IMG/VR virus record: IMGVR_UViG_3300036768_000388
Span: 1-59,850 of that record
Source: a virus
DNA: 59,850 bases
Strand: one strand, 5' to 3'
Positions 1 through 59,850 of the stretch are shown piece by piece. The position numbers and the translations under genes were made by a program. The notes beneath the pieces are model-generated. The model made no database searches. It saw only the letters and a list, made by a program, of their open reading frames with translations, and was not told the origin of the DNA. The number at the start of each line of letters is the position of its first letter. Position 1 is the first letter of the stretch.

Positions 1-38
1 GCTATCATAACAGAAGATTCTGTGATGACGGAGAATCG

Positions 39-557
39 ATGAGTTTTGTTGATCTGCAAGAGCAAGTTAAGGTACAAAAATATCAAATGTATATTGAGCC
101 ATCTTTACTAACTAAGTTAAAAATCAATGGTGTTGATATTAATGAATCTATTATGTTCTTTGCTACTCAAGTAGATCTAATGATAAATTGCCCACCTAAT
201 TATGGTAAAGATAAAAATGGTCTCAGAAAGATGAACGTTGATGTTAGGTTGCTTAAAGGGTATTATCCTAAGACAAAGTTATTGTTTAAGATTAGTGTAG
301 TTGAAAGATATGATTATTTCTCAGATCATAAGTACACCGTTAAAGTGTCTGAGCTGGTTCAAAGGTTTAAGAGACAATATTATTATAAGTATACTTTTAA
401 TTCATCTCAAGTTGAAAAAGAAATCTCAAAAAGACTAGAGAATAACCTATTAGGAACTAAGCATGAAGTATCCGATCTAATATCCCCTAAAGATGTACCG
501 AGAACGAGATGCATCTCACCTAAAGGTATGAAGCTATTTAAGCTTGAAGAGGAATAA
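39..557 (+). CDS. hypothetical protein, 172 aa
   Basis: Not recognised. The ATG follows a CGGAG ribosome-binding site 5 nt upstream. The product is basic and rich in Lys, Tyr and Asn, with no signal peptide or membrane segment and no motif I can name; the middle alternates hydrophobic and charged residues like a beta-rich domain (LLFKISVVERYDYF). Its stop is followed one base later by the next ATG, so it looks like part of a small plus-strand operon running to about 1058. No function is proposed. Confidence 0.75.
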   Translation: MSFVDLQEQVKVQKYQMYIEPSLLTKLKINGVDINESIMFFATQVDLMINCPPNYGKDKNGLRKMNVDVRLLKGYYPKTKLLFKISVVERYDYFSDHKYTVKVSELVQRFKRQYYYKYTFNSSQVEKEISKRLENNLLGTKHEVSDLISPKDVPRTRCISPKGMKLFKLEEE

Positions 558-558
558 T

Positions 559-840
559 ATGCTATTAGAGATAATCATTGCAGCAGCTTGTATACAAGGA
601 CCAGGATGCAGTTATGCTACATCTGCTTACTACAGGCAGAGCGTCGAGTTGCAGCAGATTGTTTCAAATGCTGAAAAATATGCTAACTCAATAGCAACTC
701 AATATCCAACGACTGTATATGCTCTTACACCAGTTTATACTTTAACTGTATCTAGAGTTGCTACATTTAAAGTTTATAAGACGTTAATGTTTGAAGTGAA
801 CATGAAGAATGAATATGTAGCATTGAGATGGAGTTACTGA
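559..840 (+). CDS. small protein with hydrophobic N-terminus
   Basis: 93 aa. I start at the ATG at 559 rather than an upstream TTG at 544, because GAAGAGGA lies 5-12 nt before 559. The N-terminus (MLLEIIIAAACIQGPGCS) is a short hydrophobic stretch ending in Gly/Cys and may be a signal peptide or lipobox-like segment, although no basic n-region precedes it. The rest is Tyr/Thr/Val-rich and could be extracytoplasmic. It overlaps the next gene by one base (TGATG). Function unknown. Confidence 0.65.
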   Translation: MLLEIIIAAACIQGPGCSYATSAYYRQSVELQQIVSNAEKYANSIATQYPTTVYALTPVYTLTVSRVATFKVYKTLMFEVNMKNEYVALRWSY

Positions 841-1058
841 TGAAAGTTTGTTACTTAAATGATGAGAGTGTGCAGGTTAAAGTTAGAATAACCAACCAAG
901 ATGGCGATAACGAACACCCTACTCTAAGTCCTCACGAGATGAAGGTTTTCGAAGTCCATGCGCCTGAAGGATTAGTTCTGTTTGTAAAGAAGTGGGGCAA
1001 TCACATTGCCCTCTTATCGCACATGCTGTTGGTTGCACTTGATGAACTACATTCTTAG
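840..1058 (+). CDS. hypothetical protein, 72 aa
   Basis: An ATG at 828 is in frame, but GGAG at 830-833 places the likely start at 840, overlapping the upstream stop (TGATG), a translational-coupling arrangement. The product is small and beta-rich (MKVCYLNDESVQVKVRI) with no known motif. Its 3' end overlaps by 4 nt a convergent minus-strand mini-gene. Confidence 0.65.
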   Translation: MKVCYLNDESVQVKVRITNQDGDNEHPTLSPHEMKVFEVHAPEGLVLFVKKWGNHIALLSHMLLVALDELHS

Positions 1059-1195
1059 AAAAAAATACATGAGTTTGGCTTCTTCTGATATGAATTTATA
1101 TCAATCTCACAGTAGCCGCAAGTTGGGCACCTATTCCAGAATATGAGTTCTGGGTGAGATAACATATGTACGAGTTTACATTTTGGGCAATTCAT
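1055..1195 (-). CDS. mini zinc-ribbon protein, 46 aa
   Basis: A short minus-strand ORF begins MNCPKCKLVH and contains CPKC near residues 3-6 and CPTC about 17 residues later, followed by GYC. Two CPxC knuckles at this spacing are the hallmark of a zinc ribbon. The gene is convergent with the upstream plus gene and divergent from the next. There is no clear Shine-Dalgarno site, but TATAAT lies just upstream on the minus strand, so the mRNA could be nearly leaderless. The paired CPxC knuckles are seen; nucleic-acid binding is inference. Confidence 0.5.
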   Translation of the reverse strand: MNCPKCKLVHMLSHPELIFWNRCPTCGYCEIDINSYQKKPNSCIFF

Positions 1196-1220
1196 TTATA
1201 TATATTATACGAGGTTATTT

Positions 1221-1613
1221 ATGAAGTTAAAAGTAGACGACTTAAATTCAATACTAACACTAGTTAAAGCAACTGGTAACTACACATATAACAGGATTTA
1301 TAGCAGTAAGGATGCAGCTGCATATCGTCATGCGATGAAGGATTGCATCTCTACATTAGAAGAGGGTCTAGAGAACCTAGATCTAATTAGACATAAAGTA
1401 GAGTGTCTGAGATCGGAACCAAACTCTCTATATAAGGATAAACTCTTCAACAATAAGTCCTCAGAGAGAAGGTATTATTTGTTGGCAGTTAATCAGACGA
1501 TTGAGGTAATTGATAGTATTAAATTAAGATTTATAACTGGTGATACTGACTCATCTAATTATGTAAATAAAATAAGCGGTAATTACTTTTTACCAGCAAA
1601 GGTTTTTGTATGA
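1221..1613 (+). CDS. hypothetical protein, 130 aa, helical
   Basis: ATG preceded by GAGGT. The sequence looks all-helical (long Leu/Lys/Glu heptad-like stretches such as STLEEGLENLDLIRHKVECL) and has no enzyme motif. It overlaps the next gene by 4 nt (ATGA), so the two are co-translated. Not recognised. Confidence 0.75.
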   Translation: MKLKVDDLNSILTLVKATGNYTYNRIYSSKDAAAYRHAMKDCISTLEEGLENLDLIRHKVECLRSEPNSLYKDKLFNNKSSERRYYLLAVNQTIEVIDSIKLRFITGDTDSSNYVNKISGNYFLPAKVFV

Positions 1614-1897
1614 TAGTTTCTCTAAATCAATTAGATGCTGCACTTTCACAGATGAAATATAAATTGCTTGGCTATGCAGCAGATAAAGAGGATGATCTAC
1701 AAGTTAATATAGAGTTTATTCCAGCTGACCCAGGTAATGGTCAGCTGGTTGATGTTATTTGTTTAAAGGCTTCAAGACCATCTAAGCCAGAGGATATTAA
1801 GGCTTATTCTATGGTTGTTGAAGTTATGCCGTACAGTGAGAATCAACCGCCAACGGCTTCTATTATAGAGGGTTTTAAAATTACAGCTAAGTATTAG
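1610..1897 (+). CDS. hypothetical protein, 95 aa
   Basis: Starts inside the stop of the preceding gene (ATGA overlap). Small acidic beta/alpha protein with no transmembrane segment. Not recognised. It is the last sizeable member of the small 1221-1977 operon. Confidence 0.75.
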   Translation: MIVSLNQLDAALSQMKYKLLGYAADKEDDLQVNIEFIPADPGNGQLVDVICLKASRPSKPEDIKAYSMVVEVMPYSENQPPTASIIEGFKITAKY

Positions 1898-1905
1898 AGG
1901 TAAAT

Positions 1906-1977
1906 ATGAGTTACTTCAAATTAAGAAAAGATCTAACAAAGATTTTTGCTAGTAAAACTCTATACAGAAGTGTATAA
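1906..1977 (+). CDS. possible micro-protein, 23 aa
   Basis: AGAGG lies 5 nt before an ATG that opens a basic 23-codon frame (MSYFKLRKDLTKIFASKTLY...). The ribosome-binding site and operon position are the only support. Confidence 0.3.
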   Translation: MSYFKLRKDLTKIFASKTLYRSV

Positions 1978-1983
1978 AAGCGT

Positions 1984-2014
1984 AAAAAGTAGATCTAATA
2001 ATTTCGCTAGATCT
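1984..2014 (-). terminator. hairpin terminator for the 2029-2295 gene
   Basis: Read on the minus strand, AGATCTA / TAGATCT form a 7-bp stem (1991-1997 with 2008-2014) with a 10-nt loop, followed after a few bases by CTTTTT. It sits directly downstream of the minus-strand gene, as an intrinsic terminator would. The stem is AT-rich and therefore weak. Confidence 0.5.
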
Positions 2015-2028
2015 TGTAAAGAAATTAG

Positions 2029-2295
2029 TTAGATAATTTTACCTGGAGCAACTGATACTTGAGATACTGGACTTCCTGCAGTTGGGATACCAGGAGTAAC
2101 TTGAGCATTCTGAGTTATCTCCATAATGATATCCATAGCGATACCGCTGATAGCTTCTGCCATCTTTTGCCAGTGCTCATCAGCAATAGGGGTGTAACTT
2201 GAACCTTGGCCAGCAGCACTACCGAATTGTGCCTTAAGTCCATTGTAGATGGTCTCTTTCATCTTAGATTTAAGTGCATCTGGTTGCATTGGCAT
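2029..2295 (-). CDS. small virion-like protein, 88 aa
   Basis: A lone minus-strand gene among plus-strand genes, with AGGAG 9 nt before its ATG. The N-terminal half is an amphipathic helix region (MPMQPDALKSKMKETIYNGL); the C-terminus is a Pro/Gly/Ser/Val tail (PGIPTAGSPVSQVSVAPGKI). Small phage structural proteins often end in such PG-rich tails, so a virion or tail-associated role is possible; that is inference. It has its own terminator and shares a divergent region with the RNase H gene. Confidence 0.65.
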   Translation of the reverse strand: MPMQPDALKSKMKETIYNGLKAQFGSAAGQGSSYTPIADEHWQKMAEAISGIAMDIIMEITQNAQVTPGIPTAGSPVSQVSVAPGKII

Positions 2296-2332
2296 ATGTA
2301 CAATCTCCTATAATTATAAGGAATATTATACT

Positions 2333-2788
2333 ATGAAAATAGAAGTTTATGCAGATGGCTCAGGAAACACATTTGACTCAGATGGTGGATTTGGCTTCCG
2401 GATTCTTATCGACAACTCCGTATATAAAGAAGGGAGCGGTTATTTACCTAAAGCTACAAACAACGTTGCAGAAATTACAGCTGCAATTGCAGGGCTTGAA
2501 GAGCTTAAGCGATGCATATCAAGTGATCCTATATTCTCAACGAGTGATATATCAATTACACTTGTATGCGATAGCCAACTCGTGCTCGGATACGCGTCAG
2601 GTAAGTACAAATGTAAAGCGCTACACCTTACACAACTATATGTTAAGCTTCGTCAACTCTATAAAGAACTTAATTGTGAAACCCGCTGGGTAAGAGGTCA
2701 TAGTGGTGAGGAACATAATGAGGCATGTGATAAGTTGGCTAAAGCAGCTCGTAATGAAAAAGGACTCACTAGCGGAAGCAAACCGTAA
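2333..2788 (+). CDS. rnhA: ribonuclease HI
   Basis: Cleaves the RNA strand of RNA-DNA hybrids, probably removing replication primers or supporting host nucleic-acid turnover. The 151-aa product (start ATG 2333, AAGGA 10 nt upstream) has the full RNase HI pattern: Asp8 in YADGSGN, Glu47 in NNVAEITAAI, Asp80 in VCDSQLV, then WVRGHSGEEHNEACDKLA with His123 and Asp133. Length matches the bacterial single-domain family. A longer frame reaching upstream over the divergent gene is unlikely to be translated. It faces the 2029-2295 gene across a short divergent promoter region. Confidence 0.93.
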   Translation: MKIEVYADGSGNTFDSDGGFGFRILIDNSVYKEGSGYLPKATNNVAEITAAIAGLEELKRCISSDPIFSTSDISITLVCDSQLVLGYASGKYKCKALHLTQLYVKLRQLYKELNCETRWVRGHSGEEHNEACDKLAKAARNEKGLTSGSKP

Positions 2789-3219
2789 GTTTACAGAGTA
2801 TCATACATTAACGTACAATGATATGAGGATGGCTGAGATTTGAGTGGTTCTTAAAGTGATTACAATGTATAGATAAGAAAACAGAGTTGATCCAACTAGA
2901 CTGGGATGACCACATGAGATGGGATGGTATTGGACTTCATATAAGCAGAGAATTAAAGATGAACAAAACCACCCCTGACCTAAAAGCCATTTGTTATGGA
3001 AAACCTAGTTCACACTCACGACGCTTGCGTGAATTTACTGACACTACTGTGCTCGACCCCACATCCTGAGCATATATTTATATACCAGCGCTTGTGAGGT
3101 TACATAAGAATGTAACTCGAACTATAAAGCGTGTCCCAGTTTATGCAAATGGTTGCCCTTAACAAAGGTTCCGAGCAATTAAACTAGGCCACTACCCTCA
3201 AAAGAGGGCGGTGAGGCTA
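2789..3219. other. 431-bp intergenic region with RNA-like hairpins
   Basis: No convincing gene. The right half is less AT-rich than its surroundings. A strong hairpin at 3096-3118 (GAGGTTACA with TGTAACTC, one bulged G) is enclosed by CGCTT (3089-3093) pairing with AAGCG (3127-3131). A further hairpin lies at 3189-3216. No tRNA can be folded. It may be an untranslated RNA or the processed 3' region of the nrd transcript. Confidence 0.35.
3189..3216 (-). terminator. stem-loop downstream of nrdA
   Basis: CCCTC / GAGGG with an AAAA loop, extended by flanking CAC / GTG pairing across one mismatch and a wobble, lies within 5-30 nt of the nrdA stop. It is placed to end the nrdB-nrdA transcript, but no U-tract follows on the minus strand, so it may stabilise an mRNA end rather than terminate alone. 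Confidence 0.4.
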
Positions 3220-4929
3220 TCAACCATGACAAGATAAGCACTCATCCCCTGTTTTATTTTTAGGTCCCTCTTCTGCTTGTCTAGTTCCAGCATCAGCTTT
3301 AAGAACAGATGATGAGCGACAATAATATAATGTTTTAACACCAAGTCTCCACGCTTCCATATGAACTTCATTGAACCATTTAGGGTCAACGTTAACTGGG
3401 AAGAATAGATTTAAACTCTGAGCCTGATCGATAAACTTTTGTCTCTGCGCGGCTTGCTGTATAAGCGCCATCTGGTTTATCTCTCTAGCTGTTAAGAATA
3501 CTCTCTTCTCTTGCTCTGTGAGGAACTTAAGATGTTGTACGCTTCCACCATTACCCACTACAGTTTTCCAAACTTCAGATGTATCTTGACCTTTGGCTTT
3601 TAGTAATGCTTCAAATGTTGGATTCTTAACTAAGAAAACACCTTTAGCTGTTTTATCTGCATAAGCGTTAGCTGGGATTGGCTCTATACCATAGCTAACT
3701 TCTCCACTAATGATAGAGTTAGAGCGAGTAGGAGCTATAGCCATGAGATGTGTATGTCTCATACCAGTACCAGAACACCACTCAGGTTCACCATGCGACC
3801 TAGCCATTTCCTGCGATGCAAGAACGGCCTTATCTCTGATCGTTTTAAATAGTAAGGCGTTTAATTGCATTGCACTAAATGATTCAAATGGGATCATTTG
3901 AGATTGCAATAGCGTATGCCATCCAAGAACACCGATACCAATAGCTCTTGATTTTTCTGCAAATCTAACAGATCTTTCAAAACCGGGTAAGTTTTTAGCT
4001 TTAGATATGAACTCAGAAACAACGCCATCTAAGAAATATACTGCAAGCTGCGGAAGGTCTGTATCTTTCCACTCATCCCATTTAGCTGCGTTTAGTGATG
4101 ATAAGCAGCAAACAAAGCTATGCTCATCATCTGTATGTAATGTGATCTCGCTGCAGATGTTAGTCATCTCAACTTTAAGGTTGTTCTTAATATACGCTTC
4201 AGGGTTAGCTCTATTAACCGTATCTTCAAACAGTAAGTATGGTTCACCTGTCTCTAATCTTGTCTTAAGGATCTCGATCCACAGCTTTCTAGCCTCTGCA
4301 TCCTTATTCTCAACCTTCTTCATGAAGCTGTCAGAGATGATTACACAGTGGTTTATATTAAGACATTGTCTATTGACGTCCCCAACTTGTCTACGAATAC
4401 GTAAGAATTCATTTATATCTAAGTGGTCTACGTGTAAGTTAACAGAACTAGCACCACGTCTAACGTTACCTTGTGATGTTGCTATAGTAGCTGAGTCAAA
4501 CACTTTAGCCCAAGGGATAACTCCCTCAGACTTACCGTTCTTACCTTCTCTAATTAAGGCGCCACGACCTCTAACTCTAGATAAACCTATACCAACACCA
4601 CCACCATGCTTTGATAACATAGCCATCTCATGTACAGATTTATATATACCATCTACTGAATCTGGAACTGCAAGACCAAAGCAAGATATTGGTAAACCAC
4701 GATCTGTTCCTAAGTTTGCAGCCACAGGTGTGGCAGGACAAAGCCAGTTTTTAGCCATAGCTTCATAAAACTTATCTTCTAAATCTAATCTAGATATTTG
4801 ACTAGCAGCAGCTTTAGCAACTCTGCGATACATGTCAAATACATTTTCACCCTCTAATAAATAACCATTTTTTAAAGTTTTTAAACCGGCTTCTGTAAGC
4901 CACTCTGGATAATCAATACCTCTAATCAT
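3220..4929 (-). CDS. nrdA: ribonucleoside-diphosphate reductase, large subunit
   Basis: Catalytic alpha subunit of class I ribonucleotide reductase; with NrdB it makes deoxyribonucleotides. 569 aa from the ATG that overlaps the nrdB stop by 8 nt, with AGGAG upstream. Visible motifs: the redox Cys in PISCF (C83), active-site TNICSEI (N257, C259, E261), the partner Cys in CCLSSLN, the YYCRSS tyrosine pair of the radical path, and a C-terminal CLSC (C564, C567) that would be re-reduced by thioredoxin or glutaredoxin. It is much shorter than the about 760-aa E. coli enzyme, and no N-terminal ATP-cone is visible, so dATP feedback inhibition is probably absent, as is common in phages. Divergently transcribed from thyX. 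Confidence 0.96.
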   Translation of the reverse strand: MIRGIDYPEWLTEAGLKTLKNGYLLEGENVFDMYRRVAKAAASQISRLDLEDKFYEAMAKNWLCPATPVAANLGTDRGLPISCFGLAVPDSVDGIYKSVHEMAMLSKHGGGVGIGLSRVRGRGALIREGKNGKSEGVIPWAKVFDSATIATSQGNVRRGASSVNLHVDHLDINEFLRIRRQVGDVNRQCLNINHCVIISDSFMKKVENKDAEARKLWIEILKTRLETGEPYLLFEDTVNRANPEAYIKNNLKVEMTNICSEITLHTDDEHSFVCCLSSLNAAKWDEWKDTDLPQLAVYFLDGVVSEFISKAKNLPGFERSVRFAEKSRAIGIGVLGWHTLLQSQMIPFESFSAMQLNALLFKTIRDKAVLASQEMARSHGEPEWCSGTGMRHTHLMAIAPTRSNSIISGEVSYGIEPIPANAYADKTAKGVFLVKNPTFEALLKAKGQDTSEVWKTVVGNGGSVQHLKFLTEQEKRVFLTAREINQMALIQQAAQRQKFIDQAQSLNLFFPVNVDPKWFNEVHMEAWRLGVKTLYYCRSSSVLKADAGTRQAEEGPKNKTGDECLSCHG

Positions 4930-5896
4930 TAAAAACGCTCTCCTCGCTCCAGTCAACTACACCTTTAGAATAATCAGCAACACGTCCCGCAAAGAAGTCT
5001 TGATGCGCTTCGCCGACCGTCATGTAATCGAACCAATCTAATCTTGCGACAGCCTCTTTATCTAAGTTTGTCCAATTAGATTTTAACCCTAAATCATGTA
5101 ACTTAGTGTTTGCTCTATACTTAATGAATGCTTTTAAATCTTTAGGATCTAAGCCAAGAATTGGCTTTCCATCTTGGAAGACAGAATCAATAAACTGTTC
5201 TTCTAATTTTACTGCATCTCTTGCAGCTTGAAAAATAGATCTTTTAAGCTCATCGTCCCATATATCAGGGTTCTCCGCAATTAGTTGGCGAAATAACCAG
5301 CATCCAGCTTTAGAGTGTAAAGACTCATCTCTAACAGAGAAAGTAATTATCTCTCCAACGCCCTTCATCTTATTATGTCTAGAGTAATTCAATAAGATTG
5401 CGAAAGATGAAAATAACTGAACACCCTCTGCGAAACCACTAAATATGGCTAGAGATAAAGCTTTATCTATAATGCTCTTACCGTTAGTCTCTATAAGGTG
5501 ATCGATCTTAGCTTTTCCTGCAGGATCTTGTAGAAATGCGGCAAAATCATCTAGACCTAAAGTTTCATTTAGATATGCATAAGACTTAGTGTGTATTGTC
5601 TCCATATTGGCAAACGCAGCTGCCATCATTTGGATCTCTGGTTTCTTAAACCAATTATGTACTTTTCCAAGCCAGTAATCATTACCGACTACGATTTCAA
5701 CTTGCGTGAAGCTCTTTAAAACTCCACCAATTAGTTTCTTCTCTTCTTCTGTTAAGTTAGTGTTCCAATCAGTTAAGTCTCTAGCCATAGAGATTTCAGT
5801 ATGAAGCCAGTGAACTTGTTGCTGAGCAAGCCAGTATTCGTAAGCTTGAGGATACTCAAAAGGATAATAAACCAATCTAGGTTTTAGTAAACCCAT
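4922..5896 (-). CDS. nrdB: ribonucleoside-diphosphate reductase, small subunit
   Basis: Beta subunit that houses the diiron centre and stable tyrosyl radical. 324 aa, with GGGAGGG before the ATG. Likely ligands: E67 in FTQVEIVVG, E99 and H102 in METIHTKSY, E157 in FAEGVQ, E191 and H194 in RDESLH. Y106, four residues after H102, matches the radical tyrosine of the ETIHxxSY motif, so this is a Tyr-radical rather than a Phe-type subunit. It precedes nrdA, the reverse of the usual nrdA-nrdB order, and the two overlap by 8 nt, implying coupled translation. The divergent 5897-6035 region should carry promoters for nrdB and thyX. Confidence 0.96.
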   Translation of the reverse strand: MGLLKPRLVYYPFEYPQAYEYWLAQQQVHWLHTEISMARDLTDWNTNLTEEEKKLIGGVLKSFTQVEIVVGNDYWLGKVHNWFKKPEIQMMAAAFANMETIHTKSYAYLNETLGLDDFAAFLQDPAGKAKIDHLIETNGKSIIDKALSLAIFSGFAEGVQLFSSFAILLNYSRHNKMKGVGEIITFSVRDESLHSKAGCWLFRQLIAENPDIWDDELKRSIFQAARDAVKLEEQFIDSVFQDGKPILGLDPKDLKAFIKYRANTKLHDLGLKSNWTNLDKEAVARLDWFDYMTVGEAHQDFFAGRVADYSKGVVDWSEESVFND

Positions 5897-6003
5897 CAGC
5901 TTTGCCCTCCCATTTAATTGTTGTTATTGGTCGATACATATTTTACAAAGGATTCTGTAAACCACATTCAAACTTATCTCCTAAGTTACTTTTGCAAATA
6001 TTG

Positions 6004-6009
6004 TAGAAT
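6004..6009 (+). promoter_or_regulatory. candidate -10 box for thyX
   Basis: TAGAAT lies 27 nt before the thyX start. It belongs to a recurring TAnAAT box found before several plus-strand genes in this window. No convincing -35 hexamer accompanies it. Confidence 0.35.
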
Positions 6010-6035
6010 TTATCTTAACACGTGAGGGAGTAGAA

Positions 6036-6716
6036 ATGCAAGGTAATGACTCAATTAAACAATTTGAATTAATTTCTTCGTCAAATAACTTAGTGGAATT
6101 AGTCTCAATTACCCCTAACTCTGAAGAAGTTATAACCTATTGCGCTAGAGTTAGTAATCCAAATAATCAACTTAATTTTAATAACGCAGATAAATTAATT
6201 AACTATCTGATAGTGAATAAACACTGGAGCCCATTTGAAATGGCTCACATGACTCTGCAAATTAAAACATCAAGAGCTATTGCACCTCAAATATTAAGAC
6301 ATAGATCTTTTACATTTCAAGAGTTTAGTCAACGCTATGCTGCAGTGAATGAATCTGGTCTAGTGATGTACCAAGCTCGGCGTCAAGATAACAAGAATCG
6401 CCAGAACTCAATAGATGACCTATCAGATGAAGTAAAGCAAGAGTGGCTAAAGCGCCAAGAAGAGAATTGGAAGCAATCATTTGAGCATTATACTTGGGCA
6501 CTTAACAATGGCATAGCTAAAGAATGCGCCAGATCTATCCTCCCTATTGGGACTGGTACAACTCTATATATGTCGGGATCTATAAGATCTTGGATTCATT
6601 ATATTGAATTGAGGTCTTCTAATGGTACTCAGAAAGAGCACATGGATATTGCTATTGCTTGTAAAGATATCTTTAAAAGAGAACTGCCGGCGATTGCGGC
6701 AGCTCTTGGTTGGTAA
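6036..6716 (+). CDS. thyX: flavin-dependent thymidylate synthase
   Basis: Methylates dUMP to dTMP using methylenetetrahydrofolate, FAD and NADPH. The 226-aa product carries the family signature from R88: RHRSFTFQEFSQRY, with the RHR triplet and the conserved SxRY end. HWSPFEMAHM before it and the Arg/Tyr-rich C-terminal segment (RSWIHYIELRS) are also typical. GAGGGAG precedes the ATG. With dCMP deaminase, thymidylate kinase and RNR elsewhere in the window this completes a phage dTTP route that does not need host ThyA; a separate ThyA-fold enzyme at 31494 therefore probably does something else. Confidence 0.95.
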   Translation: MQGNDSIKQFELISSSNNLVELVSITPNSEEVITYCARVSNPNNQLNFNNADKLINYLIVNKHWSPFEMAHMTLQIKTSRAIAPQILRHRSFTFQEFSQRYAAVNESGLVMYQARRQDNKNRQNSIDDLSDEVKQEWLKRQEENWKQSFEHYTWALNNGIAKECARSILPIGTGTTLYMSGSIRSWIHYIELRSSNGTQKEHMDIAIACKDIFKRELPAIAAALGW

Positions 6717-6781
6717 TTATTTTGGGCTTGGCACGAACCATCTTCGTACGGCTATTTGCCAGGAGTTGGTCTATGTCATTC

Positions 6782-7045
6782 TTAACATCTTTTTTCAACT
6801 ATTTTCCACTGGCCATTTTCAGAACAAGTTAACTCTTCTTTAAGCATCTTGTCTGCTATCTTTTTCGGATCTGGCTTATACGTTCCCGCATCTATTTGTC
6901 TTTGGAGGTTTTTTATTTTAGCTTCTTTAACTTTTTCAGCGGGTATTCCGACAACGTTTGAGCTAGTAGGCAGAATCTTAGCTGACTTTTGTAACTCAGC
7001 TTTTGCTTCTTCCAGTGACTTAATTAACTGTTCGATAATGTTCAT
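6782..7045 (-). CDS. FlgM-like anti-sigma factor protein
   Basis: 87 aa from the ATG at 7045 (GGAG 7-10 nt upstream). A longer frame extends into the clpP region but lacks a ribosome-binding site. Residues about 37-71 (EKVKEAKIKNLQRQIDAG, then TYKPDPKKIADKMLKEEL) match the C-terminal sigma-28-binding helices of FlgM: a K/R-x-x-I helix, the G-T-Y-x-x-D-x-x-x-I-A core and a final ML helix. Known FlgM holds the flagellar sigma factor inactive. The phage protein may sequester host FliA or the phage's own sigma-like protein; that is inference. It ends in CSENGQWKIVEKRC, an extra tail not usual for FlgM. Monocistronic, minus strand, between plus-strand genes. Confidence 0.6.
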   Translation of the reverse strand: MNIIEQLIKSLEEAKAELQKSAKILPTSSNVVGIPAEKVKEAKIKNLQRQIDAGTYKPDPKKIADKMLKEELTCSENGQWKIVEKRC

Positions 7046-7123
7046 GTATAACTCCAATAACTTTATTCTACCATAAAAGACAATGAAAATTAACAAGTAC
7101 AATTCCACAAAAGGTGGTGCAAA

Positions 7124-7798
7124 ATGGACGATGAAATGGTTATTAAACCGAATGAAATCTGGGTAACTAAGTTTGACGAAGACCATGCACAAAAGTTCCG
7201 TCAACAGGTCTTAGAATCTGCAAAAACTGATCCGAATAAGCCTGTAGTTATCTATATTGATTCTTACGGTGGGTACGTTGACGCACTAGCTAAGATGATC
7301 GAAACACTAGATGAAATCCCTAACCCAGTAGTAACTGTATGTATGGGTAAAGCTATGTCTTGTGGAGCTATTCTTTTATCACATGGAGACGTGCGATTTC
7401 TAGGTGCTAATAGTAGAGTTATGGTTCATGAGGTTAGTTCTGGAACTTACGGTGATGTGCACGATATGCACGCAGACGTAAAAGAAACAGTTAGGTTGAA
7501 TGAGCATTTTATGGGCTTGTTAGCACGCAACTGTGGATTCAAGAGCTATGCAGAGTTGCGGTCTGTTATTAAGGACCAAGATGGAAGGGATAGGTATCTC
7601 TTTGGCGAAGATGCTATTAAATTCGGTATCGTAGATGTTATTGGTTTACCAAAAGTTGTAGGTAGATTAAACTATGAAGTTTCTAAACAAGCTAAGAAAT
7701 TAGCTTTTGAACCTCGCAATAAGCAATCTATCAGAACATCTCAATCTTCTAAAAAGAAAGTTAAAACTAAAAAATCTGATACTAAAAAACAAAGATAA
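7124..7798 (+). CDS. ClpP-like serine peptidase (copy 1)
   Basis: 224 aa, S14 family. Catalytic triad visible as S79 in GKAMSCGAIL, H102 in RVMVHEVSS and D156 in GRDRYLF; the oxyanion region SYGGYVDA is also present. AAGGTGG precedes the ATG. The last about 35 residues form a Lys/Ser-rich basic tail absent from bacterial ClpP. No ClpX/ClpA partner is seen nearby, but AAA+ proteins at 16358 and 19982 could supply unfoldase activity. In many phages an S14 peptidase near the capsid gene matures the prohead; this copy is far from the capsid gene, so an early proteolytic role is more likely. Confidence 0.88.
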   Translation: MDDEMVIKPNEIWVTKFDEDHAQKFRQQVLESAKTDPNKPVVIYIDSYGGYVDALAKMIETLDEIPNPVVTVCMGKAMSCGAILLSHGDVRFLGANSRVMVHEVSSGTYGDVHDMHADVKETVRLNEHFMGLLARNCGFKSYAELRSVIKDQDGRDRYLFGEDAIKFGIVDVIGLPKVVGRLNYEVSKQAKKLAFEPRNKQSIRTSQSSKKKVKTKKSDTKKQR

Positions 7799-7811
7799 TA
7801 TAGGAGGAGTT

Positions 7812-8141
7812 GTGTCAGACCAACAAGAAAAATCTCAGTCAGAGATCGATAGAACAGTGGCAATCACAGCAGAAGATTGTAATGCTGCTTTAGATTTCTG
7901 GAGACATTTTAATATTCCTATTAGCACAGAGTTACAGAATGCAATGGATTCTTTCTCAAGAGACCCATCTTTTGAGAATCAACAGAAAGTTAAATTCTAC
8001 GTGTGTAAGGCTATTGTAGAAACAGACCACCCTGCTTTTAAAGATGAGATGTTCTCTAAGATCGCAGAAGAGTGTGAAAACGTTAGCTTCCACATGCAAT
8101 TTGATAACGAACTAGAGTCAATATTAACAGAAAAAGAATAA
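7812..8141 (+). CDS. hypothetical protein, 109 aa
   Basis: I start at the GTG at 7812, just after AGGAGGAG (7802-7809), although an open frame continues upstream through the clpP tail. The product is acidic and helical (AEDCNAALDFWRHFNIP) with two Cys residues. Not recognised. Probably co-transcribed with clpP. Confidence 0.7.
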   Translation: MSDQQEKSQSEIDRTVAITAEDCNAALDFWRHFNIPISTELQNAMDSFSRDPSFENQQKVKFYVCKAIVETDHPAFKDEMFSKIAEECENVSFHMQFDNELESILTEKE

Positions 8142-8172
8142 TTTCCGGTACTTATAGTGGAGGACACCTAGG

Positions 8173-8196
8173 TATCACTTAGCTACCTAAGTGATA
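8173..8196. promoter_or_regulatory. perfect inverted repeat at a -10 box
   Basis: TATCACTTA and TAAGTGATA form a 9-bp perfect dyad with a 6-nt loop. The right arm runs into TATAAT (8195-8200). A dyad overlapping a -10 box suggests an operator; the same sequence could also fold as an mRNA hairpin after 7812-8141. Confidence 0.45.
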
Positions 8197-8223
8197 TAAT
8201 AAGTTAAACAAGGGGAAATTACT

Positions 8224-8814
8224 CTGTCTAAGAAACTTAAGCGCAGAATACAAGAGTTGTGTGGTTTTAACGAATTAACTGACCGTGACGAAAGGATTGA
8301 ACGTGCTTATCAAATTCTCAACAGTGCCGAATTAAAGCAAGCTATATGCCTAAAGATATTAGGCACTACATTTAAAGATGTAGAGAAAGCTATGGATGCT
8401 ATCCTAAAAGAGCGCCATATTCCAGAAGAAAAAATGGAAGAGCTTGAAGAGGACTTTATTCCAGAAAAGTTCGACCCTGAAGTTACATTTATCGCAAATA
8501 AGCAAGCTGCTAGTCCCATTAAGAATAGAGGCTACACAACCCTATCTAGGGAAGATGTTGCTAGGCTTATGGCAGCTTCAAAAGCTGAACCAAAAGGTAT
8601 TGATAACACTCACCCTAAAACTAACTATCCAACTCTTTCTAGAGAAGAGTGCGAGCGATTAGTAAGAGAGTATTTTGAGTACAAACAAAAAGAAATAGAA
8701 CGTAAAAGACAACAAGAAGCGCAAGAGGAGATTCCATGGGTTTCAACGAAGACGACAGAATCCGCTCCAAAAACAAAATCCAAAACGAAGCGTATAAAAT
8801 GTACGAAGGATTAA
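8224..8814 (+). CDS. hypothetical protein, possible CTG start
   Basis: The first ordinary start in frame is TTG 8257, with no ribosome-binding site. Upstream in frame, AGGGG (8211-8215) stands 8 nt before CTG 8224, and the peptide then begins LSKKLKRRIQEL, very like the MSKKLK start at 19271. I therefore favour a CTG start (196 aa). The protein is charged, with two copies of a Y-x-TLSRE(D/E)-x-x-RL motif around residues 103-150 and a basic tail (TKSKTKRIKC). No enzyme signature. It overlaps the next gene by 79 nt. Confidence 0.65.
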   Translation: MSKKLKRRIQELCGFNELTDRDERIERAYQILNSAELKQAICLKILGTTFKDVEKAMDAILKERHIPEEKMEELEEDFIPEKFDPEVTFIANKQAASPIKNRGYTTLSREDVARLMAASKAEPKGIDNTHPKTNYPTLSREECERLVREYFEYKQKEIERKRQQEAQEEIPWVSTKTTESAPKTKSKTKRIKCTKD

Positions 8815-8966
8815 GAGCTTTCGGCTATAGTAACGAATATATTATAAAATACACCGAATTTGCCTTATCGTCCTCATCAGACAATTTCCGAAACGAGGTT
8901 CTTCACAAGATGATAGATCTTGCTAGGAGCTTAGATGAGAGCAATTCGAGCAATTCAAGCAATTAG
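8736..8966 (+). CDS. hypothetical protein, 76 aa
   Basis: AGGAG sits 6 nt before ATG 8736, inside the upstream gene; the 79-nt overlap in another frame is long but the signal is strong. Helical protein ending in a Ser/Asn repeat (SNSSNSSN) encoded by the same DNA that starts the protease gene. Not recognised. Confidence 0.6.
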   Translation: MGFNEDDRIRSKNKIQNEAYKMYEGLRAFGYSNEYIIKYTEFALSSSSDNFRNEVLHKMIDLARSLDESNSSNSSN

Positions 8967-9732
8967 TTTTATATGTCTTATAAGCCATATTTCTTTTGCT
9001 AAGCAAATTAAAGTGGCTGTAATAGATACAGGTATCAGTGAATCAATGTTGAAATCGCCAACTCTTTGTGAAACAGGGCATAAGACTTTCGCTGGTATGT
9101 CTATATTAGATAATAACAATCATGGAACACATGTATCATCCCTAATCGATCAGAATGCTAAAAACTTCTTTGTAGGTGTAGATGGTAGTGATGAAAAGCT
9201 TCAATCAATTAAGATAGATTATTGTCAAATAATCATTAAATTCTACGATCCTAAGTCAACATCTAATTCTTTAGAAAGCACTATTCAATCGTTTAATTAT
9301 GCAATTGAGCAGAAAGTTGACATCATAAATTATTCTGCTGGCGGACTTAAACCTTCAATTCGAGAAAAGAAAGCAGTTATTAAAGCATTAGATGCTGGAA
9401 TAATTGTAGTTGTTGCTGCAGGTAATGAGGGATCTGACTTGAATGAGAAAGGTTACTATCCAGCATTATATGACTCTCGCTTGATTGTGGTTGGTAACTT
9501 AGAAAAACCTAAGCAAATTGCTAAGTCATCTAACTTTGGTTCTAAAGTTACTTCCTGGGAAATAGGAACGAATGTGTTGGGTAAATTGAAAGATGGTTCA
9601 TACGGCATGTTGACTGGTACTTCGCAAGCAGCTGCTATAAAAACTGGAAAATTAATTCGACAAATGGTCTCAAAACAGAACCAGTTACCTAGTCTACGAG
9701 GTAAAATTAAGGCTATACCGATGGAGTTTTAA
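8935..9732 (+). CDS. exported subtilisin-like serine protease
   Basis: 265 aa. The N-terminus (MRAIRAIQAISFICLISHIS) is a classic signal peptide with probable cleavage after SFA, so the enzyme should act in the periplasm or outside the cell. S8 triad: D31 in VIDTGIS, H63 in NNHGTHVSS, S230 in TGTSQAAA; the oxyanion Asn lies in AAGNEGSD. No obvious propeptide domain, so maturation may be simple. AGGAG precedes the ATG. It overlaps by one base the trypsin-like gene that follows, pairing two proteases in one operon. Phage-encoded exported subtilisins are unusual; release, superinfection exclusion or host-envelope remodelling are possible roles (inference). Confidence 0.9.
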   Translation: MRAIRAIQAISFICLISHISFAKQIKVAVIDTGISESMLKSPTLCETGHKTFAGMSILDNNNHGTHVSSLIDQNAKNFFVGVDGSDEKLQSIKIDYCQIIIKFYDPKSTSNSLESTIQSFNYAIEQKVDIINYSAGGLKPSIREKKAVIKALDAGIIVVVAAGNEGSDLNEKGYYPALYDSRLIVVGNLEKPKQIAKSSNFGSKVTSWEIGTNVLGKLKDGSYGMLTGTSQAAAIKTGKLIRQMVSKQNQLPSLRGKIKAIPMEF

Positions 9733-10586
9733 TGGGTAAATTAAAAAAGATATTTAGTGGGTTTATTGAAGTTATTAGTCACGTATTATCATTCTTAGCG
9801 ATGACTACATTAGTTTTTGTGAGTTTTATTACTCTAGTTTTTGCTGTAGCAAAAGCCCCAGAAATACATAGCTACCTATTACGTCATAAAGTCGGTGAAA
9901 AAGTATACAAGATAACAAACGATACGCATAAAGGTAGCGGTACTGGATTCGCTATCAAGGGAGATAGTGGGACAACATATATTGCCACAAACGATCATAT
10001 ATGTGAAATTTCATCAGATAAGCAACATATGATCTTAATTTCAAAAGATGGCGAAATTATTCGTAGAAGGATTATAGAGAGATCTGGTTATTCAGATCTA
10101 TGTTTAATCGAAGCCCCACCTGAGGTTGAAGGCTTAGATATGGGGAGTAAACCTAGCATTGGGCAGATCATTGCTTCTATAGGTCATCCAAATGGTTACG
10201 ATCAAACTCTCTCGCGTGGTGAGATCATCATGAGAGAGACAATAGCAATCCCAAAAGGACCAATTAGTCAAATACTTTCTGATGGTTCGGAGAAACTTGC
10301 TCCAGCTGAGTACGGCGGAATCTTAGAGCAAGATTGTCGCTTACCAAAGAATGAAATCGATGTTAAAGAGATAAACATGATGTTTATGGTTATCAAGATA
10401 AAGCAATGTATAAATGTTACTTATAGAGCATATATCACTAACATGCTAATTCAACCTGGTTCATCTGGGTCACCTGCAGTTAATTTCTGGGGTAACGTTG
10501 TAGGTGTAGTTTTTGCTACAGACTCTGCTGGTTGGGCATCTGTCGTATCTTACGACGATCTAAGAGATCTACTTAAAAAGTACTAA
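9732..10586 (+). CDS. membrane-anchored trypsin-like protease
   Basis: 284 aa with an N-terminal transmembrane helix (about residues 17-40) and a DegP/S1C-like chymotrypsin fold outside: H89 in ATNDHICE, D122 in SDLCLIEA, S247 in PGSSGSPAV. A GSGTGFAI strand near residue 70 is typical of the family. No PDZ domain. The region between Asp and Ser contains an extra about 60-residue insertion (residues 155-215). Translation is coupled to the subtilisin gene (TAATG). The topology suggests periplasmic action, perhaps on the same substrate or as activator of the subtilisin; that is inference. Confidence 0.88.
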   Translation: MGKLKKIFSGFIEVISHVLSFLAMTTLVFVSFITLVFAVAKAPEIHSYLLRHKVGEKVYKITNDTHKGSGTGFAIKGDSGTTYIATNDHICEISSDKQHMILISKDGEIIRRRIIERSGYSDLCLIEAPPEVEGLDMGSKPSIGQIIASIGHPNGYDQTLSRGEIIMRETIAIPKGPISQILSDGSEKLAPAEYGGILEQDCRLPKNEIDVKEINMMFMVIKIKQCINVTYRAYITNMLIQPGSSGSPAVNFWGNVVGVVFATDSAGWASVVSYDDLRDLLKKY

Positions 10587-10627
10587 TAATAAATATCTGA
10601 TCGTATAACCCTCTATATGGAGGGTTT

Positions 10628-11551
10628 ATGTCTATAACTAAACCTATGCTAGCCGCAAGTATGGAAAACTCTAAAGGCGAGCAGATGTCTTTTAAAGATT
10701 TAAAATATCCTCTAATAGCTTCAATTAAATTAGATGGTATTCGCTGTCTTAGAGTTAACGGACAAACATTGTCCCGCTCATTCAAACCTATTCCTAATAA
10801 GTATGTTCAAAAGATGATGGCATCTTTACCAGATGGTTTAGATGGCGAGTTGGTTACGTATAATTCAGATGGTTCTGCAAGAACATTCAATGAGGTTCAG
10901 TCAGATATTATGTCTGAGGATGGTGAACCTAACTTTAAGTTTGAGATATTTGATTATGTTAAAGATACAGTTGATCGTCGATATGATGATCGTTTAGCTG
11001 ATCTAAATAAACTATCCAACTCTCTTCCTAGCTTCTGTTCACTTGTTGTTCAAGTTGTTATCAATAGTGTTGATGAGCTAGAGCAATACGAAGAGAGTGT
11101 TATTGCTCAAGGTCATGAAGGTGTGATGACAAGAAGCCTTAATGGTCCATATAAATGTGGCCGCGCTACATTTAAAAGTCAAGATTTAATTAAGATTAAG
11201 CGTTTCGTAGATAGCGAAGCGGTAATCATTGGATTTGAGGAGAAGTTAAGAAATGGAAACGAAGCAGAAGTTGATGAGCTTGGGCATACTAAACGTAGTA
11301 GTGCTAAAGCTGGCCTTATTCCCGCCGGAACACTTGGCACTCTACTTGTTCGTGATATTAAAGATGGTAGAGAATTTGGTATAGGTACTTACAAAGGCTT
11401 AAAGAAAGAAGATCTACAAGAGATTTGGAATAATAGAGATAAGTACCTTGGTAAGATCGTAAAGTATCAATATCAATTAGTTGGTACTAAAGATAACCCA
11501 CGAATTCCCTCATTTCAAGGGTTTAGAGATGAAAGGGATATGAGTGAGTAA
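10628..11551 (+). CDS. ATP-dependent DNA ligase
   Basis: Seals nicks during phage replication. 307 aa, the compact adenylation plus OB-fold form. Motif I is KLDGIR with the AMP-accepting K34; FEIFDY (motif III), EGVMTRS (IV) and LIKIKRF (V) follow in order; GTYKGLKKE and the C-terminal PRIPSFQGFRDE belong to the OB domain. A GGAGG-type ribosome-binding site precedes the ATG. Length is similar to other small phage ligases; no extra domain. Followed by the exonuclease gene, giving a replication/repair pair. Confidence 0.92.
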   Translation: MSITKPMLAASMENSKGEQMSFKDLKYPLIASIKLDGIRCLRVNGQTLSRSFKPIPNKYVQKMMASLPDGLDGELVTYNSDGSARTFNEVQSDIMSEDGEPNFKFEIFDYVKDTVDRRYDDRLADLNKLSNSLPSFCSLVVQVVINSVDELEQYEESVIAQGHEGVMTRSLNGPYKCGRATFKSQDLIKIKRFVDSEAVIIGFEEKLRNGNEAEVDELGHTKRSSAKAGLIPAGTLGTLLVRDIKDGREFGIGTYKGLKKEDLQEIWNNRDKYLGKIVKYQYQLVGTKDNPRIPSFQGFRDERDMSE

Positions 11552-11621
11552 AGATTTTGCAATGACACTAATAGAAGAACATTTCAATAAAACAGTGAAT
11601 GGTAGGAGAAATTATGAATAA
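11544..11621 (+). CDS. possible micro-protein, 25 aa
   Basis: GTG 11544 lies inside the ligase stop region, 7 nt after AAAGGG; the frame (VSKDFAMTLIEEHFNK...) runs into the start of the exonuclease gene. It would couple ligase and exonuclease translation. Support is only positional. Confidence 0.3.
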   Translation: MSKDFAMTLIEEHFNKTVNGRRNYE

Positions 11622-12186
11622 GCTTTATATGCCACTCGATAACGAAACTGGGGGCTTAGGAGATGATGTATCTCTTTTGTCAACTTATCTTGAAGTAGTT
11701 GATGAGCAATTTAACGTTGTAGACTCTTTAGAACTTTATGTAAAACCTAATGATGGTGTTTATAGAGTTGAAGCAGAAGGTTTAAGTATTAATAAGATAA
11801 ATCTTATAGAACACGATAAGATTGCTTTAACTTATTCTGAAGCTGGTCAAAAGCTATTTAAGTTCTTGCAGAAGAACTCTCAAGATGGAAAGATTAAACT
11901 TATTCCCCTAGGCAAGAATGTTCAGTTTGATATTGCTGGTCTACAAAAACACCTACTATCTAAAACCAACATGGAGAAGTTTGTCTCTTATAGAGAGATC
12001 GACATTACTGGTCTAGCTATGGGATTACAAATCGTAGGCAAGCTACCACCAAAAATGTCATTATCCTTAACTTTACTCGCTGAATATCCTAAAGTCCATG
12101 ACTTGGTTCCTGATAATACACATGAGGCAAAGTATGATACTCAAGCAACAGTACTTGTGTATAAGAGGCTTCTGGAGATGCTATGA
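11614..12186 (+). CDS. DnaQ-like 3'-5' exonuclease
   Basis: 190 aa from ATG 11614 (AGGAG upstream). DEDDh motifs: D9 and E11 in MPLDNETGG, the ExoII segment GKNVQFDIAGL, and the ExoIII segment HEAKYDTQA. This is the exonuclease fold used in proofreading subunits and oligoribonucleases. It could proofread, degrade host nucleic acid or trim RNA; the sequence does not decide. Its stop overlaps the next gene by 4 nt. Confidence 0.85.
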   Translation: MNKLYMPLDNETGGLGDDVSLLSTYLEVVDEQFNVVDSLELYVKPNDGVYRVEAEGLSINKINLIEHDKIALTYSEAGQKLFKFLQKNSQDGKIKLIPLGKNVQFDIAGLQKHLLSKTNMEKFVSYREIDITGLAMGLQIVGKLPPKMSLSLTLLAEYPKVHDLVPDNTHEAKYDTQATVLVYKRLLEML

Positions 12187-12476
12187 ATAAAACCTCTAAA
12201 GAGATAATGTGCTTGAAACGTCTAGAAGAATTAACAAATCAATTAGATGACGTATTAATGTTCTTGAGAGATGAGGGGTTAATAAACGACAGTTACATCA
12301 AGAAAGCTAAGCTATCTCCAGATTGTGCAAAAGAGGTTCAATTAATTCTCTCTGACCTAAAGAGAGATAGTAAGTTGCAGATGTTGAACTTCAACTGGTC
12401 CCTGCTTCCTATAGAGAATATATCTTTATATATCGTTACTGATAGGAACAGTAGGGAGTTTGTTTTTAATGGGTAA
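12183..12476 (+). CDS. hypothetical protein, 97 aa
   Basis: Starts in the ATGA overlap with the exonuclease stop. The N-terminal half is helical (LKRLEELTNQLDDVLMFL), the C-terminal third is beta-like. Not recognised. Confidence 0.7.
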   Translation: MNKTSKEIMCLKRLEELTNQLDDVLMFLRDEGLINDSYIKKAKLSPDCAKEVQLILSDLKRDSKLQMLNFNWSLLPIENISLYIVTDRNSREFVFNG

Positions 12477-12517
12477 ACACCTAGAATAATCTCTTTAGGG
12501 AGATATGTGAGAGTTTA

Positions 12518-12610
12518 ATGAAAGAATACGGTGGCGATGATATTTACTTCATCGCGCTACAAAACTATATAACGCATATCTTTCTGGGCCAGATTTTGAT
12601 ATTTGTATAA
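12518..12610 (+). CDS. possible micro-protein over a hairpin
   Basis: 30-codon frame starting MKEYGGDDIYFIALQ and ending in a hydrophobic stretch (HIFLGQILIFV). No good ribosome-binding site. The same DNA holds a 7-bp perfect hairpin (GCGATGA 12534-12540 with TCATCGC 12549-12555), and the frame ends in the next promoter box, so this may be regulatory rather than coding. Confidence 0.25.
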   Translation: MKEYGGDDIYFIALQNYITHIFLGQILIFV

Positions 12611-12611
12611 T
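12606..12611 (+). promoter_or_regulatory. candidate -10 box for 12653 gene
   Basis: TATAAT 42 nt before the next gene, preceded by an extended TTTG. A member of the recurring TAnAAT set. Confidence 0.3.
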
Positions 12612-12652
12612 AATCGTAAGAAGCGTTTTGTAATTTTTTATTCGGAGGTTTT

Positions 12653-13069
12653 ATGTCTAAGAGTCAAAAGCAATCAGTAGTAGATGAAGTAATGTTAGCT
12701 TTACCTAACTTTGTTAAGTACTCTGATAATGCAATATTACTACTTTCTTCTCAGCAGTTAGAGAACATTAAAGCTAATGTCTTTAGCGGTATTATTAATG
12801 GCACAATTGAGTATAGTAAAGATATCAATAACCATGCAGAAGTGCGATCTTATGCAAGAAGTATGGTTATGAATCATCTTAAGAAAGCTAAAGAATTAAA
12901 TGGTGGAAATACTTATACTAGTTCTAGCACTGGCGGCGCTAATCACGTTAACTCAAAGAGCAGTACTTTATCTACTTCTAAAGTATCTAGACAAAGACTA
13001 GCCCCTAAAGGCGTTAATCCAGATCTTTTGACAGAAGAGTTAAAAGAGTATGCACAAACACTTGTCTAA
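12653..13069 (+). CDS. hypothetical protein, 138 aa
   Basis: CGGAGG precedes the ATG. The first 90 residues look helical; the remainder is a Ser/Thr/Gly-rich linker (TYTSSSTGGANHVNSKSSTL) with a short basic segment. A modular, possibly nucleic-acid-associated protein; not recognised. Confidence 0.75.
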   Translation: MSKSQKQSVVDEVMLALPNFVKYSDNAILLLSSQQLENIKANVFSGIINGTIEYSKDINNHAEVRSYARSMVMNHLKKAKELNGGNTYTSSSTGGANHVNSKSSTLSTSKVSRQRLAPKGVNPDLLTEELKEYAQTLV

Positions 13070-13136
13070 TGATATTTCATTAGGTGATTATGCAGATATA
13101 GTTCAAAAATTTGAATTATTTCTTTACAAGTTAAAT

Positions 13137-13159
13137 ATTGGCTTTCATTTAAAGCCAAT
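13137..13159 (+). terminator. strong hairpin after 12653 gene
   Basis: ATTGGCTTT and AAAGCCAAT form a perfect 9-bp stem with loop CATTT, 68 nt after the stop. A T-rich but interrupted tract follows, so it may terminate or act as a processing boundary for the tRNA-like element 29 nt downstream. Confidence 0.45.
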
Positions 13160-13187
13160 TAGCTGTTATTCTTTCTCATTGAAGCAT

Positions 13188-13259
13188 AGCGGGGATCGAG
13201 CAGCGTCGACTCACCGGTCTAATAAGCCGGAAAGCATATCTGGTTAGACTCCGCAACTA
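13188..13259 (+). tRNA. degenerate initiator-tRNA-like element
   Basis: Reads like a damaged tRNA-fMet. The 5' GCGGGG (13189-13194) pairs with CTCCGC (13249-13254), with an unpaired A:A at the first position, as in initiator tRNAs where 1:72 is unpaired. A GAG...CTC D-stem with GAGCAGC follows, then a CCGGT / GCCGG anticodon stem with a 7-nt loop CTAATAA; initiator tRNA has CTCATAA here, so the anticodon would read AAT instead of CAT. The T-arm is shortened and does not fold normally, and the 3' end is AACTA rather than ACCA. Probably a pseudo-tRNA or a tRNA mimic. Confidence 0.4.
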
Positions 13260-13264
13260 ATTTT

Positions 13265-13414
13265 ATGAAAAATACTAAACACTTACATATATGGCCTGCA
13301 ATAGACTTTATTAAGCTTTTAAATAAACTTAAACCACGTGATCCTTTAGATAAACCATTATCTATGAGCTCTGTTGAGCAGTTCTGCAATCGCGTGTATA
13401 AAGGTACCCGATGA
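13265..13414 (+). CDS. small basic protein, 49 aa
   Basis: Opens just after the tRNA-like element and its TGA overlaps the aminotransferase ATG by 4 nt (ATGA), suggesting coupled translation. Basic (HIWPAIDFIKLLNKLKPRDP). No clear Shine-Dalgarno site. Not recognised. Confidence 0.5.
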   Translation: MKNTKHLHIWPAIDFIKLLNKLKPRDPLDKPLSMSSVEQFCNRVYKGTR

Positions 13415-14418
13415 GCGATATAAAATTACAAAAAGTTATATTAGGACCAGATTGGATAGATTTAAGTTTTGGTGAACCTGTCGTTATTACAGAAGCATTG
13501 TATAGAAACTTAAATCGCATGGGAGATCCCATGCAGATGCCATCATTTCATGATTTGTGTAATTGGACGTATCAACCTGCATCTGGTAAGCCAGATCTAG
13601 TTAAGATATTAGAGGATAAGTATGACTCAAAGGTGGTTGTCGCCAACGGTGCTAAACAAGCCCTCGGTGCTGCATTATTTGCATTTAAAAGCGCAGGATA
13701 CTCTGATATATGGTATGACACCCCCTATTATCCTGCCAACCCTAGCCTTATTGAGTCTGTTGGACTCACTAGGAGTGAGTTTGGAACAGCATCATCGTTA
13801 CTAGTTACTAGCCCAAATAATCCAGATGGACTGAATTACTCTAATCAAGAGATAGATTGCTTTTCTAGAAAAGTGCCTATCATACATGACGCAGCATACT
13901 ACTCTCCTATATATTTACCAGAAGGTCAAGAAGTTAAACATCTAGGTAATATACAGATATTCTCCGCATCAAAGATGTATGGGTTAAGTGGCTTAAGAAT
14001 AGGTTATGCTGTTTGCCATGATGAGAGATTCTATAAAGATATGGTTAACTATATAGAAGCAACTACAGCTGGTGTTTCTACTCTATCTCAAGATGTTGTT
14101 CGCAACATAGAGATTCTTTTTAAAGAGAATCCAACATGGTATCAGCAATTTGTAAAAGAAGCTAGATCTCGTCTTCTTGATTCTAGAAAAGAGTTACTTA
14201 ACTTAGATCCAGATGTATTGGAAGTTATACAACCACAAAGCAACAGCATGTTTGCTTGGTGTAAGGTGGGACCAAAATTAGATAACACATCTGCAAAAGT
14301 ATACATGCTTCCTGGAGAGATATTTGGTAGAACTGGATATATGCGTTTAAATATAGCATTACCGAGTGATGTTATACGCAAAGCAGTGTCAAGACTGAAT
14401 TCTAATAAGAGGAGCTAG
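13411..14418 (+). CDS. PLP-dependent aminotransferase (fold I)
   Basis: 335 aa, class I/II aminotransferase type. The PLP Schiff-base lysine is K188 in SASKMYGLSGLRIGY; other signatures are TSPNNPDG (N136/N137 region), IIHDAAYY (D160 binds the pyridine nitrogen) and a C-terminal MRLNIA Arg that would bind the substrate carboxylate. ANGAKQALGAALF near residue 78 is the phosphate-binding region. It is a little shorter than cellular aspartate/histidinol-phosphate enzymes. A full aminotransferase is rare in phages: it might feed amino-acid metabolism or, given the hydroxymethylase-like enzyme at 31494, take part in base hypermodification. The substrate cannot be read from the sequence. Confidence 0.88.
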   Translation: MSDIKLQKVILGPDWIDLSFGEPVVITEALYRNLNRMGDPMQMPSFHDLCNWTYQPASGKPDLVKILEDKYDSKVVVANGAKQALGAALFAFKSAGYSDIWYDTPYYPANPSLIESVGLTRSEFGTASSLLVTSPNNPDGLNYSNQEIDCFSRKVPIIHDAAYYSPIYLPEGQEVKHLGNIQIFSASKMYGLSGLRIGYAVCHDERFYKDMVNYIEATTAGVSTLSQDVVRNIEILFKENPTWYQQFVKEARSRLLDSRKELLNLDPDVLEVIQPQSNSMFAWCKVGPKLDNTSAKVYMLPGEIFGRTGYMRLNIALPSDVIRKAVSRLNSNKRS

Positions 14419-14447
14419 GTAGATCGTAGAGCTTTAAAAAGAAGTTT

Positions 14448-14630
14448 TTGGGGCGCGCTTTTGGAAGGTTAGTTGGAGTCATGCTCGGTGCTGGAGCCGG
14501 TTCATTGCTATACCAAACTATCGGCAGCTCTTCAACTTTATCTATTGGGCTTGCAACATTATTAGCTATTGCTGGTTTTATATTAATTTGGTTCGCAGAA
14601 TATGAAAGAGAGAGAGTTCTAAATGACTAA
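14448..14630 (+). CDS. small membrane protein, 60 aa
   Basis: TTG start with only a weak AAGAAG ribosome-binding site. Two hydrophobic segments: a glycine-zipper-like one (RLVGVMLGAGAGSLLYQ) and LSIGLATLLAIAGFILIWF. Overlaps the next gene by 8 nt. Function unknown; too little to call a holin. Confidence 0.6.
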   Translation: MGRAFGRLVGVMLGAGAGSLLYQTIGSSSTLSIGLATLLAIAGFILIWFAEYERERVLND

Positions 14631-15030
14631 ATCTGAGTTACTTTCTAAAATGAAAGAGCACCAACAAGCGTATGCTAAATACGCAGCAGAATTGAAAGCT
14701 ATCTCTGCAGCTGAAGAGCAAAAAGCGTATGAAGAGAGACAGCTTGCAAGATTGGAAGAGTATAAGGCTAAATATAGATTCTTTGTAAATAATGATGATA
14801 CTATTAAAGAAATAGATTGGGAAGAAGTAGAGAAGTTAATAAAAACCTCTTTCAATCAAAACTTAGGATATTCTTTAGGGTTTGACCAAAACGGTATGGA
14901 AGGTCTAGGATATGGAGATTCTAGTGGTGGACAATTCATTCCCATGGTTGAAGACGAGATTGAGGGTCAAAGATTTCTTGCTAGAGATAAGCGAAGAAAA
15001 GAATTCGCGGCTAAATTAAAACCAAAGTAG
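14623..15030 (+). CDS. coiled-coil hypothetical protein
   Basis: 135 aa. Residues 5-50 are a highly charged Ala/Glu/Lys/Gln helix, likely coiled coil (YAAELKAISAAEEQKAYEER); the remainder is acidic with a Gly-rich patch (GMEGLGYGDSSGG). Not recognised. Confidence 0.75.
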   Translation: MTKSELLSKMKEHQQAYAKYAAELKAISAAEEQKAYEERQLARLEEYKAKYRFFVNNDDTIKEIDWEEVEKLIKTSFNQNLGYSLGFDQNGMEGLGYGDSSGGQFIPMVEDEIEGQRFLARDKRRKEFAAKLKPK

Positions 15031-15035
15031 GTTGT

Positions 15036-15836
15036 ATGTATAATAATGAAGTTACTTATGCTAAAGAGTTCGACACAGAGAAGAATAAACAGGCCTATGA
15101 AGAGCTAGAAGCAAAATACTTCGACAGATCATACTGTGCACCATCTTGCCCTATTGGCTGGGCACCAGAAGTTCTAGATCTTTTAGAGAGAATCGATAAA
15201 GAGCTAGGTATTGAGCGGAATACTTCTACTATTAGAGGATACTATGTTGAAGGTACTCCATTTGAATGGTTTCTCAAAGAGCCAATCACCAACTTCTTTT
15301 CCTCCTTAAAAGAGATGATTACTGGCGACGAGAGTGTTAGGAACTACTATCCAACCTTTAGATCAAAGGTTCTTAGATTAGTTAAGGACACTACGATGCC
15401 TATTTTGTATGGCAATAAAGCTATTAGAGTTAAATACATTAATAACCTAATTAATAATTTAAAAAAACCTAAATTTAGATTGGATCAAGTTAAGGAGAAG
15501 TACGGTGAGTTAAATATCCACTACGCTTGTCCTGACCACTTTAAAGATTGGGTTGACAAAGAGATCAGAAAGACCATTATTAAGCTATCGCAAAAAGGTT
15601 GTTATTACCCACTTGAATCTTTATATAATTACGCAACTATTGAGTATGTGTCAGATACAGACTCTGTAGATAGAGATATAGTTGAAGTTATAGAGTACAC
15701 TAATTATAAAAATGAACCTGCTAAAAAGATTAGAAAAACAACATATCGCTCACTTATGAGTGAGATGGGTATTAACATGAAAGATATTGCTATTAAGGCA
15801 ATGGTCTTAGAAGGTAGTAAAAAGGGAATGCCGTAG
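15036..15836 (+). CDS. hypothetical protein with KEKYGELNIHY segment
   Basis: 266 aa. The segment RLDQVKEKYGELNIHYACPD at about residues 151-170 resembles a motif seen in many uncharacterised phage proteins (xQxKEKFGxLRxY), after which the last 90 residues are charged. It contains six Cys residues, two near the N-terminus as CAPSC, possibly metal-binding. A GTG of another small ORF overlaps its stop. No catalytic role can be assigned. Confidence 0.75.
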   Translation: MYNNEVTYAKEFDTEKNKQAYEELEAKYFDRSYCAPSCPIGWAPEVLDLLERIDKELGIERNTSTIRGYYVEGTPFEWFLKEPITNFFSSLKEMITGDESVRNYYPTFRSKVLRLVKDTTMPILYGNKAIRVKYINNLINNLKKPKFRLDQVKEKYGELNIHYACPDHFKDWVDKEIRKTIIKLSQKGCYYPLESLYNYATIEYVSDTDSVDRDIVEVIEYTNYKNEPAKKIRKTTYRSLMSEMGINMKDIAIKAMVLEGSKKGMP

Positions 15837-15985
15837 TGGGTATAACTGTAAAAATGCAGACAGAGATGTTGAAGAGTGAAAGCTTATATAAGTTTAACTA
15901 TCATAGAGTAATATACAATAAATTCATGCATAAGGGTTATGGTGTATTATATGGGTATAAACTTCAGTATCACCGCAGGTTATAG
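15836..15985 (+). CDS. small basic protein, 49 aa
   Basis: GTG overlapping the upstream TAG, with AAGGG 9 nt before it. Basic and Tyr-rich (YKFNYHRVIYNKFMHKGYG). Plausible by overlap and ribosome-binding site only. Confidence 0.4.
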   Translation: MGITVKMQTEMLKSESLYKFNYHRVIYNKFMHKGYGVLYGYKLQYHRRL

Positions 15986-16088
15986 ATACGACCCACTTAG
16001 TAAGAAATATAGCTCTACTCTTATGGGATTAATAGGAAGGGCTGGAAATGCTCTGGCGAAGGCTATATCATTGACAGTTATCATATAG
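15951..16088 (+). CDS. small protein, 45 aa
   Basis: ATG frame (MGINFSITAGYRYDPLSKKY) with an Ala/Leu/Ile-rich C-terminus, overlapping the previous small frame by 35 nt and ending 9 nt before the next ATG. Only one of the two overlapping frames may be real. Confidence 0.4.
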   Translation: MGINFSITAGYRYDPLSKKYSSTLMGLIGRAGNALAKAISLTVII

Positions 16089-16097
16089 GTAAAACTG

Positions 16098-16361
16098 ATG
16101 AGTAATATACCAAATATTTTAAAAAAGTTAACTGATATTAGACGTAAAGGGGACCCAACAATCGGTCTCCAGTATAATAATTTCAATACTCATATAGGTA
16201 TTAGTTCTCATATCTACTCTGTAGATATTGCTAGAACGCCAAGAATTGTTTCTAATGATTTAGAATTTATTGACGTCATGGCTAAAGTATACAAGATAAA
16301 TTCTTGTGCTCGCTATGTGAACTTAAAGATGAGAAATTTTACTGGAGGGACATTAGTATGA
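16098..16361 (+). CDS. hypothetical protein, 87 aa
   Basis: AGGT is near the ATG, which lies within ACTGATGAG. Its end overlaps by 4 nt the AAA+ ATPase start (ATGA), so it may be a small partner or regulator of that ATPase. Contains GLQYNNFNTHIGISSHIYSV, beta-like. Not recognised. Confidence 0.7.
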   Translation: MSNIPNILKKLTDIRRKGDPTIGLQYNNFNTHIGISSHIYSVDIARTPRIVSNDLEFIDVMAKVYKINSCARYVNLKMRNFTGGTLV

Positions 16362-17350
16362 GTGGTGAAGGTAAGTTTATTCTAAAGAAAAAGACTTCTT
16401 TTGAAGATATGTCTAATGGCTCTGTAACTGAGTTACCTGAGAGTGATCTATGCTTCCAAGATGGTAAGAACATCTACCAATATAAATTTGAAAAACCAGA
16501 AGACGATCGTCAATACGAGATTAAGCCTGGAACATTCATCTTGCAAGATACCTCTCAAGGTGTTGAGATGCGTAAGCTTGAGTTTAAGAAGAGATCTCTA
16601 TTAGAGACAGTTGCAAACACTTCTAGAATTATGGCAGAAGCTAAGAAGTTCTTCTCACGTTTACATATATATGAAAAATTAGGTCGCAATAAGAAGCGTG
16701 GAGTACTACTATACTCTAATCCTGGTATGGGTAAAACTTCAGCTATTGAAAAGGTTTGTTTAGACTTACTAGTAGAAGATCCAGGTACGGTTATTGTAGT
16801 TTGGCCCACTTCTGAAATCGAAGCAGATAGAATTGTCAAGATGTTGAGTACAAACTCTAAGTACACTAAAGAGTGCACTCGCATGGTATTAATTATCGAG
16901 GACATTGGTGGCGGAGAGTCAGAGAGACATAGATCTAACAGTGTAGTTGATTCTGGCTTATTAAATCTACTAGATGGAGTTGGCTTAATCTTTAAGCTTC
17001 CTACATTCATCATCGCTACTACAAACCACCCTGAGAGCTTATTATCATCTTTAGCTGATAGACCTGGTCGTTTTGACTTAATGCTTAAATTACAACCACC
17101 TTCTCATGAAGAGAAGATTAAGTTAATGGAGTTCATCTGTAAACGCGAACTTTCTCAAGAAGAAAAAGATTGTTTAGGTGTTAAAGGTACAGAAGATTTC
17201 TCTGTTGCTCACTTAGAAGAGATTGCAGTGCGAGCTGAACTTGATGATAAAACTCATGCTGAAGTAATTAAAGAGATTATCGACCACAAAGAATTATTCA
17301 AACGTGACTTTGAAGAGCGCGAGAGAAGAATGGGGATGGGCTTTGATTAA
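16358..17350 (+). CDS. AAA+ ATPase
   Basis: 330 aa from ATG 16358 (GGAGG upstream). A single AAA+ domain of the BCS1/FtsH/proteasomal type: Walker A YSNPGMGKTS at about 119-128, Walker B VLIIEDIGG, sensor 1 FIIATTNHPESL and an arginine-finger region LADRPGRFDL. The 110-residue N-terminal region is unlike known substrate domains. It lacks a protease domain, so it may serve as unfoldase for the nearby ClpP-like peptidases or as a remodelling machine. Its C-terminus is highly charged (FEERERRMGMG). Confidence 0.9.
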   Translation: MSGEGKFILKKKTSFEDMSNGSVTELPESDLCFQDGKNIYQYKFEKPEDDRQYEIKPGTFILQDTSQGVEMRKLEFKKRSLLETVANTSRIMAEAKKFFSRLHIYEKLGRNKKRGVLLYSNPGMGKTSAIEKVCLDLLVEDPGTVIVVWPTSEIEADRIVKMLSTNSKYTKECTRMVLIIEDIGGGESERHRSNSVVDSGLLNLLDGVGLIFKLPTFIIATTNHPESLLSSLADRPGRFDLMLKLQPPSHEEKIKLMEFICKRELSQEEKDCLGVKGTEDFSVAHLEEIAVRAELDDKTHAEVIKEIIDHKELFKRDFEERERRMGMGFD

Positions 17351-17364
17351 GTCCATGAATTCTA

Positions 17365-17574
17365 ATGGAAAATTGGAAGAACTATTTTGAAGTAAAAGAA
17401 GTTGATGAGAGTGAAGAAGAACATTGGGCGTTAGATGTGTTCGAATATCACTTAATTAATAAACATACTGGTGAAGTTCTTGGTATATATAAAGATAAGA
17501 GATATGCTGAGAAGCAAGCAAAATATAAGTATAAGAAGATTCTCAGTAAGCTTGAAAAGAGTTTATTAGGTTAA
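17365..17574 (+). CDS. hypothetical protein, 69 aa
   Basis: Acidic N-half and basic C-half (KQAKYKYKKILSKLEKS). No clear Shine-Dalgarno site, but close behind the AAA+ gene. Not recognised. Confidence 0.6.
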   Translation: MENWKNYFEVKEVDESEEEHWALDVFEYHLINKHTGEVLGIYKDKRYAEKQAKYKYKKILSKLEKSLLG

Positions 17575-17599
17575 ATCCATATTGTGTTTAGATTTGTCC

Positions 17600-17745
17600 T
17601 AAAGCCCTTAGCATACTGGGAAGGTATGCCGGAAATTGGTTTTAGCGAAAGCCATGCAGCACTCTAGTAGTGGCCGTAGCGACTGAGGACCGTAAAGCAT
17701 GATGCAGGTTGAGTGGTGGGCGCGCTTTTGTGCCCATATTCCTTT
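17600..17745 (+). ncRNA. putative structured RNA with four hairpins
   Basis: The 288-bp gap 17575-17861 has no convincing gene but is visibly richer in G+C than its surroundings and folds into successive stems: GCATAC/GTATGC, GGTTTT/AAAGCC with an AGCG tetraloop, CACT/AGTG, and TGGGCGC/GTGCCCA with a GCTTTT loop followed by TATTCCTTTT, which could end the transcript. In AT-rich genomes such islands are often non-coding RNAs. No known family recognised; the strand is assumed from the terminal hairpin. Confidence 0.4.
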
Positions 17746-17861
17746 TATGAACTTGTATGGAGGATAGAGATTTCATAAGGACTCAAGTGTAGCTAGATAT
17801 AACTATATCGGCAAATCTATAAAATCCAGACATGGAATTATGTATCGAAAACTTAGTTGTA

Positions 17862-18665
17862 CTACTCAGGCTTCTTGGGCTCAGTGCCGTCTTGAACGAT
17901 GGGTGAATCATCTACAAATAGATGTGGATCAGCCGCTTCTTTCTTAACTTCATTAAATTCTAATTTAGGTACTTTAACTTTATTAATCCTAGAATAAAGA
18001 TCCCTAATAAGATCCTTCATCTCTTTAATGTTTGGCTCTCTCTTAAGAGCAGCATATCTCATCTTTCTTAAGTTACCGCGCTTTTTAGGTTCTAAGATCT
18101 TATCAGCTAACCCTAACGACACCGCTTCGTACGCAGACATATGTAGATCACGCTGACATACATCTTCCCAGAAATCTGCAGGCATGCGACTGTTCTCTTC
18201 ATATATGTGATATAAGATCTTCATTAGCCTTCTATCTTCTGTAGCTTTAACTTGAATATCTGTATGTCTACCATCAGATGAAGTTGATAGTTCATGAACC
18301 ATTACAGTAGCATTTGGATATAGATACCTCTCGTCGCAGGCAGCCATTATGAAAGTGGCTGAGGACATGATTGCTCCACCACCGTAGAACTTAATTTGAC
18401 ATGGGCATGCTAGGATCTCATCGTGTAGTCGTAGCATAGCGTAAATGTCGCCTCCGTAAGAAGACATATGTAACTCAATTGGTTTACCTGGTGCATCCTT
18501 AGCCATTCTATGAAGTGCTCTAATAGCATACTCAACTGAGGCTGTAGAAAAGTCAGTACTTTCATTAGGTTCAGCTGAGTCTAAGTTAATACCAAAGTAG
18601 ATACGGCGATTTTTTAAGTCGACCCCGTAGGCTAAATTGTCAGTTAACTCAGTAAATGTAGCCAT
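17862..18665 (-). CDS. ClpP-like serine peptidase (copy 2)
   Basis: 267 aa, S14 family, on the minus strand with AGGGAG upstream. Triad S101 in GGAIMSSATFI, H124 in VMVHELSTS and D173 in CQRDLHMSAYEA; SSYGGDIYA gives the oxyanion region. An extra about 50-residue C-terminal tail, mixed charged and Pro-rich, is absent from bacterial ClpP. It is clearly diverged from copy 1 (7124), so the two may form a mixed double ring like paired ClpP1/ClpP2 of some bacteria, or have separate substrates. It is divergent from 18722, with a small AGGTA/TACCT dyad between them (18695-18707). Confidence 0.88.
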   Translation of the reverse strand: MATFTELTDNLAYGVDLKNRRIYFGINLDSAEPNESTDFSTASVEYAIRALHRMAKDAPGKPIELHMSSYGGDIYAMLRLHDEILACPCQIKFYGGGAIMSSATFIMAACDERYLYPNATVMVHELSTSSDGRHTDIQVKATEDRRLMKILYHIYEENSRMPADFWEDVCQRDLHMSAYEAVSLGLADKILEPKKRGNLRKMRYAALKREPNIKEMKDLIRDLYSRINKVKVPKLEFNEVKKEAADPHLFVDDSPIVQDGTEPKKPE

Positions 18666-18721
18666 TTAAACTTACTCCCTGGTAAAATAGATATAGGTAT
18701 TATACCTGGTGAGGAACGAAC

Positions 18722-19189
18722 GTGAAGAAAGAAGAGCTAATCTATCTAACTTTGAGGCAACTAAAAGACAGTCTAAAGACTTCGCCTCAAAACTTCAGAA
18801 TTGAAGATCCTGAGTTGGGTAGTATTAATGGCGGCTTTCATGGACCTACGATTATCTGGCAGTTTAAAGTTGAGATAAAGCCAGGTGAATTTATAACTGA
18901 TCCACTCAATGCTACTAAGACTGTAATAGTTACACATAATAGAGTTCGCAATGAGATAACTTGCCTAATATACTTCAGAGAAGTTAATGCTGCAAGCTCC
19001 GCTATGATGCCAGAAACACAAGCAGTATTTAAGTTACACAAATGGTCATTCATCAATAGAACGTATCGACAGTTCGAATCAATTAGAAAAGACTTAATTA
19101 AGATGCGTAGACAAAAAGAGTATGTTGATTACTTGCAAAAACTTAATAAGATCTTCCCTTCAACTCACGAAGAAGACTTATTTAAGTAG
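18722..19189 (+). CDS. hypothetical protein, 155 aa
   Basis: GTG start with GAGGAA 6-11 nt before it. Central beta-rich part (TIIWQFKVEIKPGEFI) between helical, basic ends (IRKDLIKMRRQKEYVDYLQKL). Not recognised. Confidence 0.75.
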   Translation: MKKEELIYLTLRQLKDSLKTSPQNFRIEDPELGSINGGFHGPTIIWQFKVEIKPGEFITDPLNATKTVIVTHNRVRNEITCLIYFREVNAASSAMMPETQAVFKLHKWSFINRTYRQFESIRKDLIKMRRQKEYVDYLQKLNKIFPSTHEEDLFK

Positions 19190-19203
19190 ATAATCCGAAA
19201 CAA

Positions 19204-19269
19204 ATAACCTCTGTAATTAGAAAATACCTAATGTTGTATTTTCTGAATTTATATTAACTTAGAGGTTAT
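19204..19269 (+). promoter_or_regulatory. SD-sequestering leader of the 19271 gene
   Basis: ATAACCTCT (19204-19212) is complementary to AGAGGTTAT (19261-19269), which contains the ribosome-binding site of the next ATG. Between them AGAAAATAC (19219-19227) and GTATTTTCT (19236-19244) form a second perfect 9-bp stem. Folded, the leader would hide the Shine-Dalgarno site, suggesting a thermosensor, riboswitch-like or protein-controlled translational switch. Confidence 0.55.
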
Positions 19270-19270
19270 C

Positions 19271-19597
19271 ATGTCAAAGAAACTAAAAGTAGAAAGTATA
19301 GAAGAATATCTTGCAAGAGGTAACACCATTAAGATTCTTCCCACTGTTGAATATAAGCGCCAACCGGATGTTATCCGTAAAACCGTTGTTGGTCCAGCGA
19401 TATTCTTAACGCTTGAGGAAGCAGATTTATATTATGGTGAAGCAAAAGAGAATCTAAAACCAAAGAAACAAAAACAATCACCACGCATTGACATCAATGC
19501 TCTACCGGAAGCTTTAAGAGCTAAAATACTTAAAAGAATTAAGGAGGAATCTCTTGGCGAAGAAGAAGACTTCTACGAAGAAGAAGATCAAGACTAA
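19271..19597 (+). CDS. hypothetical protein, 108 aa
   Basis: Begins MSKKLKVESIEEYLARG and ends in an acidic tail (EEEDFYEEEDQD). It overlaps the following TTG-started gene by 44 nt. Its ribosome-binding site is in the sequestering hairpin, so expression is likely controlled at translation. Not recognised. Confidence 0.75.
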   Translation: MSKKLKVESIEEYLARGNTIKILPTVEYKRQPDVIRKTVVGPAIFLTLEEADLYYGEAKENLKPKKQKQSPRIDINALPEALRAKILKRIKEESLGEEEDFYEEEDQD

Positions 19598-19928
19598 ATT
19601 AGGTCAAGGACTTATTAAGGGTTTGAAAGAGGCAGTTGCTGCCGCAGCTGCTCCTGCTGAAAAACCTAAAGAAGAACTTAAGACGATGGATCCAATTGAT
19701 CCTGGCCTAGTTACATTAGCTATGTCTCAAGCAGATCTAGCTATGTATATAAATTTAATGCATGTTTGTGCTCAGACTTTTGAGAAACTTGCTGCTACTG
19801 CAGCAGAGCAAAATGAAGAGGCTAGTTTTAATGTATATGCTGCACGCTATAAATTAACTATTAATTTTGCCCAACAACTAGCTGCCTTAGCTAAGGTTGG
19901 AGAACCTGAAAATAGAAACGTGCACTAG
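19554..19928 (+). CDS. hypothetical protein, 124 aa
   Basis: TTG start after AAGGAGGAA, a near-perfect Shine-Dalgarno site that fixes this unusual start codon. The N-terminus is very basic (MAKKKTSTKKKIKTK), then Ala-rich helices (AVAAAAAPAEKPKEE; QLAALAKVG). Upstream neighbour of the MoxR gene. Not recognised. Confidence 0.75.
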   Translation: MAKKKTSTKKKIKTKLGQGLIKGLKEAVAAAAAPAEKPKEELKTMDPIDPGLVTLAMSQADLAMYINLMHVCAQTFEKLAATAAEQNEEASFNVYAARYKLTINFAQQLAALAKVGEPENRNVH

Positions 19929-19981
19929 AATCCGATTTTAATTATTATTAAATAAAGACAACATTCCATTAGGAGGAGATA

Positions 19982-21118
19982 ATGAAGCCAAGTAACATTC
20001 CAGTGGTGTTAGATTTAGCACTTGAAGCAAGACGCCAAGGTAGAACGCTTAACCCAATCTTTACAGGTGAAGCTGGTCTTGGTAAATCAGAAATTACCCA
20101 ATCATGGGTTAAAAAACAACGCGAACGCAACCCTAGTTTCGGATTTGTTGACTTACGTATCGCTTACATGGAAGCACCAGATTTAATCGGTTTACCTGTT
20201 GAAGAAGTTGTTAACGGTAAAGGTCGCACTCGCCATTTCTTACCAGAGTTCTGGCCAACTGAAGGTGAAGGTTTGATTCTTCTTGAAGAACCGAATCGTG
20301 GTACGACAGGTGTAATGAACTGTCTAATGCAGCTTCTTACTGATTTTAAAGTACATAACTACACATTACCTGCCGGTTGGTTAATCGCAGCCTGTATCAA
20401 CCCTGACTCATCTGAGTACGATGTTAATACGATGGATGCTGCTCTTAAAGACCGTTTCGTTGAATTCGAGGTTGAATTCGATCACATGTCGTTCATCGAC
20501 TTTATGTCTGATGCTGACTGGCATGAATCTGTTCAAATGTTCGTTTCTTCTGGTATTTGGACTTATAAAACAACAAAAGAGCTCGGTAAAGATGGAAAAT
20601 ATATCTCTCCACGTACTTGGTCAAAAGTAAATGCAGCTGAAAAAGCCGGTGTAAATAAAAACCGTGCATTACACAGATTGACTGTTCAGTCTATCTTAGG
20701 TAAAGACATTGGTAATGAATACCATAAGTTCTGTTACGATTCAGCTCCAGTAACAGCTTCAGATATCTTGAAAGATAAAACTGCAGCATTCAAACGCTTA
20801 GTTACTCAATCAGATCCTTCAACATACCAAGGCGACATGATCGCTGCGACAGTTGAATCGATCGAAAAAGCTTACGGCGGATTGAAGAAAGATTGCAAAA
20901 ACGATCAGATCGACGAAGATACAATGGTAGAAGTTGCTAAGATTATCCCTGCTGACCACGCTGTAAATCTGATAAAAGGATGTGGATATAAGCAAAGTAG
21001 AGGTCAAATAACTACATTCTTTAAAGAGTTTACAACTCGTCATCCAGACTTAGTAAAAGTTCTAAAAGACAACATAAAAATTAGTCGCGCAACTAGCGTA
21101 CCTACAAAAACTAAGTAA
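19982..21118 (+). CDS. MoxR-type AAA+ ATPase
   Basis: 378 aa. Walker A GEAGLGKSE (K35), Walker B GLILLEEPNRG at about residue 100, and the segment AACINPDSSEYDVNTMDAAL followed by KDRF (sensor 1 and the typical MoxR second strand). MoxR ATPases act as chaperones together with VWA-domain proteins, remodelling or loading metal-containing targets. The matching VWA/metallopeptidase protein is at 22957. AGGAGG precedes the ATG. A homing-endonuclease cassette and two small genes now separate the pair. Confidence 0.9.
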   Translation: MKPSNIPVVLDLALEARRQGRTLNPIFTGEAGLGKSEITQSWVKKQRERNPSFGFVDLRIAYMEAPDLIGLPVEEVVNGKGRTRHFLPEFWPTEGEGLILLEEPNRGTTGVMNCLMQLLTDFKVHNYTLPAGWLIAACINPDSSEYDVNTMDAALKDRFVEFEVEFDHMSFIDFMSDADWHESVQMFVSSGIWTYKTTKELGKDGKYISPRTWSKVNAAEKAGVNKNRALHRLTVQSILGKDIGNEYHKFCYDSAPVTASDILKDKTAAFKRLVTQSDPSTYQGDMIAATVESIEKAYGGLKKDCKNDQIDEDTMVEVAKIIPADHAVNLIKGCGYKQSRGQITTFFKEFTTRHPDLVKVLKDNIKISRATSVPTKTK

Positions 21119-21133
21119 CCCATGGTCAGAGGG

Positions 21134-21139
21134 TATAAT
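21134..21139 (+). promoter_or_regulatory. candidate -10 box for GIY-YIG cassette
   Basis: TATAAT followed by C, 14 nt before the cassette ATG at 21154 and directly after the MoxR stop. It would give the cassette its own promoter. Confidence 0.4.
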
Positions 21140-21153
21140 CTTTAAGAGGCTTT

Positions 21154-22344
21154 ATGGAAAAACGAAAGATTTACTTAGTAAGTGGTATATCTGGCTCAGG
21201 GAAGAGCTGGGTATGCTCGCAATTAACAGACAAAGCTATATATATCGATGCTGATTCACTCTCAGTTGAAGATGCCATAGATTTTATGGTTAAAAATAAA
21301 GGTCCATTTTTGTATGATTTACACAAACCTGTGTCAACCTTTATAAGGAAGAACAGCGATATTTTTGATATTTGTTTAGTAGTGATACTAGGTGATTACT
21401 TAGAAATTAAAAGCAACTTAAAAAAAAGAAACCCTGCTTGGACTTATAGCGTTGGCATGAAAACTAGATGGAACAGAATGCACAATTTATCAAAGCACGT
21501 TAAAGCAGTATTTAGTGGGTCAGCAAGAGACGTCCTTAAATTCTTAAAAAGAGATTTAGACGATCGAGTTCATAAAATATATAAAGCCACTTCACCGAGT
21601 GGAAAGGTTTACATAGGTAAAACATCAATGGAATTATCACAAAGAATAGCCAGTCATAAATATGACGCCTTTAAACGTCAAAGACCGTGGGCATTCAGCG
21701 CTGCACTAAGAAAGTATGGTGATCAAATTACATGGGAAATACTAGTAGACAACATTCAGTCCTCCAAAGAGATCTCCTTCTTAGAAAAGAAATATATTAA
21801 GGAGTATCAATCCACTAACCCTAATTATGGGTACAATTTAACGTTCGGTGGAGATGGAGGTGGTCGCTTAATAGGAGAGTTTGCTCTAAAAAAGTCTAAT
21901 AATCTAAAAAAATACTATGCCTCAGATAGAGGACAACAGATGAAAGAGCATTTGCGCAATACATCACTCGCAATGCGCAGCACTAATATTAATAATACTA
22001 TTAATGAAAAAGTTAAGCAAAAAAGATCATCTATAGAGTCAAGAAAAAAGACATCAGAAGCCAATAAAAAACTTTACTCAGATCCAGCAATGCGAGAAAA
22101 AATGTCTCAAATTAATAAGGCTTCATATAGTGATTTAGAAGTTAAACGAAAAGTTGCTTTAGCAGTTCGCGCAGCTAGAGCGAAAAAATTTGATGTTTTT
22201 AAATTAGATGGTACATATGTTGGGCAATGGGATAGCGCTTCGACTTGTGCAGAAGACCTTAATATCTCAAGAAACGGAATATCGAATTGCCTTCATGGTA
22301 GGCAGCAAACAGTTGGCGGTTTTAAAGTTAAATATGTTTATTAA
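21154..22344 (+). CDS. P-loop kinase-like / GIY-YIG homing endonuclease fusion
   Basis: 396 aa. Residues 1-135 are a P-loop NTPase module: Walker A SGISGSGKS at 10-18, then LYDLHKP and a CLVVILGDYLEI strand, ending SARDVLKFLKRDL. From about 139 comes a GIY-YIG nuclease: IYKATSPSGKVYIGKT, QRIASHKYDAF, and the catalytic Glu in SFLEKKYIKEYQS. Then NUMOD3-like repeats (SEANKKLYSDPAMREKMS...) and a C-terminal NUMOD1-type DNA-binding motif (FDVFKLDGTYVGQWDS...). The P-loop part is homologous to the C-terminal part of the HNH protein at 55987. It has its own promoter box and a strong terminator, and separates the MoxR gene from its VWA partner, as expected of an inserted mobile gene. Confidence 0.88.
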   Translation: MEKRKIYLVSGISGSGKSWVCSQLTDKAIYIDADSLSVEDAIDFMVKNKGPFLYDLHKPVSTFIRKNSDIFDICLVVILGDYLEIKSNLKKRNPAWTYSVGMKTRWNRMHNLSKHVKAVFSGSARDVLKFLKRDLDDRVHKIYKATSPSGKVYIGKTSMELSQRIASHKYDAFKRQRPWAFSAALRKYGDQITWEILVDNIQSSKEISFLEKKYIKEYQSTNPNYGYNLTFGGDGGGRLIGEFALKKSNNLKKYYASDRGQQMKEHLRNTSLAMRSTNINNTINEKVKQKRSSIESRKKTSEANKKLYSDPAMREKMSQINKASYSDLEVKRKVALAVRAARAKKFDVFKLDGTYVGQWDSASTCAEDLNISRNGISNCLHGRQQTVGGFKVKYVY

Positions 22345-22357
22345 AACCTAATGGTTT

Positions 22358-22398
22358 CCCAGGCAGGTGAACCTCCTCCCTAGCCTGCCTGGGTTTTT
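22358..22398 (+). terminator. intrinsic terminator of the GIY-YIG cassette
   Basis: CCCAGGCAGG (22358-22367) and CCTGCCTGGG (22384-22393) form a perfect 10-bp GC-rich stem with a 16-nt loop, followed by TTTTT. The best intrinsic terminator on the plus strand of the window. Confidence 0.9.
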
Positions 22399-22432
22399 CT
22401 CTCTACTGAGGGACATGTGAACTGATATTCAT

Positions 22433-22642
22433 ATGTTTATCGAGTATAAAATTGGCGATCAAGCTTGGCAAGCAGATAAACACCATGTTAAGCATATAGA
22501 AGATAATATGGGTCATTTAATAGAGATTGATTATGCCCATAGATATTACCAGCTATTTGGACGTCTCGCTGGGGTTAGGTACGATGGAATAGATGCCCTA
22601 GGTCTTCCAAACGATGTTTCCTCCATAATTAAGGGTGGGTAG
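22433..22642 (+). CDS. hypothetical protein, 69 aa
   Basis: ATG after a weak ribosome-binding region. Small protein with clustered His/Tyr (DKHHVKHIEDNMGHLIEIDY). Overlaps the next start by 8 nt. Not recognised. Confidence 0.55.
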   Translation: MFIEYKIGDQAWQADKHHVKHIEDNMGHLIEIDYAHRYYQLFGRLAGVRYDGIDALGLPNDVSSIIKGG

Positions 22643-22919
22643 TGATGGACATGGACGTAGTCATTTATATTCCTGTCTTGAAGAGTTTGAGAAGATTATA
22701 GTTGAAGAATATGAAGGTCTTAACAGTGCGGCTCCGAAAGCTTTTCGCAGTAATGATGAACAATATCGCTACGGCAAATTTAGCTATATCAATATAGCAG
22801 CTCTCTGCAGAGATCAAGTAGATAAATTTAAGGTGGAGCTAGAATCTGAGAAATACCTTCTTGGTCAAGATATGAACATTGAAGTGCAGTGTAGACTTGT
22901 TTATTTCTTCGATAACTAA
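22635..22919 (+). CDS. hypothetical protein, 94 aa
   Basis: GTG within the end of the previous gene; AAGGG spacing is poor, so translation is probably coupled. Charged helical protein (EEFEKIIVEEYEGLNSAAP). Lies between the terminator and the VWA gene. Not recognised. Confidence 0.6.
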   Translation: MGSDGHGRSHLYSCLEEFEKIIVEEYEGLNSAAPKAFRSNDEQYRYGKFSYINIAALCRDQVDKFKVELESEKYLLGQDMNIEVQCRLVYFFDN

Positions 22920-22931
22920 AACCCGATACGA

Positions 22932-22937
22932 TAGAAT
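22932..22937 (+). promoter_or_regulatory. candidate -10 box for VWA gene
   Basis: TAGAATCC within ACGATAGAATCC, 20 nt before the ATG; nearly the same ACGATTGTAGAATCC string precedes 25795. It would re-supply a promoter after the terminator at 22398. Confidence 0.4.
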
Positions 22938-22956
22938 CCTGTAGTAAGGAGATAGT

Positions 22957-24342
22957 ATGTCATCAAGACTTAGAGACCCAAAACAAATTAAAGAACAAAT
23001 GGACAAAGAGTTCGTCTCGGTAGAGGATAAATCGCAATGTTTAGCGACAGCCATCTACGAAACATCTAAGTCGCACCCTTTCTTAGGTTCAGTTCTTCAA
23101 TGTTTAACGATTCAATATTCTCACCAATTACCAACTGCTGGTATCTTGTTCAATACAGATGCTAAGCGCTGGGATATGCTAGTTAATCCATACTTTTTCT
23201 GTAAAAAATTAAATGCAGCTCAACGCAAAGCTGTTCTAATCCACGAATTGTCACACATCACGCATAAACATCCACTACGTGTACCATTCTTAAAGATTTC
23301 TGCTCGTAAGCGCATGCTTATGAATATTGCAGCTGATATGGCCATCAATCAGTTTATCAAAGATCTTCCATCTGGATGTCAACATTGTCCTCCAATCGAA
23401 GCTAAACAACCTTGCCCAGACGAAATGTGTCCAGGTCGTTGCATTGATGTTAAAGATTACTACGATGTTGATGAAAAAACGCAAAATAAACTTCCATGGC
23501 CTACAAACCAAACAATGGAAGCTTATTATGAGCGTTTAATCAAAAGATTCGAAGACCCAGATAAAGATGATAAAGGCGAAGGTAACGCTGGTGGCGGTAC
23601 AAATACATCTGATCTACCAGACACTATCGATGAGCACATGTGGGACGGAGCTGGTGATGAGAAAGAGATGCTTGACGCTACTGAGGAGTTAGTTAAGCGT
23701 GCGATGGTTAAATCTCGCTTATCTTACGACGATTTGCCAGGTCACATTAAAGATCTTTTAGAAGAGATCAAGACTCGCCGTGCAGAATTAAATTACAAAG
23801 CTTTGATTATGGCTGCTATGAAGAAGCACGCTTCTGGTCACAACCGTAAATCAACTTGGAATCGTAAAAATAAACGTCTTGGATTTAAAGCTCCAGGTAC
23901 TAAAGTAGGTGATTTACCTAAGCTCGAGTTATATCTCGATACTTCTGGCTCTATCTCTACGGAAGAGCTAAATGAATTCCTTGAGATCGTTGATCAATTC
24001 TTAAAAGTTGGTGCTCGTAAATGTAACCTATCTTTCTTCCATACAGAGTTGTACGGTAGACAGCCGTATAAGATGGGCACAAATATTAACAAGAATGATA
24101 TTCAGTCTGGCGGCACAGAGTTAACTCCAGTTCTACAAGATATTTTTCAACGACGTGGCGATTTAAGTATCATCATCACTGATGGTTACTACAGCGATGT
24201 CCCTATTGAATCATGGATGAAGCCTGGTCAACAATTTCCGCAAATTCTTTGGATTATCTCTAAGGGGGGCATAGAAAAACACCCTTTAGCGAGAGTCGGC
24301 AATACGGTCAAGGTGCCAGACTCTTCTTCAAGTAAGAAGTAA
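22957..24342 (+). CDS. VWA-domain putative metallopeptidase (MoxR partner)
   Basis: 461 aa. The N-terminal domain has a zinc-peptidase helix VLIHELSHITHKH (H96, E97, H100) and a Cys-rich knot (CQHC, CPDEMCPGRC, about residues 140-160). The C-terminal VWA domain has the MIDAS motif LDTSGSIS near residue 330, then SGGTEL and ITDGYYSD. This architecture, metallopeptidase-like domain plus VWA, is the usual genetic partner of MoxR ATPases in bacteria. AAGGAG precedes the ATG. With 19982 it probably forms a chaperone or protease complex; the target is unknown. Confidence 0.88.
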   Translation: MSSRLRDPKQIKEQMDKEFVSVEDKSQCLATAIYETSKSHPFLGSVLQCLTIQYSHQLPTAGILFNTDAKRWDMLVNPYFFCKKLNAAQRKAVLIHELSHITHKHPLRVPFLKISARKRMLMNIAADMAINQFIKDLPSGCQHCPPIEAKQPCPDEMCPGRCIDVKDYYDVDEKTQNKLPWPTNQTMEAYYERLIKRFEDPDKDDKGEGNAGGGTNTSDLPDTIDEHMWDGAGDEKEMLDATEELVKRAMVKSRLSYDDLPGHIKDLLEEIKTRRAELNYKALIMAAMKKHASGHNRKSTWNRKNKRLGFKAPGTKVGDLPKLELYLDTSGSISTEELNEFLEIVDQFLKVGARKCNLSFFHTELYGRQPYKMGTNINKNDIQSGGTELTPVLQDIFQRRGDLSIIITDGYYSDVPIESWMKPGQQFPQILWIISKGGIEKHPLARVGNTVKVPDSSSSKK

Positions 24343-24368
24343 ATGTGAGTAAACCTGGATTAGGTGGA

Positions 24369-25097
24369 ATGATGGGTAGACTTTTTCATATTGCTGATAT
24401 TCACGGAGAGTTAAAACTCCTAAATAAACTATTAGAAACTCTACATAAAGATCATGCTTTAGATCTCTCTAAAGATAAGATCATATTTACTGGCGACTAT
24501 TGTGATAGAGGTCCAGATACTTATGGAGTTATCGAGAGACTTAAGAAGTTAAATGAGGCACATCCAGATAATGTTATCTGCTTAGCTGGTAACCATGAGT
24601 GGATCAATATCTTATACTTCACGAGACACCTACCTGATGATGTTTGGTTGTTCGATAATAATGGTGGACCACAAACTCTTCAGAGTTATCAGATGGCTGG
24701 CTTCAGTAAGATGACTCACGACCACATTCAATGGCTTTCCAACTTACCCTTTAAACATGAAGAGCCTGGCTTCTTCTTTTCTCATGCCCCAGTTCCAAGG
24801 GAAAATAGTAGGAATATAGCGAATAGGGGTTTAGAGATAACCCCTGATGAGTTAATCTGGGGAATTTGGGATGGAGTAGGTGATGAATTCAACATGGCTA
24901 GAGATCACGGGAACGGCATTATAGGTGTTTGTGGGCATATCCATGCAATCAGAAAAGGCCAATTTTACCCTCGCTTCTATCTCCATTATATTTATGGAGA
25001 TTGTGGAGCGGGATGTTCACCAAAAGCTCCTTTATGTGCAATTAATGTTATAACAAGGGAAGTTATCTATGCTTGGCCAGATCAAAAAGTGCAGTAA
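24369..25097 (+). CDS. PPP-family metallophosphatase
   Basis: Resembles lambda protein phosphatase. Motifs: ADIHGEL, FTGDYCDRGPD, LAGNHEW, FFSHAP and CGHIHA, i.e. the GDxHG, GDxxDRG, GNHE and H...GHxH metal-binding set. A GTG at 24345 is in frame, but ATG 24369 or 24372 (242-243 aa) starts just before the first motif, as usual, with AGGTGGA close by. Substrates could be phosphoproteins or nucleotides such as Ap4A or RNA 5'-triphosphates. Follows the VWA gene after 2 nt, so probably the same operon. Confidence 0.88.
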   Translation: MMGRLFHIADIHGELKLLNKLLETLHKDHALDLSKDKIIFTGDYCDRGPDTYGVIERLKKLNEAHPDNVICLAGNHEWINILYFTRHLPDDVWLFDNNGGPQTLQSYQMAGFSKMTHDHIQWLSNLPFKHEEPGFFFSHAPVPRENSRNIANRGLEITPDELIWGIWDGVGDEFNMARDHGNGIIGVCGHIHAIRKGQFYPRFYLHYIYGDCGAGCSPKAPLCAINVITREVIYAWPDQKVQ

Positions 25098-25166
25098 GCA
25101 TGAAATCTCTAAGCCAATATAAGCTACGATTAATTCCTTACCCAATCCAGTGGTAAAATAAGCCTC

Positions 25167-25745
25167 ATGAGCGATATGAAAGAAGTATGCGAACAATTAG
25201 AAAAGAAGTGCCCTCGTTGCGGTAAAGCATCAGCCAACTCATCTAATCCTAGCGGAAGATGCTCATCTTGTCTTAAAAAACTTAAGATAGCTAAGAAAAC
25301 ACCTGGTTCAGCTCAGAGGGCACAAACTAAGGCGGACGATGCATTAAGACGTCAAAAGGGTAAGAACGGCACAGCTTCAAAGAAGCATTCTGGTTTGGGT
25401 ACGCGTAAATCTATAGTGAAGCAGATTCAGTCAGCTGAGAAGAAGACTGGTCAAAAACTATCACTGGATCGTAAGGACAACTCAAAAGGTTACGCATCAT
25501 CTAATACAAGAGCAGTCCCTGAACATCTTAATCGCGGTAGACATCATGTTGATGAGAAGAAACTTAAAGCTTGGAAGAAACGCTTAAAGAAGCACGATCT
25601 AACTGCAGAAGAGTTCTATACTCTTATGAAGGCTAAATTTGCAGCCGACGAAGTAGTGTCAGAACTAATCAAATCACTTGGACCTGAAGGTCTAGATAAC
25701 TATATCAACGCTTTTGACGAAGACGTTGAAAACACCACAGAATAA
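25167..25745 (+). CDS. zinc-ribbon, HNH-related basic protein
   Basis: 192 aa. N-terminal zinc ribbon CPRCGK ... GRCSSCLKK (residues 15-37), a long basic middle, then LSLDRKDNSKGYASSNTRAV and EHLNRGRHH, similar to the SxDRxDNSKGY...N core of phage HNH-type endonucleases, but without a full HNH triad. Probably DNA-binding, possibly a nuclease of the HNH/Endo VII group; the catalytic assignment is uncertain. TAAAAT just upstream (25154) may be its promoter. Confidence 0.6.
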   Translation: MSDMKEVCEQLEKKCPRCGKASANSSNPSGRCSSCLKKLKIAKKTPGSAQRAQTKADDALRRQKGKNGTASKKHSGLGTRKSIVKQIQSAEKKTGQKLSLDRKDNSKGYASSNTRAVPEHLNRGRHHVDEKKLKAWKKRLKKHDLTAEEFYTLMKAKFAADEVVSELIKSLGPEGLDNYINAFDEDVENTTE

Positions 25746-25753
25746 TACGATTG

Positions 25754-25759
25754 TAGAAT
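25754..25759 (+). promoter_or_regulatory. candidate -10 box, TAGAATCC
   Basis: TAGAAT 35 nt before the 25795 micro-gene; the surrounding ACGATTGTAGAATCC nearly repeats the sequence upstream of 22957. Confidence 0.4.
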
Positions 25760-25794
25760 CCCCTTAAAGGATTATATTAAAGGGTAAAATTTAT

Positions 25795-25866
25795 ATGTTT
25801 GCAACCATTTTATTATGGTTCGCAAGCGCTTTTATTGAGTTTCTATATAGTGGTAACGTTACATAA
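25795..25866 (+). CDS. single-span membrane micro-protein, 23 aa
   Basis: MFATILLWFASAFIEFLYSG is one hydrophobic helix. It follows the promoter box at 25754 and an AAAGGG 10-17 nt upstream. Ends 3 nt before another ATG. Size and single transmembrane helix resemble small phage toxins or membrane effectors, but this is only inference. Confidence 0.4.
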   Translation: MFATILLWFASAFIEFLYSGNVT

Positions 25867-25923
25867 CTGATGTCTATTATTAGCTCAATACTATTTACTA
25901 TCACCTACTTACTGAGGAAGAGA

Positions 25924-26373
25924 ATGAGAGCAGTAGAAGTGCTAAGTAAAGTTACAGGTCTAACGCAAGGCCTATTTAACGAAATTTCCTCTAAGACTAG
26001 AGGTATGCTTCCTAAAAATATCTTTGAATGTCAAGCTGAATCCGACGAATATGAAGTTCTTCTTAATCAGAAGAATGAAGTTCTTCAAATTAAGAACGCA
26101 TACACAACTTGGGATAAAGATATCATCAACTCTCTAATAACAGAACCTGTTCCTCAACCTGCCCAACCTAAAGTTCAGGCTAATCTACCACAATTAACTC
26201 CAAATGTAGTCAATACATTAGTATTATCCACTTTATTAGATCCAAGCTCACTATCTGTTGCTTGTAGTGATAAGTTTGCAAAAGAAGCAAAAGAATGTGA
26301 AGTTACGCTTATAAAGTATTATCAAGATTATTTAAAAGAAGATTGGACTAAAAAAATACAAGACAGAATATAA
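25924..26373 (+). CDS. hypothetical protein, 149 aa
   Basis: I start at ATG 25924, preceded by GAGGAAG, rather than the in-frame ATG 25870, which lacks a ribosome-binding site. The Pro/Gln-rich segment EPVPQPAQPKVQANLPQ (about residues 75-91) links two helical parts. Not recognised. Confidence 0.7.
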   Translation: MRAVEVLSKVTGLTQGLFNEISSKTRGMLPKNIFECQAESDEYEVLLNQKNEVLQIKNAYTTWDKDIINSLITEPVPQPAQPKVQANLPQLTPNVVNTLVLSTLLDPSSLSVACSDKFAKEAKECEVTLIKYYQDYLKEDWTKKIQDRI

Positions 26374-26419
26374 GAAAGCTATAGTCTTACAGCACTGTAG
26401 GGAAATAAGGGGTAACTAA

Positions 26420-26935
26420 ATGATTTCTTACAAAAAGATGTCTTTATTCGACACTCCGCAAGAAAGCATCATCATACATACCTGTAATTCTCAGGGTGTT
26501 TGGAGGTCTGGTATCGCAAAACCTTTTAAAGAGAAATATCCATTAAGCTTCATTGATTATAATGGTTTTTGTACTAATGCAAATAAAACTAGAGGTTCTG
26601 CATGCGGTAGAGCATCGCTGTCCCAGTTTCATGAAACTGAGCCTCACTGGGTTGGATGGATCGTAACTTCACATACCTATGGAGATCTTAAAGATCCGCC
26701 TGAGTTAATTAAGATAAATACAACTATGGCATTGATGGAGCTATGTAAGAAGATCTATATGGCTCACTCTAAAGAAGAATACCCTGAGATCAATGTTTAT
26801 TCAAATAAGTTTAACTCAGGTCTATTTGCAGTCCCATGGGAAGAGTCTGAGCTTATCTTGAATACAGTTTTAAAAGACTTTAAACGAATCAATTGGATAG
26901 TCTGTGACCCAGACTTATATGATTATAAGGGGTAA
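26420..26935 (+). CDS. macro-domain ADP-ribose-1''-phosphatase-like protein
   Basis: 171 aa. IIIHTCNSQGVWRSGIAKPF (about residues 17-36) is the macro-domain signature (H-x-x-N...G-x-x-x-x-G-I-A) that binds the ADP-ribose diphosphate; KFNSGLFAVPWEESE is the second loop. Relatives remove the 1''-phosphate of Appr-1''-p, a by-product of tRNA repair, or hydrolyse ADP-ribosyl groups. In a phage it may salvage Appr-1''-p or reverse host ADP-ribosylation defences. AGGGG precedes the ATG. Confidence 0.78.
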   Translation: MISYKKMSLFDTPQESIIIHTCNSQGVWRSGIAKPFKEKYPLSFIDYNGFCTNANKTRGSACGRASLSQFHETEPHWVGWIVTSHTYGDLKDPPELIKINTTMALMELCKKIYMAHSKEEYPEINVYSNKFNSGLFAVPWEESELILNTVLKDFKRINWIVCDPDLYDYKG

Positions 26936-26937
26936 TT

Positions 26938-27228
26938 ATGATTGTACTTTTAACTTTATTAATGTTTGTGTTTTTTATTGTCTCATTAAGTTTAGAGATT
27001 TCTAAAATAAATAATAAACACTCTAAACTAATTAAGAACGCAAAAGTTAAAGTTATTAGTGGTTTTCATATTAATAGTGAGGGTACTATAATTGGTTACA
27101 ACCGTAAGAATCACACCCACTCAGGTGGACTTTTTTCAGATGCTTTATATGTATCTGAGCACTGGGTTGTAAAATTAACCACTGGTGAAGAAATTACAGT
27201 GCGTTTTGACGAAGTAGATCCAATATAA
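26938..27228 (+). CDS. membrane-anchored SH3-like protein
   Basis: 96 aa. Residues 1-20 form a transmembrane helix; residues about 36-95 form a small beta-barrel-like domain (KVKVISGFHINSEGTIIGY ... EITVRFDEVDPI) with the G-x-I-x-G pattern of KOW/SH3-like folds. Three bases behind the macro-domain gene. Function unknown. Confidence 0.7.
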   Translation: MIVLLTLLMFVFFIVSLSLEISKINNKHSKLIKNAKVKVISGFHINSEGTIIGYNRKNHTHSGGLFSDALYVSEHWVVKLTTGEEITVRFDEVDPI

Positions 27229-27244
27229 GAAACTATTGGTACAG

Positions 27245-27250
27245 TATAAT
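27245..27250 (+). promoter_or_regulatory. candidate -10 box, TATAATC
   Basis: TATAAT in the gap 27229-27370; another member of the recurring box set. The downstream gene starts at 27371 or later. I see nothing else in this gap. Confidence 0.3.
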
Positions 27251-27370
27251 CAACCGAGAAGGTCCCTAAATAGATACTACGCGGCATCTTGGTCAAAAGA
27301 GTATCTGAAAAGTAAGTGAAGACCTAAAACTAATACCCGTTTTCTCTATCTGTTCATTATCTACCTACAC

Positions 27371-27676
27371 ATGGGCTCGAAAGAGTGTATATTCCTTTTA
27401 ATGAATAATATCCTCATGAGTTGGAATAAAGATACTTATTGTTATAAATATAAGCGCGAAGTTAAATTTAACCATACTGAGTGGTCTTATTCAGATTGCT
27501 ACGACGAAGATTTATACCATGACTTAATGAATGATAGGTGGTTGTTTTATAACTGGTGTGACTTCGGAAACCCTAAGAGTATAGAAGAACTACATCAATA
27601 CAGAATCTTGACACTACTACACAAACTAAAACTTAAAAACCCTATAAAAGTAATAGACCAAATTAGTTGGTATTAA
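27371..27676 (+). CDS. hypothetical protein, 101 aa
   Basis: Start uncertain: ATG 27371, 27404 or 27419, none with a good ribosome-binding site. Aromatic-rich (WSYSDCYDEDLYHDLMNDRWLF). Its stop falls at the edge of the structured element 27675-27858. Not recognised. Confidence 0.6.
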   Translation: MGSKECIFLLMNNILMSWNKDTYCYKYKREVKFNHTEWSYSDCYDEDLYHDLMNDRWLFYNWCDFGNPKSIEELHQYRILTLLHKLKLKNPIKVIDQISWY

Positions 27677-27858
27677 GATGGCGCAGCGCACACCAACAGG
27701 AATCGAGTCTGGATAGCCCGTAGACAGCCGGGTGCGCTTCCACTTAATCTAAACCAAATCCGTCTTGATCCATTTTTTGCATCGCTAGTGTAATTGTTAG
27801 TGCGACAGCCTCCAAAACTGTTTGACTAATTCGATTCCTAGGCGGTGTGCGCCATCTT
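27675..27858 (+). ncRNA. 184-nt stem-closed structured element
   Basis: The ends are inverted repeats: AAGATGGCGCA...CACC (27675-27694) against GGTGTGCGCCATCTT (27844-27858), continued inward by AGGAATCGA (27698-27706) against TCGATTCCT (27831-27839). A GCGCA duplication in the left arm leaves a 5-nt bulge. The left arm GCGCACACC (27686-27694) can instead pair locally with GGGTGCGC (27730-27737), enclosing GTCT/AGAC, so two exclusive folds exist. The element is less AT-rich than its flanks, contains no gene and ends 13 nt before the next likely start codon. A 5'-UTR switch, a stable RNA or a small inverted-repeat mobile element are possible. Confidence 0.6.
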
Positions 27859-27871
27859 GTATAACAGAATA

Positions 27872-28282
27872 ATGTCTACTGCTATTTTTGTATATTTAAT
27901 ACTTACTTTAACTTTCAGCGTTTCGCTATCTATAGCACTATCAGAATCCCCTAGATTCGATGAGAAAATTAGCGCAATATCTATAATTTTCTGTACAATA
28001 TTTTGGCCAATATTCTTAATAGCTATTGGGATTCTTAGTGCAATAGATATTTATAGAGATTACTTATCTAAACAGGCAAATAAGATATTCAACAAATATC
28101 ATTTTGGTGCAACTAAAACTGACACATTTATGACCCTACTATCGGAAGCATCGGATAAAGACTTAAAGATTATCTTAAGAGCAGCTGATAAAAAGGTGAT
28201 AAGTATAAATGATAAACACATAGACTTATTAAAAAAAGAGATACAGAATAGAAAATTTGAAAAAGAGGTTTTAGATGGCTAA
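27872..28282 (+). CDS. two-helix membrane protein, 136 aa
   Basis: Start at ATG 27872 is preferred over an in-frame GTG inside the structured element. Two transmembrane segments (residues 3-22 and about 32-58) and a charged cytoplasmic tail with a KDLKIILRAADKK helix. No Shine-Dalgarno site, which fits control by the upstream element. Not recognised. Confidence 0.65.
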   Translation: MSTAIFVYLILTLTFSVSLSIALSESPRFDEKISAISIIFCTIFWPIFLIAIGILSAIDIYRDYLSKQANKIFNKYHFGATKTDTFMTLLSEASDKDLKIILRAADKKVISINDKHIDLLKKEIQNRKFEKEVLDG

Positions 28283-28466
28283 AAAGAAAAAGTCTGAAGA
28301 GGTTGTTGCGGATCAACAAGCTGAGAAATCAGCTGCTGCACCTAAGTCTTTAGGTATCAAAGTTAGATTAGAGAAGTCAATTTCTGGCAGATTAACTGTT
28401 ACCGTTAAACTTTTAGATGGCGATAATGTTATTGCAGAAGATTACGATTTTGTACAGGTAGATTAA
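28275..28466 (+). CDS. small hypothetical protein, 63 aa
   Basis: Overlaps the previous gene by 8 nt. Basic N-terminus (MAKKKKSEEVVADQQAEKS) and a short beta-hairpin-like C-half (RLTVTVKLLDGDNVIAEDYD). Not recognised. Confidence 0.65.
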   Translation: MAKKKKSEEVVADQQAEKSAAAPKSLGIKVRLEKSISGRLTVTVKLLDGDNVIAEDYDFVQVD

Positions 28467-28507
28467 AGAAAATACAGATGAAGGTGTGGTGAACCTAAGG
28501 AGGATTG

Positions 28508-29002
28508 TTGAAATTGCGATACTTAAACGACCCAGTATTGAGAACAGAGAGTGAGCCTGTAATAGAAGTAGAACTAACAGATATATTATCATATATCCCT
28601 GAAATGATTAAAATCATGAATGCTGAGGGTGGTGTTGGATTAGCAGCTAACCAAGTAGGTATAGCTAAAAGATTCTTCATAATTAAATTAGATGAAGAGG
28701 TTAAGTTAATAATTAACCCAACTATCCTTGAAATAGGCAATACTTCTAAATATGAAGAGGGTTGCTTATCTATACCTGGAGCTTCTGCTGAAACCTATAG
28801 AGCTAGGTATATAAAGATTAAGTATAAAGATAATTCATTCAACGATGTTGAACAAGAATTTAATGGTCTTGCAGCAATTGCGATTCAACATGAGATAGAT
28901 CACATTAATGGTAAACTATATATAGATCATCTGGAGCCAATGAGAAGATTACTAATAGCTAATAAACATAGGGATTTTCTTAATAAGAAAGGGAGAAAGT
29001 AG
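28508..29002 (+). CDS. def: peptide deformylase
   Basis: Removes the N-formyl group from nascent proteins. About 164 aa; TTG start (28508, or 28505) after AAGGAGGA. All three motifs: GGVGLAANQVG, EGCLSIPG and the metal helix IQHEIDHINGK. Phage deformylases probably help process the burst of newly made phage proteins. The C-terminus is short and basic, as in other compact viral forms. Translation of the next gene overlaps its stop. Confidence 0.93.
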   Translation: MKLRYLNDPVLRTESEPVIEVELTDILSYIPEMIKIMNAEGGVGLAANQVGIAKRFFIIKLDEEVKLIINPTILEIGNTSKYEEGCLSIPGASAETYRARYIKIKYKDNSFNDVEQEFNGLAAIAIQHEIDHINGKLYIDHLEPMRRLLIANKHRDFLNKKGRK

Positions 29003-29544
29003 TGGATATAGGGATGCTTTTAATTAGTTTTGTTTTAGGTATAATTCTTGGATTCTTAGTATCTATTGGAGTTATTCTTTACTTAGGTAAAAAGTCGCTC
29101 TCTAAAAAATTAGAGAATAAGTTGGAATCTGTTAAGAAAGCTACTAAACAGATCGAATCTGTATCAGAACGCATGAAGAAAGTTAAAGAGATAACTAACG
29201 AGCAGTTGGGTATGCAGGCTAGAGCAACCATGCCTCAAAAAAATGGACTAGATGGTAAGTATAAAAATGGACTCATCTCTGAGATCAAGAGACTTGAACA
29301 AGAGAAACATGAGATCTTAAAATCTATATTAAAAGATGGTTTCGATCTAGAGATCACAACGATCGATGAAACTGGAGTAGTTACTTCAATGAAACTATCT
29401 CAATTTATGGCAGATCAAGGTATTGTCTTCTCTAAAGAAGAAACTATAAAAGAAAAAACTATAAAAGAAGAAACTATAAAAGAAGTTAAAACTAAACAAG
29501 TCGGAAAATTCACTATTATTAAGGGTGGAAAAACTTCTCACTAG
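29002..29544 (+). CDS. membrane-anchored coiled-coil protein
   Basis: 180 aa, GTG start overlapping the deformylase TAG; AAGGGAG upstream. Transmembrane helix at residues 5-28, then a long Lys/Glu coiled coil (KLENKLESVKKATKQIESV...). Near the C-terminus a three-fold KTIKEE repeat is encoded by 15-bp DNA repeats (29443-29487, ACTATAAAAGAA units), so length variation between isolates is likely. Not recognised. Confidence 0.75.
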   Translation: MDIGMLLISFVLGIILGFLVSIGVILYLGKKSLSKKLENKLESVKKATKQIESVSERMKKVKEITNEQLGMQARATMPQKNGLDGKYKNGLISEIKRLEQEKHEILKSILKDGFDLEITTIDETGVVTSMKLSQFMADQGIVFSKEETIKEKTIKEETIKEVKTKQVGKFTIIKGGKTSH

Positions 29545-29552
29545 GGGAAGTT

Positions 29553-29873
29553 GTGGTAATTGTTACTAAAAATCAATACATCTTGGCTTCTAAGATTCAT
29601 CTCATCACTATGGGTGAGCAAGTTAACTTTAGAGAAGTTGCTGTAAATGGTAAAGCTAACACCGTGAAAGAGTCCTACTTTCAAATCACAATTGTATATT
29701 CACCTAACGATATTAATACTCTCAAAACAATCACCATAAATCATCAGATGGGCTTTTACAACATGAGATTAATTTTTTGTAAATCTGCCTTAGACCGTTA
29801 TCCGAATAAATATACAAAAAACATGAGAAAAGATTATTTGCGGCAGAAACTGAAGCCGAGAGAAGGTTTTTAA
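29553..29873 (+). CDS. hypothetical protein, 106 aa
   Basis: GTG after AGGGGAAG. Basic, beta-rich (YFQITIVYSPNDINTLKTIT). Not recognised. Confidence 0.7.
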   Translation: MVIVTKNQYILASKIHLITMGEQVNFREVAVNGKANTVKESYFQITIVYSPNDINTLKTITINHQMGFYNMRLIFCKSALDRYPNKYTKNMRKDYLRQKLKPREGF

Positions 29874-29876
29874 GTG

Positions 29877-29957
29877 ATGGTGTATAAATTATATGACTTA
29901 GACTTATCTAGCTTAAATGATGAGCAGTTAGAGGCATATTATAGTTTTGTAAACTAG
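29877..29957 (+). CDS. possible micro-protein, 26 aa
   Basis: ATG 3 nt after the previous stop, GAAGG about 10 nt upstream. Acidic, Tyr/Leu-rich (YKLYDLDLSSLNDEQLEAYY). First of four tiny frames packed before 30315. Confidence 0.4.
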   Translation: MVYKLYDLDLSSLNDEQLEAYYSFVN

Positions 29958-29962
29958 TTTTA

Positions 29963-30094
29963 ATGCACTCAGCTCAAGCTGAAAGTTTAACTCATATTTA
30001 CAAAGAATGGGTCCACACTGAGCAGCAAATAATTAACGACACAAAATGCCGACATATAGTCTGCATTTTTATAAAGAAATTGACGGTTTCATGA
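29963..30094 (+). CDS. possible small protein, 43 aa
   Basis: Frame MHSAQAESLTHIYKEW... without a ribosome-binding site, ending in an ATGA overlap with the next frame. Weakly supported. Confidence 0.3.
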   Translation: MHSAQAESLTHIYKEWVHTEQQIINDTKCRHIVCIFIKKLTVS

Positions 30095-30216
30095 TAATTA
30101 TATACACTATATGCAGAATGGAAAAAGATCTGAAACGAGATAGAAACATTTTGAAAGTAGGGTGGGACACACCCGAATATACACCTGTGGAGAGAGGAGT
30201 CACTAATGTTGTATAA
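30091..30216 (+). CDS. possible small protein, 41 aa
   Basis: Starts in the ATGA overlap, and its end overlaps the next ATG. Contains ICRMEKDLKRDRNILKVGWD. Weakly supported. Confidence 0.3.
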   Translation: MIIIYTICRMEKDLKRDRNILKVGWDTPEYTPVERGVTNVV

Positions 30217-30325
30217 ATATATGCGCTCTTTCTGTACCGAAGACATGATCTCCCTGAATCAAGAGCATACTAAAAACACTCTAGTTCTTCTAGAGGCAAT
30301 AATGGAGAAGCACAATGACAAATAA
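30206..30325 (+). CDS. small protein, 39 aa
   Basis: GAGAGGAG lies 5 nt before the ATG, the best signal in this cluster. Helical (MISLNQEHTKNTLVLLEAIM). Overlaps the sigma-like gene by 11 nt. Confidence 0.5.
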   Translation: MLYKYMRSFCTEDMISLNQEHTKNTLVLLEAIMEKHNDK

Positions 30326-30779
30326 AAAGCAAGAAACTGAAGGTTTAGATTTTGAAGTAAATTTAGAAGAAGAGACTGTTGAAGTTAAAAACTTCAACAA
30401 ATATAATCGTACTATCACTAATGAAGATATCTTAAAGTACGAACCAATGATAGAAAAGTATATGAGAGATTCAGTTGTTAAAAACTGGAATGAAGCTTCC
30501 CTTAAAAAAGGTCAAGGCGATATCTCATTAGGTAACACAGGTATGTCAATTAACGACATTAGGCAACACCTAAGAGCTGAAGTTTGTGTTGCACTATATA
30601 ACTATAATCCAGATTATAAAACAAAAGAAGGTCGATCTGTTAAAGAATCTACTTTTGTGTTTCAACATTTATTTAACCGCGTCGGTCAAATGATGAAGCG
30701 ATTAACTAAGAAGCGATATGGATATGGTGTCTGGACTCAAAATATAGAAGAAACTCTATGGGAAACCGATAGGGACTAA
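30315..30779 (+). CDS. sigma-region-2-like protein
   Basis: 154 aa. Residues about 38-130 resemble sigma-70 region 2 as found in small phage sigma factors: a leading helix (YEPMIEKYMRDSVVKNW), then GMSINDIRQHLRAEVCVALYNYNPDY, matching the D-L-x-Q-E-x-x-x-A-L...Y-D-P pattern, and a basic helix FVFQHLFNRVGQMMKRLTKKR in the position of the -10-reading helix. No region 4. It could be a late-transcription sigma of the T4 gp55 kind; this is an inference from pattern only. Its possible opponent, a FlgM-like protein, is at 6782. Confidence 0.5.
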   Translation: MTNKKQETEGLDFEVNLEEETVEVKNFNKYNRTITNEDILKYEPMIEKYMRDSVVKNWNEASLKKGQGDISLGNTGMSINDIRQHLRAEVCVALYNYNPDYKTKEGRSVKESTFVFQHLFNRVGQMMKRLTKKRYGYGVWTQNIEETLWETDRD

Positions 30780-30780
30780 T

Positions 30781-31429
30781 ATGACATTAATACCAGTAGA
30801 TGGCAAAATACCTATACAGGTTCAGAAGACTTTTATAGAAAGCAATGCGAGACCTTTGCTGTCCATCTAATACTAGATGATAACAACATACTCCTACCTA
30901 TGAATATAGATGTGTTGAGCTTACCTACGGACCCAATAATGTCTAGAATACCCTCTATTAAATATTGGCCTCAAAATGGTCAACTTATAGCTGGATCATT
31001 TGTTGCTAGCATGGTTACCAGTGGACGATTACCTTACAACGATGTGGATATTCACTTTAGATCCATAGCAGCAGATGTAAATTATTTATTCATTGGAATG
31101 GTTTAAGGATGGTAGGAAGGAGTTAGTTTGGAGCACATATGCACATATGCACATATGCACATATACTGCACGGTCGATGGAACTAAGATAAACTTAATAT
31201 GGGGAATAAGATATGAAGGTCCGCATGATCTTCTGTCAGGATTTGACATGAGGTGTTGCTCACTAGCTTACTGTCCAATAGAAAGAAATTCTTCCGTATA
31301 GAAGGAGCTATCGATGATATTTTCACTAAAACACTAGTATTTAATCTATGCCCACGTGGAGCAACGATAAACAGATTAGTTAAATACATAGAGAAAGGCT
31401 GCAAATATCAAAGGCTGTTCTTCGCTTAA
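30781..31429 (+). pseudogene. decayed nucleotidyltransferase-fold gene
   Basis: Three fragments of one protein can be read. A good ATG (30781, AGGG upstream) opens a frame closing at 30870; in another frame from about 30786 one reads TSRWQNTYTGSEDFYRKQCE and on through GQLIAGSFVASMVTSG and LPYNDVDIHFRS (the G-S...D-x-D hallmark of the nucleotidyltransferase fold) to stops at 31104 and 31113. The same frame resumes with DGTKINLIWGIRYEGPHDLL and FDMRCCSLAY to a stop at 31299, and a third frame continues with EGAIDDIFTKTLVFN to 31429. Two frameshifts plus two stops mean the gene is dead. The (GCACATAT)4 repeat lies in the gap. Confidence 0.65.
31133..31164. repeat. four tandem copies of GCACATAT
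   Basis: Perfect 8-bp unit repeated four times; ATATGCACATAT is partly palindromic. It lies inside the decayed gene and may reflect slippage. Confidence 0.9.
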
Positions 31430-31447
31430 CTCATTCGTAGCGAAAAG

Positions 31448-31453
31448 TACAAT
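31448..31453 (+). promoter_or_regulatory. candidate -10 box, TACAATCC
   Basis: TACAAT 41 nt before the hydroxymethylase-like gene, member of the TAnAATC set; AGGAG follows before the start codon. Confidence 0.35.
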
Positions 31454-31493
31454 CCTGTCTTAGAAGCTACAACCGAATATAAAGGAGATTAAG

Positions 31494-32282
31494 GTGAATA
31501 TTTATGAAACTGCTTCTGAAGCATATCTTGGAACACTAAAAGATGTCTACTTCAACCCTGACGTCAAAAGCTCGCCACGAGGCCAAGCTGTACGGGAAAA
31601 ACTCGACTACAGCTTCCGCGTGCTGCACCCTACTAATGATCCTATCGTCACTAAAGATAGTAAGCGCAACGAAGTAATTGCAAGCTACACCAGGAAGGAG
31701 GTGGAGCTGTATGATTCCTGCACGAATCTTGCAGAGGATTTTGGACGAGCATCAAAGTTTTGGCTATCTCTAGCTAACCCTGACGGTACTGTCAACTCGG
31801 CATACGGACACCTAATCTGGGCTAAGCGGAGCCACGGATCTGACTTTGAAACCGAAACATTCGTCACAGCTCCGGCAACAAAGCCTGGCGAAGGTAGCGT
31901 TTACGCAACGCGCGGCGTCAGACGTACCCCATGGGAATGGTGCGTAGAGTCTCTAAAAAGAGATAAAGACACTAGACAGGCAGTTCTTCGTTTTTCACTA
32001 CCAGAACATTTTTGGATGGGTAATAAAGACCAGACCTGCACTCTTAATGGTAACTTTTTAATTCGCAACGATCAACTACACTTTTCTATAGTTATGCGCT
32101 CAAATGACCTAACTCTTGGCCTAGTATATGACATGCCATGGTTCATGGGACTTATGGATAGGATGATAGTTGAGTTAAAGCCATCATATCCTAGTCTTAC
32201 CAAAGGTCACTATACGCACTTTGTACATAGTTTGCATATTTATGAAAGAGATGAAGAAAAAGTTCTAAAAATGTTGGGATAG
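31494..32282 (+). CDS. thymidylate-synthase-fold enzyme, likely dCMP hydroxymethylase
   Basis: 262 aa, GTG start after AAGGAG. ThyA-fold motifs: catalytic C182 (DQTCTLNGNF), RSND at 202-205, LGLVYDMPWF at 208-217 and LHIYE with H248/Y250. In ThyA the pyrimidine-reading residue is Asn in the LPFNIASY segment; here it is D213. The same Asn-to-Asp change marks T4 gp42, which hydroxymethylates dCMP. As ThyX already makes dTMP, I infer a dCMP substrate and 5-hydroxymethyl (or methyl) dCMP as product. The 5' half (to about 31960) is clearly richer in G+C and uses CGC/CTG/GGC codons; the 3' half looks like the rest of the genome, suggesting mosaic origin. Confidence 0.75.
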   Translation: MNIYETASEAYLGTLKDVYFNPDVKSSPRGQAVREKLDYSFRVLHPTNDPIVTKDSKRNEVIASYTRKEVELYDSCTNLAEDFGRASKFWLSLANPDGTVNSAYGHLIWAKRSHGSDFETETFVTAPATKPGEGSVYATRGVRRTPWEWCVESLKRDKDTRQAVLRFSLPEHFWMGNKDQTCTLNGNFLIRNDQLHFSIVMRSNDLTLGLVYDMPWFMGLMDRMIVELKPSYPSLTKGHYTHFVHSLHIYERDEEKVLKMLG

Positions 32283-32284
32283 TT

Positions 32285-32458
32285 ATGTCTAAGATTGTTA
32301 ATAAAAGTTTAACAGATGGTAATTTAGTCAACGATATAGAAAATTCTACTTTTTCCACTACTAGTGGAAGTATTGCGCCAAACACTAACTTGCAAGATTT
32401 ATTTAAAACTCTCTCTCGATTAGAGAACTATCTAAAGAAGAAACAGAAGAGATGTTAA
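32285..32458 (+). CDS. hypothetical protein, 57 aa
   Basis: ATG 3 nt after the upstream stop; its TAA abuts the next ATG. Ser/Thr/Asn-rich centre (STFSTTSGSIAPNTNL) and a basic C-terminal helix. Not recognised. Confidence 0.6.
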   Translation: MSKIVNKSLTDGNLVNDIENSTFSTTSGSIAPNTNLQDLFKTLSRLENYLKKKQKRC

Positions 32459-33181
32459 ATGACACTAACGAGTAGTGAAAAACAATTAATATTAGATAAT
32501 GAGATTAGGTTAGATTCTATTCTAGGTCTCTTAGAGTCTGTTAGAAACTTTAATCTAGATGATGTATTGATTGCCTACTCTAACCCTTCTTTCTTTGAAA
32601 CTGAACCAAGAATTGTAACTAACACTTACGGTGTTCCAAAGAAGTATAAGGTTACTCACATTGATAAATACGGTGTTCCTTATATTAAGGAGCTAAATAA
32701 GAAGGGTAAGCCTACTAGACACTTGATCGCAACTATCTCTTTTTTAAAAGATAGATATGGCACTTTAAGTGTAAGCCAAAACTATAAATATGAGATAGAT
32801 CCAGATTATGCAGATGCAATCATATTAGGTGATGTTGATGGTTTTAATGCTTCAAAAAAACATAAAATCAAGTCCGATCTATTTAAAGAGATAACTAATC
32901 ATAACAAATCATCAATAATTAAGTTTCCTTCAATAGAAGAGGCTGTTGTCTTTATATCCACTCTTAAACCTGGCGATGTACTTTGGACAACTTATAAAAA
33001 TTACTTAACAGTACTCAATGTTATTCCGAAACTAGATCCATACACGTTAAAATCCGATTTTGAAGTTGAATTTCAAAGGGGTAGCGGGAAGATAGTTAAG
33101 ATGAGTGCTTGGGACATATCAATCAAAACTTTTTACCGAAACGCTCCAAGAACTTATAAAGAGTTAAAAGATCTGAAATAA
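32459..33181 (+). CDS. hypothetical protein, paralogue of 34671 gene
   Basis: 240 aa. Shares with the 34671 product a block of about 120 residues: an F-x-[IL]-x-D-[VI]-L-x-x-YS start, PKKYKVTHIDKYGVPYIKEL, then IDPDYADAIILGD (VDPEYMDSVLLGD in the paralogue) and a Lys-rich segment ending NKS. No enzyme motif. The pair flanks two unrelated genes, implying an old duplication. Confidence 0.8.
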   Translation: MTLTSSEKQLILDNEIRLDSILGLLESVRNFNLDDVLIAYSNPSFFETEPRIVTNTYGVPKKYKVTHIDKYGVPYIKELNKKGKPTRHLIATISFLKDRYGTLSVSQNYKYEIDPDYADAIILGDVDGFNASKKHKIKSDLFKEITNHNKSSIIKFPSIEEAVVFISTLKPGDVLWTTYKNYLTVLNVIPKLDPYTLKSDFEVEFQRGSGKIVKMSAWDISIKTFYRNAPRTYKELKDLK

Positions 33182-33202
33182 TATACAAATAAGAGGTACA
33201 AA

Positions 33203-33667
33203 ATGTCACAAAATCTTAATCTTCCAGTAAAAAAAGGCGATGATTTTATTGGCGAATTAGAGATAATGGATCTATCAGAGTTGAGGGATAAACAATTCTT
33301 AGTTGCTGTAAATCAAGGCGACCGTAGTGGAGTTAAATTTCTTTGCTCTACTATTCGCGGACCATACTCTTTTGAAGAGATGTGTGAGGCAATCGGTGTT
33401 ATGTGGAAAATCCATCAACACCATGGTAAAGCAATCATCTTACAAAAAGATGCAGCCGCAGCACCTAAATATCTAGATGAAAATACAATCGATTATATCG
33501 AAGCAAACTTCGAAGACATTATTACAGAGTCAATGCTTAATGGTGTTTTTGATGATGATAAAGAGTATACTTGTCGCGCTGGTGTAGTTGAGGGTGACAA
33601 TTCAGATAACCCTCTAGCAGAGAAGAAAGAAGAAATCTCCGGTAACATCGAAGAGGATATATTGTAA
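33203..33667 (+). CDS. hypothetical protein, 154 aa
   Basis: AGAGG before the ATG. Alpha/beta N-terminal half (FLCSTIRGPYSFEEMCEAIG) and an acidic C-terminus (EEISGNIEEDIL). Overlaps the next gene by one base (TAATG). Not recognised. Confidence 0.75.
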   Translation: MSQNLNLPVKKGDDFIGELEIMDLSELRDKQFLVAVNQGDRSGVKFLCSTIRGPYSFEEMCEAIGVMWKIHQHHGKAIILQKDAAAAPKYLDENTIDYIEANFEDIITESMLNGVFDDDKEYTCRAGVVEGDNSDNPLAEKKEEISGNIEEDIL

Positions 33668-34203
33668 TGTTATTAAACAAGGTCCCAGTTCTTGACAAAG
33701 GGTATGTAGCTCTTGTTGATTGTAGTAATACAACTCGCAAGCTTCGTGACATTGGCCAAGAGTTTTTCGACAATGGCGAGTACCCAACCTCCCTAGAAGA
33801 ACTTGGGACCTTAACTTTAGTTATTAAGTGTCCACTATTTGTTCAATTAAATATATCTAAATTTAATCTTAAGATAATCAATGTACCAGATAAAGAACAA
33901 CACGCATATTCACCATCAGTTGGCGAAATCGGTTCTCCCGACAGAACTACTAACGAAGAGATTGCTGCTGATATTTCTCGCACAACTTCTGCCCTACTCA
34001 TCAATCCAAAAGCATACCAAGCTGATGGATGTGATAGATTCGTTTCGCAAATAATAACACCTATAAATGTATACACAACTATAATAGTTCATGGTTCGTA
34101 TAACGAATGGTGTAAATTTGCTTGTCAACAAGGATTTACACCTGGGCCAATTAAGGCCTATCATCAAGCAATTGAACAAATAATAACTTCGGAGTGGATG
34201 TAA
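33667..34203 (+). CDS. hypothetical protein with degenerate ThyX-like pattern
   Basis: 178 aa. The order of segments resembles ThyX: GYVALVDCS, YPTSLEEL, LTLVIKCPLFVQLNI, and a C-terminal NEWCKFACQQGFTPGPIKAY with AIEQII, where ThyX has its Arg-rich fold core. The RHR...SxRY flavin/substrate motif is missing, so it should not make dTMP. It may be a structural relative or partner of the active ThyX at 6036. The similarity is weak and by eye only. Confidence 0.4.
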   Translation: MLLNKVPVLDKGYVALVDCSNTTRKLRDIGQEFFDNGEYPTSLEELGTLTLVIKCPLFVQLNISKFNLKIINVPDKEQHAYSPSVGEIGSPDRTTNEEIAADISRTTSALLINPKAYQADGCDRFVSQIITPINVYTTIIVHGSYNEWCKFACQQGFTPGPIKAYHQAIEQIITSEWM

Positions 34204-34445
34204 TGGCAAGACTAAAGGCAAAGAAAAAGCACGTATTTCAAGACCCTACTGTTGAAGAAATAGTAGAGATGGAGATAGAGGTTAAAGATCCTGTCACTGG
34301 AAAGATGATTAAGCAGAAAGTTAAAGTTAAAAAACTTAAAGCAATCAAGAGAGAGGAAAAAGTATTTGTTGGTGCTACATCTATTATAGATGAGATTGAG
34401 AAGAATGAATCTTTAGATGATATTGAAGTGGATACAGAGGAGTAA
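34203..34445 (+). CDS. small charged protein, 80 aa
   Basis: ATG in a TAATG overlap with GGAG upstream. Highly charged (MARLKAKKKHVFQDPTVEE ... VKVKKLKAIKREEK) with an acidic tail. Not recognised. Confidence 0.65.
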   Translation: MARLKAKKKHVFQDPTVEEIVEMEIEVKDPVTGKMIKQKVKVKKLKAIKREEKVFVGATSIIDEIEKNESLDDIEVDTEE

Positions 34446-34638
34446 TGGTTACGTATTAGTAGGGCTTCTTATAGGTATTCTAATCTTTATCGTGTTTAAA
34501 ATTAGCCCTAACCCAAAAGAAGAACATTCAAATCAAATCGTAGTGAAGAAGAAACAATACCCTCCTCATCAGTGGTTTTGGCAAGAAGTAGTAGATCAAA
34601 ATGGAGTAAAGCACGGGGCGCGAACGCATTGTTTGTAA
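34417..34638 (+). CDS. single-span membrane protein, start unclear
   Basis: 73 aa from ATG 34417, overlapping the previous gene by 29 nt. Transmembrane helix VLVGLLIGILIFIVF, then a short basic outer part (KKQYPPHQWFWQE). The strong GAGGAG at 34436-34441 points instead to ATG 34445, which is one base out of frame and stops after four codons; a missing G there would restore MGYVLVGLLIG, so a single-base deletion is suspected. Confidence 0.5.
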   Translation: MILKWIQRSNGYVLVGLLIGILIFIVFKISPNPKEEHSNQIVVKKKQYPPHQWFWQEVVDQNGVKHGARTHCL

Positions 34639-34670
34639 AGTCTGTGATCCAATTAAGTCCGGAGATTTAG

Positions 34671-35483
34671 ATGAATGATAAGTTCAAACTAACTCAAGAG
34701 CAAATACTTGAGATTCAGCAATTAAGGGAAAATAACCCAGTATGTAGATACCTAGATATGATGGAAAATTGTAAGTTCTCCATCGGTGATATTTTAGTTA
34801 AATATTCAGGTCGTAAAGACTGGAATAATTCTGGCAAGATTCGGTGGGAGTTGGAGATGTTAAGCCCTAATTCTACTATGCCTAAGAGATACGTCTATGT
34901 TTATGAAGATAAACACGGTGTTGGTTTTGTAAAAAGATTGAATATTAAAACTGGAGAACTATGTAAAGAAACAATATGTTTAGCTGATGTAGTTGGTACT
35001 CATAGCAACCTAACAAAATTCCAAGTTGATCCTGAATACATGGACTCAGTATTGTTAGGCGATGGATCTTTTGATATTAAGAAACTACACAAACAATCTC
35101 TAGAGAAAAAACAAAGAGTTAAAGAGCTAAATAAGAGCGCAGCTTTTGTTAGTTCAAAGCTTTCAGAGGTAAATAATTTTCTATCGCAAATTAAAGCCGG
35201 AGACACACTCTACTATTCTAGAAATAAAGATTACAGCGGAAACTGTTTTAGAGAGTTAAAAGTAGATAAGATGGCTAAATCATGCATTGCAAGGCTTGAC
35301 CAGTACACTAAACAACATTATACCGATGTAGTAAACTCAGGTAAATTCATTATAGATGATAATAAAGTATACAGATTTATTGAAACAAATATTTGGGTAG
35401 ATGATTCTGTATCTTCTCTTGATTTCTTAGATACCGCAATATGGTTAAATAAACCCATCGAATTAAAGGATAATGTAGTTTAA
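34671..35483 (+). CDS. hypothetical protein, paralogue of 32459 gene
   Basis: 270 aa; GGAG upstream. Homologous to the 32459 product over residues about 36-165 (FSIGDILVKYSG, MPKRYVYVYEDKHGVGFVKR, VDPEYMDSVLLGD). It carries a longer C-terminal region. Its stop overlaps the dCMP deaminase ATG. Function unknown. Confidence 0.8.
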   Translation: MNDKFKLTQEQILEIQQLRENNPVCRYLDMMENCKFSIGDILVKYSGRKDWNNSGKIRWELEMLSPNSTMPKRYVYVYEDKHGVGFVKRLNIKTGELCKETICLADVVGTHSNLTKFQVDPEYMDSVLLGDGSFDIKKLHKQSLEKKQRVKELNKSAAFVSSKLSEVNNFLSQIKAGDTLYYSRNKDYSGNCFRELKVDKMAKSCIARLDQYTKQHYTDVVNSGKFIIDDNKVYRFIETNIWVDDSVSSLDFLDTAIWLNKPIELKDNVV

Positions 35484-35929
35484 TGAGGCCGTCGAAGATT
35501 CAAAATTATATGGATATTGCAGAAATCATTGCAGAGCGTTCACATGACGCTGAGACAAAGGTTGGTGCGCTACTCATTAATAATGAGTCTGGGGCTATTA
35601 TAGCAACTGGCTATAATGGATTCGTTCGCGGAGCAGACGATTCTAAATTACCAAACACTAGACCAGAAAAATATGAGTACATACTACATGCGGAGCAAAA
35701 TCTAATTGCTAATTGTGCTAGACATGGTATCTCTATGGATAATTGCTCTTTAATATGTACACTAAGTCCATGTAAACTATGCATGAGGATGTTATTGAAT
35801 TCTGGTATCACTAAAGTTGTGAGCAAAAACCTATATAAAGATTTCAATGATATCTTAAAGATGGGCGACATCAATGTTGAAGTAAAGCAAGAATCAGATG
35901 GGTTTTGGCACTTAACGTATAAGGTTTAA
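35483..35929 (+). CDS. deoxycytidylate deaminase
   Basis: Converts dCMP to dUMP, feeding ThyX. 148 aa with the zinc site HAEQN (H69, catalytic E71) and SPCKLC (C97, C100); KVGALLINNESG and ATGYNGFVRGADD are typical of the dCMP deaminase branch. The ATG overlaps the preceding stop. If the 31494 enzyme uses dCMP, the two compete for the same pool. Confidence 0.93.
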   Translation: MRPSKIQNYMDIAEIIAERSHDAETKVGALLINNESGAIIATGYNGFVRGADDSKLPNTRPEKYEYILHAEQNLIANCARHGISMDNCSLICTLSPCKLCMRMLLNSGITKVVSKNLYKDFNDILKMGDINVEVKQESDGFWHLTYKV

Positions 35930-35930
35930 T

Positions 35931-36350
35931 ATGAGTAAGATAGAGACGATTGTTTTTATAGGCTCAAATCCAAGCGAAAGATCTTACAGATTAGAGCCAT
36001 TTTGGCACAACACTAAGAGTATGACAATGCTAACAAACTGGATAAACTCTATTCCAACTGCCGCATATCAAATGACATTTTTAAATGTCAGTAATCAAAC
36101 TACACCAGGTAATAGACCTTTAAAAATATCAGAGATAAAGTCCAACTTACCTAGACTTAAACTTGATTTAGAGTTGTGTAAACCAGTAAAAATAATAGCG
36201 TTAGGTAAAACTGCAGCAAAAGCATTGACACTGCTTGGCCATAACTTCTATGAGATGCCACACCCAAGTGGTTTAAATAGACAGCTAAATAATAAAGAAT
36301 TCATTGAAGAAAAAATAAAAGGGCTAGCTAGTTACCTAGCCAGCCCTTAA
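35931..36350 (+). CDS. uracil-DNA-glycosylase-superfamily protein
   Basis: 139 aa. The N-terminal FIGSNPSERS and C-terminal HPSGLNRQL correspond to motifs 1 and 2 of the UDG fold, and IIALGKTAAKAL is the strand-helix before motif 2. The usual catalytic Asp/Asn of motif 1 is not clear, so activity may be altered: a glycosylase, a decoy, or another base-excision function. The last codons are part of the terminator stem. Confidence 0.6.
   Translation: MSKIETIVFIGSNPSERSYRLEPFWHNTKSMTMLTNWINSIPTAAYQMTFLNVSNQTTPGNRPLKISEIKSNLPRLKLDLELCKPVKIIALGKTAAKALTLLGHNFYEMPHPSGLNRQLNNKEFIEEKIKGLASYLASP
36321..36346. terminator. bidirectional terminator between the two arms
   Basis: GGGCT and AGCCC, with GCTAG / CTAGC inside and a TTAC loop, form a strong hairpin; AATTTTT follows on the plus side. 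It lies between convergent genes and marks the border between early plus-strand and late minus-strand transcription. Confidence 0.75.
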
Positions 36351-36367
36351 CTAATTTTTATTAAATA

Positions 36368-36655
36368 TTAGTTTGCAGCTTGTGCTTGAGCAATAATCTC
36401 ATTACCAGCAGCTTTATTAGAAAGCTCTGCAATGATTCTACGCTTTGCATCCAATGTAAGAGCTTGAGCTCCAGCAGTTTCAACAGCAGCGATTAAGCTT
36501 TGTGCAGCTTTCTTATTAGCAAGAGCAACTTCAATAGCTCTCTTAAGTTTAGCACTTAAAGGTGCGGCAGTAACTAATTTAGCTTCTAACTCGTCAGCTA
36601 ATGCTTTTCTAGTTAAAGCGTTAAGTAAACGTCTCTTAGTTTTTGCAGTTAACAT
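36368..36655 (-). CDS. three-repeat Ala-rich protein, 95 aa
   Basis: AAGGAG before the ATG. Three copies of an about 30-residue helix-turn unit: TAKTKRRLLNALTRKALADEL, then SAKLKRAIEVALANKKAAQSL, then TLDAKRRIIAELSNKAAGNEI. Such Ala/Lys helical repeats occur in small virion or DNA-associated phage proteins. Last gene of the late arm. Function unknown. Confidence 0.75.
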   Translation of the reverse strand: MLTAKTKRRLLNALTRKALADELEAKLVTAAPLSAKLKRAIEVALANKKAAQSLIAAVETAGAQALTLDAKRRIIAELSNKAAGNEIIAQAQAAN

Positions 36656-36688
36656 AAAAACTCCTTGTACAGCTATAATATCACAAAG

Positions 36689-37084
36689 TTACTTCAAACC
36701 TTTGATACCAGCTATGATACCAACTATTGTAGCAACAATACCTAACCACTTACCGATCTGAAATAACTTATCTTTTCTGTAATGGTCAACAGCTTCTTTC
36801 TTAATTTTTTCTTGTTCAAGCGGAGATAGACGGTCATCTATTGTCTTAACTACTTTTTCTAGTAGTTCTGTTCTGTGCATGTGTTCTCTTAGAGATTCAG
36901 TATTTTCTTGAAGAATATTGTTCATGCGCTTGAGCTCTTCGTACATTCCTTCATCTTGCTTTTGATGGTCATCGAAAGCTGCTTTCTGCAAAGCAACTTC
37001 TTTATCGATTTTATGAACTGTACTTGCTACATCATCAAGCTTCTCTTGGATATAACTTATCTTCTGCTCTAAGTCCTTAGCCAT
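36689..37084 (-). CDS. coiled-coil protein with C-terminal membrane helix
   Basis: 131 aa: a long coiled coil (residues 5-90), a basic stretch (HYRKDKLF), and a C-terminal transmembrane helix (WLGIVATIVGIIAGIKGLK). This order resembles XhlA-type partners of holins or spanin-like proteins, so a lysis role is possible. The ribosome-binding site is weak (GGGGC). Confidence 0.7.
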   Translation of the reverse strand: MAKDLEQKISYIQEKLDDVASTVHKIDKEVALQKAAFDDHQKQDEGMYEELKRMNNILQENTESLREHMHRTELLEKVVKTIDDRLSPLEQEKIKKEAVDHYRKDKLFQIGKWLGIVATIVGIIAGIKGLK

Positions 37085-37211
37085 GCCTTTAGCCCCACTG
37101 AATTAAACATCTCTCTCTAAAATTATACTATAGTTGGTACTTAGTTAGTAATAAGTTGGTATAAATTCTGAAACCATATGTGACCAAACCTCTAAAACCA
37201 AAGTTTGGCAG

Positions 37212-37499
37212 AATCACCATAACTGTCTTTAAGTTAAATAATCTAGATCTAACTATATGTGGTTATATGAACACACGATGGCCTTAATTTCTGAATTAGA
37301 ATATAGAAAACAGACAAAATATTCAATGATTAATAATGCACAGATCATTCTAGATGGCGCCAAATTAATACCCCTGGTCCCTTTGACGCCTTTTGCAAAT
37401 TGCATGCCCTATAAATCAATATATTATTCTATAGGAGTGTATCGGTTATGCGTGGTCTATAAGTGGGAGCACAACGATAGGTTACCAAAAATGGATTAA
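37212..37499 (+). pseudogene. 5'-truncated remnant of a conserved phage protein
   Basis: In one frame: NHHNCL, stop (37230), VK, stop (37239), then SRSNYMWLYEHTMALISELEYR, later LTPFANCMPYKS and VYRLCVVYKWEHND. This matches the C-terminal part of a family recalled from many phages (N-H-P-C...NYxWL...EYxxR...TP...MP...YRxYY...W). The conserved N-terminal half is missing and two stops disrupt the join. The ATG at 37257 has no ribosome-binding site. Confidence 0.55.
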
Positions 37500-37509
37500 T
37501 AGATCTGCG

Positions 37510-37595
37510 CCTAACTAGTACTCTCCCGAGTATATTGACAAGGCCCGTACCACTGAACATGAATTCCCGTGGACGGGTGTCTTCGTCAGTCTAGG
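37510..37595 (+). ncRNA. putative three-way-junction RNA
   Basis: CCTA (37510-37513) pairs with TAGG (37592-37595); inside are hairpin TACTC/GAGTA (37519-37532) and a long arm ATTGAC/GTCAGT enclosing CCCGT-CCAC / GTGG-ACGGG (37544-37577). Less AT-rich than its flanks and non-coding. Directly followed by AAAAGGAGGAG. No known family recognised. Confidence 0.4.
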
Positions 37596-37612
37596 ACAAA
37601 AGGAGGAGTTGG

Positions 37613-37627
37613 ATGGCTAACGAGTAG
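37613..37627 (+). CDS. four-codon mini-ORF (M-A-N-E)
   Basis: AAAAGGAGGAG, an excellent Shine-Dalgarno site, serves an ATG that stops after four codons. May be a leader for 37648 or an RNA-stability element; it could also be the remnant of a longer gene. Confidence 0.3.
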   Translation: MANE

Positions 37628-37647
37628 AATCTAAGTATAAATATATA

Positions 37648-37842
37648 ATGAAGAACTTAATCGAACAAAGAATACAAGAACTCTCTAATGAGATTCAATC
37701 TCTAGCCCAAGAACGGGAAGCTATGAAAGCTAGAGATGAAGAGATTGAGGTTAGGATGCATCAGTTGGTTGGTGCGATATTCGAACTGCAGAATCTTATT
37801 AATCTGGAGAATCAACCTTCTGAGCCGATTGATCAAGCTTAG
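37648..37842 (+). CDS. coiled-coil protein, 64 aa
   Basis: Nearly all one charged helix (EQRIQELSNEIQSLAQEREA). No own ribosome-binding site; 21 nt after the mini-ORF. Its 3' end overlaps the convergent membrane-protein gene by 44 nt. Not recognised. Confidence 0.55.
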   Translation: MKNLIEQRIQELSNEIQSLAQEREAMKARDEEIEVRMHQLVGAIFELQNLINLENQPSEPIDQA

Positions 37843-38194
37843 TTTTAGCTTTATCTAAAACGTCTTCAGCTAGTTTAGTTTCACCCTTCTGCATATATCT
37901 ACCTAAGTATCCACCTAATGCAGCTAAAAGAAATTGAAATGAATAGTCAGCAGCCATCTTAATTTGAGCTAATGTAGCATCAGTTAAAACAAAAGCACCA
38001 GCAAGTTTAGCAATACCGGAAGCCAACATGAAGACTATACAGAGACCAAATAAGCCAGCAGAAAATACGACCAAAGCTGCAGTAATAGAACCTTGTCCAG
38101 TCTTAGGGTCTCTAACCGTTGGAACAGGTATTCCGCGCTTATTCATGTCATTAACAAAACTAATCCACTTGCTTTTTAAGTCATTAAATGCCAT
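37799..38194 (-). CDS. holin-like membrane protein, 131 aa
   Basis: Start at ATG 38194 (AGGAT upstream), not the longer frame. After a helical N-terminus, RGIPVPTVRDPKTGQGSITA leads into two transmembrane segments (ALVVFSAGLFGLCIVFMLAS and YSFQFLLAALGGYLGRY). The xDPKTGxGS-then-membrane-helix pattern recurs in small phage membrane proteins of unknown role, with holin as one possibility. Confidence 0.7.
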   Translation of the reverse strand: MAFNDLKSKWISFVNDMNKRGIPVPTVRDPKTGQGSITAALVVFSAGLFGLCIVFMLASGIAKLAGAFVLTDATLAQIKMAADYSFQFLLAALGGYLGRYMQKGETKLAEDVLDKAKTKLDQSAQKVDSPD

Positions 38195-38238
38195 AAGTCT
38201 AATCCTATAGATATATTGTACCATGAAGGAGTGAGGGT

Positions 38239-38617
38239 ATGGAGTTGGCAACTGTAATTGATCTTAAGTTTAAAGAAATTATTAAGAAACTAATGGAACA
38301 ACCTCTACCCATTTAAAGCGTCTTATAAACTAGCAGGTATTGTTAAGAAGGTAGATGAAGAGAATGCTAGATTTGAAGAAGCTAGACAAGCTTCACTCAA
38401 ATCTTTTGTAACTAAAGATGATGCCGGCAATCTTGAAGTAGATGCGAACAATAACGTAAAGTTTACTCAAGAAAACTTAATTGAGTTTTCAAAGCAATTA
38501 GTCGAACTAGGTCAAGAAGAGATCGAATTTCAATCTATCAAGATTTCTGATTTAGGTGATAAAGTTGAGTTAACACCATCAGAAATGTTAGTTATTGCTG
38601 ATCTTTTTGTGGGATAA
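38239..38617 (+). CDS. conserved phage protein split by a +1 frameshift
   Basis: The first frame (MELATVIDLKFKEIIKKLME) stops at 38314; shifting +1 at the CCC codon 38308-38310 continues without a break as QPLPFKASYKLAGIVKKVDE ... KDDAGNLEVDANNNVKF ... LTPSEMLVIADLF to 38617, giving about 125 aa. The joined protein has the layout of a common small phage protein (PLP-x-K-x-x-YKLAK...FEEAR...D-x-x-G-N...). Either a programmed +1 shift, a real mutation, or a sequencing indel in CCC. A GAAGGAG/GAGGG ribosome-binding site is present. It is a plus-strand gene inside the minus-strand arm. Confidence 0.65.
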
Positions 38618-39107
38618 GTTTTAAAAAATCTGAACACATCTTAGCGGGTGTGACCATTGAGTAATTGTCATAGCCTGCGAATTTTCCACCTAGTTCATTG
38701 CAAAAATATTTATTTTCAGATTGCCAAGCATTTTCTTTAGGGAAATCTCTCTTTAAAGTCAAATGTAAAAAGAATCTCCAAGCAAAATAAGCAATTCCTG
38801 GCCAGTCATACTTCTTTCCCCAATAAGCTTTTACTTTTTCAAATACGGCTTGATGCTTCCAACTTTGACAACATTTAATCTTATAGCATTCTTCATTAAT
38901 TTTTAACCAATTCTCATAAGGAACAATCCTTACGCCAGTGTCTAGAGTGGATTCAAATACTAGAGGCTCTAATCCTTCTTCTTCAATTAGTATTGCCATA
39001 TGAGAAGGAACTTTAGCTAAATCTTTAACTAATAAACCACTAGCCCAAGCAATAATCTTTGAGCCAATCTTTTTATTCCTAGAAAATAAATAATATAAAT
39101 TTGCCAT
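38592..39107 (-). CDS. permuted NlpC/P60-like peptidase
   Basis: 171 aa. PSHMAILIEEEGLEPLVFES places a His before the core strands, and KYFCNELGGKFAGY gives a Cys after them, the order of circularly permuted NlpC/P60 (YiiX/LRAT-like) papain-fold enzymes; YWGKKYDWPGIAYF is the linking helix. Known relatives cleave peptidoglycan peptides or lipids. Next to tail and membrane protein genes, it may act in lysis or entry; the assignment is by pattern only. Confidence 0.6.
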   Translation of the reverse strand: MANLYYLFSRNKKIGSKIIAWASGLLVKDLAKVPSHMAILIEEEGLEPLVFESTLDTGVRIVPYENWLKINEECYKIKCCQSWKHQAVFEKVKAYWGKKYDWPGIAYFAWRFFLHLTLKRDFPKENAWQSENKYFCNELGGKFAGYDNYSMVTPAKMCSDFLKLIPQKDQQ

Positions 39108-39116
39108 ATATAATTC

Positions 39117-39599
39117 CTACTCCCATCCATTTTGGGTCAAAAAATTAGATATTGCTGATATAACTTCATCAAGAATATCTGAATGATTAGGGTGCATTGG
39201 TTTAATCGCTGAACAAATTCCTCGGACTGTTTTTAATGCTCCCCCTTCTAATAATATTTTAATAGAAGCCATTTGAGAAGCTAATGTTGCAACATCTGCA
39301 GGAGTGCCTTCTCGAACTAATTTCAAGTTTCGAGCACCAATTTTGTCTACAGCAATAGGTAAAAGTTTTTCACCAAATTTTCTTTGAGCTGTTTGTTGGA
39401 ATAAATCTTTTTCTTCTGTATTAAGTCCTACAGGAGGAACGAGCTTATTGCCTTGAAGAATCCAATTAATTCCTGGTTCAGGGATTAGGTCTTCAATGTC
39501 AACAATCATTTTAGATCGAGCAATCTCTCTAATTTCATCTTCTTCAACATTAATAATTTCTGCAACTTTATTATCAATTAAAATAGCATACTTCCTCAT
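39117..39599 (-). CDS. tail-region hypothetical protein
   Basis: 160 aa. YAILIDNKVAEIINVEEDEI and INWILQGNKLVPP form a short N-terminal beta domain reminiscent of fibre-assembly or tail-tip proteins. The C-terminal half is helical. Tightly packed between tail-cluster genes. Confidence 0.7.
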   Translation of the reverse strand: MRKYAILIDNKVAEIINVEEDEIREIARSKMIVDIEDLIPEPGINWILQGNKLVPPVGLNTEEKDLFQQTAQRKFGEKLLPIAVDKIGARNLKLVREGTPADVATLASQMASIKILLEGGALKTVRGICSAIKPMHPNHSDILDEVISAISNFLTQNGWE

Positions 39600-39601
39600 A
39601 A

Positions 39602-40150
39602 TTACTCATCCTTTTTGGTTACAGCTAGGAATTCAACTTCTTCTTTTAATCTGAAGAAGCTGTCATAAATTCCTAAGTGGTTTAGGTATATCTTGCTGAC
39701 AAAAGACTGTCCTAATCTTGTGATTGTTGCTTCAACCATAATAGTTCTTTCGCCATCCAACTCATTAGATAGTCCAAGGTTGGCTTGAGTAGGAGCAGCG
39801 ATCCACCTTTTGTTCACTAGAGTTCCATTAACTGTATGAACTAGCGTTTGATTCCAATTATTTGTTATATCTAGAAAATAAATCTTAAAAACACAAGAAC
39901 TTGAAGCCAATGTTTGTTCTGATTTATCTTGTAATGTAGCTACTATCTGAATACCATCAAAAGTTTGGGTATTAAATTTAGCCCAAAGCTTAACCTTTTG
40001 AGAATCAGGATTAAAGGCTCTATGTTTTTTAGTGAATAAGATAGAATTATAATCAGCACTCATAGTGATTACTAATTTTCTACCAGTTCTTAATTTTAAT
40101 GGCTGGCAGTATTTACTATTAATTGTAGATTTAATCCTTCTTGATGCCAT
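39602..40150 (-). CDS. tail protein, beta-rich, 182 aa
   Basis: Beta-sandwich-like sequence (KLWAKFNTQTFDGIQIVATLQD ...). Start MASRRIKSTINS. Two bases separate it from both neighbours, as expected in the late operon. Probably a virion component; no specific family. Confidence 0.65.
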   Translation of the reverse strand: MASRRIKSTINSKYCQPLKLRTGRKLVITMSADYNSILFTKKHRAFNPDSQKVKLWAKFNTQTFDGIQIVATLQDKSEQTLASSSCVFKIYFLDITNNWNQTLVHTVNGTLVNKRWIAAPTQANLGLSNELDGERTIMVEATITRLGQSFVSKIYLNHLGIYDSFFRLKEEVEFLAVTKKDE

Positions 40151-40152
40151 AC

Positions 40153-40575
40153 TTATCCATTATAAAAATGTGATTGTAATTTAAGTACCCAATCATTTTT
40201 AATTTTTTGAGTTATAAGAGGGTTTGTTAAAGCCATTAATTTTAAAACAGCTAATTCAAAACTCAAAGTATTAATGTCATCAAGGATTAATTTTAGTTCA
40301 GGATCTTGGGTTAATGCCACTAAATTAGGAACAGTCCATACTCCTGCTCGAACACGAGCCATATTTTCTGTAGCCATTTCAGCAATAATTTTGTCCTTAA
40401 CAGCAGCTCTCTTCATATATTTTTCGTAATCTTTTTCAGTTTGAGTCTTAAAAGTTTGAGCTACAATTCCGTCAAATTCATTTCTCAAACTTTGCTTATC
40501 TCCTTCAGATAAATTAGATATTGCAACTTCTAATTGCTCTCTGGTTTTGATAAAAATACCATTCCAATTAATCAT
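40153..40575 (-). CDS. hypothetical helical protein, 140 aa
   Basis: All-helical, with EKDYEKYMKRAAVKDKIIAEMA in the middle. It shares one base with the fibre gene before it. Could be a fibre chaperone by position (inference). Confidence 0.65.
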   Translation of the reverse strand: MINWNGIFIKTREQLEVAISNLSEGDKQSLRNEFDGIVAQTFKTQTEKDYEKYMKRAAVKDKIIAEMATENMARVRAGVWTVPNLVALTQDPELKLILDDINTLSFELAVLKLMALTNPLITQKIKNDWVLKLQSHFYNG

Positions 40576-41204
40576 TAGGCCACCTTCTTTAAGAAAAATA
40601 AGGATCCAAGACGAATGCTTACAGAGGTTCCAGTTTCAGATCTGAATTGAACGGCAACAGTTCCAGCAGTAGTTACGGTTAGATATCCGCTTCCTTTAAC
40701 TAGAAAATTTGTATTTGCAGCATTTACAGATGCAGAAACTACGTTGTCTGTAGCTGTAATCTGATCATATTGAAAATCCTTAGCAGTTCCAGCAGCTGCT
40801 TGAGAAATATACCACTTAGCTAAGACAGCACTTAAAGCTGCAGTACCAGCTCCTACACGAACACCAACTCCAGTAGTAGTAGCAGTAGATTGACAAATAG
40901 CAAAGACATCGAATTTATAAGTCCCTATAGGCAGACTTACAGAAGTTAATTCAGTCACATTTGCATAGGTTGTAGAGGTACTATTTTGATTTGTAGTTGT
41001 TATTCTATATACATATTCAAAGAAAGATAGGGGGGTGATTTGACTCCAACCAGTTGTAGCTACAGTTGTTTTTAAAAATAAGAAGGACCCATCAGTTACT
41101 ATTGCTAGTGAACCTATTGGGGCATCAACTCCTGAAGTAGCTGGTGAAGCATCTACTTCGTGAATCTCAATTTCATTTAAGGTAATAACGCCTAAACTAG
41201 CCAA
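40575..41204 (-). CDS. fibre protein sharing N-terminal module with 41206
   Basis: 209 aa. Residues 1-60 (GVITLNEIEIHEVDASPATS ... APIGSLAIVTDGS) match the start of the 41206 product, implying the same docking site on the virion. The rest is a Thr/Ser/Ala-rich beta domain (jelly-roll-like) with GVGVRVGAGTAALSAV. Probably a receptor-binding tip or short fibre. Confidence 0.75.
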   Translation of the reverse strand: MASLGVITLNEIEIHEVDASPATSGVDAPIGSLAIVTDGSFLFLKTTVATTGWSQITPLSFFEYVYRITTTNQNSTSTTYANVTELTSVSLPIGTYKFDVFAICQSTATTTGVGVRVGAGTAALSAVLAKWYISQAAAGTAKDFQYDQITATDNVVSASVNAANTNFLVKGSGYLTVTTAGTVAVQFRSETGTSVSIRLGSLFFLKKVA

Positions 41205-41205
41205 G

Positions 41206-42912
41206 CTATCTCATCCTATTTAAGACTATTTTCCAAGTAATATCTGCACCTGCAACACCAGTTACTCGAATGTCAACAGATGTTCCATTGACTATTGGGG
41301 TAATTGTAGCAGCACTTATTGCAGCATCTTCAGAAGTATAATCTGTTTGCACTGTTAATATTGAAACTGTACCTGCATTATTTTTTACACGAATTGTTCT
41401 TTCATAAGCTACGGACTCATTAGCACCATTTGTTCTCAATCCTGTTACCATGACTTTTAATAATTCCACCGAATTTGTAGAAGTAGTAACAGAAGCAATT
41501 ACAGTATTTACTGCACCACTAGTTGTTGTGCTATTTGCACTAATATTAAATTTGACATTGTTCTCTTGTAAATGTAATAATGATTCTGGGGTATTGTTTC
41601 CAATACCTAATCTAGTATTTGCTTCATCAAACGCAGAATTTGAACCTAGATTAATTTTACCTTTAGTAGCATTGCTTGTTGAAGATAAATTTAAATTATT
41701 AGAAGCTGCATTACCACCGTTAAGAGTTTGACCCCCTGCTCTACCTGCTAATAAAGTATATTGAGTGTGATCGTCATCCAATAGCCCTGGCAATGTTCCG
41801 TGATCAAGATCAGAAATTTGAGAAGAAGTAATACTAATAGGAGTATTAGCTGCACTAGTAATTTGACCTTGAGCATTAACAGTAATTGTAGGTACAGATC
41901 CAGCTAATCCATAAGAGTTAGCTGTTACACCTGTATTAGAAATTGCTATTGAAGGATTTCCAGCAACACCGTCTCCATTGGTTATAGAAATTCCTGTACT
42001 AGCTTGGATACTTCTAGAAACAAATGTATCTAAGGCTGTTTGTACTAAGATCCCGTTGGAATTAAATGCTGCTAAAGCTGCTAATGTAGGATCTGCAGCT
42101 TGTTTTTCAGAATCTAATTCATTAATTGCTGCCTGAACATTTGTTGCAGAAATATTTCCTGCAGGAGTATTAGTTATTTGAGAAGCATTATAGTCACCGC
42201 TTTGAGCAGTTACAGCTCCAGACCGTCCAAAAACAGAAGTTACATCTGAAGGAGATATTTCAATATAAATTGAACCAGACCAACGATAAGTCTTATTATT
42301 ATCTAATGTTACATAGATCTTTCCATTTTCACCAGTAACAGGTAACGAAGCAAAATTTGCGTATTCTTCAACATCATCTACGAAACTAGGTAGTTGCGCA
42401 GAAGGAACCTTACCATTAGAATCTAGTGTTGCTAAACCATTAGGTTGGGCTTTTTGGGCTGTGATTCTAGCATCAGCTGCACTATTAAAATCTGAAACCT
42501 GAGAAGCTGTAATACTAATAGGAGTATTAGCTGCACTAGTAATTCTTCCTTTTGCGTCAACAGTAATTGTAGGCACAGATCCAGCTAATCCATAAGAGTT
42601 AGCTGTTACACCTGTGTTTGTTAAATCTGCTGTGATCTGATTAGCAACATCATTATAAGAAAGATTAATATTTGAAGTGTTCGCAAGTGCAGCACCAATA
42701 GCATCTTGAATATCCTCAGTAGTTGTTGTTGCTAAGACAGTCCAAGCCGTATCTGCTGTTCCACTCTTAATATAAGCAGTAGCTGTAGTCCCATCTTCAA
42801 AAATAGCCATTGATCCTAATGGAGCAACTGTACCTAAAGCTGCAGAAGGATCTGCATCAACCTCTAAAAATTGTTTATTATTTAATGTAATTAAACCGGT
42901 TACATTTGCCAT
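41206..42912 (-). CDS. tail fibre protein with internal repeats
   Basis: 568 aa. N-terminal docking module (LITLNNKQFLEVDADPSAAL ... APLGSMAIFEDG), two copies of TGVTANSYGLAGSVPTITV plus ITSAANTPISIT (DNA copies at 41828 and 42509), a GKIYVTLDNNKTYRW carbohydrate-module-like motif, then LLDDDHTQYTLLAGR and NLSSTSNATKGKINLGSN, both frequent in phage fibres. The C-terminal 120 residues are a separate beta domain. Repeats would allow fibre-length change by recombination. Confidence 0.85.
   Translation of the reverse strand: MANVTGLITLNNKQFLEVDADPSAALGTVAPLGSMAIFEDGTTATAYIKSGTADTAWTVLATTTTEDIQDAIGAALANTSNINLSYNDVANQITADLTNTGVTANSYGLAGSVPTITVDAKGRITSAANTPISITASQVSDFNSAADARITAQKAQPNGLATLDSNGKVPSAQLPSFVDDVEEYANFASLPVTGENGKIYVTLDNNKTYRWSGSIYIEISPSDVTSVFGRSGAVTAQSGDYNASQITNTPAGNISATNVQAAINELDSEKQAADPTLAALAAFNSNGILVQTALDTFVSRSIQASTGISITNGDGVAGNPSIAISNTGVTANSYGLAGSVPTITVNAQGQITSAANTPISITSSQISDLDHGTLPGLLDDDHTQYTLLAGRAGGQTLNGGNAASNNLNLSSTSNATKGKINLGSNSAFDEANTRLGIGNNTPESLLHLQENNVKFNISANSTTTSGAVNTVIASVTTSTNSVELLKVMVTGLRTNGANESVAYERTIRVKNNAGTVSILTVQTDYTSEDAAISAATITPIVNGTSVDIRVTGVAGADITWKIVLNRMR
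41828..41934. repeat. fibre repeat copy 1 (pair with 42509-42615)
   Basis: About 107 bp nearly identical to the second copy 681 bp away, both encoding the SYGLAGSVPTITV unit. Very few differences, in the middle. Confidence 0.85.
42509..42615. repeat. fibre repeat copy 2 (pair with 41828-41934)
   Basis: Second copy of the same direct repeat within the fibre gene. Confidence 0.85.
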
Positions 42913-42913
42913 C

Positions 42914-43357
42914 TTACTCTCCTAATCTTTCGATCTCAACAGAACCCATCCATTTTGTTAGGTTATTGGTTGCGCCTCTTACTTGTAATTTTACTACGTT
43001 TCCATCGGGGAATAATCTTGCATTAAAGCTATCATTGGACTTACTTGAAAAATCACTCTGCTCTATTTTTACTGCCTGAACATTCCCCAAATCTTTATAA
43101 AAAACAGAAGTCCTCTTTAATCCTGCTCTATTATTGTTTTCTTTACCTATAATTGAGAAGGTCATCATAACTGTTGAATTATTTTCTAATTCATATTCAT
43201 AAATTGTTTCCCAATTAGTAGAAGAAAATTCCCCACTAATTAAGGTAAATCTTTCAATAAATTCGTTCAAAGCATTTAGAATCTCATCAGCATCTTCGAT
43301 ATTATGAAGACGCTGTCTGAATCTCTGTCTTGCTCTTAAAGAAATTGGAACCCCCAT
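42914..43357 (-). CDS. virion protein, 147 aa
   Basis: Basic N-terminus (PISLRARQRFRQRLHNIED), helical start and beta-rich remainder. One-base overlap with the next gene. Probably a tail/baseplate component; not recognised. Confidence 0.65.
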   Translation of the reverse strand: MGVPISLRARQRFRQRLHNIEDADEILNALNEFIERFTLISGEFSSTNWETIYEYELENNSTVMMTFSIIGKENNNRAGLKRTSVFYKDLGNVQAVKIEQSDFSSKSNDSFNARLFPDGNVVKLQVRGATNNLTKWMGSVEIERLGE

Positions 43358-43743
43358 TATTCACCTAATGTGATAGCTACCACACCCTTTCTTACATGTG
43401 AGTCCGCAATTACTGTGATTTCTACCGTATAATGCGTTAAATCCTGGATAGCATCTGCTAATACCGGAGACATGTAATAAAAACCGTTCACGTCTGCCGC
43501 TATTCCGGATTCTGTGATACCGATCGTCACCCCATTTTGGTCTCTAATCACGAAAGATAGCGTTCCTAAACTTGAAGTCATTTGTTGACCATCTTTTGTC
43601 ATCCAGAAAGTCCCCTGAAGCTGATTACTAGCGTTGATAGAGAAGATAGCTCTCGGCTCATAGGTAGGGTTAGCTATCAATGGAATCGCAGGCCCTACTG
43701 GAGTAAAAAGAAAGTTATTATTGACCAGAAAGTTCAAAGCCAT
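43357..43743 (-). CDS. virion protein, 128 aa, beta-sandwich-like
   Basis: Ig-like beta pattern (SLGTLSFVIRDQNGVTIGIT). Codon use and base composition here and in the following gene are somewhat richer in G+C than in neighbouring fibre genes, suggesting a separate origin. Not recognised. Confidence 0.65.
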   Translation of the reverse strand: MALNFLVNNNFLFTPVGPAIPLIANPTYEPRAIFSINASNQLQGTFWMTKDGQQMTSSLGTLSFVIRDQNGVTIGITESGIAADVNGFYYMSPVLADAIQDLTHYTVEITVIADSHVRKGVVAITLGE

Positions 43744-43744
43744 C

Positions 43745-45802
43745 TTATGCCTCCTGAATCACTGGTCTTAGTTCTTGTGCGGGTAACGAGTTGTTAGTGT
43801 ATCTCAAAAGTGTTCCAACCGTATTTGGGATGGTTCCAAGAGTTAGCCAATTTGCTCCGTTATCTATAGAGTATTCAAAGAACGAGCTGTTTGCCACAGT
43901 TGTGTGGTTGGCAACGAGCGTATCGCTTAAATCTCTTACTGTGTGTCGAAGATTTGGGACCGACCCGCTGTAAGCCTTCTTCAACCTGTAAACAACCTGA
44001 TTGGTTGCAGGGTTGGTATCGTCATGGTTGTATTCCCAATTTGAAGAGATCTCATTGAGATCTTGAAGACCTAAAATGAATTCATATATCTGAGCTGGAA
44101 TCGAAGCACCAAGTCTAAGCGTGTCGAAAAGAATCTTGAACTGAACCTGAGTCCCAGAAGTAAAAGCTGATAGATCTTCTGCCAATGGCAAAGACACCCA
44201 TCCTCCTGAGATAACTCCAAAACCTGAAGTTCTATAATAAACTTTTAAGTCGCCAGTAGACTCAAGATATTTGTTTAGGGTTGTTATAAACTTATAAATG
44301 CTAGCAGGGGTATCTAAAACTTTTGTCACGATAAACGAATAATCAAACCTAGCATCGCTTCTCAAATCTGTTAGAAAGACTCCTCTTTGACCTGCGATGT
44401 TTACTGAGCCTAGTGTTGCTAACCATCCTCCTTGTTCAAGGCTAATTCCATTTATAGCGTTCATCTGATACTCGACGATATCGTTGGTAAAACCCTCAAA
44501 ATATTTATTAGTGTTCCCGCCAAAGATAGCGTCGATAGAGTTGTTAACAACCTGCTTCATTACGAATACGTTTGAATGAGTTATGTAGATGGCCCGATCT
44601 AGGGCTGTAGACCATGCGGTAAATACTGCCGAAGGAGCTACTATCTGGTTCGGAGCCCCAAGAAGATTTGAGGTTACAAGACTAGGCCAAATAGTAATGC
44701 CTGCGGTCAGATCAGAGATTCGGCCAAGATAAAGATTTGACGTTGTTGCAAAAAACACGCAATCCTGTCCGGCGTTGGAGGTGTGCCCAGGAACCGCAAA
44801 ATACTCATTGTCATTGCCTAACAGTGTGCCGGTTAACACAGGAAGATTTCCTGTTTTGAAAAGCCAGTTCGAACCAGTGGTGCCAAAGGCTCGGCCAACC
44901 TGTCCGGCAGAGATGTCAGTCGTAAAGTTTAAGACAGCTCCGCCTGATGTCGCCGAGATCTGATAGCTGACTCCAGCGACAGGATTTCTCACAAAGTAGG
45001 TAGTCCCTGCAGTTATACCGGCACCACCGGTGATAGAGGTAAAAACAATGGGATCATTGTCTAAGAAAGTATGGCCAGCATGTGAGATGATGTCTGTAGC
45101 GGCTACCCCTGTTACTGGGGCGGTAGAGTAGGTGGGCGTAGCTATCGCGTCGTAGACGTAGTATTGGTGTGTTGCGGACACTCCGTTATGTGCATATATT
45201 CTATTTTGAGTTTTATCCAAGATAAAACCCACAGTAGTTGTTTGAAGCTGACCTACTCCAATAGACGCCGGATCTTGCAAAAAATATACTGCTTTTTGAT
45301 TGGTGCCTGTAGCGAAAGGGATAGTAGGAAATCCAAGTGGTGCGAAGTCTGTAAGGTTTATATTATTCACCATGTATAAACCTCCGTTGATCAGTATAGA
45401 TCCTGTTGTAGCTAAGAAAATCTTCCATCCTGTGTTTCCATTATCAATAACTTTCAGTCCTCTATATGTGTGGGTAGTGGCGGCAACATCGGCTACTGCA
45501 AATTGAATTCTTCCTATGTATGCCAATGAGCCCGTAGTAAAATCAATAGTGTGCAGAAAGCACTGTATAAGTCCGCCAGTTTCTGTGTTTATAGTGAAAA
45601 TCCTACCGTTGTCAGATATGAAAACATTTATAGCAGTCTGGCCTACGGTGTCAGTAATAATATCAATAAACTTATTGAGCGAGGGTCCTAAACAACTTTT
45701 TCCACTTAAGGTTTTTTGAAGAATTCTACCTTGAATAGTGGTCCTAGTTTGATCATAGGTCCCTCCTACTGAAGCTAATAAGTCCGCATTAATAAATTTC
45801 AT
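43745..45802 (-). CDS. large virion/tail protein, 685 aa
   Basis: Start at ATG 45802 (AGGAG upstream). Beta-rich throughout, with propeller-like repeated strands (INVFISDNGRIFTINTETG; GVGQLQTTTVGFILDKTQNR) in the N-half, an insert AGHTFLDNDPIVFTSITGG and GTTYFVRNPVAGVSYQIS in the middle (a module recurrent in phage virion proteins), and a jelly-roll-like end. Probably a tail or receptor-binding component; the exact role is unknown. Confidence 0.75.
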   Translation of the reverse strand: MKFINADLLASVGGTYDQTRTTIQGRILQKTLSGKSCLGPSLNKFIDIITDTVGQTAINVFISDNGRIFTINTETGGLIQCFLHTIDFTTGSLAYIGRIQFAVADVAATTHTYRGLKVIDNGNTGWKIFLATTGSILINGGLYMVNNINLTDFAPLGFPTIPFATGTNQKAVYFLQDPASIGVGQLQTTTVGFILDKTQNRIYAHNGVSATHQYYVYDAIATPTYSTAPVTGVAATDIISHAGHTFLDNDPIVFTSITGGAGITAGTTYFVRNPVAGVSYQISATSGGAVLNFTTDISAGQVGRAFGTTGSNWLFKTGNLPVLTGTLLGNDNEYFAVPGHTSNAGQDCVFFATTSNLYLGRISDLTAGITIWPSLVTSNLLGAPNQIVAPSAVFTAWSTALDRAIYITHSNVFVMKQVVNNSIDAIFGGNTNKYFEGFTNDIVEYQMNAINGISLEQGGWLATLGSVNIAGQRGVFLTDLRSDARFDYSFIVTKVLDTPASIYKFITTLNKYLESTGDLKVYYRTSGFGVISGGWVSLPLAEDLSAFTSGTQVQFKILFDTLRLGASIPAQIYEFILGLQDLNEISSNWEYNHDDTNPATNQVVYRLKKAYSGSVPNLRHTVRDLSDTLVANHTTVANSSFFEYSIDNGANWLTLGTIPNTVGTLLRYTNNSLPAQELRPVIQEA

Positions 45803-45810
45803 CTTCTCTC

Positions 45811-46818
45811 CTATATAATCGACCAAGGTGCATTGGTTCTTCTATATCTTGTTCCATCGAGTATGTAATTAAAATCTCTTCTAACTGTAAATCCTGGAAA
45901 TTTAGCACTTGTCCATTCAATTCTAATTATTCTTTGATTTTTAGTACCAAAATCCGCATAAGTATAAGTTGGATCAACATCATCTGATGCTAAAATCATT
46001 TGCCTTAAATTATTTACAAATACATGTTGAGTTCCAGAAGGAGTTCCGTCTTCTGTACCTATACTTAATCCACTATTTGATTGTAATTGAGTTAAGATTG
46101 ATGTTAACAATATTTGAGTAGCATCATCATCAACCTTTAAAGTTCCATTAAGTAGTTGTGTTAAAATAGAAGTAAGAAGAACTTGAGCGTCTGTATCTTT
46201 AACGGAAACTTTTCCATTAGAGTCAACTTGAGCTTTATTAGCACCATCACTAATCCCTACTCTAAGATCTAATTCTGAATCTACTCTAAGGGAATGCTTA
46301 ATTCCGGTTTTAGTACCATCTTCAGATCCAGTAGCATTAATAGAGTCAGGAGTAGTTGGATCATATCCGTTGGCCTCAATTTGAATATCACCAATATTTA
46401 CAGATGCATTAACAGGTAAGGGATTTTCATTGTCATAACGTCTACCGTATTTATCTACTAATACTGTTCTTTGAGCAACTGTAGGTTCTTCTTCGTAAAC
46501 TGCTCTAGTGAACTCTTCAAGAGGTACAGATGGTCTTTTTTGCTCATTTGCAGCAATAAAGCAATTTTTAGCTAATGTGTAAGCAGACAGATCAGATCTA
46601 GCATCTATATTTCCCTTTTTAGGACCTATAGCAATTTGTGTCGGTGATATTACTCTTTTGACTTCTATATCATTTAGATTAGGTAAGGTATTTCCACCAA
46701 TATACACTTCTTGCTTTACTTTAAACAAGCTTGCATCTGGAACTACTAATATTCCATCGACAGACCCATCAGCCAATATATACTGATTAGGGACTGCGAT
46801 AAAGCGTTTCTCTAACAT
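45811..46818 (-). CDS. virion protein, 335 aa
   Basis: Ends 8 nt before the large tail gene. It contains two copies of an ILTQL segment (VLLTSILTQLLNGTLKVDD, ILLTSILTQLQSNSG) in a short coiled-coil-like stretch between beta domains. Likely a fibre or baseplate-attached protein. The 46819-46882 gap holds nothing obvious besides the leader. Confidence 0.7.
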   Translation of the reverse strand: MLEKRFIAVPNQYILADGSVDGILVVPDASLFKVKQEVYIGGNTLPNLNDIEVKRVISPTQIAIGPKKGNIDARSDLSAYTLAKNCFIAANEQKRPSVPLEEFTRAVYEEEPTVAQRTVLVDKYGRRYDNENPLPVNASVNIGDIQIEANGYDPTTPDSINATGSEDGTKTGIKHSLRVDSELDLRVGISDGANKAQVDSNGKVSVKDTDAQVLLTSILTQLLNGTLKVDDDATQILLTSILTQLQSNSGLSIGTEDGTPSGTQHVFVNNLRQMILASDDVDPTYTYADFGTKNQRIIRIEWTSAKFPGFTVRRDFNYILDGTRYRRTNAPWSII

Positions 46819-46882
46819 AATTTCCTTACCTAACCAAACACCTATGACCCTTCATAGGCTTTCGTATCTCTATTTTATCAGA

Positions 46883-48082
46883 TTAATAACCTGACGAACC
46901 ATCGTCACGGTCAGTAATCTTTATACTATTCCAATAAGCTATCTCATCCTCTTCAGATGCGAAACGTTGGCTAATTGGCTTAGTAGCTTCCACTAACCAA
47001 TTATTAATACAATTATTCCATTGGTTTTCTGCCTTTTTAGCCATCTCTTCGTTAACAACTAAGTGACCAAACATTTGCTCGTCAGTTGGTTGTGGTGGGG
47101 GAGGGGCCATCATAGTTTGAACTACTGGGTGAGCATCTTTACCAAGCATTTGCTTACTCATCATTAAGTTGGCTAACTGATTAGCCGCAGCCAATTCACC
47201 AGAATGTGCCGTAGCTTTAGCCAATCTAAGTATCTCTTCTTCTGCAGAAGGTATTTGATTATGGCTTACCCAAGCTGTTTTAGTGAGGCCTCGCTTTTTA
47301 TTCTCTTCTGCAATCTCTTCTGGAGACCAGATTTTAACAGGTTGCTTCTTATTAGCAGCACGTTGAATTCTTGCCGTTAAGTCTGCAGACTGCTTTGCAC
47401 TCATTTGCCCTGGTTTAGAGCTATAAGACTTCACATTAACATTTGGTCCGACACCACGAGTTTCACCAGTATTGTTCATTTTTCTTCTAGCATTATCTGC
47501 AAGAGAATATTGCCCTGCACCTTTAGGACCATAGTTTGACTTATTTACACAAGTGTCGCAATCCTCTTCTCCGCAGTCGCACTCTTCTTTTTTCATACCA
47601 GTTAATCCACCATAACCAACTTCACTAAGCAGTTTATTAGGACCACCTGTAAGGGTTTTAGGTCCAGTTTGAGGTTCTGGTGCAACTGGAGCAGTATTTG
47701 TGGGTGTCGCTGGTTTCTGATTTTGAGGATTTTTCATTTGATCTATAGTGATAGGTTGAAGACCTAATTCAGCTCTTCTTCTATTTCTATCAACTAACTT
47801 AGATTTAGCTCTTTGCTCCCAAAGCATCTTAGTGTGCGCATCAGCTTTATTTAAGCCAGAAATATCCTCTAAAGATTTAATAAGTTTATCGGCTAGATCG
47901 TTAGCTTTATCTTTAGGCTTATAGAAGTATCTAGTCGATAAAGTACTTTTCTTTAAATCTTCTACTAGACCTTTAGATGAGAAGCTTTTAGTTAACTGTT
48001 GAACCATCTCTATGGGAGTTTGAGGTGGGATAATTACTTCAACTTCATCTTCACTAATTTGTGTAAATTGTATCCTACTCAT
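46883..48082 (-). CDS. virion-cluster protein with Cys cluster
   Basis: 399 aa. A helical N-half, a Pro/Thr linker (PATPTNTAPVAPEPQTGP), then ECDCGEEDCDTCVNK, a tight four-Cys cluster that could bind zinc or an Fe-S centre, and a charged C-half. Overlaps the preceding gene by 8 nt. Not recognised. Confidence 0.7.
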   Translation of the reverse strand: MSRIQFTQISEDEVEVIIPPQTPIEMVQQLTKSFSSKGLVEDLKKSTLSTRYFYKPKDKANDLADKLIKSLEDISGLNKADAHTKMLWEQRAKSKLVDRNRRRAELGLQPITIDQMKNPQNQKPATPTNTAPVAPEPQTGPKTLTGGPNKLLSEVGYGGLTGMKKEECDCGEEDCDTCVNKSNYGPKGAGQYSLADNARRKMNNTGETRGVGPNVNVKSYSSKPGQMSAKQSADLTARIQRAANKKQPVKIWSPEEIAEENKKRGLTKTAWVSHNQIPSAEEEILRLAKATAHSGELAAANQLANLMMSKQMLGKDAHPVVQTMMAPPPPQPTDEQMFGHLVVNEEMAKKAENQWNNCINNWLVEATKPISQRFASEEDEIAYWNSIKITDRDDGSSGY

Positions 48083-49127
48083 TATCTTCCTCTTCTAAAC
48101 CTAGATCTAAATCAAAGTATTTTTTTAATGGCTTTCTAGCATGCTTTTGCTCTGGCTTTTCAGACACCTTATCTTTTAATTTTTTCTTAGCAATTTCTTC
48201 AGCATGCTTTAGTTTAAGTTCCATTTCTTTTTTCTTAAACTCAAGTTCCATTTGAATTAACTGTTTCTTTTGTTCTAACATTAACTTACGTTCTTCAACA
48301 TCCATCTCAGCCATCTGTTTTTGAACTTCTGTGTTAGGCATCTGAGCTAATGCAGATTGATACTGTAAATCTAGCATTCTCCTTTGATGCTCCTTATCAG
48401 AACCATATGGTGATGATGCTTTAGCATTCTCGTACTCAAGGTCTAACATTCTCTTCTTGTGAGTCTTCTCTGTCTCAGGATCTGGGGACATCATTTGGGC
48501 ATGTTGAAACTCTAAATCTTTCATGCGTTGAGCATGTTGTCTTTCTAACTCCATTACAGCTTTTTTGTGCTCAATATCTGCTTGACCCATTTGCTTAGCA
48601 TTATCTACATTAACATCTGACATAGCGTAAGTAGCATGAGCTTTAGCTTCCTTAGTTTGATCAAACTCTGGTGAGTGATGACCATACATAATATAAGCAA
48701 TCTCAGGATCTGAGTATCCTTCATCTTTTAAAGCTTGAATTATTTTCTCATCTTCTTCAGATAAGTCTTGCTCACCTTCATCCGACACTACTTCGTCGCC
48801 TCGCTCTTCTGGCTGTTCATCTAAAGCTGTTTCATCAATCTGATCTCCATCATCTTGCGTTTCTGGTTGAGAAATATCATCATCTTGAAGATTATCATCC
48901 CCTTCAAAATCTTCCACTTCTGGTTTTTCTTGAGGTTCTTCAGGCTCTTCTTGGGGAGGGTTAGTAGCTTCTGTAAGATCCATAATAGAGTTAAGATTGT
49001 TTAAACCCTTCTTAAGATCTTTCCACTTATCTTTAAGTTTCTTTTTTGGATCTTTTTTAAGTGGCTCTTTACCTTCAACAATCTCTTGTTTTCCGTCTTC
49101 TGTAATTTCAATCATGTCATCAGCCAT
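48075..49127 (-). CDS. acidic/coiled-coil virion-cluster protein
   Basis: 350 aa from ATG 49127 (AAGGTGG upstream; an ATG at 49145 is less good). Residues about 45-125 are strongly acidic (QEEPEEPQEKPEVEDFEGDD); the C-half is a very long Lys/Glu/Met coiled coil (LEFKKKEMELKLKHAEE). Scaffold- or linker-like composition; function unknown. Confidence 0.7.
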   Translation of the reverse strand: MADDMIEITEDGKQEIVEGKEPLKKDPKKKLKDKWKDLKKGLNNLNSIMDLTEATNPPQEEPEEPQEKPEVEDFEGDDNLQDDDISQPETQDDGDQIDETALDEQPEERGDEVVSDEGEQDLSEEDEKIIQALKDEGYSDPEIAYIMYGHHSPEFDQTKEAKAHATYAMSDVNVDNAKQMGQADIEHKKAVMELERQHAQRMKDLEFQHAQMMSPDPETEKTHKKRMLDLEYENAKASSPYGSDKEHQRRMLDLQYQSALAQMPNTEVQKQMAEMDVEERKLMLEQKKQLIQMELEFKKKEMELKLKHAEEIAKKKLKDKVSEKPEQKHARKPLKKYFDLDLGLEEEDNE

Positions 49128-49137
49128 GTTATCCACC

Positions 49138-49977
49138 TTAAACATAATCTATCAAGAATTTCTTCTGATAGTACCCTCTTGCAGCATCTTGTTGCTGTTG
49201 AATAATTTTCTCCAAGTCAGCTAAACGATTTTGTAAGAAAGCTGGACCTAGAGTTGAAGTACTTTGAGATGTACCATCAATACTTATACTAACCCCATTA
49301 TGAGGAAATAAGATTGGTCCCATAATAGATAACATCTTAAATGCTGCCATATTCTCTATTAAGCCTACAAGTAAAGCTGGAACCTTACCACCCTCAAATC
49401 CTGCTCTATATTCTACTAAGATTGCTCCAGGCCAAGTTGAAATTCCACCTGCACCCATTGAATGGTATGCAAAACCAGAATAAACGCTTGCTATAAATCC
49501 AGAAACAGTAACTCCCATTGCTGGAACTAACTGTATAGTTTGCTCTTGAGGTTGTGTATGTATATATTCTAATGGAATATCAATCAGTGGAAAAGATCCA
49601 GGGCTGTTTGGTACACCGTTATTAAAAGTAAGTTGAAACTTAGATACGTCTAATATTGGTCCATGATTAACTTTCATATAACCCCAACTCCACCATTGAA
49701 GTTGACCACTATAGTCATGTCTCTCTCTAAAAGTCACTGGACTAATATAAATATCTAACTGATGCTCAATCTCAGATATCGATTGGTCGATATATTGTTG
49801 AAGTGCTGCATCTGATACTTCTTCACCAGTAAGAAAAGATCTTAACGGCAGACCAAACAATACAGTCTGTCTTAAAGAAGCTGGAGTTGGAATAGGTAAA
49901 TATCTTGTAGGAGTAGATTCTTGGTCTATTTCGAACGCTGGAAATGGTGAGTGCGTTTGTGTTTTAGTAATACTCAT
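49138..49977 (-). CDS. putative head-tail adaptor
   Basis: 279 aa. QQYIDQSISEIEHQLDIYIS and PVTFRERHDYSG, then long beta stretches and AAFKMLSIMGPILFP, resemble the head-completion/adaptor proteins of phages, which begin with an all-helical S-E-I-E-x-x-L core. Located downstream of capsid and structural genes in transcription order. The call is by pattern and place. Confidence 0.55.
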   Translation of the reverse strand: MSITKTQTHSPFPAFEIDQESTPTRYLPIPTPASLRQTVLFGLPLRSFLTGEEVSDAALQQYIDQSISEIEHQLDIYISPVTFRERHDYSGQLQWWSWGYMKVNHGPILDVSKFQLTFNNGVPNSPGSFPLIDIPLEYIHTQPQEQTIQLVPAMGVTVSGFIASVYSGFAYHSMGAGGISTWPGAILVEYRAGFEGGKVPALLVGLIENMAAFKMLSIMGPILFPHNGVSISIDGTSQSTSTLGPAFLQNRLADLEKIIQQQQDAARGYYQKKFLIDYV

Positions 49978-51686
49978 TATTCTTCATCTCCATCAAATTC
50001 TATATTTGGTGTTGCAGGCTGTACCGGTTTTGGCGTTCCCGCAGGTCTTCTTATTACACTTCTTGCAGAACTTATGCGCTGCAATCTTTCCATTCTATTT
50101 TGAGCTTCAGGGTGTTTTGAATTACTCATCATTGAATGAACATCTATCTTAGGTTGTTGAGGCATCTGCTTTTGAGAAGAAAACTTCTTTTGAGAAGAAA
50201 ACTTCTTTTGAGCTTGTCTAACTTCATGAGGTATTTGATCCATGTTTTTCATAGCAGTCATCTGCAATCCACGAATTTTATTTGCTGCGTGGGTTGCAAA
50301 ACTTGCTTTACTTGGATTATCATGATCGTAATCATTTATAGCTTGAATAAGGCCATGCATACCAGCTTCATGTAACATAGACATATCAATGTCTGGGTTT
50401 TTAGCTGGATCAAGCCCAAGTTTTTGTAAAGTCTTGTGAGCATTCATACCAATCAATGGGTGGTAATGTTCAAAAAACTTTTCAAACTTAGGGTCTTTTT
50501 GAGGACCTTCTCCTAAGATTCGACTAATATCTCTTTTAGAACCTTCATCATAGTTCATCATGTCATCGATATTGCCAACTTTCTTAGCTTTGTTATTATA
50601 ATCTTTAGCATACTGTTGGATAAAGTCTTTGTTACCCATAGCAAAAGAAGAAGCAGGATCTTGTTTGGTAGTTGCTTGAGTTCCTTCTTCACCTTTAGTT
50701 CCGCCAGCATGTTGCATACCCTCTTCTAAAGAGTATCCTTCACCACCATGGTCACCACCAGCAATAACATTTCTTATCTGTGCATCTTTAGCAGCAGCAT
50801 GAATATCTTTAGCAGATTTACCTTTTTGGTGAGCTTCATGGTGTGCCATAACAGCATTTTGCAAATGCTCTGGATTTTTAGATGACCATTCTTTTTCAAA
50901 ATTCTCATCCATCTCCATTTGAGATATTGGGTCTGCATTCTTATATTTATCTGAAGAAGTTAATGCTTTGTATGCAGAATTTCTATCTGCATGAGCTTGA
51001 TTTCTTGCCTCAACAATGTGACCATGTCTAGCTAACTGTGGATTTTTAGAAGGATCTGCTTTTAGGGCAGCAGTTTCACGAGCTCTTTGCTCCCAAGGTC
51101 TAGTATATGCACGCATAGCCATGAGGTCTTCACGGCTAGGCTGCATGAATCTGCTTTTCTTACCAGTTACTTCTTCTTTGGGTTCTTTTTGTACTTGCGC
51201 TTTAGGGGTAACACTTTTGCCTTGTGCTCCTGCTGCAGCTGGCTCTTCACCATCTTCTTCGGATCCGAATCCGCCGCCATCATCTTCTCCCATGCTGCCA
51301 TAATCTTCTCCAATACTTGCTTGATGAGCATCTTCATCTTCATCATCACTGTATTCCTCATAATCTTCTCCTCGTCCATAAGTTGGATCATTTTCTTTTA
51401 ACCAAGCGTCGCCTTCAGATTCTTCTTGATCTGGGTCAAACTCTCTATATCCTTCACCATATTCATCGTCTTCTTGATCGCTTGCATACGGATCTTCATT
51501 AGGATCATATTCGTCACTAAGTTTTTTAGCTTTTTCAAGCTCTTCAGATTTAGTCATTTTTTGATAAATATAATTAGTTAATGCCCAGAATTTATCTCCA
51601 TCTGATTCAGATAAAGATTTTCCAGCAGCATCTTTTGCTTTTTGCCATCTAGCTTCGTCAGCTTTTGTTCTAATAAATGCAGGCAT
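49977..51686 (-). CDS. virion protein with sigma-like segment
   Basis: 569 aa. The N-terminus PAFIRTKADEARWQKAKDAA is a phage structural-type helix; a long acidic low-complexity stretch follows (residues about 55-150). Residues about 395-490 resemble sigma region 2: HYHPLIGMNAHKTLQKLG, MSMLHEAGMHGLIQAINDYD, SFATHAANKIRGLQMTAMK. A KKFSSQ unit is then duplicated. Overlaps both neighbours by one base. Probably a virion component; whether the sigma-like part touches RNA polymerase is unknown. Confidence 0.65.
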   Translation of the reverse strand: MPAFIRTKADEARWQKAKDAAGKSLSESDGDKFWALTNYIYQKMTKSEELEKAKKLSDEYDPNEDPYASDQEDDEYGEGYREFDPDQEESEGDAWLKENDPTYGRGEDYEEYSDDEDEDAHQASIGEDYGSMGEDDGGGFGSEEDGEEPAAAGAQGKSVTPKAQVQKEPKEEVTGKKSRFMQPSREDLMAMRAYTRPWEQRARETAALKADPSKNPQLARHGHIVEARNQAHADRNSAYKALTSSDKYKNADPISQMEMDENFEKEWSSKNPEHLQNAVMAHHEAHQKGKSAKDIHAAAKDAQIRNVIAGGDHGGEGYSLEEGMQHAGGTKGEEGTQATTKQDPASSFAMGNKDFIQQYAKDYNNKAKKVGNIDDMMNYDEGSKRDISRILGEGPQKDPKFEKFFEHYHPLIGMNAHKTLQKLGLDPAKNPDIDMSMLHEAGMHGLIQAINDYDHDNPSKASFATHAANKIRGLQMTAMKNMDQIPHEVRQAQKKFSSQKKFSSQKQMPQQPKIDVHSMMSNSKHPEAQNRMERLQRISSARSVIRRPAGTPKPVQPATPNIEFDGDEE

Positions 51687-52768
51687 TATTTATTACCTCC
51701 AAATTTAGCTCTTAATGCAGGTGGTAAATTATTTAAAGCGTCAGTACTTACACTTGACTGTGCTGGTGCAGGCTGTTCGTTTTTGTTCCCAAATTTTTGT
51801 TTCAATTCATCTGGTAAATGGTTAAATGATCCGCCCATTTTATGAGGTTGAGTTTTTAATTCAATGCCTTCATAGTGGTGACCTGGTTTAACTTTACCTC
51901 TTAACTTGAAACCCTCTGGATCCGCAGCATGTGCATCTTTAATGGACTGCATCCATTTAGCATTATGTTCAGAATTGTGCCAATTTGCCATCTTATCTGC
52001 AAAGTCTTTTAAATCATTCTCATCTAAAGAATCTTGCTTATATTCTGCAAAATCATGAATAGGGTGCTTATCGAATGGGTGAGGTACAAATTTGTCTTGT
52101 TTGCCTGGATCAGTTATATGTAAATAAGCTTCTTTGCTATCAATTTTAGCTGGATTACCTAATTGAATTTCTTCAAATGGATAACCACCTTTATGAGGTG
52201 ATCGCTTAGAGTCAGCATGCCCTTCATGTGGCGGCATTTCTAAATAATGATAATCAGGAACTGATCTAGGGTTTTTATCGCGTGGAGTAGAATTAAGTCT
52301 ACGTCTTAATCCCTTAGTACCTTCCTTTAACTTTCCAGTTTCAGGGCGTCTTTCTGTTGTTGTATAATTTGTTTCCCACGGCTCCAATGGTACATAATCT
52401 AACCCCAATTGTCCATTTGAATGGGCTCCAGCTCTCGCAGCAAGATGCATCATAGGGATGATTTTATTGAGATGTTGGTCTGCAACCTCTCTGTTGCCGT
52501 TTTTTAATGCAGCTTTATAATGAGAAATATGATGACCTAAGGCGTCACGCATCATTTCAATATCTTTATTTTTAAGTTGATTACCAAAGGCTGTAACTGC
52601 AGCATTAGCACTGCGACCCATTGTTGCTTGCGGTCTAGCCATTTTTTCTAATGACTCTAATACCTTCTCAGCAATAATTTCATCTTTAATAACCTCTATT
52701 AAAGATTGTAAATTTGGATTGTCGGCTGCCTTCTTTAGTAGCAACTCTTTGAAACTTTTAAGTTCCAT
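51686..52768 (-). CDS. virion-cluster protein, 360 aa
   Basis: AGAGGTG before the ATG. His/Lys/Pro-rich centre (PPHEGHADSKRSPHKGGYPF). The C-terminus has two copies of an LPxxLxxKFG motif (NHLPDELKQKFGNK and NNLPPALRAKFGGNK), a likely peptide-docking tail. Not recognised. Confidence 0.7.
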   Translation of the reverse strand: MELKSFKELLLKKAADNPNLQSLIEVIKDEIIAEKVLESLEKMARPQATMGRSANAAVTAFGNQLKNKDIEMMRDALGHHISHYKAALKNGNREVADQHLNKIIPMMHLAARAGAHSNGQLGLDYVPLEPWETNYTTTERRPETGKLKEGTKGLRRRLNSTPRDKNPRSVPDYHYLEMPPHEGHADSKRSPHKGGYPFEEIQLGNPAKIDSKEAYLHITDPGKQDKFVPHPFDKHPIHDFAEYKQDSLDENDLKDFADKMANWHNSEHNAKWMQSIKDAHAADPEGFKLRGKVKPGHHYEGIELKTQPHKMGGSFNHLPDELKQKFGNKNEQPAPAQSSVSTDALNNLPPALRAKFGGNK

Positions 52769-52778
52769 TAGTCACCTC

Positions 52779-53117
52779 TTACAAAGAACGAACGTTATCT
52801 CTAGCAACTTGAACCCAGGCAGCAGCTCCAGCAATAACGATAGTTGCAACATTACCTTGACGAACCACCACACCAGAAGACGAATCTACGTCAACTGGGA
52901 CACCACCACCAGCATTAAAAATAGCTATTTCTCCACTAGCCATAGTCATAGCTAAAGTACCATCTATAGTAACTGTAGTTGCTCCATTAGCTCTAACTCT
53001 GAATGTTTGGAATGGTTTTAATGTTAATGTACCTTGTTGGTTAGTGAGTTTCTCTTCCCATACATGACCAACATCTGCTTGGCGAGCCGCCTCATTAGCT
53101 AAATTACTTGAACGCAT
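52779..53117 (-). CDS. small virion/decoration-like protein
   Basis: 112 aa; AAGGAG upstream. Beta-rich, Ala/Val/Thr-rich (TVTIDGTLAMTMASGEIAIF), as in capsid-decoration or collar proteins. Assignment by composition and place. Confidence 0.6.
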   Translation of the reverse strand: MRSSNLANEAARQADVGHVWEEKLTNQQGTLTLKPFQTFRVRANGATTVTIDGTLAMTMASGEIAIFNAGGGVPVDVDSSSGVVVRQGNVATIVIAGAAAWVQVARDNVRSL

Positions 53118-53186
53118 CTATGTCTCCTTAGATAGACTATAGAGACATTATACCTTGTTTATTACCTGAAAAATAAGTTCGGGTGG

Positions 53187-53741
53187 TTATGGCTTTCTAA
53201 AGATTTCAAAAAGTGACTTTTTAAGTCTATTTTTAGCAGAAATACCAAGTGGGGCTAACATATTCTCATATTTAATAACTTCGGCCCAGGCGTCTTCTTC
53301 TGAGGCCCAATCGTACTTCTCGTTGGCCTCTACCTCAATAAATCGCTTCTTTTCATTGAGATTCTCATCATAAACTACATAGTATACTAGAACAGCTTTT
53401 TCAAGGAGTGCAATCTTACAGGTCTTAAAGATAGAGAAATTCCTCTTATATCCTAATAACTCGCAAAAAGCATTTATAGAGTGGCCTGACTTCCCATCAG
53501 TTGGGACATTTACTTCTACACGATTATTATTATTGGTGTCTGATGTCTTACGCTTAATGGTGAGCTCACCCATATGGTCATGGTAACGATATCTGATAAA
53601 CTCACCTTTATCGTTAGTGAAGTAATCATCATAAGAGCTAACCATCATCCATTCTGGATTTAAAGGCTGGACAAGTTTAATAAAATCGTCCATACCAATA
53701 TTGTCAGCAAAGTACTTTGTTTCTAGCTCTTTAAAGTGCAT
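53187..53741 (-). CDS. CYTH-domain phosphohydrolase-like protein
   Basis: 184 aa. The pattern FIRYRYHDHMGELTIKRKTS, then RVEVNV, FKTCKIALLEKAVLVYYVVY and RFIEVEANE matches the beta-barrel of CYTH proteins (CyaB, thiamine-triphosphatase, RNA-triphosphatase): alternate E/K/R strands lining a triphosphate tunnel. The usual ExExK start is altered (ELETKYF). The reaction could be triphosphate hydrolysis; substrate unknown. Set in a nucleotide-metabolism island inside the late arm. Confidence 0.65.
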   Translation of the reverse strand: MHFKELETKYFADNIGMDDFIKLVQPLNPEWMMVSSYDDYFTNDKGEFIRYRYHDHMGELTIKRKTSDTNNNNRVEVNVPTDGKSGHSINAFCELLGYKRNFSIFKTCKIALLEKAVLVYYVVYDENLNEKKRFIEVEANEKYDWASEEDAWAEVIKYENMLAPLGISAKNRLKKSLFEIFRKP

Positions 53742-53749
53742 AAAACTAC

Positions 53750-54592
53750 TTATTTAGGCGTAGGTATTTTAAGAGAATCGCGCTTCTCTTTAGAGAAAAG
53801 ATTCTCTCTATCTCTATGTTCTGCCCCACATTGTTTACATTTATATTTTTGATATTTACCAGTAGATGTGTAATAAAAACCATTTTTAAAAAATGAAGTG
53901 CTTCCACATTTACATACATGATCTTCATCATCGTGGTAAAGATTAAAGTTAATAGAATTGTCCCAAGGAATAAGTTTGTAGAATAGCTCTTCTAAAGCTA
54001 AAACGTCATGCTTATTGTATTGTTCCATTTCTTTCCATGCTTCAAGGTTGCCCTTTAAACATTGCGTCCACAATTCGTGGCCTGGAAATTTATTATGTTT
54101 TAATTTTTTATATTGAGTATTTAATTTGTCAGTCATATACTCTAGCTTATTAGATGTAAAGCCGAAGTGTTTAGATGCAATAACTTTTGTATCTATATGT
54201 TTATATCCGCTAGGTGGCTGAAAACCATTCATAATGAATCTAGCATTAAGCTTCTTTTTATCGAATTTAATACCGTTTTGTGTAACAACTATATCAGCCT
54301 GATCTAGTAGATTCCAAATATCTTTTAAGATAAGAGAGTCATCTTCGACATTCTTGGCATTCCTTTGATCTCTGTACATTACTTTATCTGGTCCGTCATG
54401 AAGCCATTTTGCACTCCAACTAAGAATATGCCAATCTTGAACAACTTGATTTAAAGCAACATTGTTTTCCCACAATCCCCATACGTGCGCTAAGATCGGA
54501 GCTGTTTCTATATCAAATAGAAGCACTTTGGGACCTTTAACAGGTGCTAATTGTTGGACTGGCTGTTTCTTTGCTTTCTTTTTCTTTGCCAT
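53750..54592 (-). CDS. DEDDy RNase-H-fold exonuclease with zinc ribbon
   Basis: 280 aa. After a basic start (MAKKKKAKKQPVQQ), LLFDIETAP (ExoI), ADIVVTQNGIKFDKKKLNARF (ExoII) and YNKHDVLALEEL (ExoIII, YxxxD) mark a family-B-polymerase-type proofreading fold without polymerase. Residues about 226-265 form a zinc ribbon (HVCKCGSTSFF ... YKCKQCGAEH). Such stand-alone exonucleases occur in many large phages. The start overlaps the thymidylate kinase stop (TAATG). Confidence 0.8.
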   Translation of the reverse strand: MAKKKKAKKQPVQQLAPVKGPKVLLFDIETAPILAHVWGLWENNVALNQVVQDWHILSWSAKWLHDGPDKVMYRDQRNAKNVEDDSLILKDIWNLLDQADIVVTQNGIKFDKKKLNARFIMNGFQPPSGYKHIDTKVIASKHFGFTSNKLEYMTDKLNTQYKKLKHNKFPGHELWTQCLKGNLEAWKEMEQYNKHDVLALEELFYKLIPWDNSINFNLYHDDEDHVCKCGSTSFFKNGFYYTSTGKYQKYKCKQCGAEHRDRENLFSKEKRDSLKIPTPK

Positions 54593-55278
54593 TATCTTTC
54601 CAATCCTAGAGCATTAAGAATTTCTGAATGAACTTGCTCTATATTTTTACCATCTACATTTACTCTAACAGTATTAAAACGATGAGACATATCTTCCATG
54701 TTTCTAGACACATTAGTTATAAAATCATTTCCTCTTGATTCCATTGCGTCACCCATTTCAAACTCTTGCTTAGTAGTTTTAGCTTTTGCTAATCCAGATA
54801 GAGCATTACCGCGAAGATATATTACCTTGTCGTAAATAAGCTCAGGTTTAAATGAGAATAAATCATGTCCTACATTAGCTGAATCATTAGCTGAATCTAC
54901 GTTTTGACATGCCATTGAATAAATATCTTGCCAAGAGTTCCCACACGCCATACCGTAAGCGTAACCACTCAATATACCTCTATCTTGAATAATAAAATCG
55001 TACTCTTTGAGGGCAGGAACAATAATTCGTTCAAGGTGGATAGAACGAATTGCTTGACTGATAAACTCTCTAGCTGTTTTAGTTAATACCGCATCATATT
55101 TATTATGAAGCATTATGTCTCTAAGTACCATTGTCAATGGTTCTAATGGAGTGCCAGGTTCTTTTGTTTGTAAAACACTATAACCTTTCGATCGTAAATA
55201 ATCCACTAATTTTTGTGTTTGCGTAGTTTTACCTACACCCTCAGTACCTTCTAAACAGATATATTTTGCCTTTTTCAT
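54592..55278 (-). CDS. tmk: thymidylate kinase
   Basis: dTMP to dTDP. 228 aa from ATG 55278. Walker A EGTEGVGKTTQ, TKEPGTPLEP (substrate Arg/Pro loop replaced by KEPG), AREFISQAIRSIH and IIQDRGILSGYAYG (DRx motif). The lid region is Lys-rich (AKAKTTKQEFEMGDAMESRG). Ribosome-binding site weak. Completes the dTTP branch with ThyX and the deaminase. Confidence 0.9.
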   Translation of the reverse strand: MKKAKYICLEGTEGVGKTTQTQKLVDYLRSKGYSVLQTKEPGTPLEPLTMVLRDIMLHNKYDAVLTKTAREFISQAIRSIHLERIIVPALKEYDFIIQDRGILSGYAYGMACGNSWQDIYSMACQNVDSANDSANVGHDLFSFKPELIYDKVIYLRGNALSGLAKAKTTKQEFEMGDAMESRGNDFITNVSRNMEDMSHRFNTVRVNVDGKNIEQVHSEILNALGLER

Positions 55279-55299
55279 AGAGGCATTATACAAATATCG

Positions 55300-55851
55300 T
55301 TATATATGTTTCTTAAGCTCTCTAAAAAGAGATAGTAGGTTCTCAACACTTTTAGCCATGCGAGCTTTTTGTTGTTCTACAGCTGTTTTAATGTGCATTA
55401 GATTAGGGTGTTTACCTGCCATCACTTCTTGGTGATGAGTAAACAATGCAGCATGCGCATCAGGATTTTTATTCCACATCTCTTCAGTAACACCATAATG
55501 CTGACCATAAATAGGAGAATATTTGTATTTGATTTTTGGTTGAGCCTGTGGTTGAGCCTGTGGTTGAGCCTGTGGTTGAACCTGCGGTTGAGCCTGCGGT
55601 TGAGCCTGTACAGGCCGCATTTGTTGAACCTGTTGCGGTTGTTTAGTTTCTTTTACTTTTCTCTGTTTTGGTTGAGGACCATGGGTGATTGCTTTAATGT
55701 TAGCTAGTGCTTGTTGTTTCTGTTCTTCAGAAATGCTTTCATCGTGTAACATAGCAGCATTTCTAAGCAATGCTTTAATAGCACTATAATTAGGCTTTGC
55801 CTTCATTAACTCTTCATTACAGAATTGCTCTAGTTCATTATTATCAAACAT
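55300..55851 (-). CDS. protein with Gln-Pro repeat linker
   Basis: 183 aa. A helical N-domain, then a Q/P linker (residues about 74-104, units of QPQA/QPQV) encoded by six 12-bp DNA repeats, then a folded C-terminal domain with HHQEVMAGKHPNLMHIK. Repeat number may vary. Function unknown. Confidence 0.7.
   Translation of the reverse strand: MFDNNELEQFCNEELMKAKPNYSAIKALLRNAAMLHDESISEEQKQQALANIKAITHGPQPKQRKVKETKQPQQVQQMRPVQAQPQAQPQVQPQAQPQAQPQAQPKIKYKYSPIYGQHYGVTEEMWNKNPDAHAALFTHHQEVMAGKHPNLMHIKTAVEQQKARMAKSVENLLSLFRELKKHI
55538..55609. repeat. six 12-bp tandem repeats in a linker
   Basis: Unit GGTTGAGCCTGT with minor changes, six copies, in frame, encoding the Gln-Pro-Gln-Ala linker. Confidence 0.9.
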
Positions 55852-55858
55852 AGTTTAA

Positions 55859-55990
55859 TTATACCAGATATCGTTCCAATAACTCTTCTTGAGCATCTCT
55901 GATAGAGATCTCTGCATTACGCAGAAGTATCTTGATGGCATGCCTGTTCACTGTTTTGGCTAATTCTTCGATCTCATGAAGCTCAATCAT
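55859..55990 (-). CDS. small helical protein, 43 aa
   Basis: Its ATG overlaps the HNH-gene stop (ATGA), a coupled start. Helical and charged (MIELHEIEELAKTVNRHAI). May be a passenger of the homing cassette. Confidence 0.55.
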   Translation of the reverse strand: MIELHEIEELAKTVNRHAIKILLRNAEISIRDAQEELLERYLV

Positions 55991-57186
55991 GACTCTATCT
56001 TATCACGCTTAATATTTGCTTTTAAGAAGTCTAGGACTTCTTGTGAAGTGCCTTTAAAGTCAGCATCTTTAGCAATAGAAATTGCTCGCTTATGATAGCG
56101 CTCAGTATTGCTGTCTGGAGTTCCACCTCTGCTTCGCAGTCTGTCCTCAAGAACCTTTAAATCCTCTAAAATAACAATCAGTTTAATATTAAAAATAGAG
56201 CCATATCGTTTTTTAAAGGATGTTGCTTTTCGCCAGGGATCGTATAATATAGGCCTTTTATCGTCCTTCAACATCAAGTGAAGATGCTGTTCTTTAGGAA
56301 CATCGTCGTACGGGATGTAATCGAATAACTCTACTAGCTGCGTACACACCCAACTTTTTCCTATGCCGGGAGGACCTGTCACCAAGTAGAGATCTCTGTT
56401 GTTGTAGGCGTTGATTGAGTTAGCACCAATCCACTCATCAAACTGAGCTTTAGTGTTGTCGCCGTTTCCATACTTCGAATGGAAGGAATTTGGGCCGGTG
56501 TTGTGATGATACTTACATAAAAGTACACCATTATCAACATCGAATCTCTTATCGACTGCCCAATTGAAGCCATCTTTATGATGGGCTGTTAATTGGGCAC
56601 GTCTTCTTTCTAAGCATCCAGGGAATTGGCAGTGCTTGTCACGCTGGTAGACCGCCTTCTCCCAGTCTTTATAAATTTTAGAACAGCGTATGCGCAATGC
56701 CTCTTCTGTTGCCCATCCATCAAAATCTTGCTCTGAGATGCCTAGGTACGAGCGTGAGCTTTTAATGTATCGAGTCCGCTTCTCAGAAGCAGACAGTCCG
56801 TCCATATAGAGATATTGCTTTTGTGAAAGCAACTCCTTGTTCTGTGGCGTATGTGTTTTTCCCTTAAAAAGGGAACCGATTGTGCCAACTTTTGACCAAT
56901 GATTGTCGCGCATCTTCTGCTTAGTCTCTTCTGACTTTATTTTGCTCTGATTCTTCTTTGCTTCAATCATTTTAGAAGAGTTATGAAAGCATTTTAGGCA
57001 ACTTTTATTCTTGCGAGAAGACCGCAGCGAAATCTGTCGCTCAGCATTACAACTAGGGCAATTATCAATAACTTTGATATCTTTTTTAAGACCCGTGGAC
57101 TGGAACTCTTTATTAGAGCGTCTACTAAGTTTATTAGGGTCGAGGTCGTAACCAAAAACTTCTAGGGTGCGTTGACGATTAAACAT
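55987..57186 (-). CDS. HNH homing endonuclease / P-loop kinase-like fusion
   Basis: 399 aa; CGGAG upstream. N-terminal zinc ribbon (NCPSCNAERQ ... KSCLKCF), a NUMOD3-like segment (SEETKQKMRDNHWSKVG), HNH nuclease (HCQFPGCLERRRAQLTAHHK then LLCKYHHNTG; H-H-N-H), and a C-terminal P-loop module with Walker A VTGPPGIGKS followed by SWVCTQL. That module is homologous to the N-terminus of the 21154 protein: shared KSWVC[ST]QL, LYD, VVILxDL and VLxFLK. It has its own promoter and lies directly after the capsid terminator, consistent with a mobile cassette between capsid and downstream genes. Confidence 0.88.
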   Translation of the reverse strand: MFNRQRTLEVFGYDLDPNKLSRRSNKEFQSTGLKKDIKVIDNCPSCNAERQISLRSSRKNKSCLKCFHNSSKMIEAKKNQSKIKSEETKQKMRDNHWSKVGTIGSLFKGKTHTPQNKELLSQKQYLYMDGLSASEKRTRYIKSSRSYLGISEQDFDGWATEEALRIRCSKIYKDWEKAVYQRDKHCQFPGCLERRRAQLTAHHKDGFNWAVDKRFDVDNGVLLCKYHHNTGPNSFHSKYGNGDNTKAQFDEWIGANSINAYNNRDLYLVTGPPGIGKSWVCTQLVELFDYIPYDDVPKEQHLHLMLKDDKRPILYDPWRKATSFKKRYGSIFNIKLIVILEDLKVLEDRLRSRGGTPDSNTERYHKRAISIAKDADFKGTSQEVLDFLKANIKRDKIES

Positions 57187-57203
57187 AAAATCTCCGTATT
57201 TTT

Positions 57204-57233
57204 ATTATACTACGGGGCATTGTATGTTTACAA
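57204..57233 (-). promoter_or_regulatory. promoter of the HNH cassette
   Basis: On the minus strand, TTGTAA (57228-57233) and TATAAT (57204-57209) are spaced 18 nt apart, close to a sigma-70 promoter, 18 nt before the gene start. Confidence 0.55.
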
Positions 57234-57234
57234 A

Positions 57235-57260
57235 TAAAAAAGGCCGGATCGCTCCGGCCT
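57235..57260 (-). terminator. intrinsic terminator after the major capsid gene
   Basis: GGCCGGA / TCCGGCC, a perfect 7-bp GC stem with a 4-nt loop (57242-57259), followed on the minus strand by TTTTTT. Ends transcription of the capsid gene. Confidence 0.92.
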
Positions 57261-57288
57261 TTCAATTAGTTAATTTTATTCAACTAAA

Positions 57289-58740
57289 TCATTTTCCAAC
57301 GTTCTCTAAGAGACAGTTGAAGCGTGGTGTGTATACGAATAATGCTCCGTACATAACAATCGCGAACTCAAGAGCCGTAGTAACGATAGCAAAGTTGATC
57401 TTAGAGAGTGGAGCTAATTGCTTGAACTTCATGCACTCAGCAGACATATCAAGTAAGAAAGCCTCACCAAGACCAGCTTGTTTACGACCAGCTAAACGGT
57501 AAATAGTATTACCTTGATTAGCAAAGTTACCAACAAACTTCTCAGAACCAACAGCACCACCAGCAGCTGACATGTACACTTTAATGTACTTAACGCCAGC
57601 AGGCATTCCAGAAACTGTCAAGTCAATGTTTTGACCAGCAGTAATAGTTGCAGCAGCAGCTTGAACTGGGATAGATTCGCCAGCATCATTAACAAGAGTA
57701 ACTTTAATTTGGTATGTACCAGCTGCTAAAGCTGATCCAGAACCTGCACCTGCAGAAGCGATAGCTAATGCACCTGGTTGTGGAGCGAGTGCGCTAACTG
57801 CAAGAGCTCTAGCACCAGCACGTGGTCTCAAGAACAAGTTTGGTTTGAAATCGATTTTACCAGCAGTTGTAGTCATGCTTGATACATCATAACCAACAGT
57901 TTGGCCAGATAAACCAGGAGCAGAGCGGAACTGAGGGTAGAATTGCTTAACGAAAGCTGATAAAGCAGCTGGCTCGATGTGCAATTCAGAAGGAGAACCG
58001 AAGTTCTCAAGAGCGATAACCGCAAGACGCTCAATATCGTCTTGAGCGATCACTTGACCACCAAGATCTTGAGCGATAGATTGAGCATCGCCGTAACCTT
58101 CGAAGTCACCAGCACGCATTAATACGTCTGTGTCACCCTTTTTAAGTTGTTTTAAGATACCAGACATTGCAATGCTGTTTGAAGGGAGAGAAGCATCTGA
58201 TCCATCGTTAGCACCGTCAAGACGGTTTAAGAAATGAGCATGTCCCCAGTACATTTCGCGCTCAACATTTTTTAAAAGGTGCATAGTACCTTCTTTAGCT
58301 TGTTGTGCAACGATGTCGCCGACAGTAGTTCTAACCAAAGTCATTTGGTGAGAAACTTTACGACGAGTTCCGAAGAACACGATCTTTTGACCGTCACGCA
58401 CGTAAGTTGAATCTTCTTCGATAGGTGCTCCACCTTCGCCGATATATGGAGCTGAATCAGATCCATAAGAGATCAAGCGATTGTATTGCTCGAAAAGATT
58501 GTAAGCTTTATCAACAGATATAGCTGGCCACATCTTCAAGTTCTTCATGTCAAAAGTAACACTTTTTAATGTTGCTTCTAACGACTCAGCTTGAAGGACA
58601 CCACCATAAGTAAGGTCCGTTGGTTTTCCTGCACCGCCGTACCCAGCAGTGATGGCTTTATTTAAGTTCTCAACGTCAGTTTGTGACACGAGACCTTGAT
58701 CTAGCCCCTGTAGAATTTGATTAACTGCATCAGTCATCAT
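57289..58740 (-). CDS. major capsid protein
   Basis: 483 aa. Start at ATG 58740 (AAGGAG 10 nt upstream) rather than 58749, which is too close to it. HK97-type pattern: helical N-arm (MTDAVNQILQGLDQG), LKSVTFDMKNLKMWPAISVD, SYGSDSAPYIGEGGAPIEED (E-loop region), FFGTRRKVSHQMTLVRTTVG, GDFEGYGDAQSIAQDLG. Residues about 330-430 form an Ig/fibronectin-like insertion (SALAAGTYQIKVTLVNDAGE ...), which in other phages decorates the capsid surface. Immediately upstream in the operon is the scaffold-like gene; a strong terminator follows. Confidence 0.85.
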   Translation of the reverse strand: MMTDAVNQILQGLDQGLVSQTDVENLNKAITAGYGGAGKPTDLTYGGVLQAESLEATLKSVTFDMKNLKMWPAISVDKAYNLFEQYNRLISYGSDSAPYIGEGGAPIEEDSTYVRDGQKIVFFGTRRKVSHQMTLVRTTVGDIVAQQAKEGTMHLLKNVEREMYWGHAHFLNRLDGANDGSDASLPSNSIAMSGILKQLKKGDTDVLMRAGDFEGYGDAQSIAQDLGGQVIAQDDIERLAVIALENFGSPSELHIEPAALSAFVKQFYPQFRSAPGLSGQTVGYDVSSMTTTAGKIDFKPNLFLRPRAGARALAVSALAPQPGALAIASAGAGSGSALAAGTYQIKVTLVNDAGESIPVQAAAATITAGQNIDLTVSGMPAGVKYIKVYMSAAGGAVGSEKFVGNFANQGNTIYRLAGRKQAGLGEAFLLDMSAECMKFKQLAPLSKINFAIVTTALEFAIVMYGALFVYTPRFNCLLENVGK

Positions 58741-58759
58741 TTTTCGCATTCTCCTTTGA

Positions 58760-59461
58760 TTACGAAATCTCGTATTTTTTAATAATTTGTTCTAAGTTTT
58801 GGCCCATTTCAGCTTTGATAACATCATCAGAGCTTACTTTAATACCAGACTTTTTAAGTTCAATCAACTTGTTTGCAACTTGTGCTTTAGAAAGAGGCTC
58901 AGCAGCACCTTCATCAGCTGATTTAAACAGCGGAGCAGTTCTTGCAGAAATTCCCTTAGGAGCTACAGGTTGATCTGCAATCTTATTGACTAAGTCAAGG
59001 ATTGTAGATAATTTATCTTCCAGAGGTCTAACACGTTCTTCAACGTAAGACTTCATTAAAGACTCTGATTCATCATAAGATTTTTTAAGTTCAGCCTTGT
59101 GCATATCAAGAAGTTTTTGTGCAATCTTCTTTTCTTTTTCTTCATGCTCAGGGTCATCTTTATGAGGCTCATCTTCGTCCTCATCTTTTTTATCTTCTTT
59201 TTTATCCATGCAGTCAGCTTTAGTGGCTTCATTTTTGCCCTTTTTAGCTTCGTCCATGTCTTCTTTTTCGTCTTCGTCTTTTTCGTCGTCTGCTTTTTTA
59301 GCATGAAGATCACCATCAGAAGGTTTTCCGTCGATACCATCGCCCGGACCTTCGATCTTAATCTCAGTAGCAGCAAAACGAGACTTACGTAACTCGTCCA
59401 ATTCTTGAAGAGTTTCGTCGATTAAATCTGTTAAGCTTTTAGTTAGTTTTGCGTCCATCAT
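58760..59461 (-). CDS. scaffold-like protein
   Basis: 233 aa (start 59461 or the adjacent ATG 59458; AAGGAG upstream). Residues about 48-110 are almost entirely Asp/Glu/Lys (DDEKDEDEKEDMDEAKKG), followed by a coiled coil (LMKSYVEERVRPLEDKLSTI) and a basic-acidic C-terminus. Size, charge and place just before the capsid gene fit a capsid assembly scaffold. Confidence 0.7.
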   Translation of the reverse strand: MMDAKLTKSLTDLIDETLQELDELRKSRFAATEIKIEGPGDGIDGKPSDGDLHAKKADDEKDEDEKEDMDEAKKGKNEATKADCMDKKEDKKDEDEDEPHKDDPEHEEKEKKIAQKLLDMHKAELKKSYDESESLMKSYVEERVRPLEDKLSTILDLVNKIADQPVAPKGISARTAPLFKSADEGAAEPLSKAQVANKLIELKKSGIKVSSDDVIKAEMGQNLEQIIKKYEIS

Positions 59462-59483
59462 TTTCTCCTTAGTTTAGACGATA

Positions 59484-59850
59484 TTACTCGCCCATTCCAA
59501 TAAGATCACTATGACCACGCACTACAGCTGTAAAAGATGCATCGCTATTTTCAAGTGCGATATCGTTCGCCATAGATGCACACATTGCCAAAACTTTCGC
59601 AGCAACAACTGAATCCAAAACATCCGCAATAGTGCCAGCAGTGTTAACAGCAGACTTAATGCGAATTTTTCCAGGGTTGCCTACTCCAATTCCTAAGAAT
59701 GGAGAAACTGAACTATCAACACCGCCAACAACCGCAGGGCTGAAAGAAGCATCAACGTATCCAATAGTTAGATCGTTAGATCCGTTTTCAATAACGACAG
59801 CTGTTTGACTTTGTGAATTCACAGTCAATCCAAGCATCTTCGCATTGCGA
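59484..59850 (-). CDS. head-region protein, N-terminus beyond the window
   Basis: At least 117 aa from an internal Met (59837); the frame stays open to the window edge, so the true start is probably outside. Ala/Val/Ser-rich beta protein (TAVVIENGSNDLTIGYVDAS). Its place before the scaffold and capsid genes suggests a head component. Confidence 0.6.
   Translation of the reverse strand, partial: RNAKMLGLTVNSQSQTAVVIENGSNDLTIGYVDASFSPAVVGGVDSSVSPFLGIGVGNPGKIRIKSAVNTAGTIADVLDSVVAAKVLAMCASMANDIALENSDASFTAVVRGHSDLIGMGE

Follow-up and report, generated by a model that had tools for sequence, protein, structure and literature searches.

Results

A putative kinase module on a GIY-YIG homing endonuclease

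The ORF at positions 21,154–22,344 (plus strand, 396 amino acids) of the window, by which we mean the whole 59,850-base stretch of viral DNA analyzed here, is predicted to encode a GIY-YIG/NUMOD homing endonuclease, the first ~135 residues of which form a compact P-loop kinase domain. This kinase-like module occupies residues 3–137 (positions 21,160–21,564, plus strand) and contains the Walker A sequence GISGSGKS (residues 11–18; positions 21,184–21,207, plus strand), which is followed by Trp-19, a residue typical of the module family. Downstream of the module lie a GIY-YIG nuclease domain (residues 142–220; positions 21,577–21,813, plus strand) and a NUMOD1/I-HmuI NUMOD-like DNA-binding repeat (residues 348–390; positions 22,195–22,323, plus strand). 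The initial annotation had placed the module in front of a GIY-YIG nuclease with NUMOD motifs, and the domain searches agree: residues 142–220 match the phrog_314 homing endonucleases (E = 2e-19), the NUMOD-like domain PF22083 passes its cut-off with 34.7 bits (residues 359–390), and the Pfam GIY-YIG model scores 21.0 bits, slightly below its cut-off of 22.6. The catalytic columns (Tyr-143, Tyr-153, Gly-155, Arg-164, Glu-211, and Asn-228) are intact and invariant across 13 aligned relatives. We consider it unlikely that the ORF arose as an assembly chimera; an N-terminal module followed by GIY-YIG is also found at two further loci (L009 and L210), the products of which share 33–34% identity with the window ORF across its full length.

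The upstream neighbor of the cassette is a MoxR-like ATPase gene (positions 19,982–21,118, plus strand), which is the likely homing target region, and a VWA/metallopeptidase-like gene (DUF2201; positions 22,957–24,342, plus strand) lies downstream. In cassette-free relatives the two genes adjoin each other, and the gap between them is only 72–131 bp in several relatives, so the view that the cassette splits a MoxR/VWA pair proved right. The insert separates the MoxR stop codon from a terminator hairpin (positions 22,358–22,398, plus strand) that empty relatives also have; in four of these (L003, L006, L007, and L012) the stretch from the MoxR stop codon to the terminator is unbroken, i.e. the insert is present or absent at one site. 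The hairpin had been read as a strong terminator of the cassette itself, a reading that we reject because the hairpin follows MoxR in the empty relatives; it is the resident MoxR terminator, displaced by the insertion and outside the cassette. A promoter box ascribed to the cassette likewise did not hold up, in that the promoter scan gave no match 5′ of the ORF and found 7 matches compared with 6.6 expected in shuffled sequences. Unlike the window insert, that of L009 lies on the 5′ side of MoxR. Further, in an unrelated phage (L135, positions 1570–4408), a stand-alone module gene is situated directly 3′ of a distant MoxR/VWA pair, with no nuclease.

A second module-bearing gene in the window (positions 55,987–57,186, minus strand) encodes an HNH homing endonuclease of 399 amino acids with a C-terminal P-loop kinase-like module (positions 56,005–56,400, minus strand) and an intact HNH nuclease region (residues 167–253; positions 56,428–56,688, minus strand), and it lies directly downstream of the major capsid protein gene (positions 57,289–58,749, minus strand). 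When aligned, residues 4–135 of the window ORF and residues 264–392 of the HNH protein were 35% identical over 133 amino acids (BLASTP E = 3e-19), well above chance, which upholds the proposed homology of the two modules; the domain positions also confirm that the domain order is reversed and that the nuclease fold differs between the two proteins. A search of the whole record detected these two module copies and no others. By eye, we also noted a possible further HNH/Endo VII-like gene with a zinc finger (LSLDRKDNSKGYASSNTRAV) at positions 25,167–25,745 and two ClpP-like serine protease genes, located far apart at positions 7124–7798 and 17,862–18,665.

Relatives and nuclease partners of the module

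Searches of 50,697 annotated phages with either module by tblastn gave no relevant match, and initial pattern scans built on one or two module sequences gave no match either. Relatives were gathered with two bait genes, MoxR yielding 26 loci and the major capsid gene 80, and module homologues were present in more than 20 of these loci. A profile built from these homologues then retrieved further loci on viral contigs (41 and 59), as well as a contig (L186) filed under a Flavobacteriaceae metagenome-assembled genome. When 50 complete records from the phage group of the window were searched, a module match at E ≤ 0.001 was present in 14, and in one or more of these it was very weak. Two isolated viruses, Halogranum tailed virus 1 (gene 246/247) and Pseudomonas phage KIL1, each have what looked like neighboring HNH and P-loop genes, but these proved not to be homologous to the module.

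Of 61 module sequences, 38 distinct ones, in related uncultured phages, are fused to a nuclease; most of these fusions have the module at the C terminus, and the window ORF is one of the few with it at the N terminus. Partner types were assigned from domain searches for representative sequences and from similarity for the others. The partners comprise GIY-YIG proteins, in which the module is C-terminal (n = 9) or N-terminal (n = 3; the window ORF, L009, and L210); HNH proteins, either related to that of the window (n = 10) or of small types (n = 8); PD-(D/E)XK proteins with helix-turn-helix repeats (n = 6); and single cases of a NUMOD3 protein, with the module at its N terminus (L180), and of an Endo VII-type protein (L204). 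In four other distinct cases the module has a gene of its own, which begins where a homing endonuclease gene ends or no more than about a dozen bases away, the upstream nuclease being of the GIY-YIG type in L218, HNH/Endo VII-like in L243 and L129, and phrog_3339 in L123. In L243 (positions 1764–5384), a capsid-like gene lies amid three HNH/Endo VII-like genes, the last of which overlaps the module gene. The remaining category consists of 18 stand-alone modules, and several of those examined are near terminase, portal, or MoxR/VWA genes. The initial annotation had described one module on two kinds of nuclease; the sharing stands, and the number of kinds rises to at least five. As judged from these predicted architectures, the module is a mobile and interchangeable partner of at least five kinds of homing endonuclease, either joined to their N or C terminus or supplied by the gene that follows.

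Most module-bearing nucleases lie directly downstream of the major capsid gene, and others occur beside MoxR, on the upstream side of a second head gene, or between the genes for the tail tube and the sheath. At the capsid site, 72 informative loci (not all of them independent) included 20 with a nuclease and a module, 11 with a nuclease that lacks the module, and 41 with no recognised nuclease, and the 11 module-free nucleases belong to the same families as the module-bearing ones. Because related nucleases occupy the same site without it, the module does not appear to be essential for homing.

These distributions also bear on an earlier suggestion, namely that the module gates the nuclease or acts as a nucleotide sensor for it. 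We regard such a role as unlikely, since domain order, linkage, and partner are free, with unrelated folds carrying the module at either end or as a separate gene, and since close relatives of the nucleases manage without it. In addition, the structure prediction for the full-length window ORF (mean pLDDT 89.5) has confident domains but a low pTM of 0.47, so that no fixed domain interface is predicted, and stand-alone homologues of the module exist with no nuclease next door. Physical fusion to a nuclease in most copies would nonetheless fit a gating role, and a precedent is provided by DndF, a P-loop kinase in a nuclease system that is predicted to be a nucleotide sensor (PMC10853773).

Exchange of the nuclease at the capsid site

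Comparison of related phages with and without the cassette, which the initial annotation had proposed, revealed a mobile unit. When loci empty at the capsid site (L091, L092, and L094) were compared with a filled one (L076), the insertion was found to match the whole nuclease-module ORF, and this shows, at the level of aligned loci, that nuclease and module move as one unit. The same comparison led us to reject, for this site, the idea that nucleases captured a resident kinase; the empty loci have no module.

Within occupied sites, the nuclease is the part that is exchanged for another, and the module stays. Two loci (L089 and L202) are 98.6% identical over 3256 bases ending at the capsid stop codon, then diverge into unrelated nucleases (PD-(D/E)XK and phrog_3339, respectively), and identity returns at the first codons of the module, with 95.9% over 365 bases. 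A second pair (L093 and L186) displays a like pattern, with PD-(D/E)XK and HNH nucleases. Further, the module tree contains 20 changes of nuclease type. Among 22 capsid-site copies, module identity rose with capsid identity (Mantel rho 0.26, a value reached in 18 of 2000 permutations) and did not depend on the nuclease, at 0.451 for pairs with the same nuclease type and 0.458 for pairs with different types. In one group of near-identical loci (L101 at positions 9149–9215, also L102, L103, and L106), an apparent fossil of the module C terminus (LKSTSDEVLAYLRSVYPKRV) directly follows a module-free phrog_3339 homing endonuclease; 12 of its 18 residues are as in L098, and it is the best non-module match of a C-terminal profile (E = 0.008). 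Being short, this putative fossil serves as supporting evidence only.

The coding sequence of the module is under strong purifying selection, with dN/dS between modules on different nucleases of 0.062 (L093/L186) and 0.129 (L089/L123). This constraint, the retention of the module when the nuclease is replaced, its similarity tracking the capsid gene and not the nuclease, and the stand-alone copies among the head, packaging, and MoxR/VWA genes of other phages would all be accounted for if the kinase were cargo that benefits the phage, by repairing RNA or DNA ends against host nucleases or through nucleotide metabolism, and that makes a selfish nuclease worth keeping with no role in homing. The module seems dispensable to the phage, however, because it is absent from most relatives at the capsid site and because only the fossil remains after one replacement, and we therefore give the cargo explanation a low probability. 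A different proposal is that the module is kept mainly as shared DNA, a homology arm that lets an incoming nuclease gene enter an occupied site by recombination. The exchange junctions lie exactly where this would place them, one at the stop codon of the capsid gene and the other at the first codons of the module, but the constraint acts strongly at the protein level while silent sites are saturated (dN/dS 0.06–0.13), and catalytic residues are conserved across copies too diverged for DNA recombination, which makes this a very improbable explanation.

Fold and conservation of the module

The AlphaFold2 model of the window module is compact and confident (pLDDT 91, pTM 0.84). Among solved structures, P-loop kinases came out closest to it (E about 1e-5 to 1e-4), with gluconate, dephospho-CoA, and adenylate kinases represented no less than kinases of nucleic acids. 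A related phage from the same capsid group (L184, record G058) encodes a Pnkp-like protein of RNA repair that combines a calcineurin-type phosphatase with a kinase. The module profile aligned with the kinase domain of this protein over 99 columns (hhalign probability 96, E = 3e-9), so that the similarity extends beyond the P-loop, whereas the thymidylate kinase of the window, used as the control, gave a probability of 4. Across 61 copies, Gly-9 (61), the Walker A Lys-15 (60), Asp-32 at the end of strand 2 (61), the lid residue Arg-90 (60), and the C-terminal Gly-120 (60) are conserved, and the family signature is G-x4-GK[S/T]W, the invariant Asp closing strand 2, lid Arg residues, and a C-terminal F-x-G-T-S-x-E-V-L. 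The sole copy with a broken Walker A sequence is in L105 (positions 7201–8572), in which two modules lie in tandem within one ORF; the first reads GQTGASTS, and the second has an intact Walker A sequence and is cut by the contig end.

The module thus has the Walker A sequence, the acid at the end of strand 2, the lid Arg, and the fold of a P-loop kinase. An identity as an AAA+ motor or helicase was rejected on the grounds of this fold, and the earlier guess of a kinase was reasonable because the fold and the profiles favor a P-loop kinase over an AAA+ motor. With the Pfam model AAA_33 (polynucleotide kinase-like), the window copy gave no match, and only L180 passed (30.1 bits compared with a cut-off of 27); the 5-hmdU DNA kinase model PF18748 matched only L083, below its cut-off (15.1 bits compared with 27; E = 0.017); and the PADLOC defense kinases gave no specific match, only scattered P-loop matches, none of them to the window copy. 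We suggest, from profiles and predicted structure, that the modules constitute a previously undescribed family of very small P-loop kinases (~133 residues).

Pfam Zeta_toxin matched 10 of 21 modules (best E = 6.9e-7), the window copy not being among them, and this raised the idea of a toxin-like kinase, related to zeta toxins, that is directed against the host or co-infecting phages in interference competition. The AAA_33 and guanylate kinase models match equally well, the domain is shorter than zeta toxins, and no antidote-like partner gene is conserved; we consider a toxin highly unlikely.

The window contains both ThyX and a divergent ThyA-like thymidylate synthase (positions 6036–6716 and 31,494–32,282), as well as a dCMP deaminase and a small UDG-superfamily protein (positions 35,931–36,350), and base modification was considered. 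A link to hypermodified bases was set aside, in that the ThyA-like protein is a thymidylate synthase according to PHROGs and the match to the hydroxymethyluracil kinase model is too weak.

Discussion

The explanation that we prefer, tentatively and with somewhat less than even confidence as a whole, combines a homing gene with an independent nucleic-acid kinase. The window ORF would be a homing endonuclease gene of the free-standing kind that has entered the phage genome between the stop codon of MoxR and the MoxR terminator. As its family and the empty and filled sites suggest, the GIY-YIG domain would cut the insert-free allele in a co-infecting phage, and recombinational repair would then copy the cassette into the cut allele. 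The module would act as an independent enzyme, since it is combined with unrelated nucleases in any order and its catalytic residues are kept under purifying selection. That it is an active kinase is probable, judging from its conserved residues and modeled fold. The kinases to which it compares phosphorylate hydroxyls, and therefore we infer a hydroxyl acceptor for an ATP-dependent reaction. That this hydroxyl is on nucleic acid, in the manner of polynucleotide kinases, is the likeliest substrate assignment and yet a doubtful one taken on its own. Such an activity would aid the element or its phage while DNA or RNA ends are broken and repaired. HNH, GIY-YIG, and PD-(D/E)XK nucleases normally leave 5′-phosphates, and it is thus not obvious why the breaks that they make themselves would call for a 5′ kinase.

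Homing endonucleases are usually viewed as a nuclease with DNA-binding domains. A kinase that recurs with at least five kinds of nuclease, survives their replacement, and is constrained points to a second activity that has been repeatedly selected by the homing lifestyle or by the host phage, and this suggests that selfish homing genes bring a second enzyme along. It also raises the question of which hydroxyl a homing element must phosphorylate. A reading as a new class of mobile element is possible, although the element still resembles a homing endonuclease gene to which a module has been added; the kinase would be the stable core, homing nucleases of any fold would be its exchangeable drivers, and kinase activity on broken DNA or RNA ends or on modified DNA would be advantageous to the element or phage during homing or co-infection. 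We hold this fuller version to be speculative and less probable than not by some way.

The initial annotation had called a P-loop domain on a homing nuclease unusual, and the literature is in accord with this. A survey of phage homing endonucleases mentions no kinase, P-loop, or ATPase (PMC10448857), a survey of the GIY-YIG superfamily mentions no P-loop or ATPase fusion (PMC1564403), and a search of 5.39 million open-access papers returned no description of a homing endonuclease combined with a P-loop, kinase, AAA, or Walker A domain. A kinase module shared by unrelated homing nucleases thus appears to be an undescribed arrangement. The profile of phrog_4581, a family annotated as "terminase small subunit" with matches in L083, L110, L119, L130, and L175, aligns across both HNH and Walker A. 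This suggests that its members may be misannotated HNH and P-loop proteins, and related fusions may therefore exist unrecognised in isolated phages. The signature GK[S/T]W … D … RxG … F-x-GTS-x-EVL provides a search handle for such elements in unannotated phages, in which module proteins would now be labeled merely as a nuclease or an AAA domain.

Among known systems, the window ORF is closest in its nuclease half to the GIY-YIG enzymes of the I-TevI and T4 Seg type (phrog_314), with which it shares the catalytic residues, the NUMOD repeats, a free-standing gene beside a conserved phage gene, and presence or absence between relatives; the P-loop kinase module at its N terminus sets it apart from them. 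In related phages, the nucleases that partner the module are of the HNH, Endo VII, and PD-(D/E)XK kinds known among phage homing endonucleases, and all of these partners carry the same kinase module. With the polynucleotide kinase domains of the Pnkp/AAA_33 type, the module has in common the Walker A sequence, the Asp closing strand 2, and the lid Arg; unlike them, it is only ~133 residues long and carries the GKSW signature and the C-terminal F-x-GTS-x-EVL motif, and the window copy falls below the AAA_33 cut-off. DndF of the DndFGH restriction system has a lid of ~200 residues and is a separate subunit of a host defense complex, whereas the module is minimal and lies within a phage homing gene. 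The pairing of a nuclease with a P-loop polynucleotide kinase is known from Las1-Grc3, in which an RNase that leaves 5′-OH ends is obligately paired with such a kinase in eukaryotic rRNA processing. The likeness to the module is one of architecture, and Las1-Grc3 differs in being eukaryotic and RNA-cutting.
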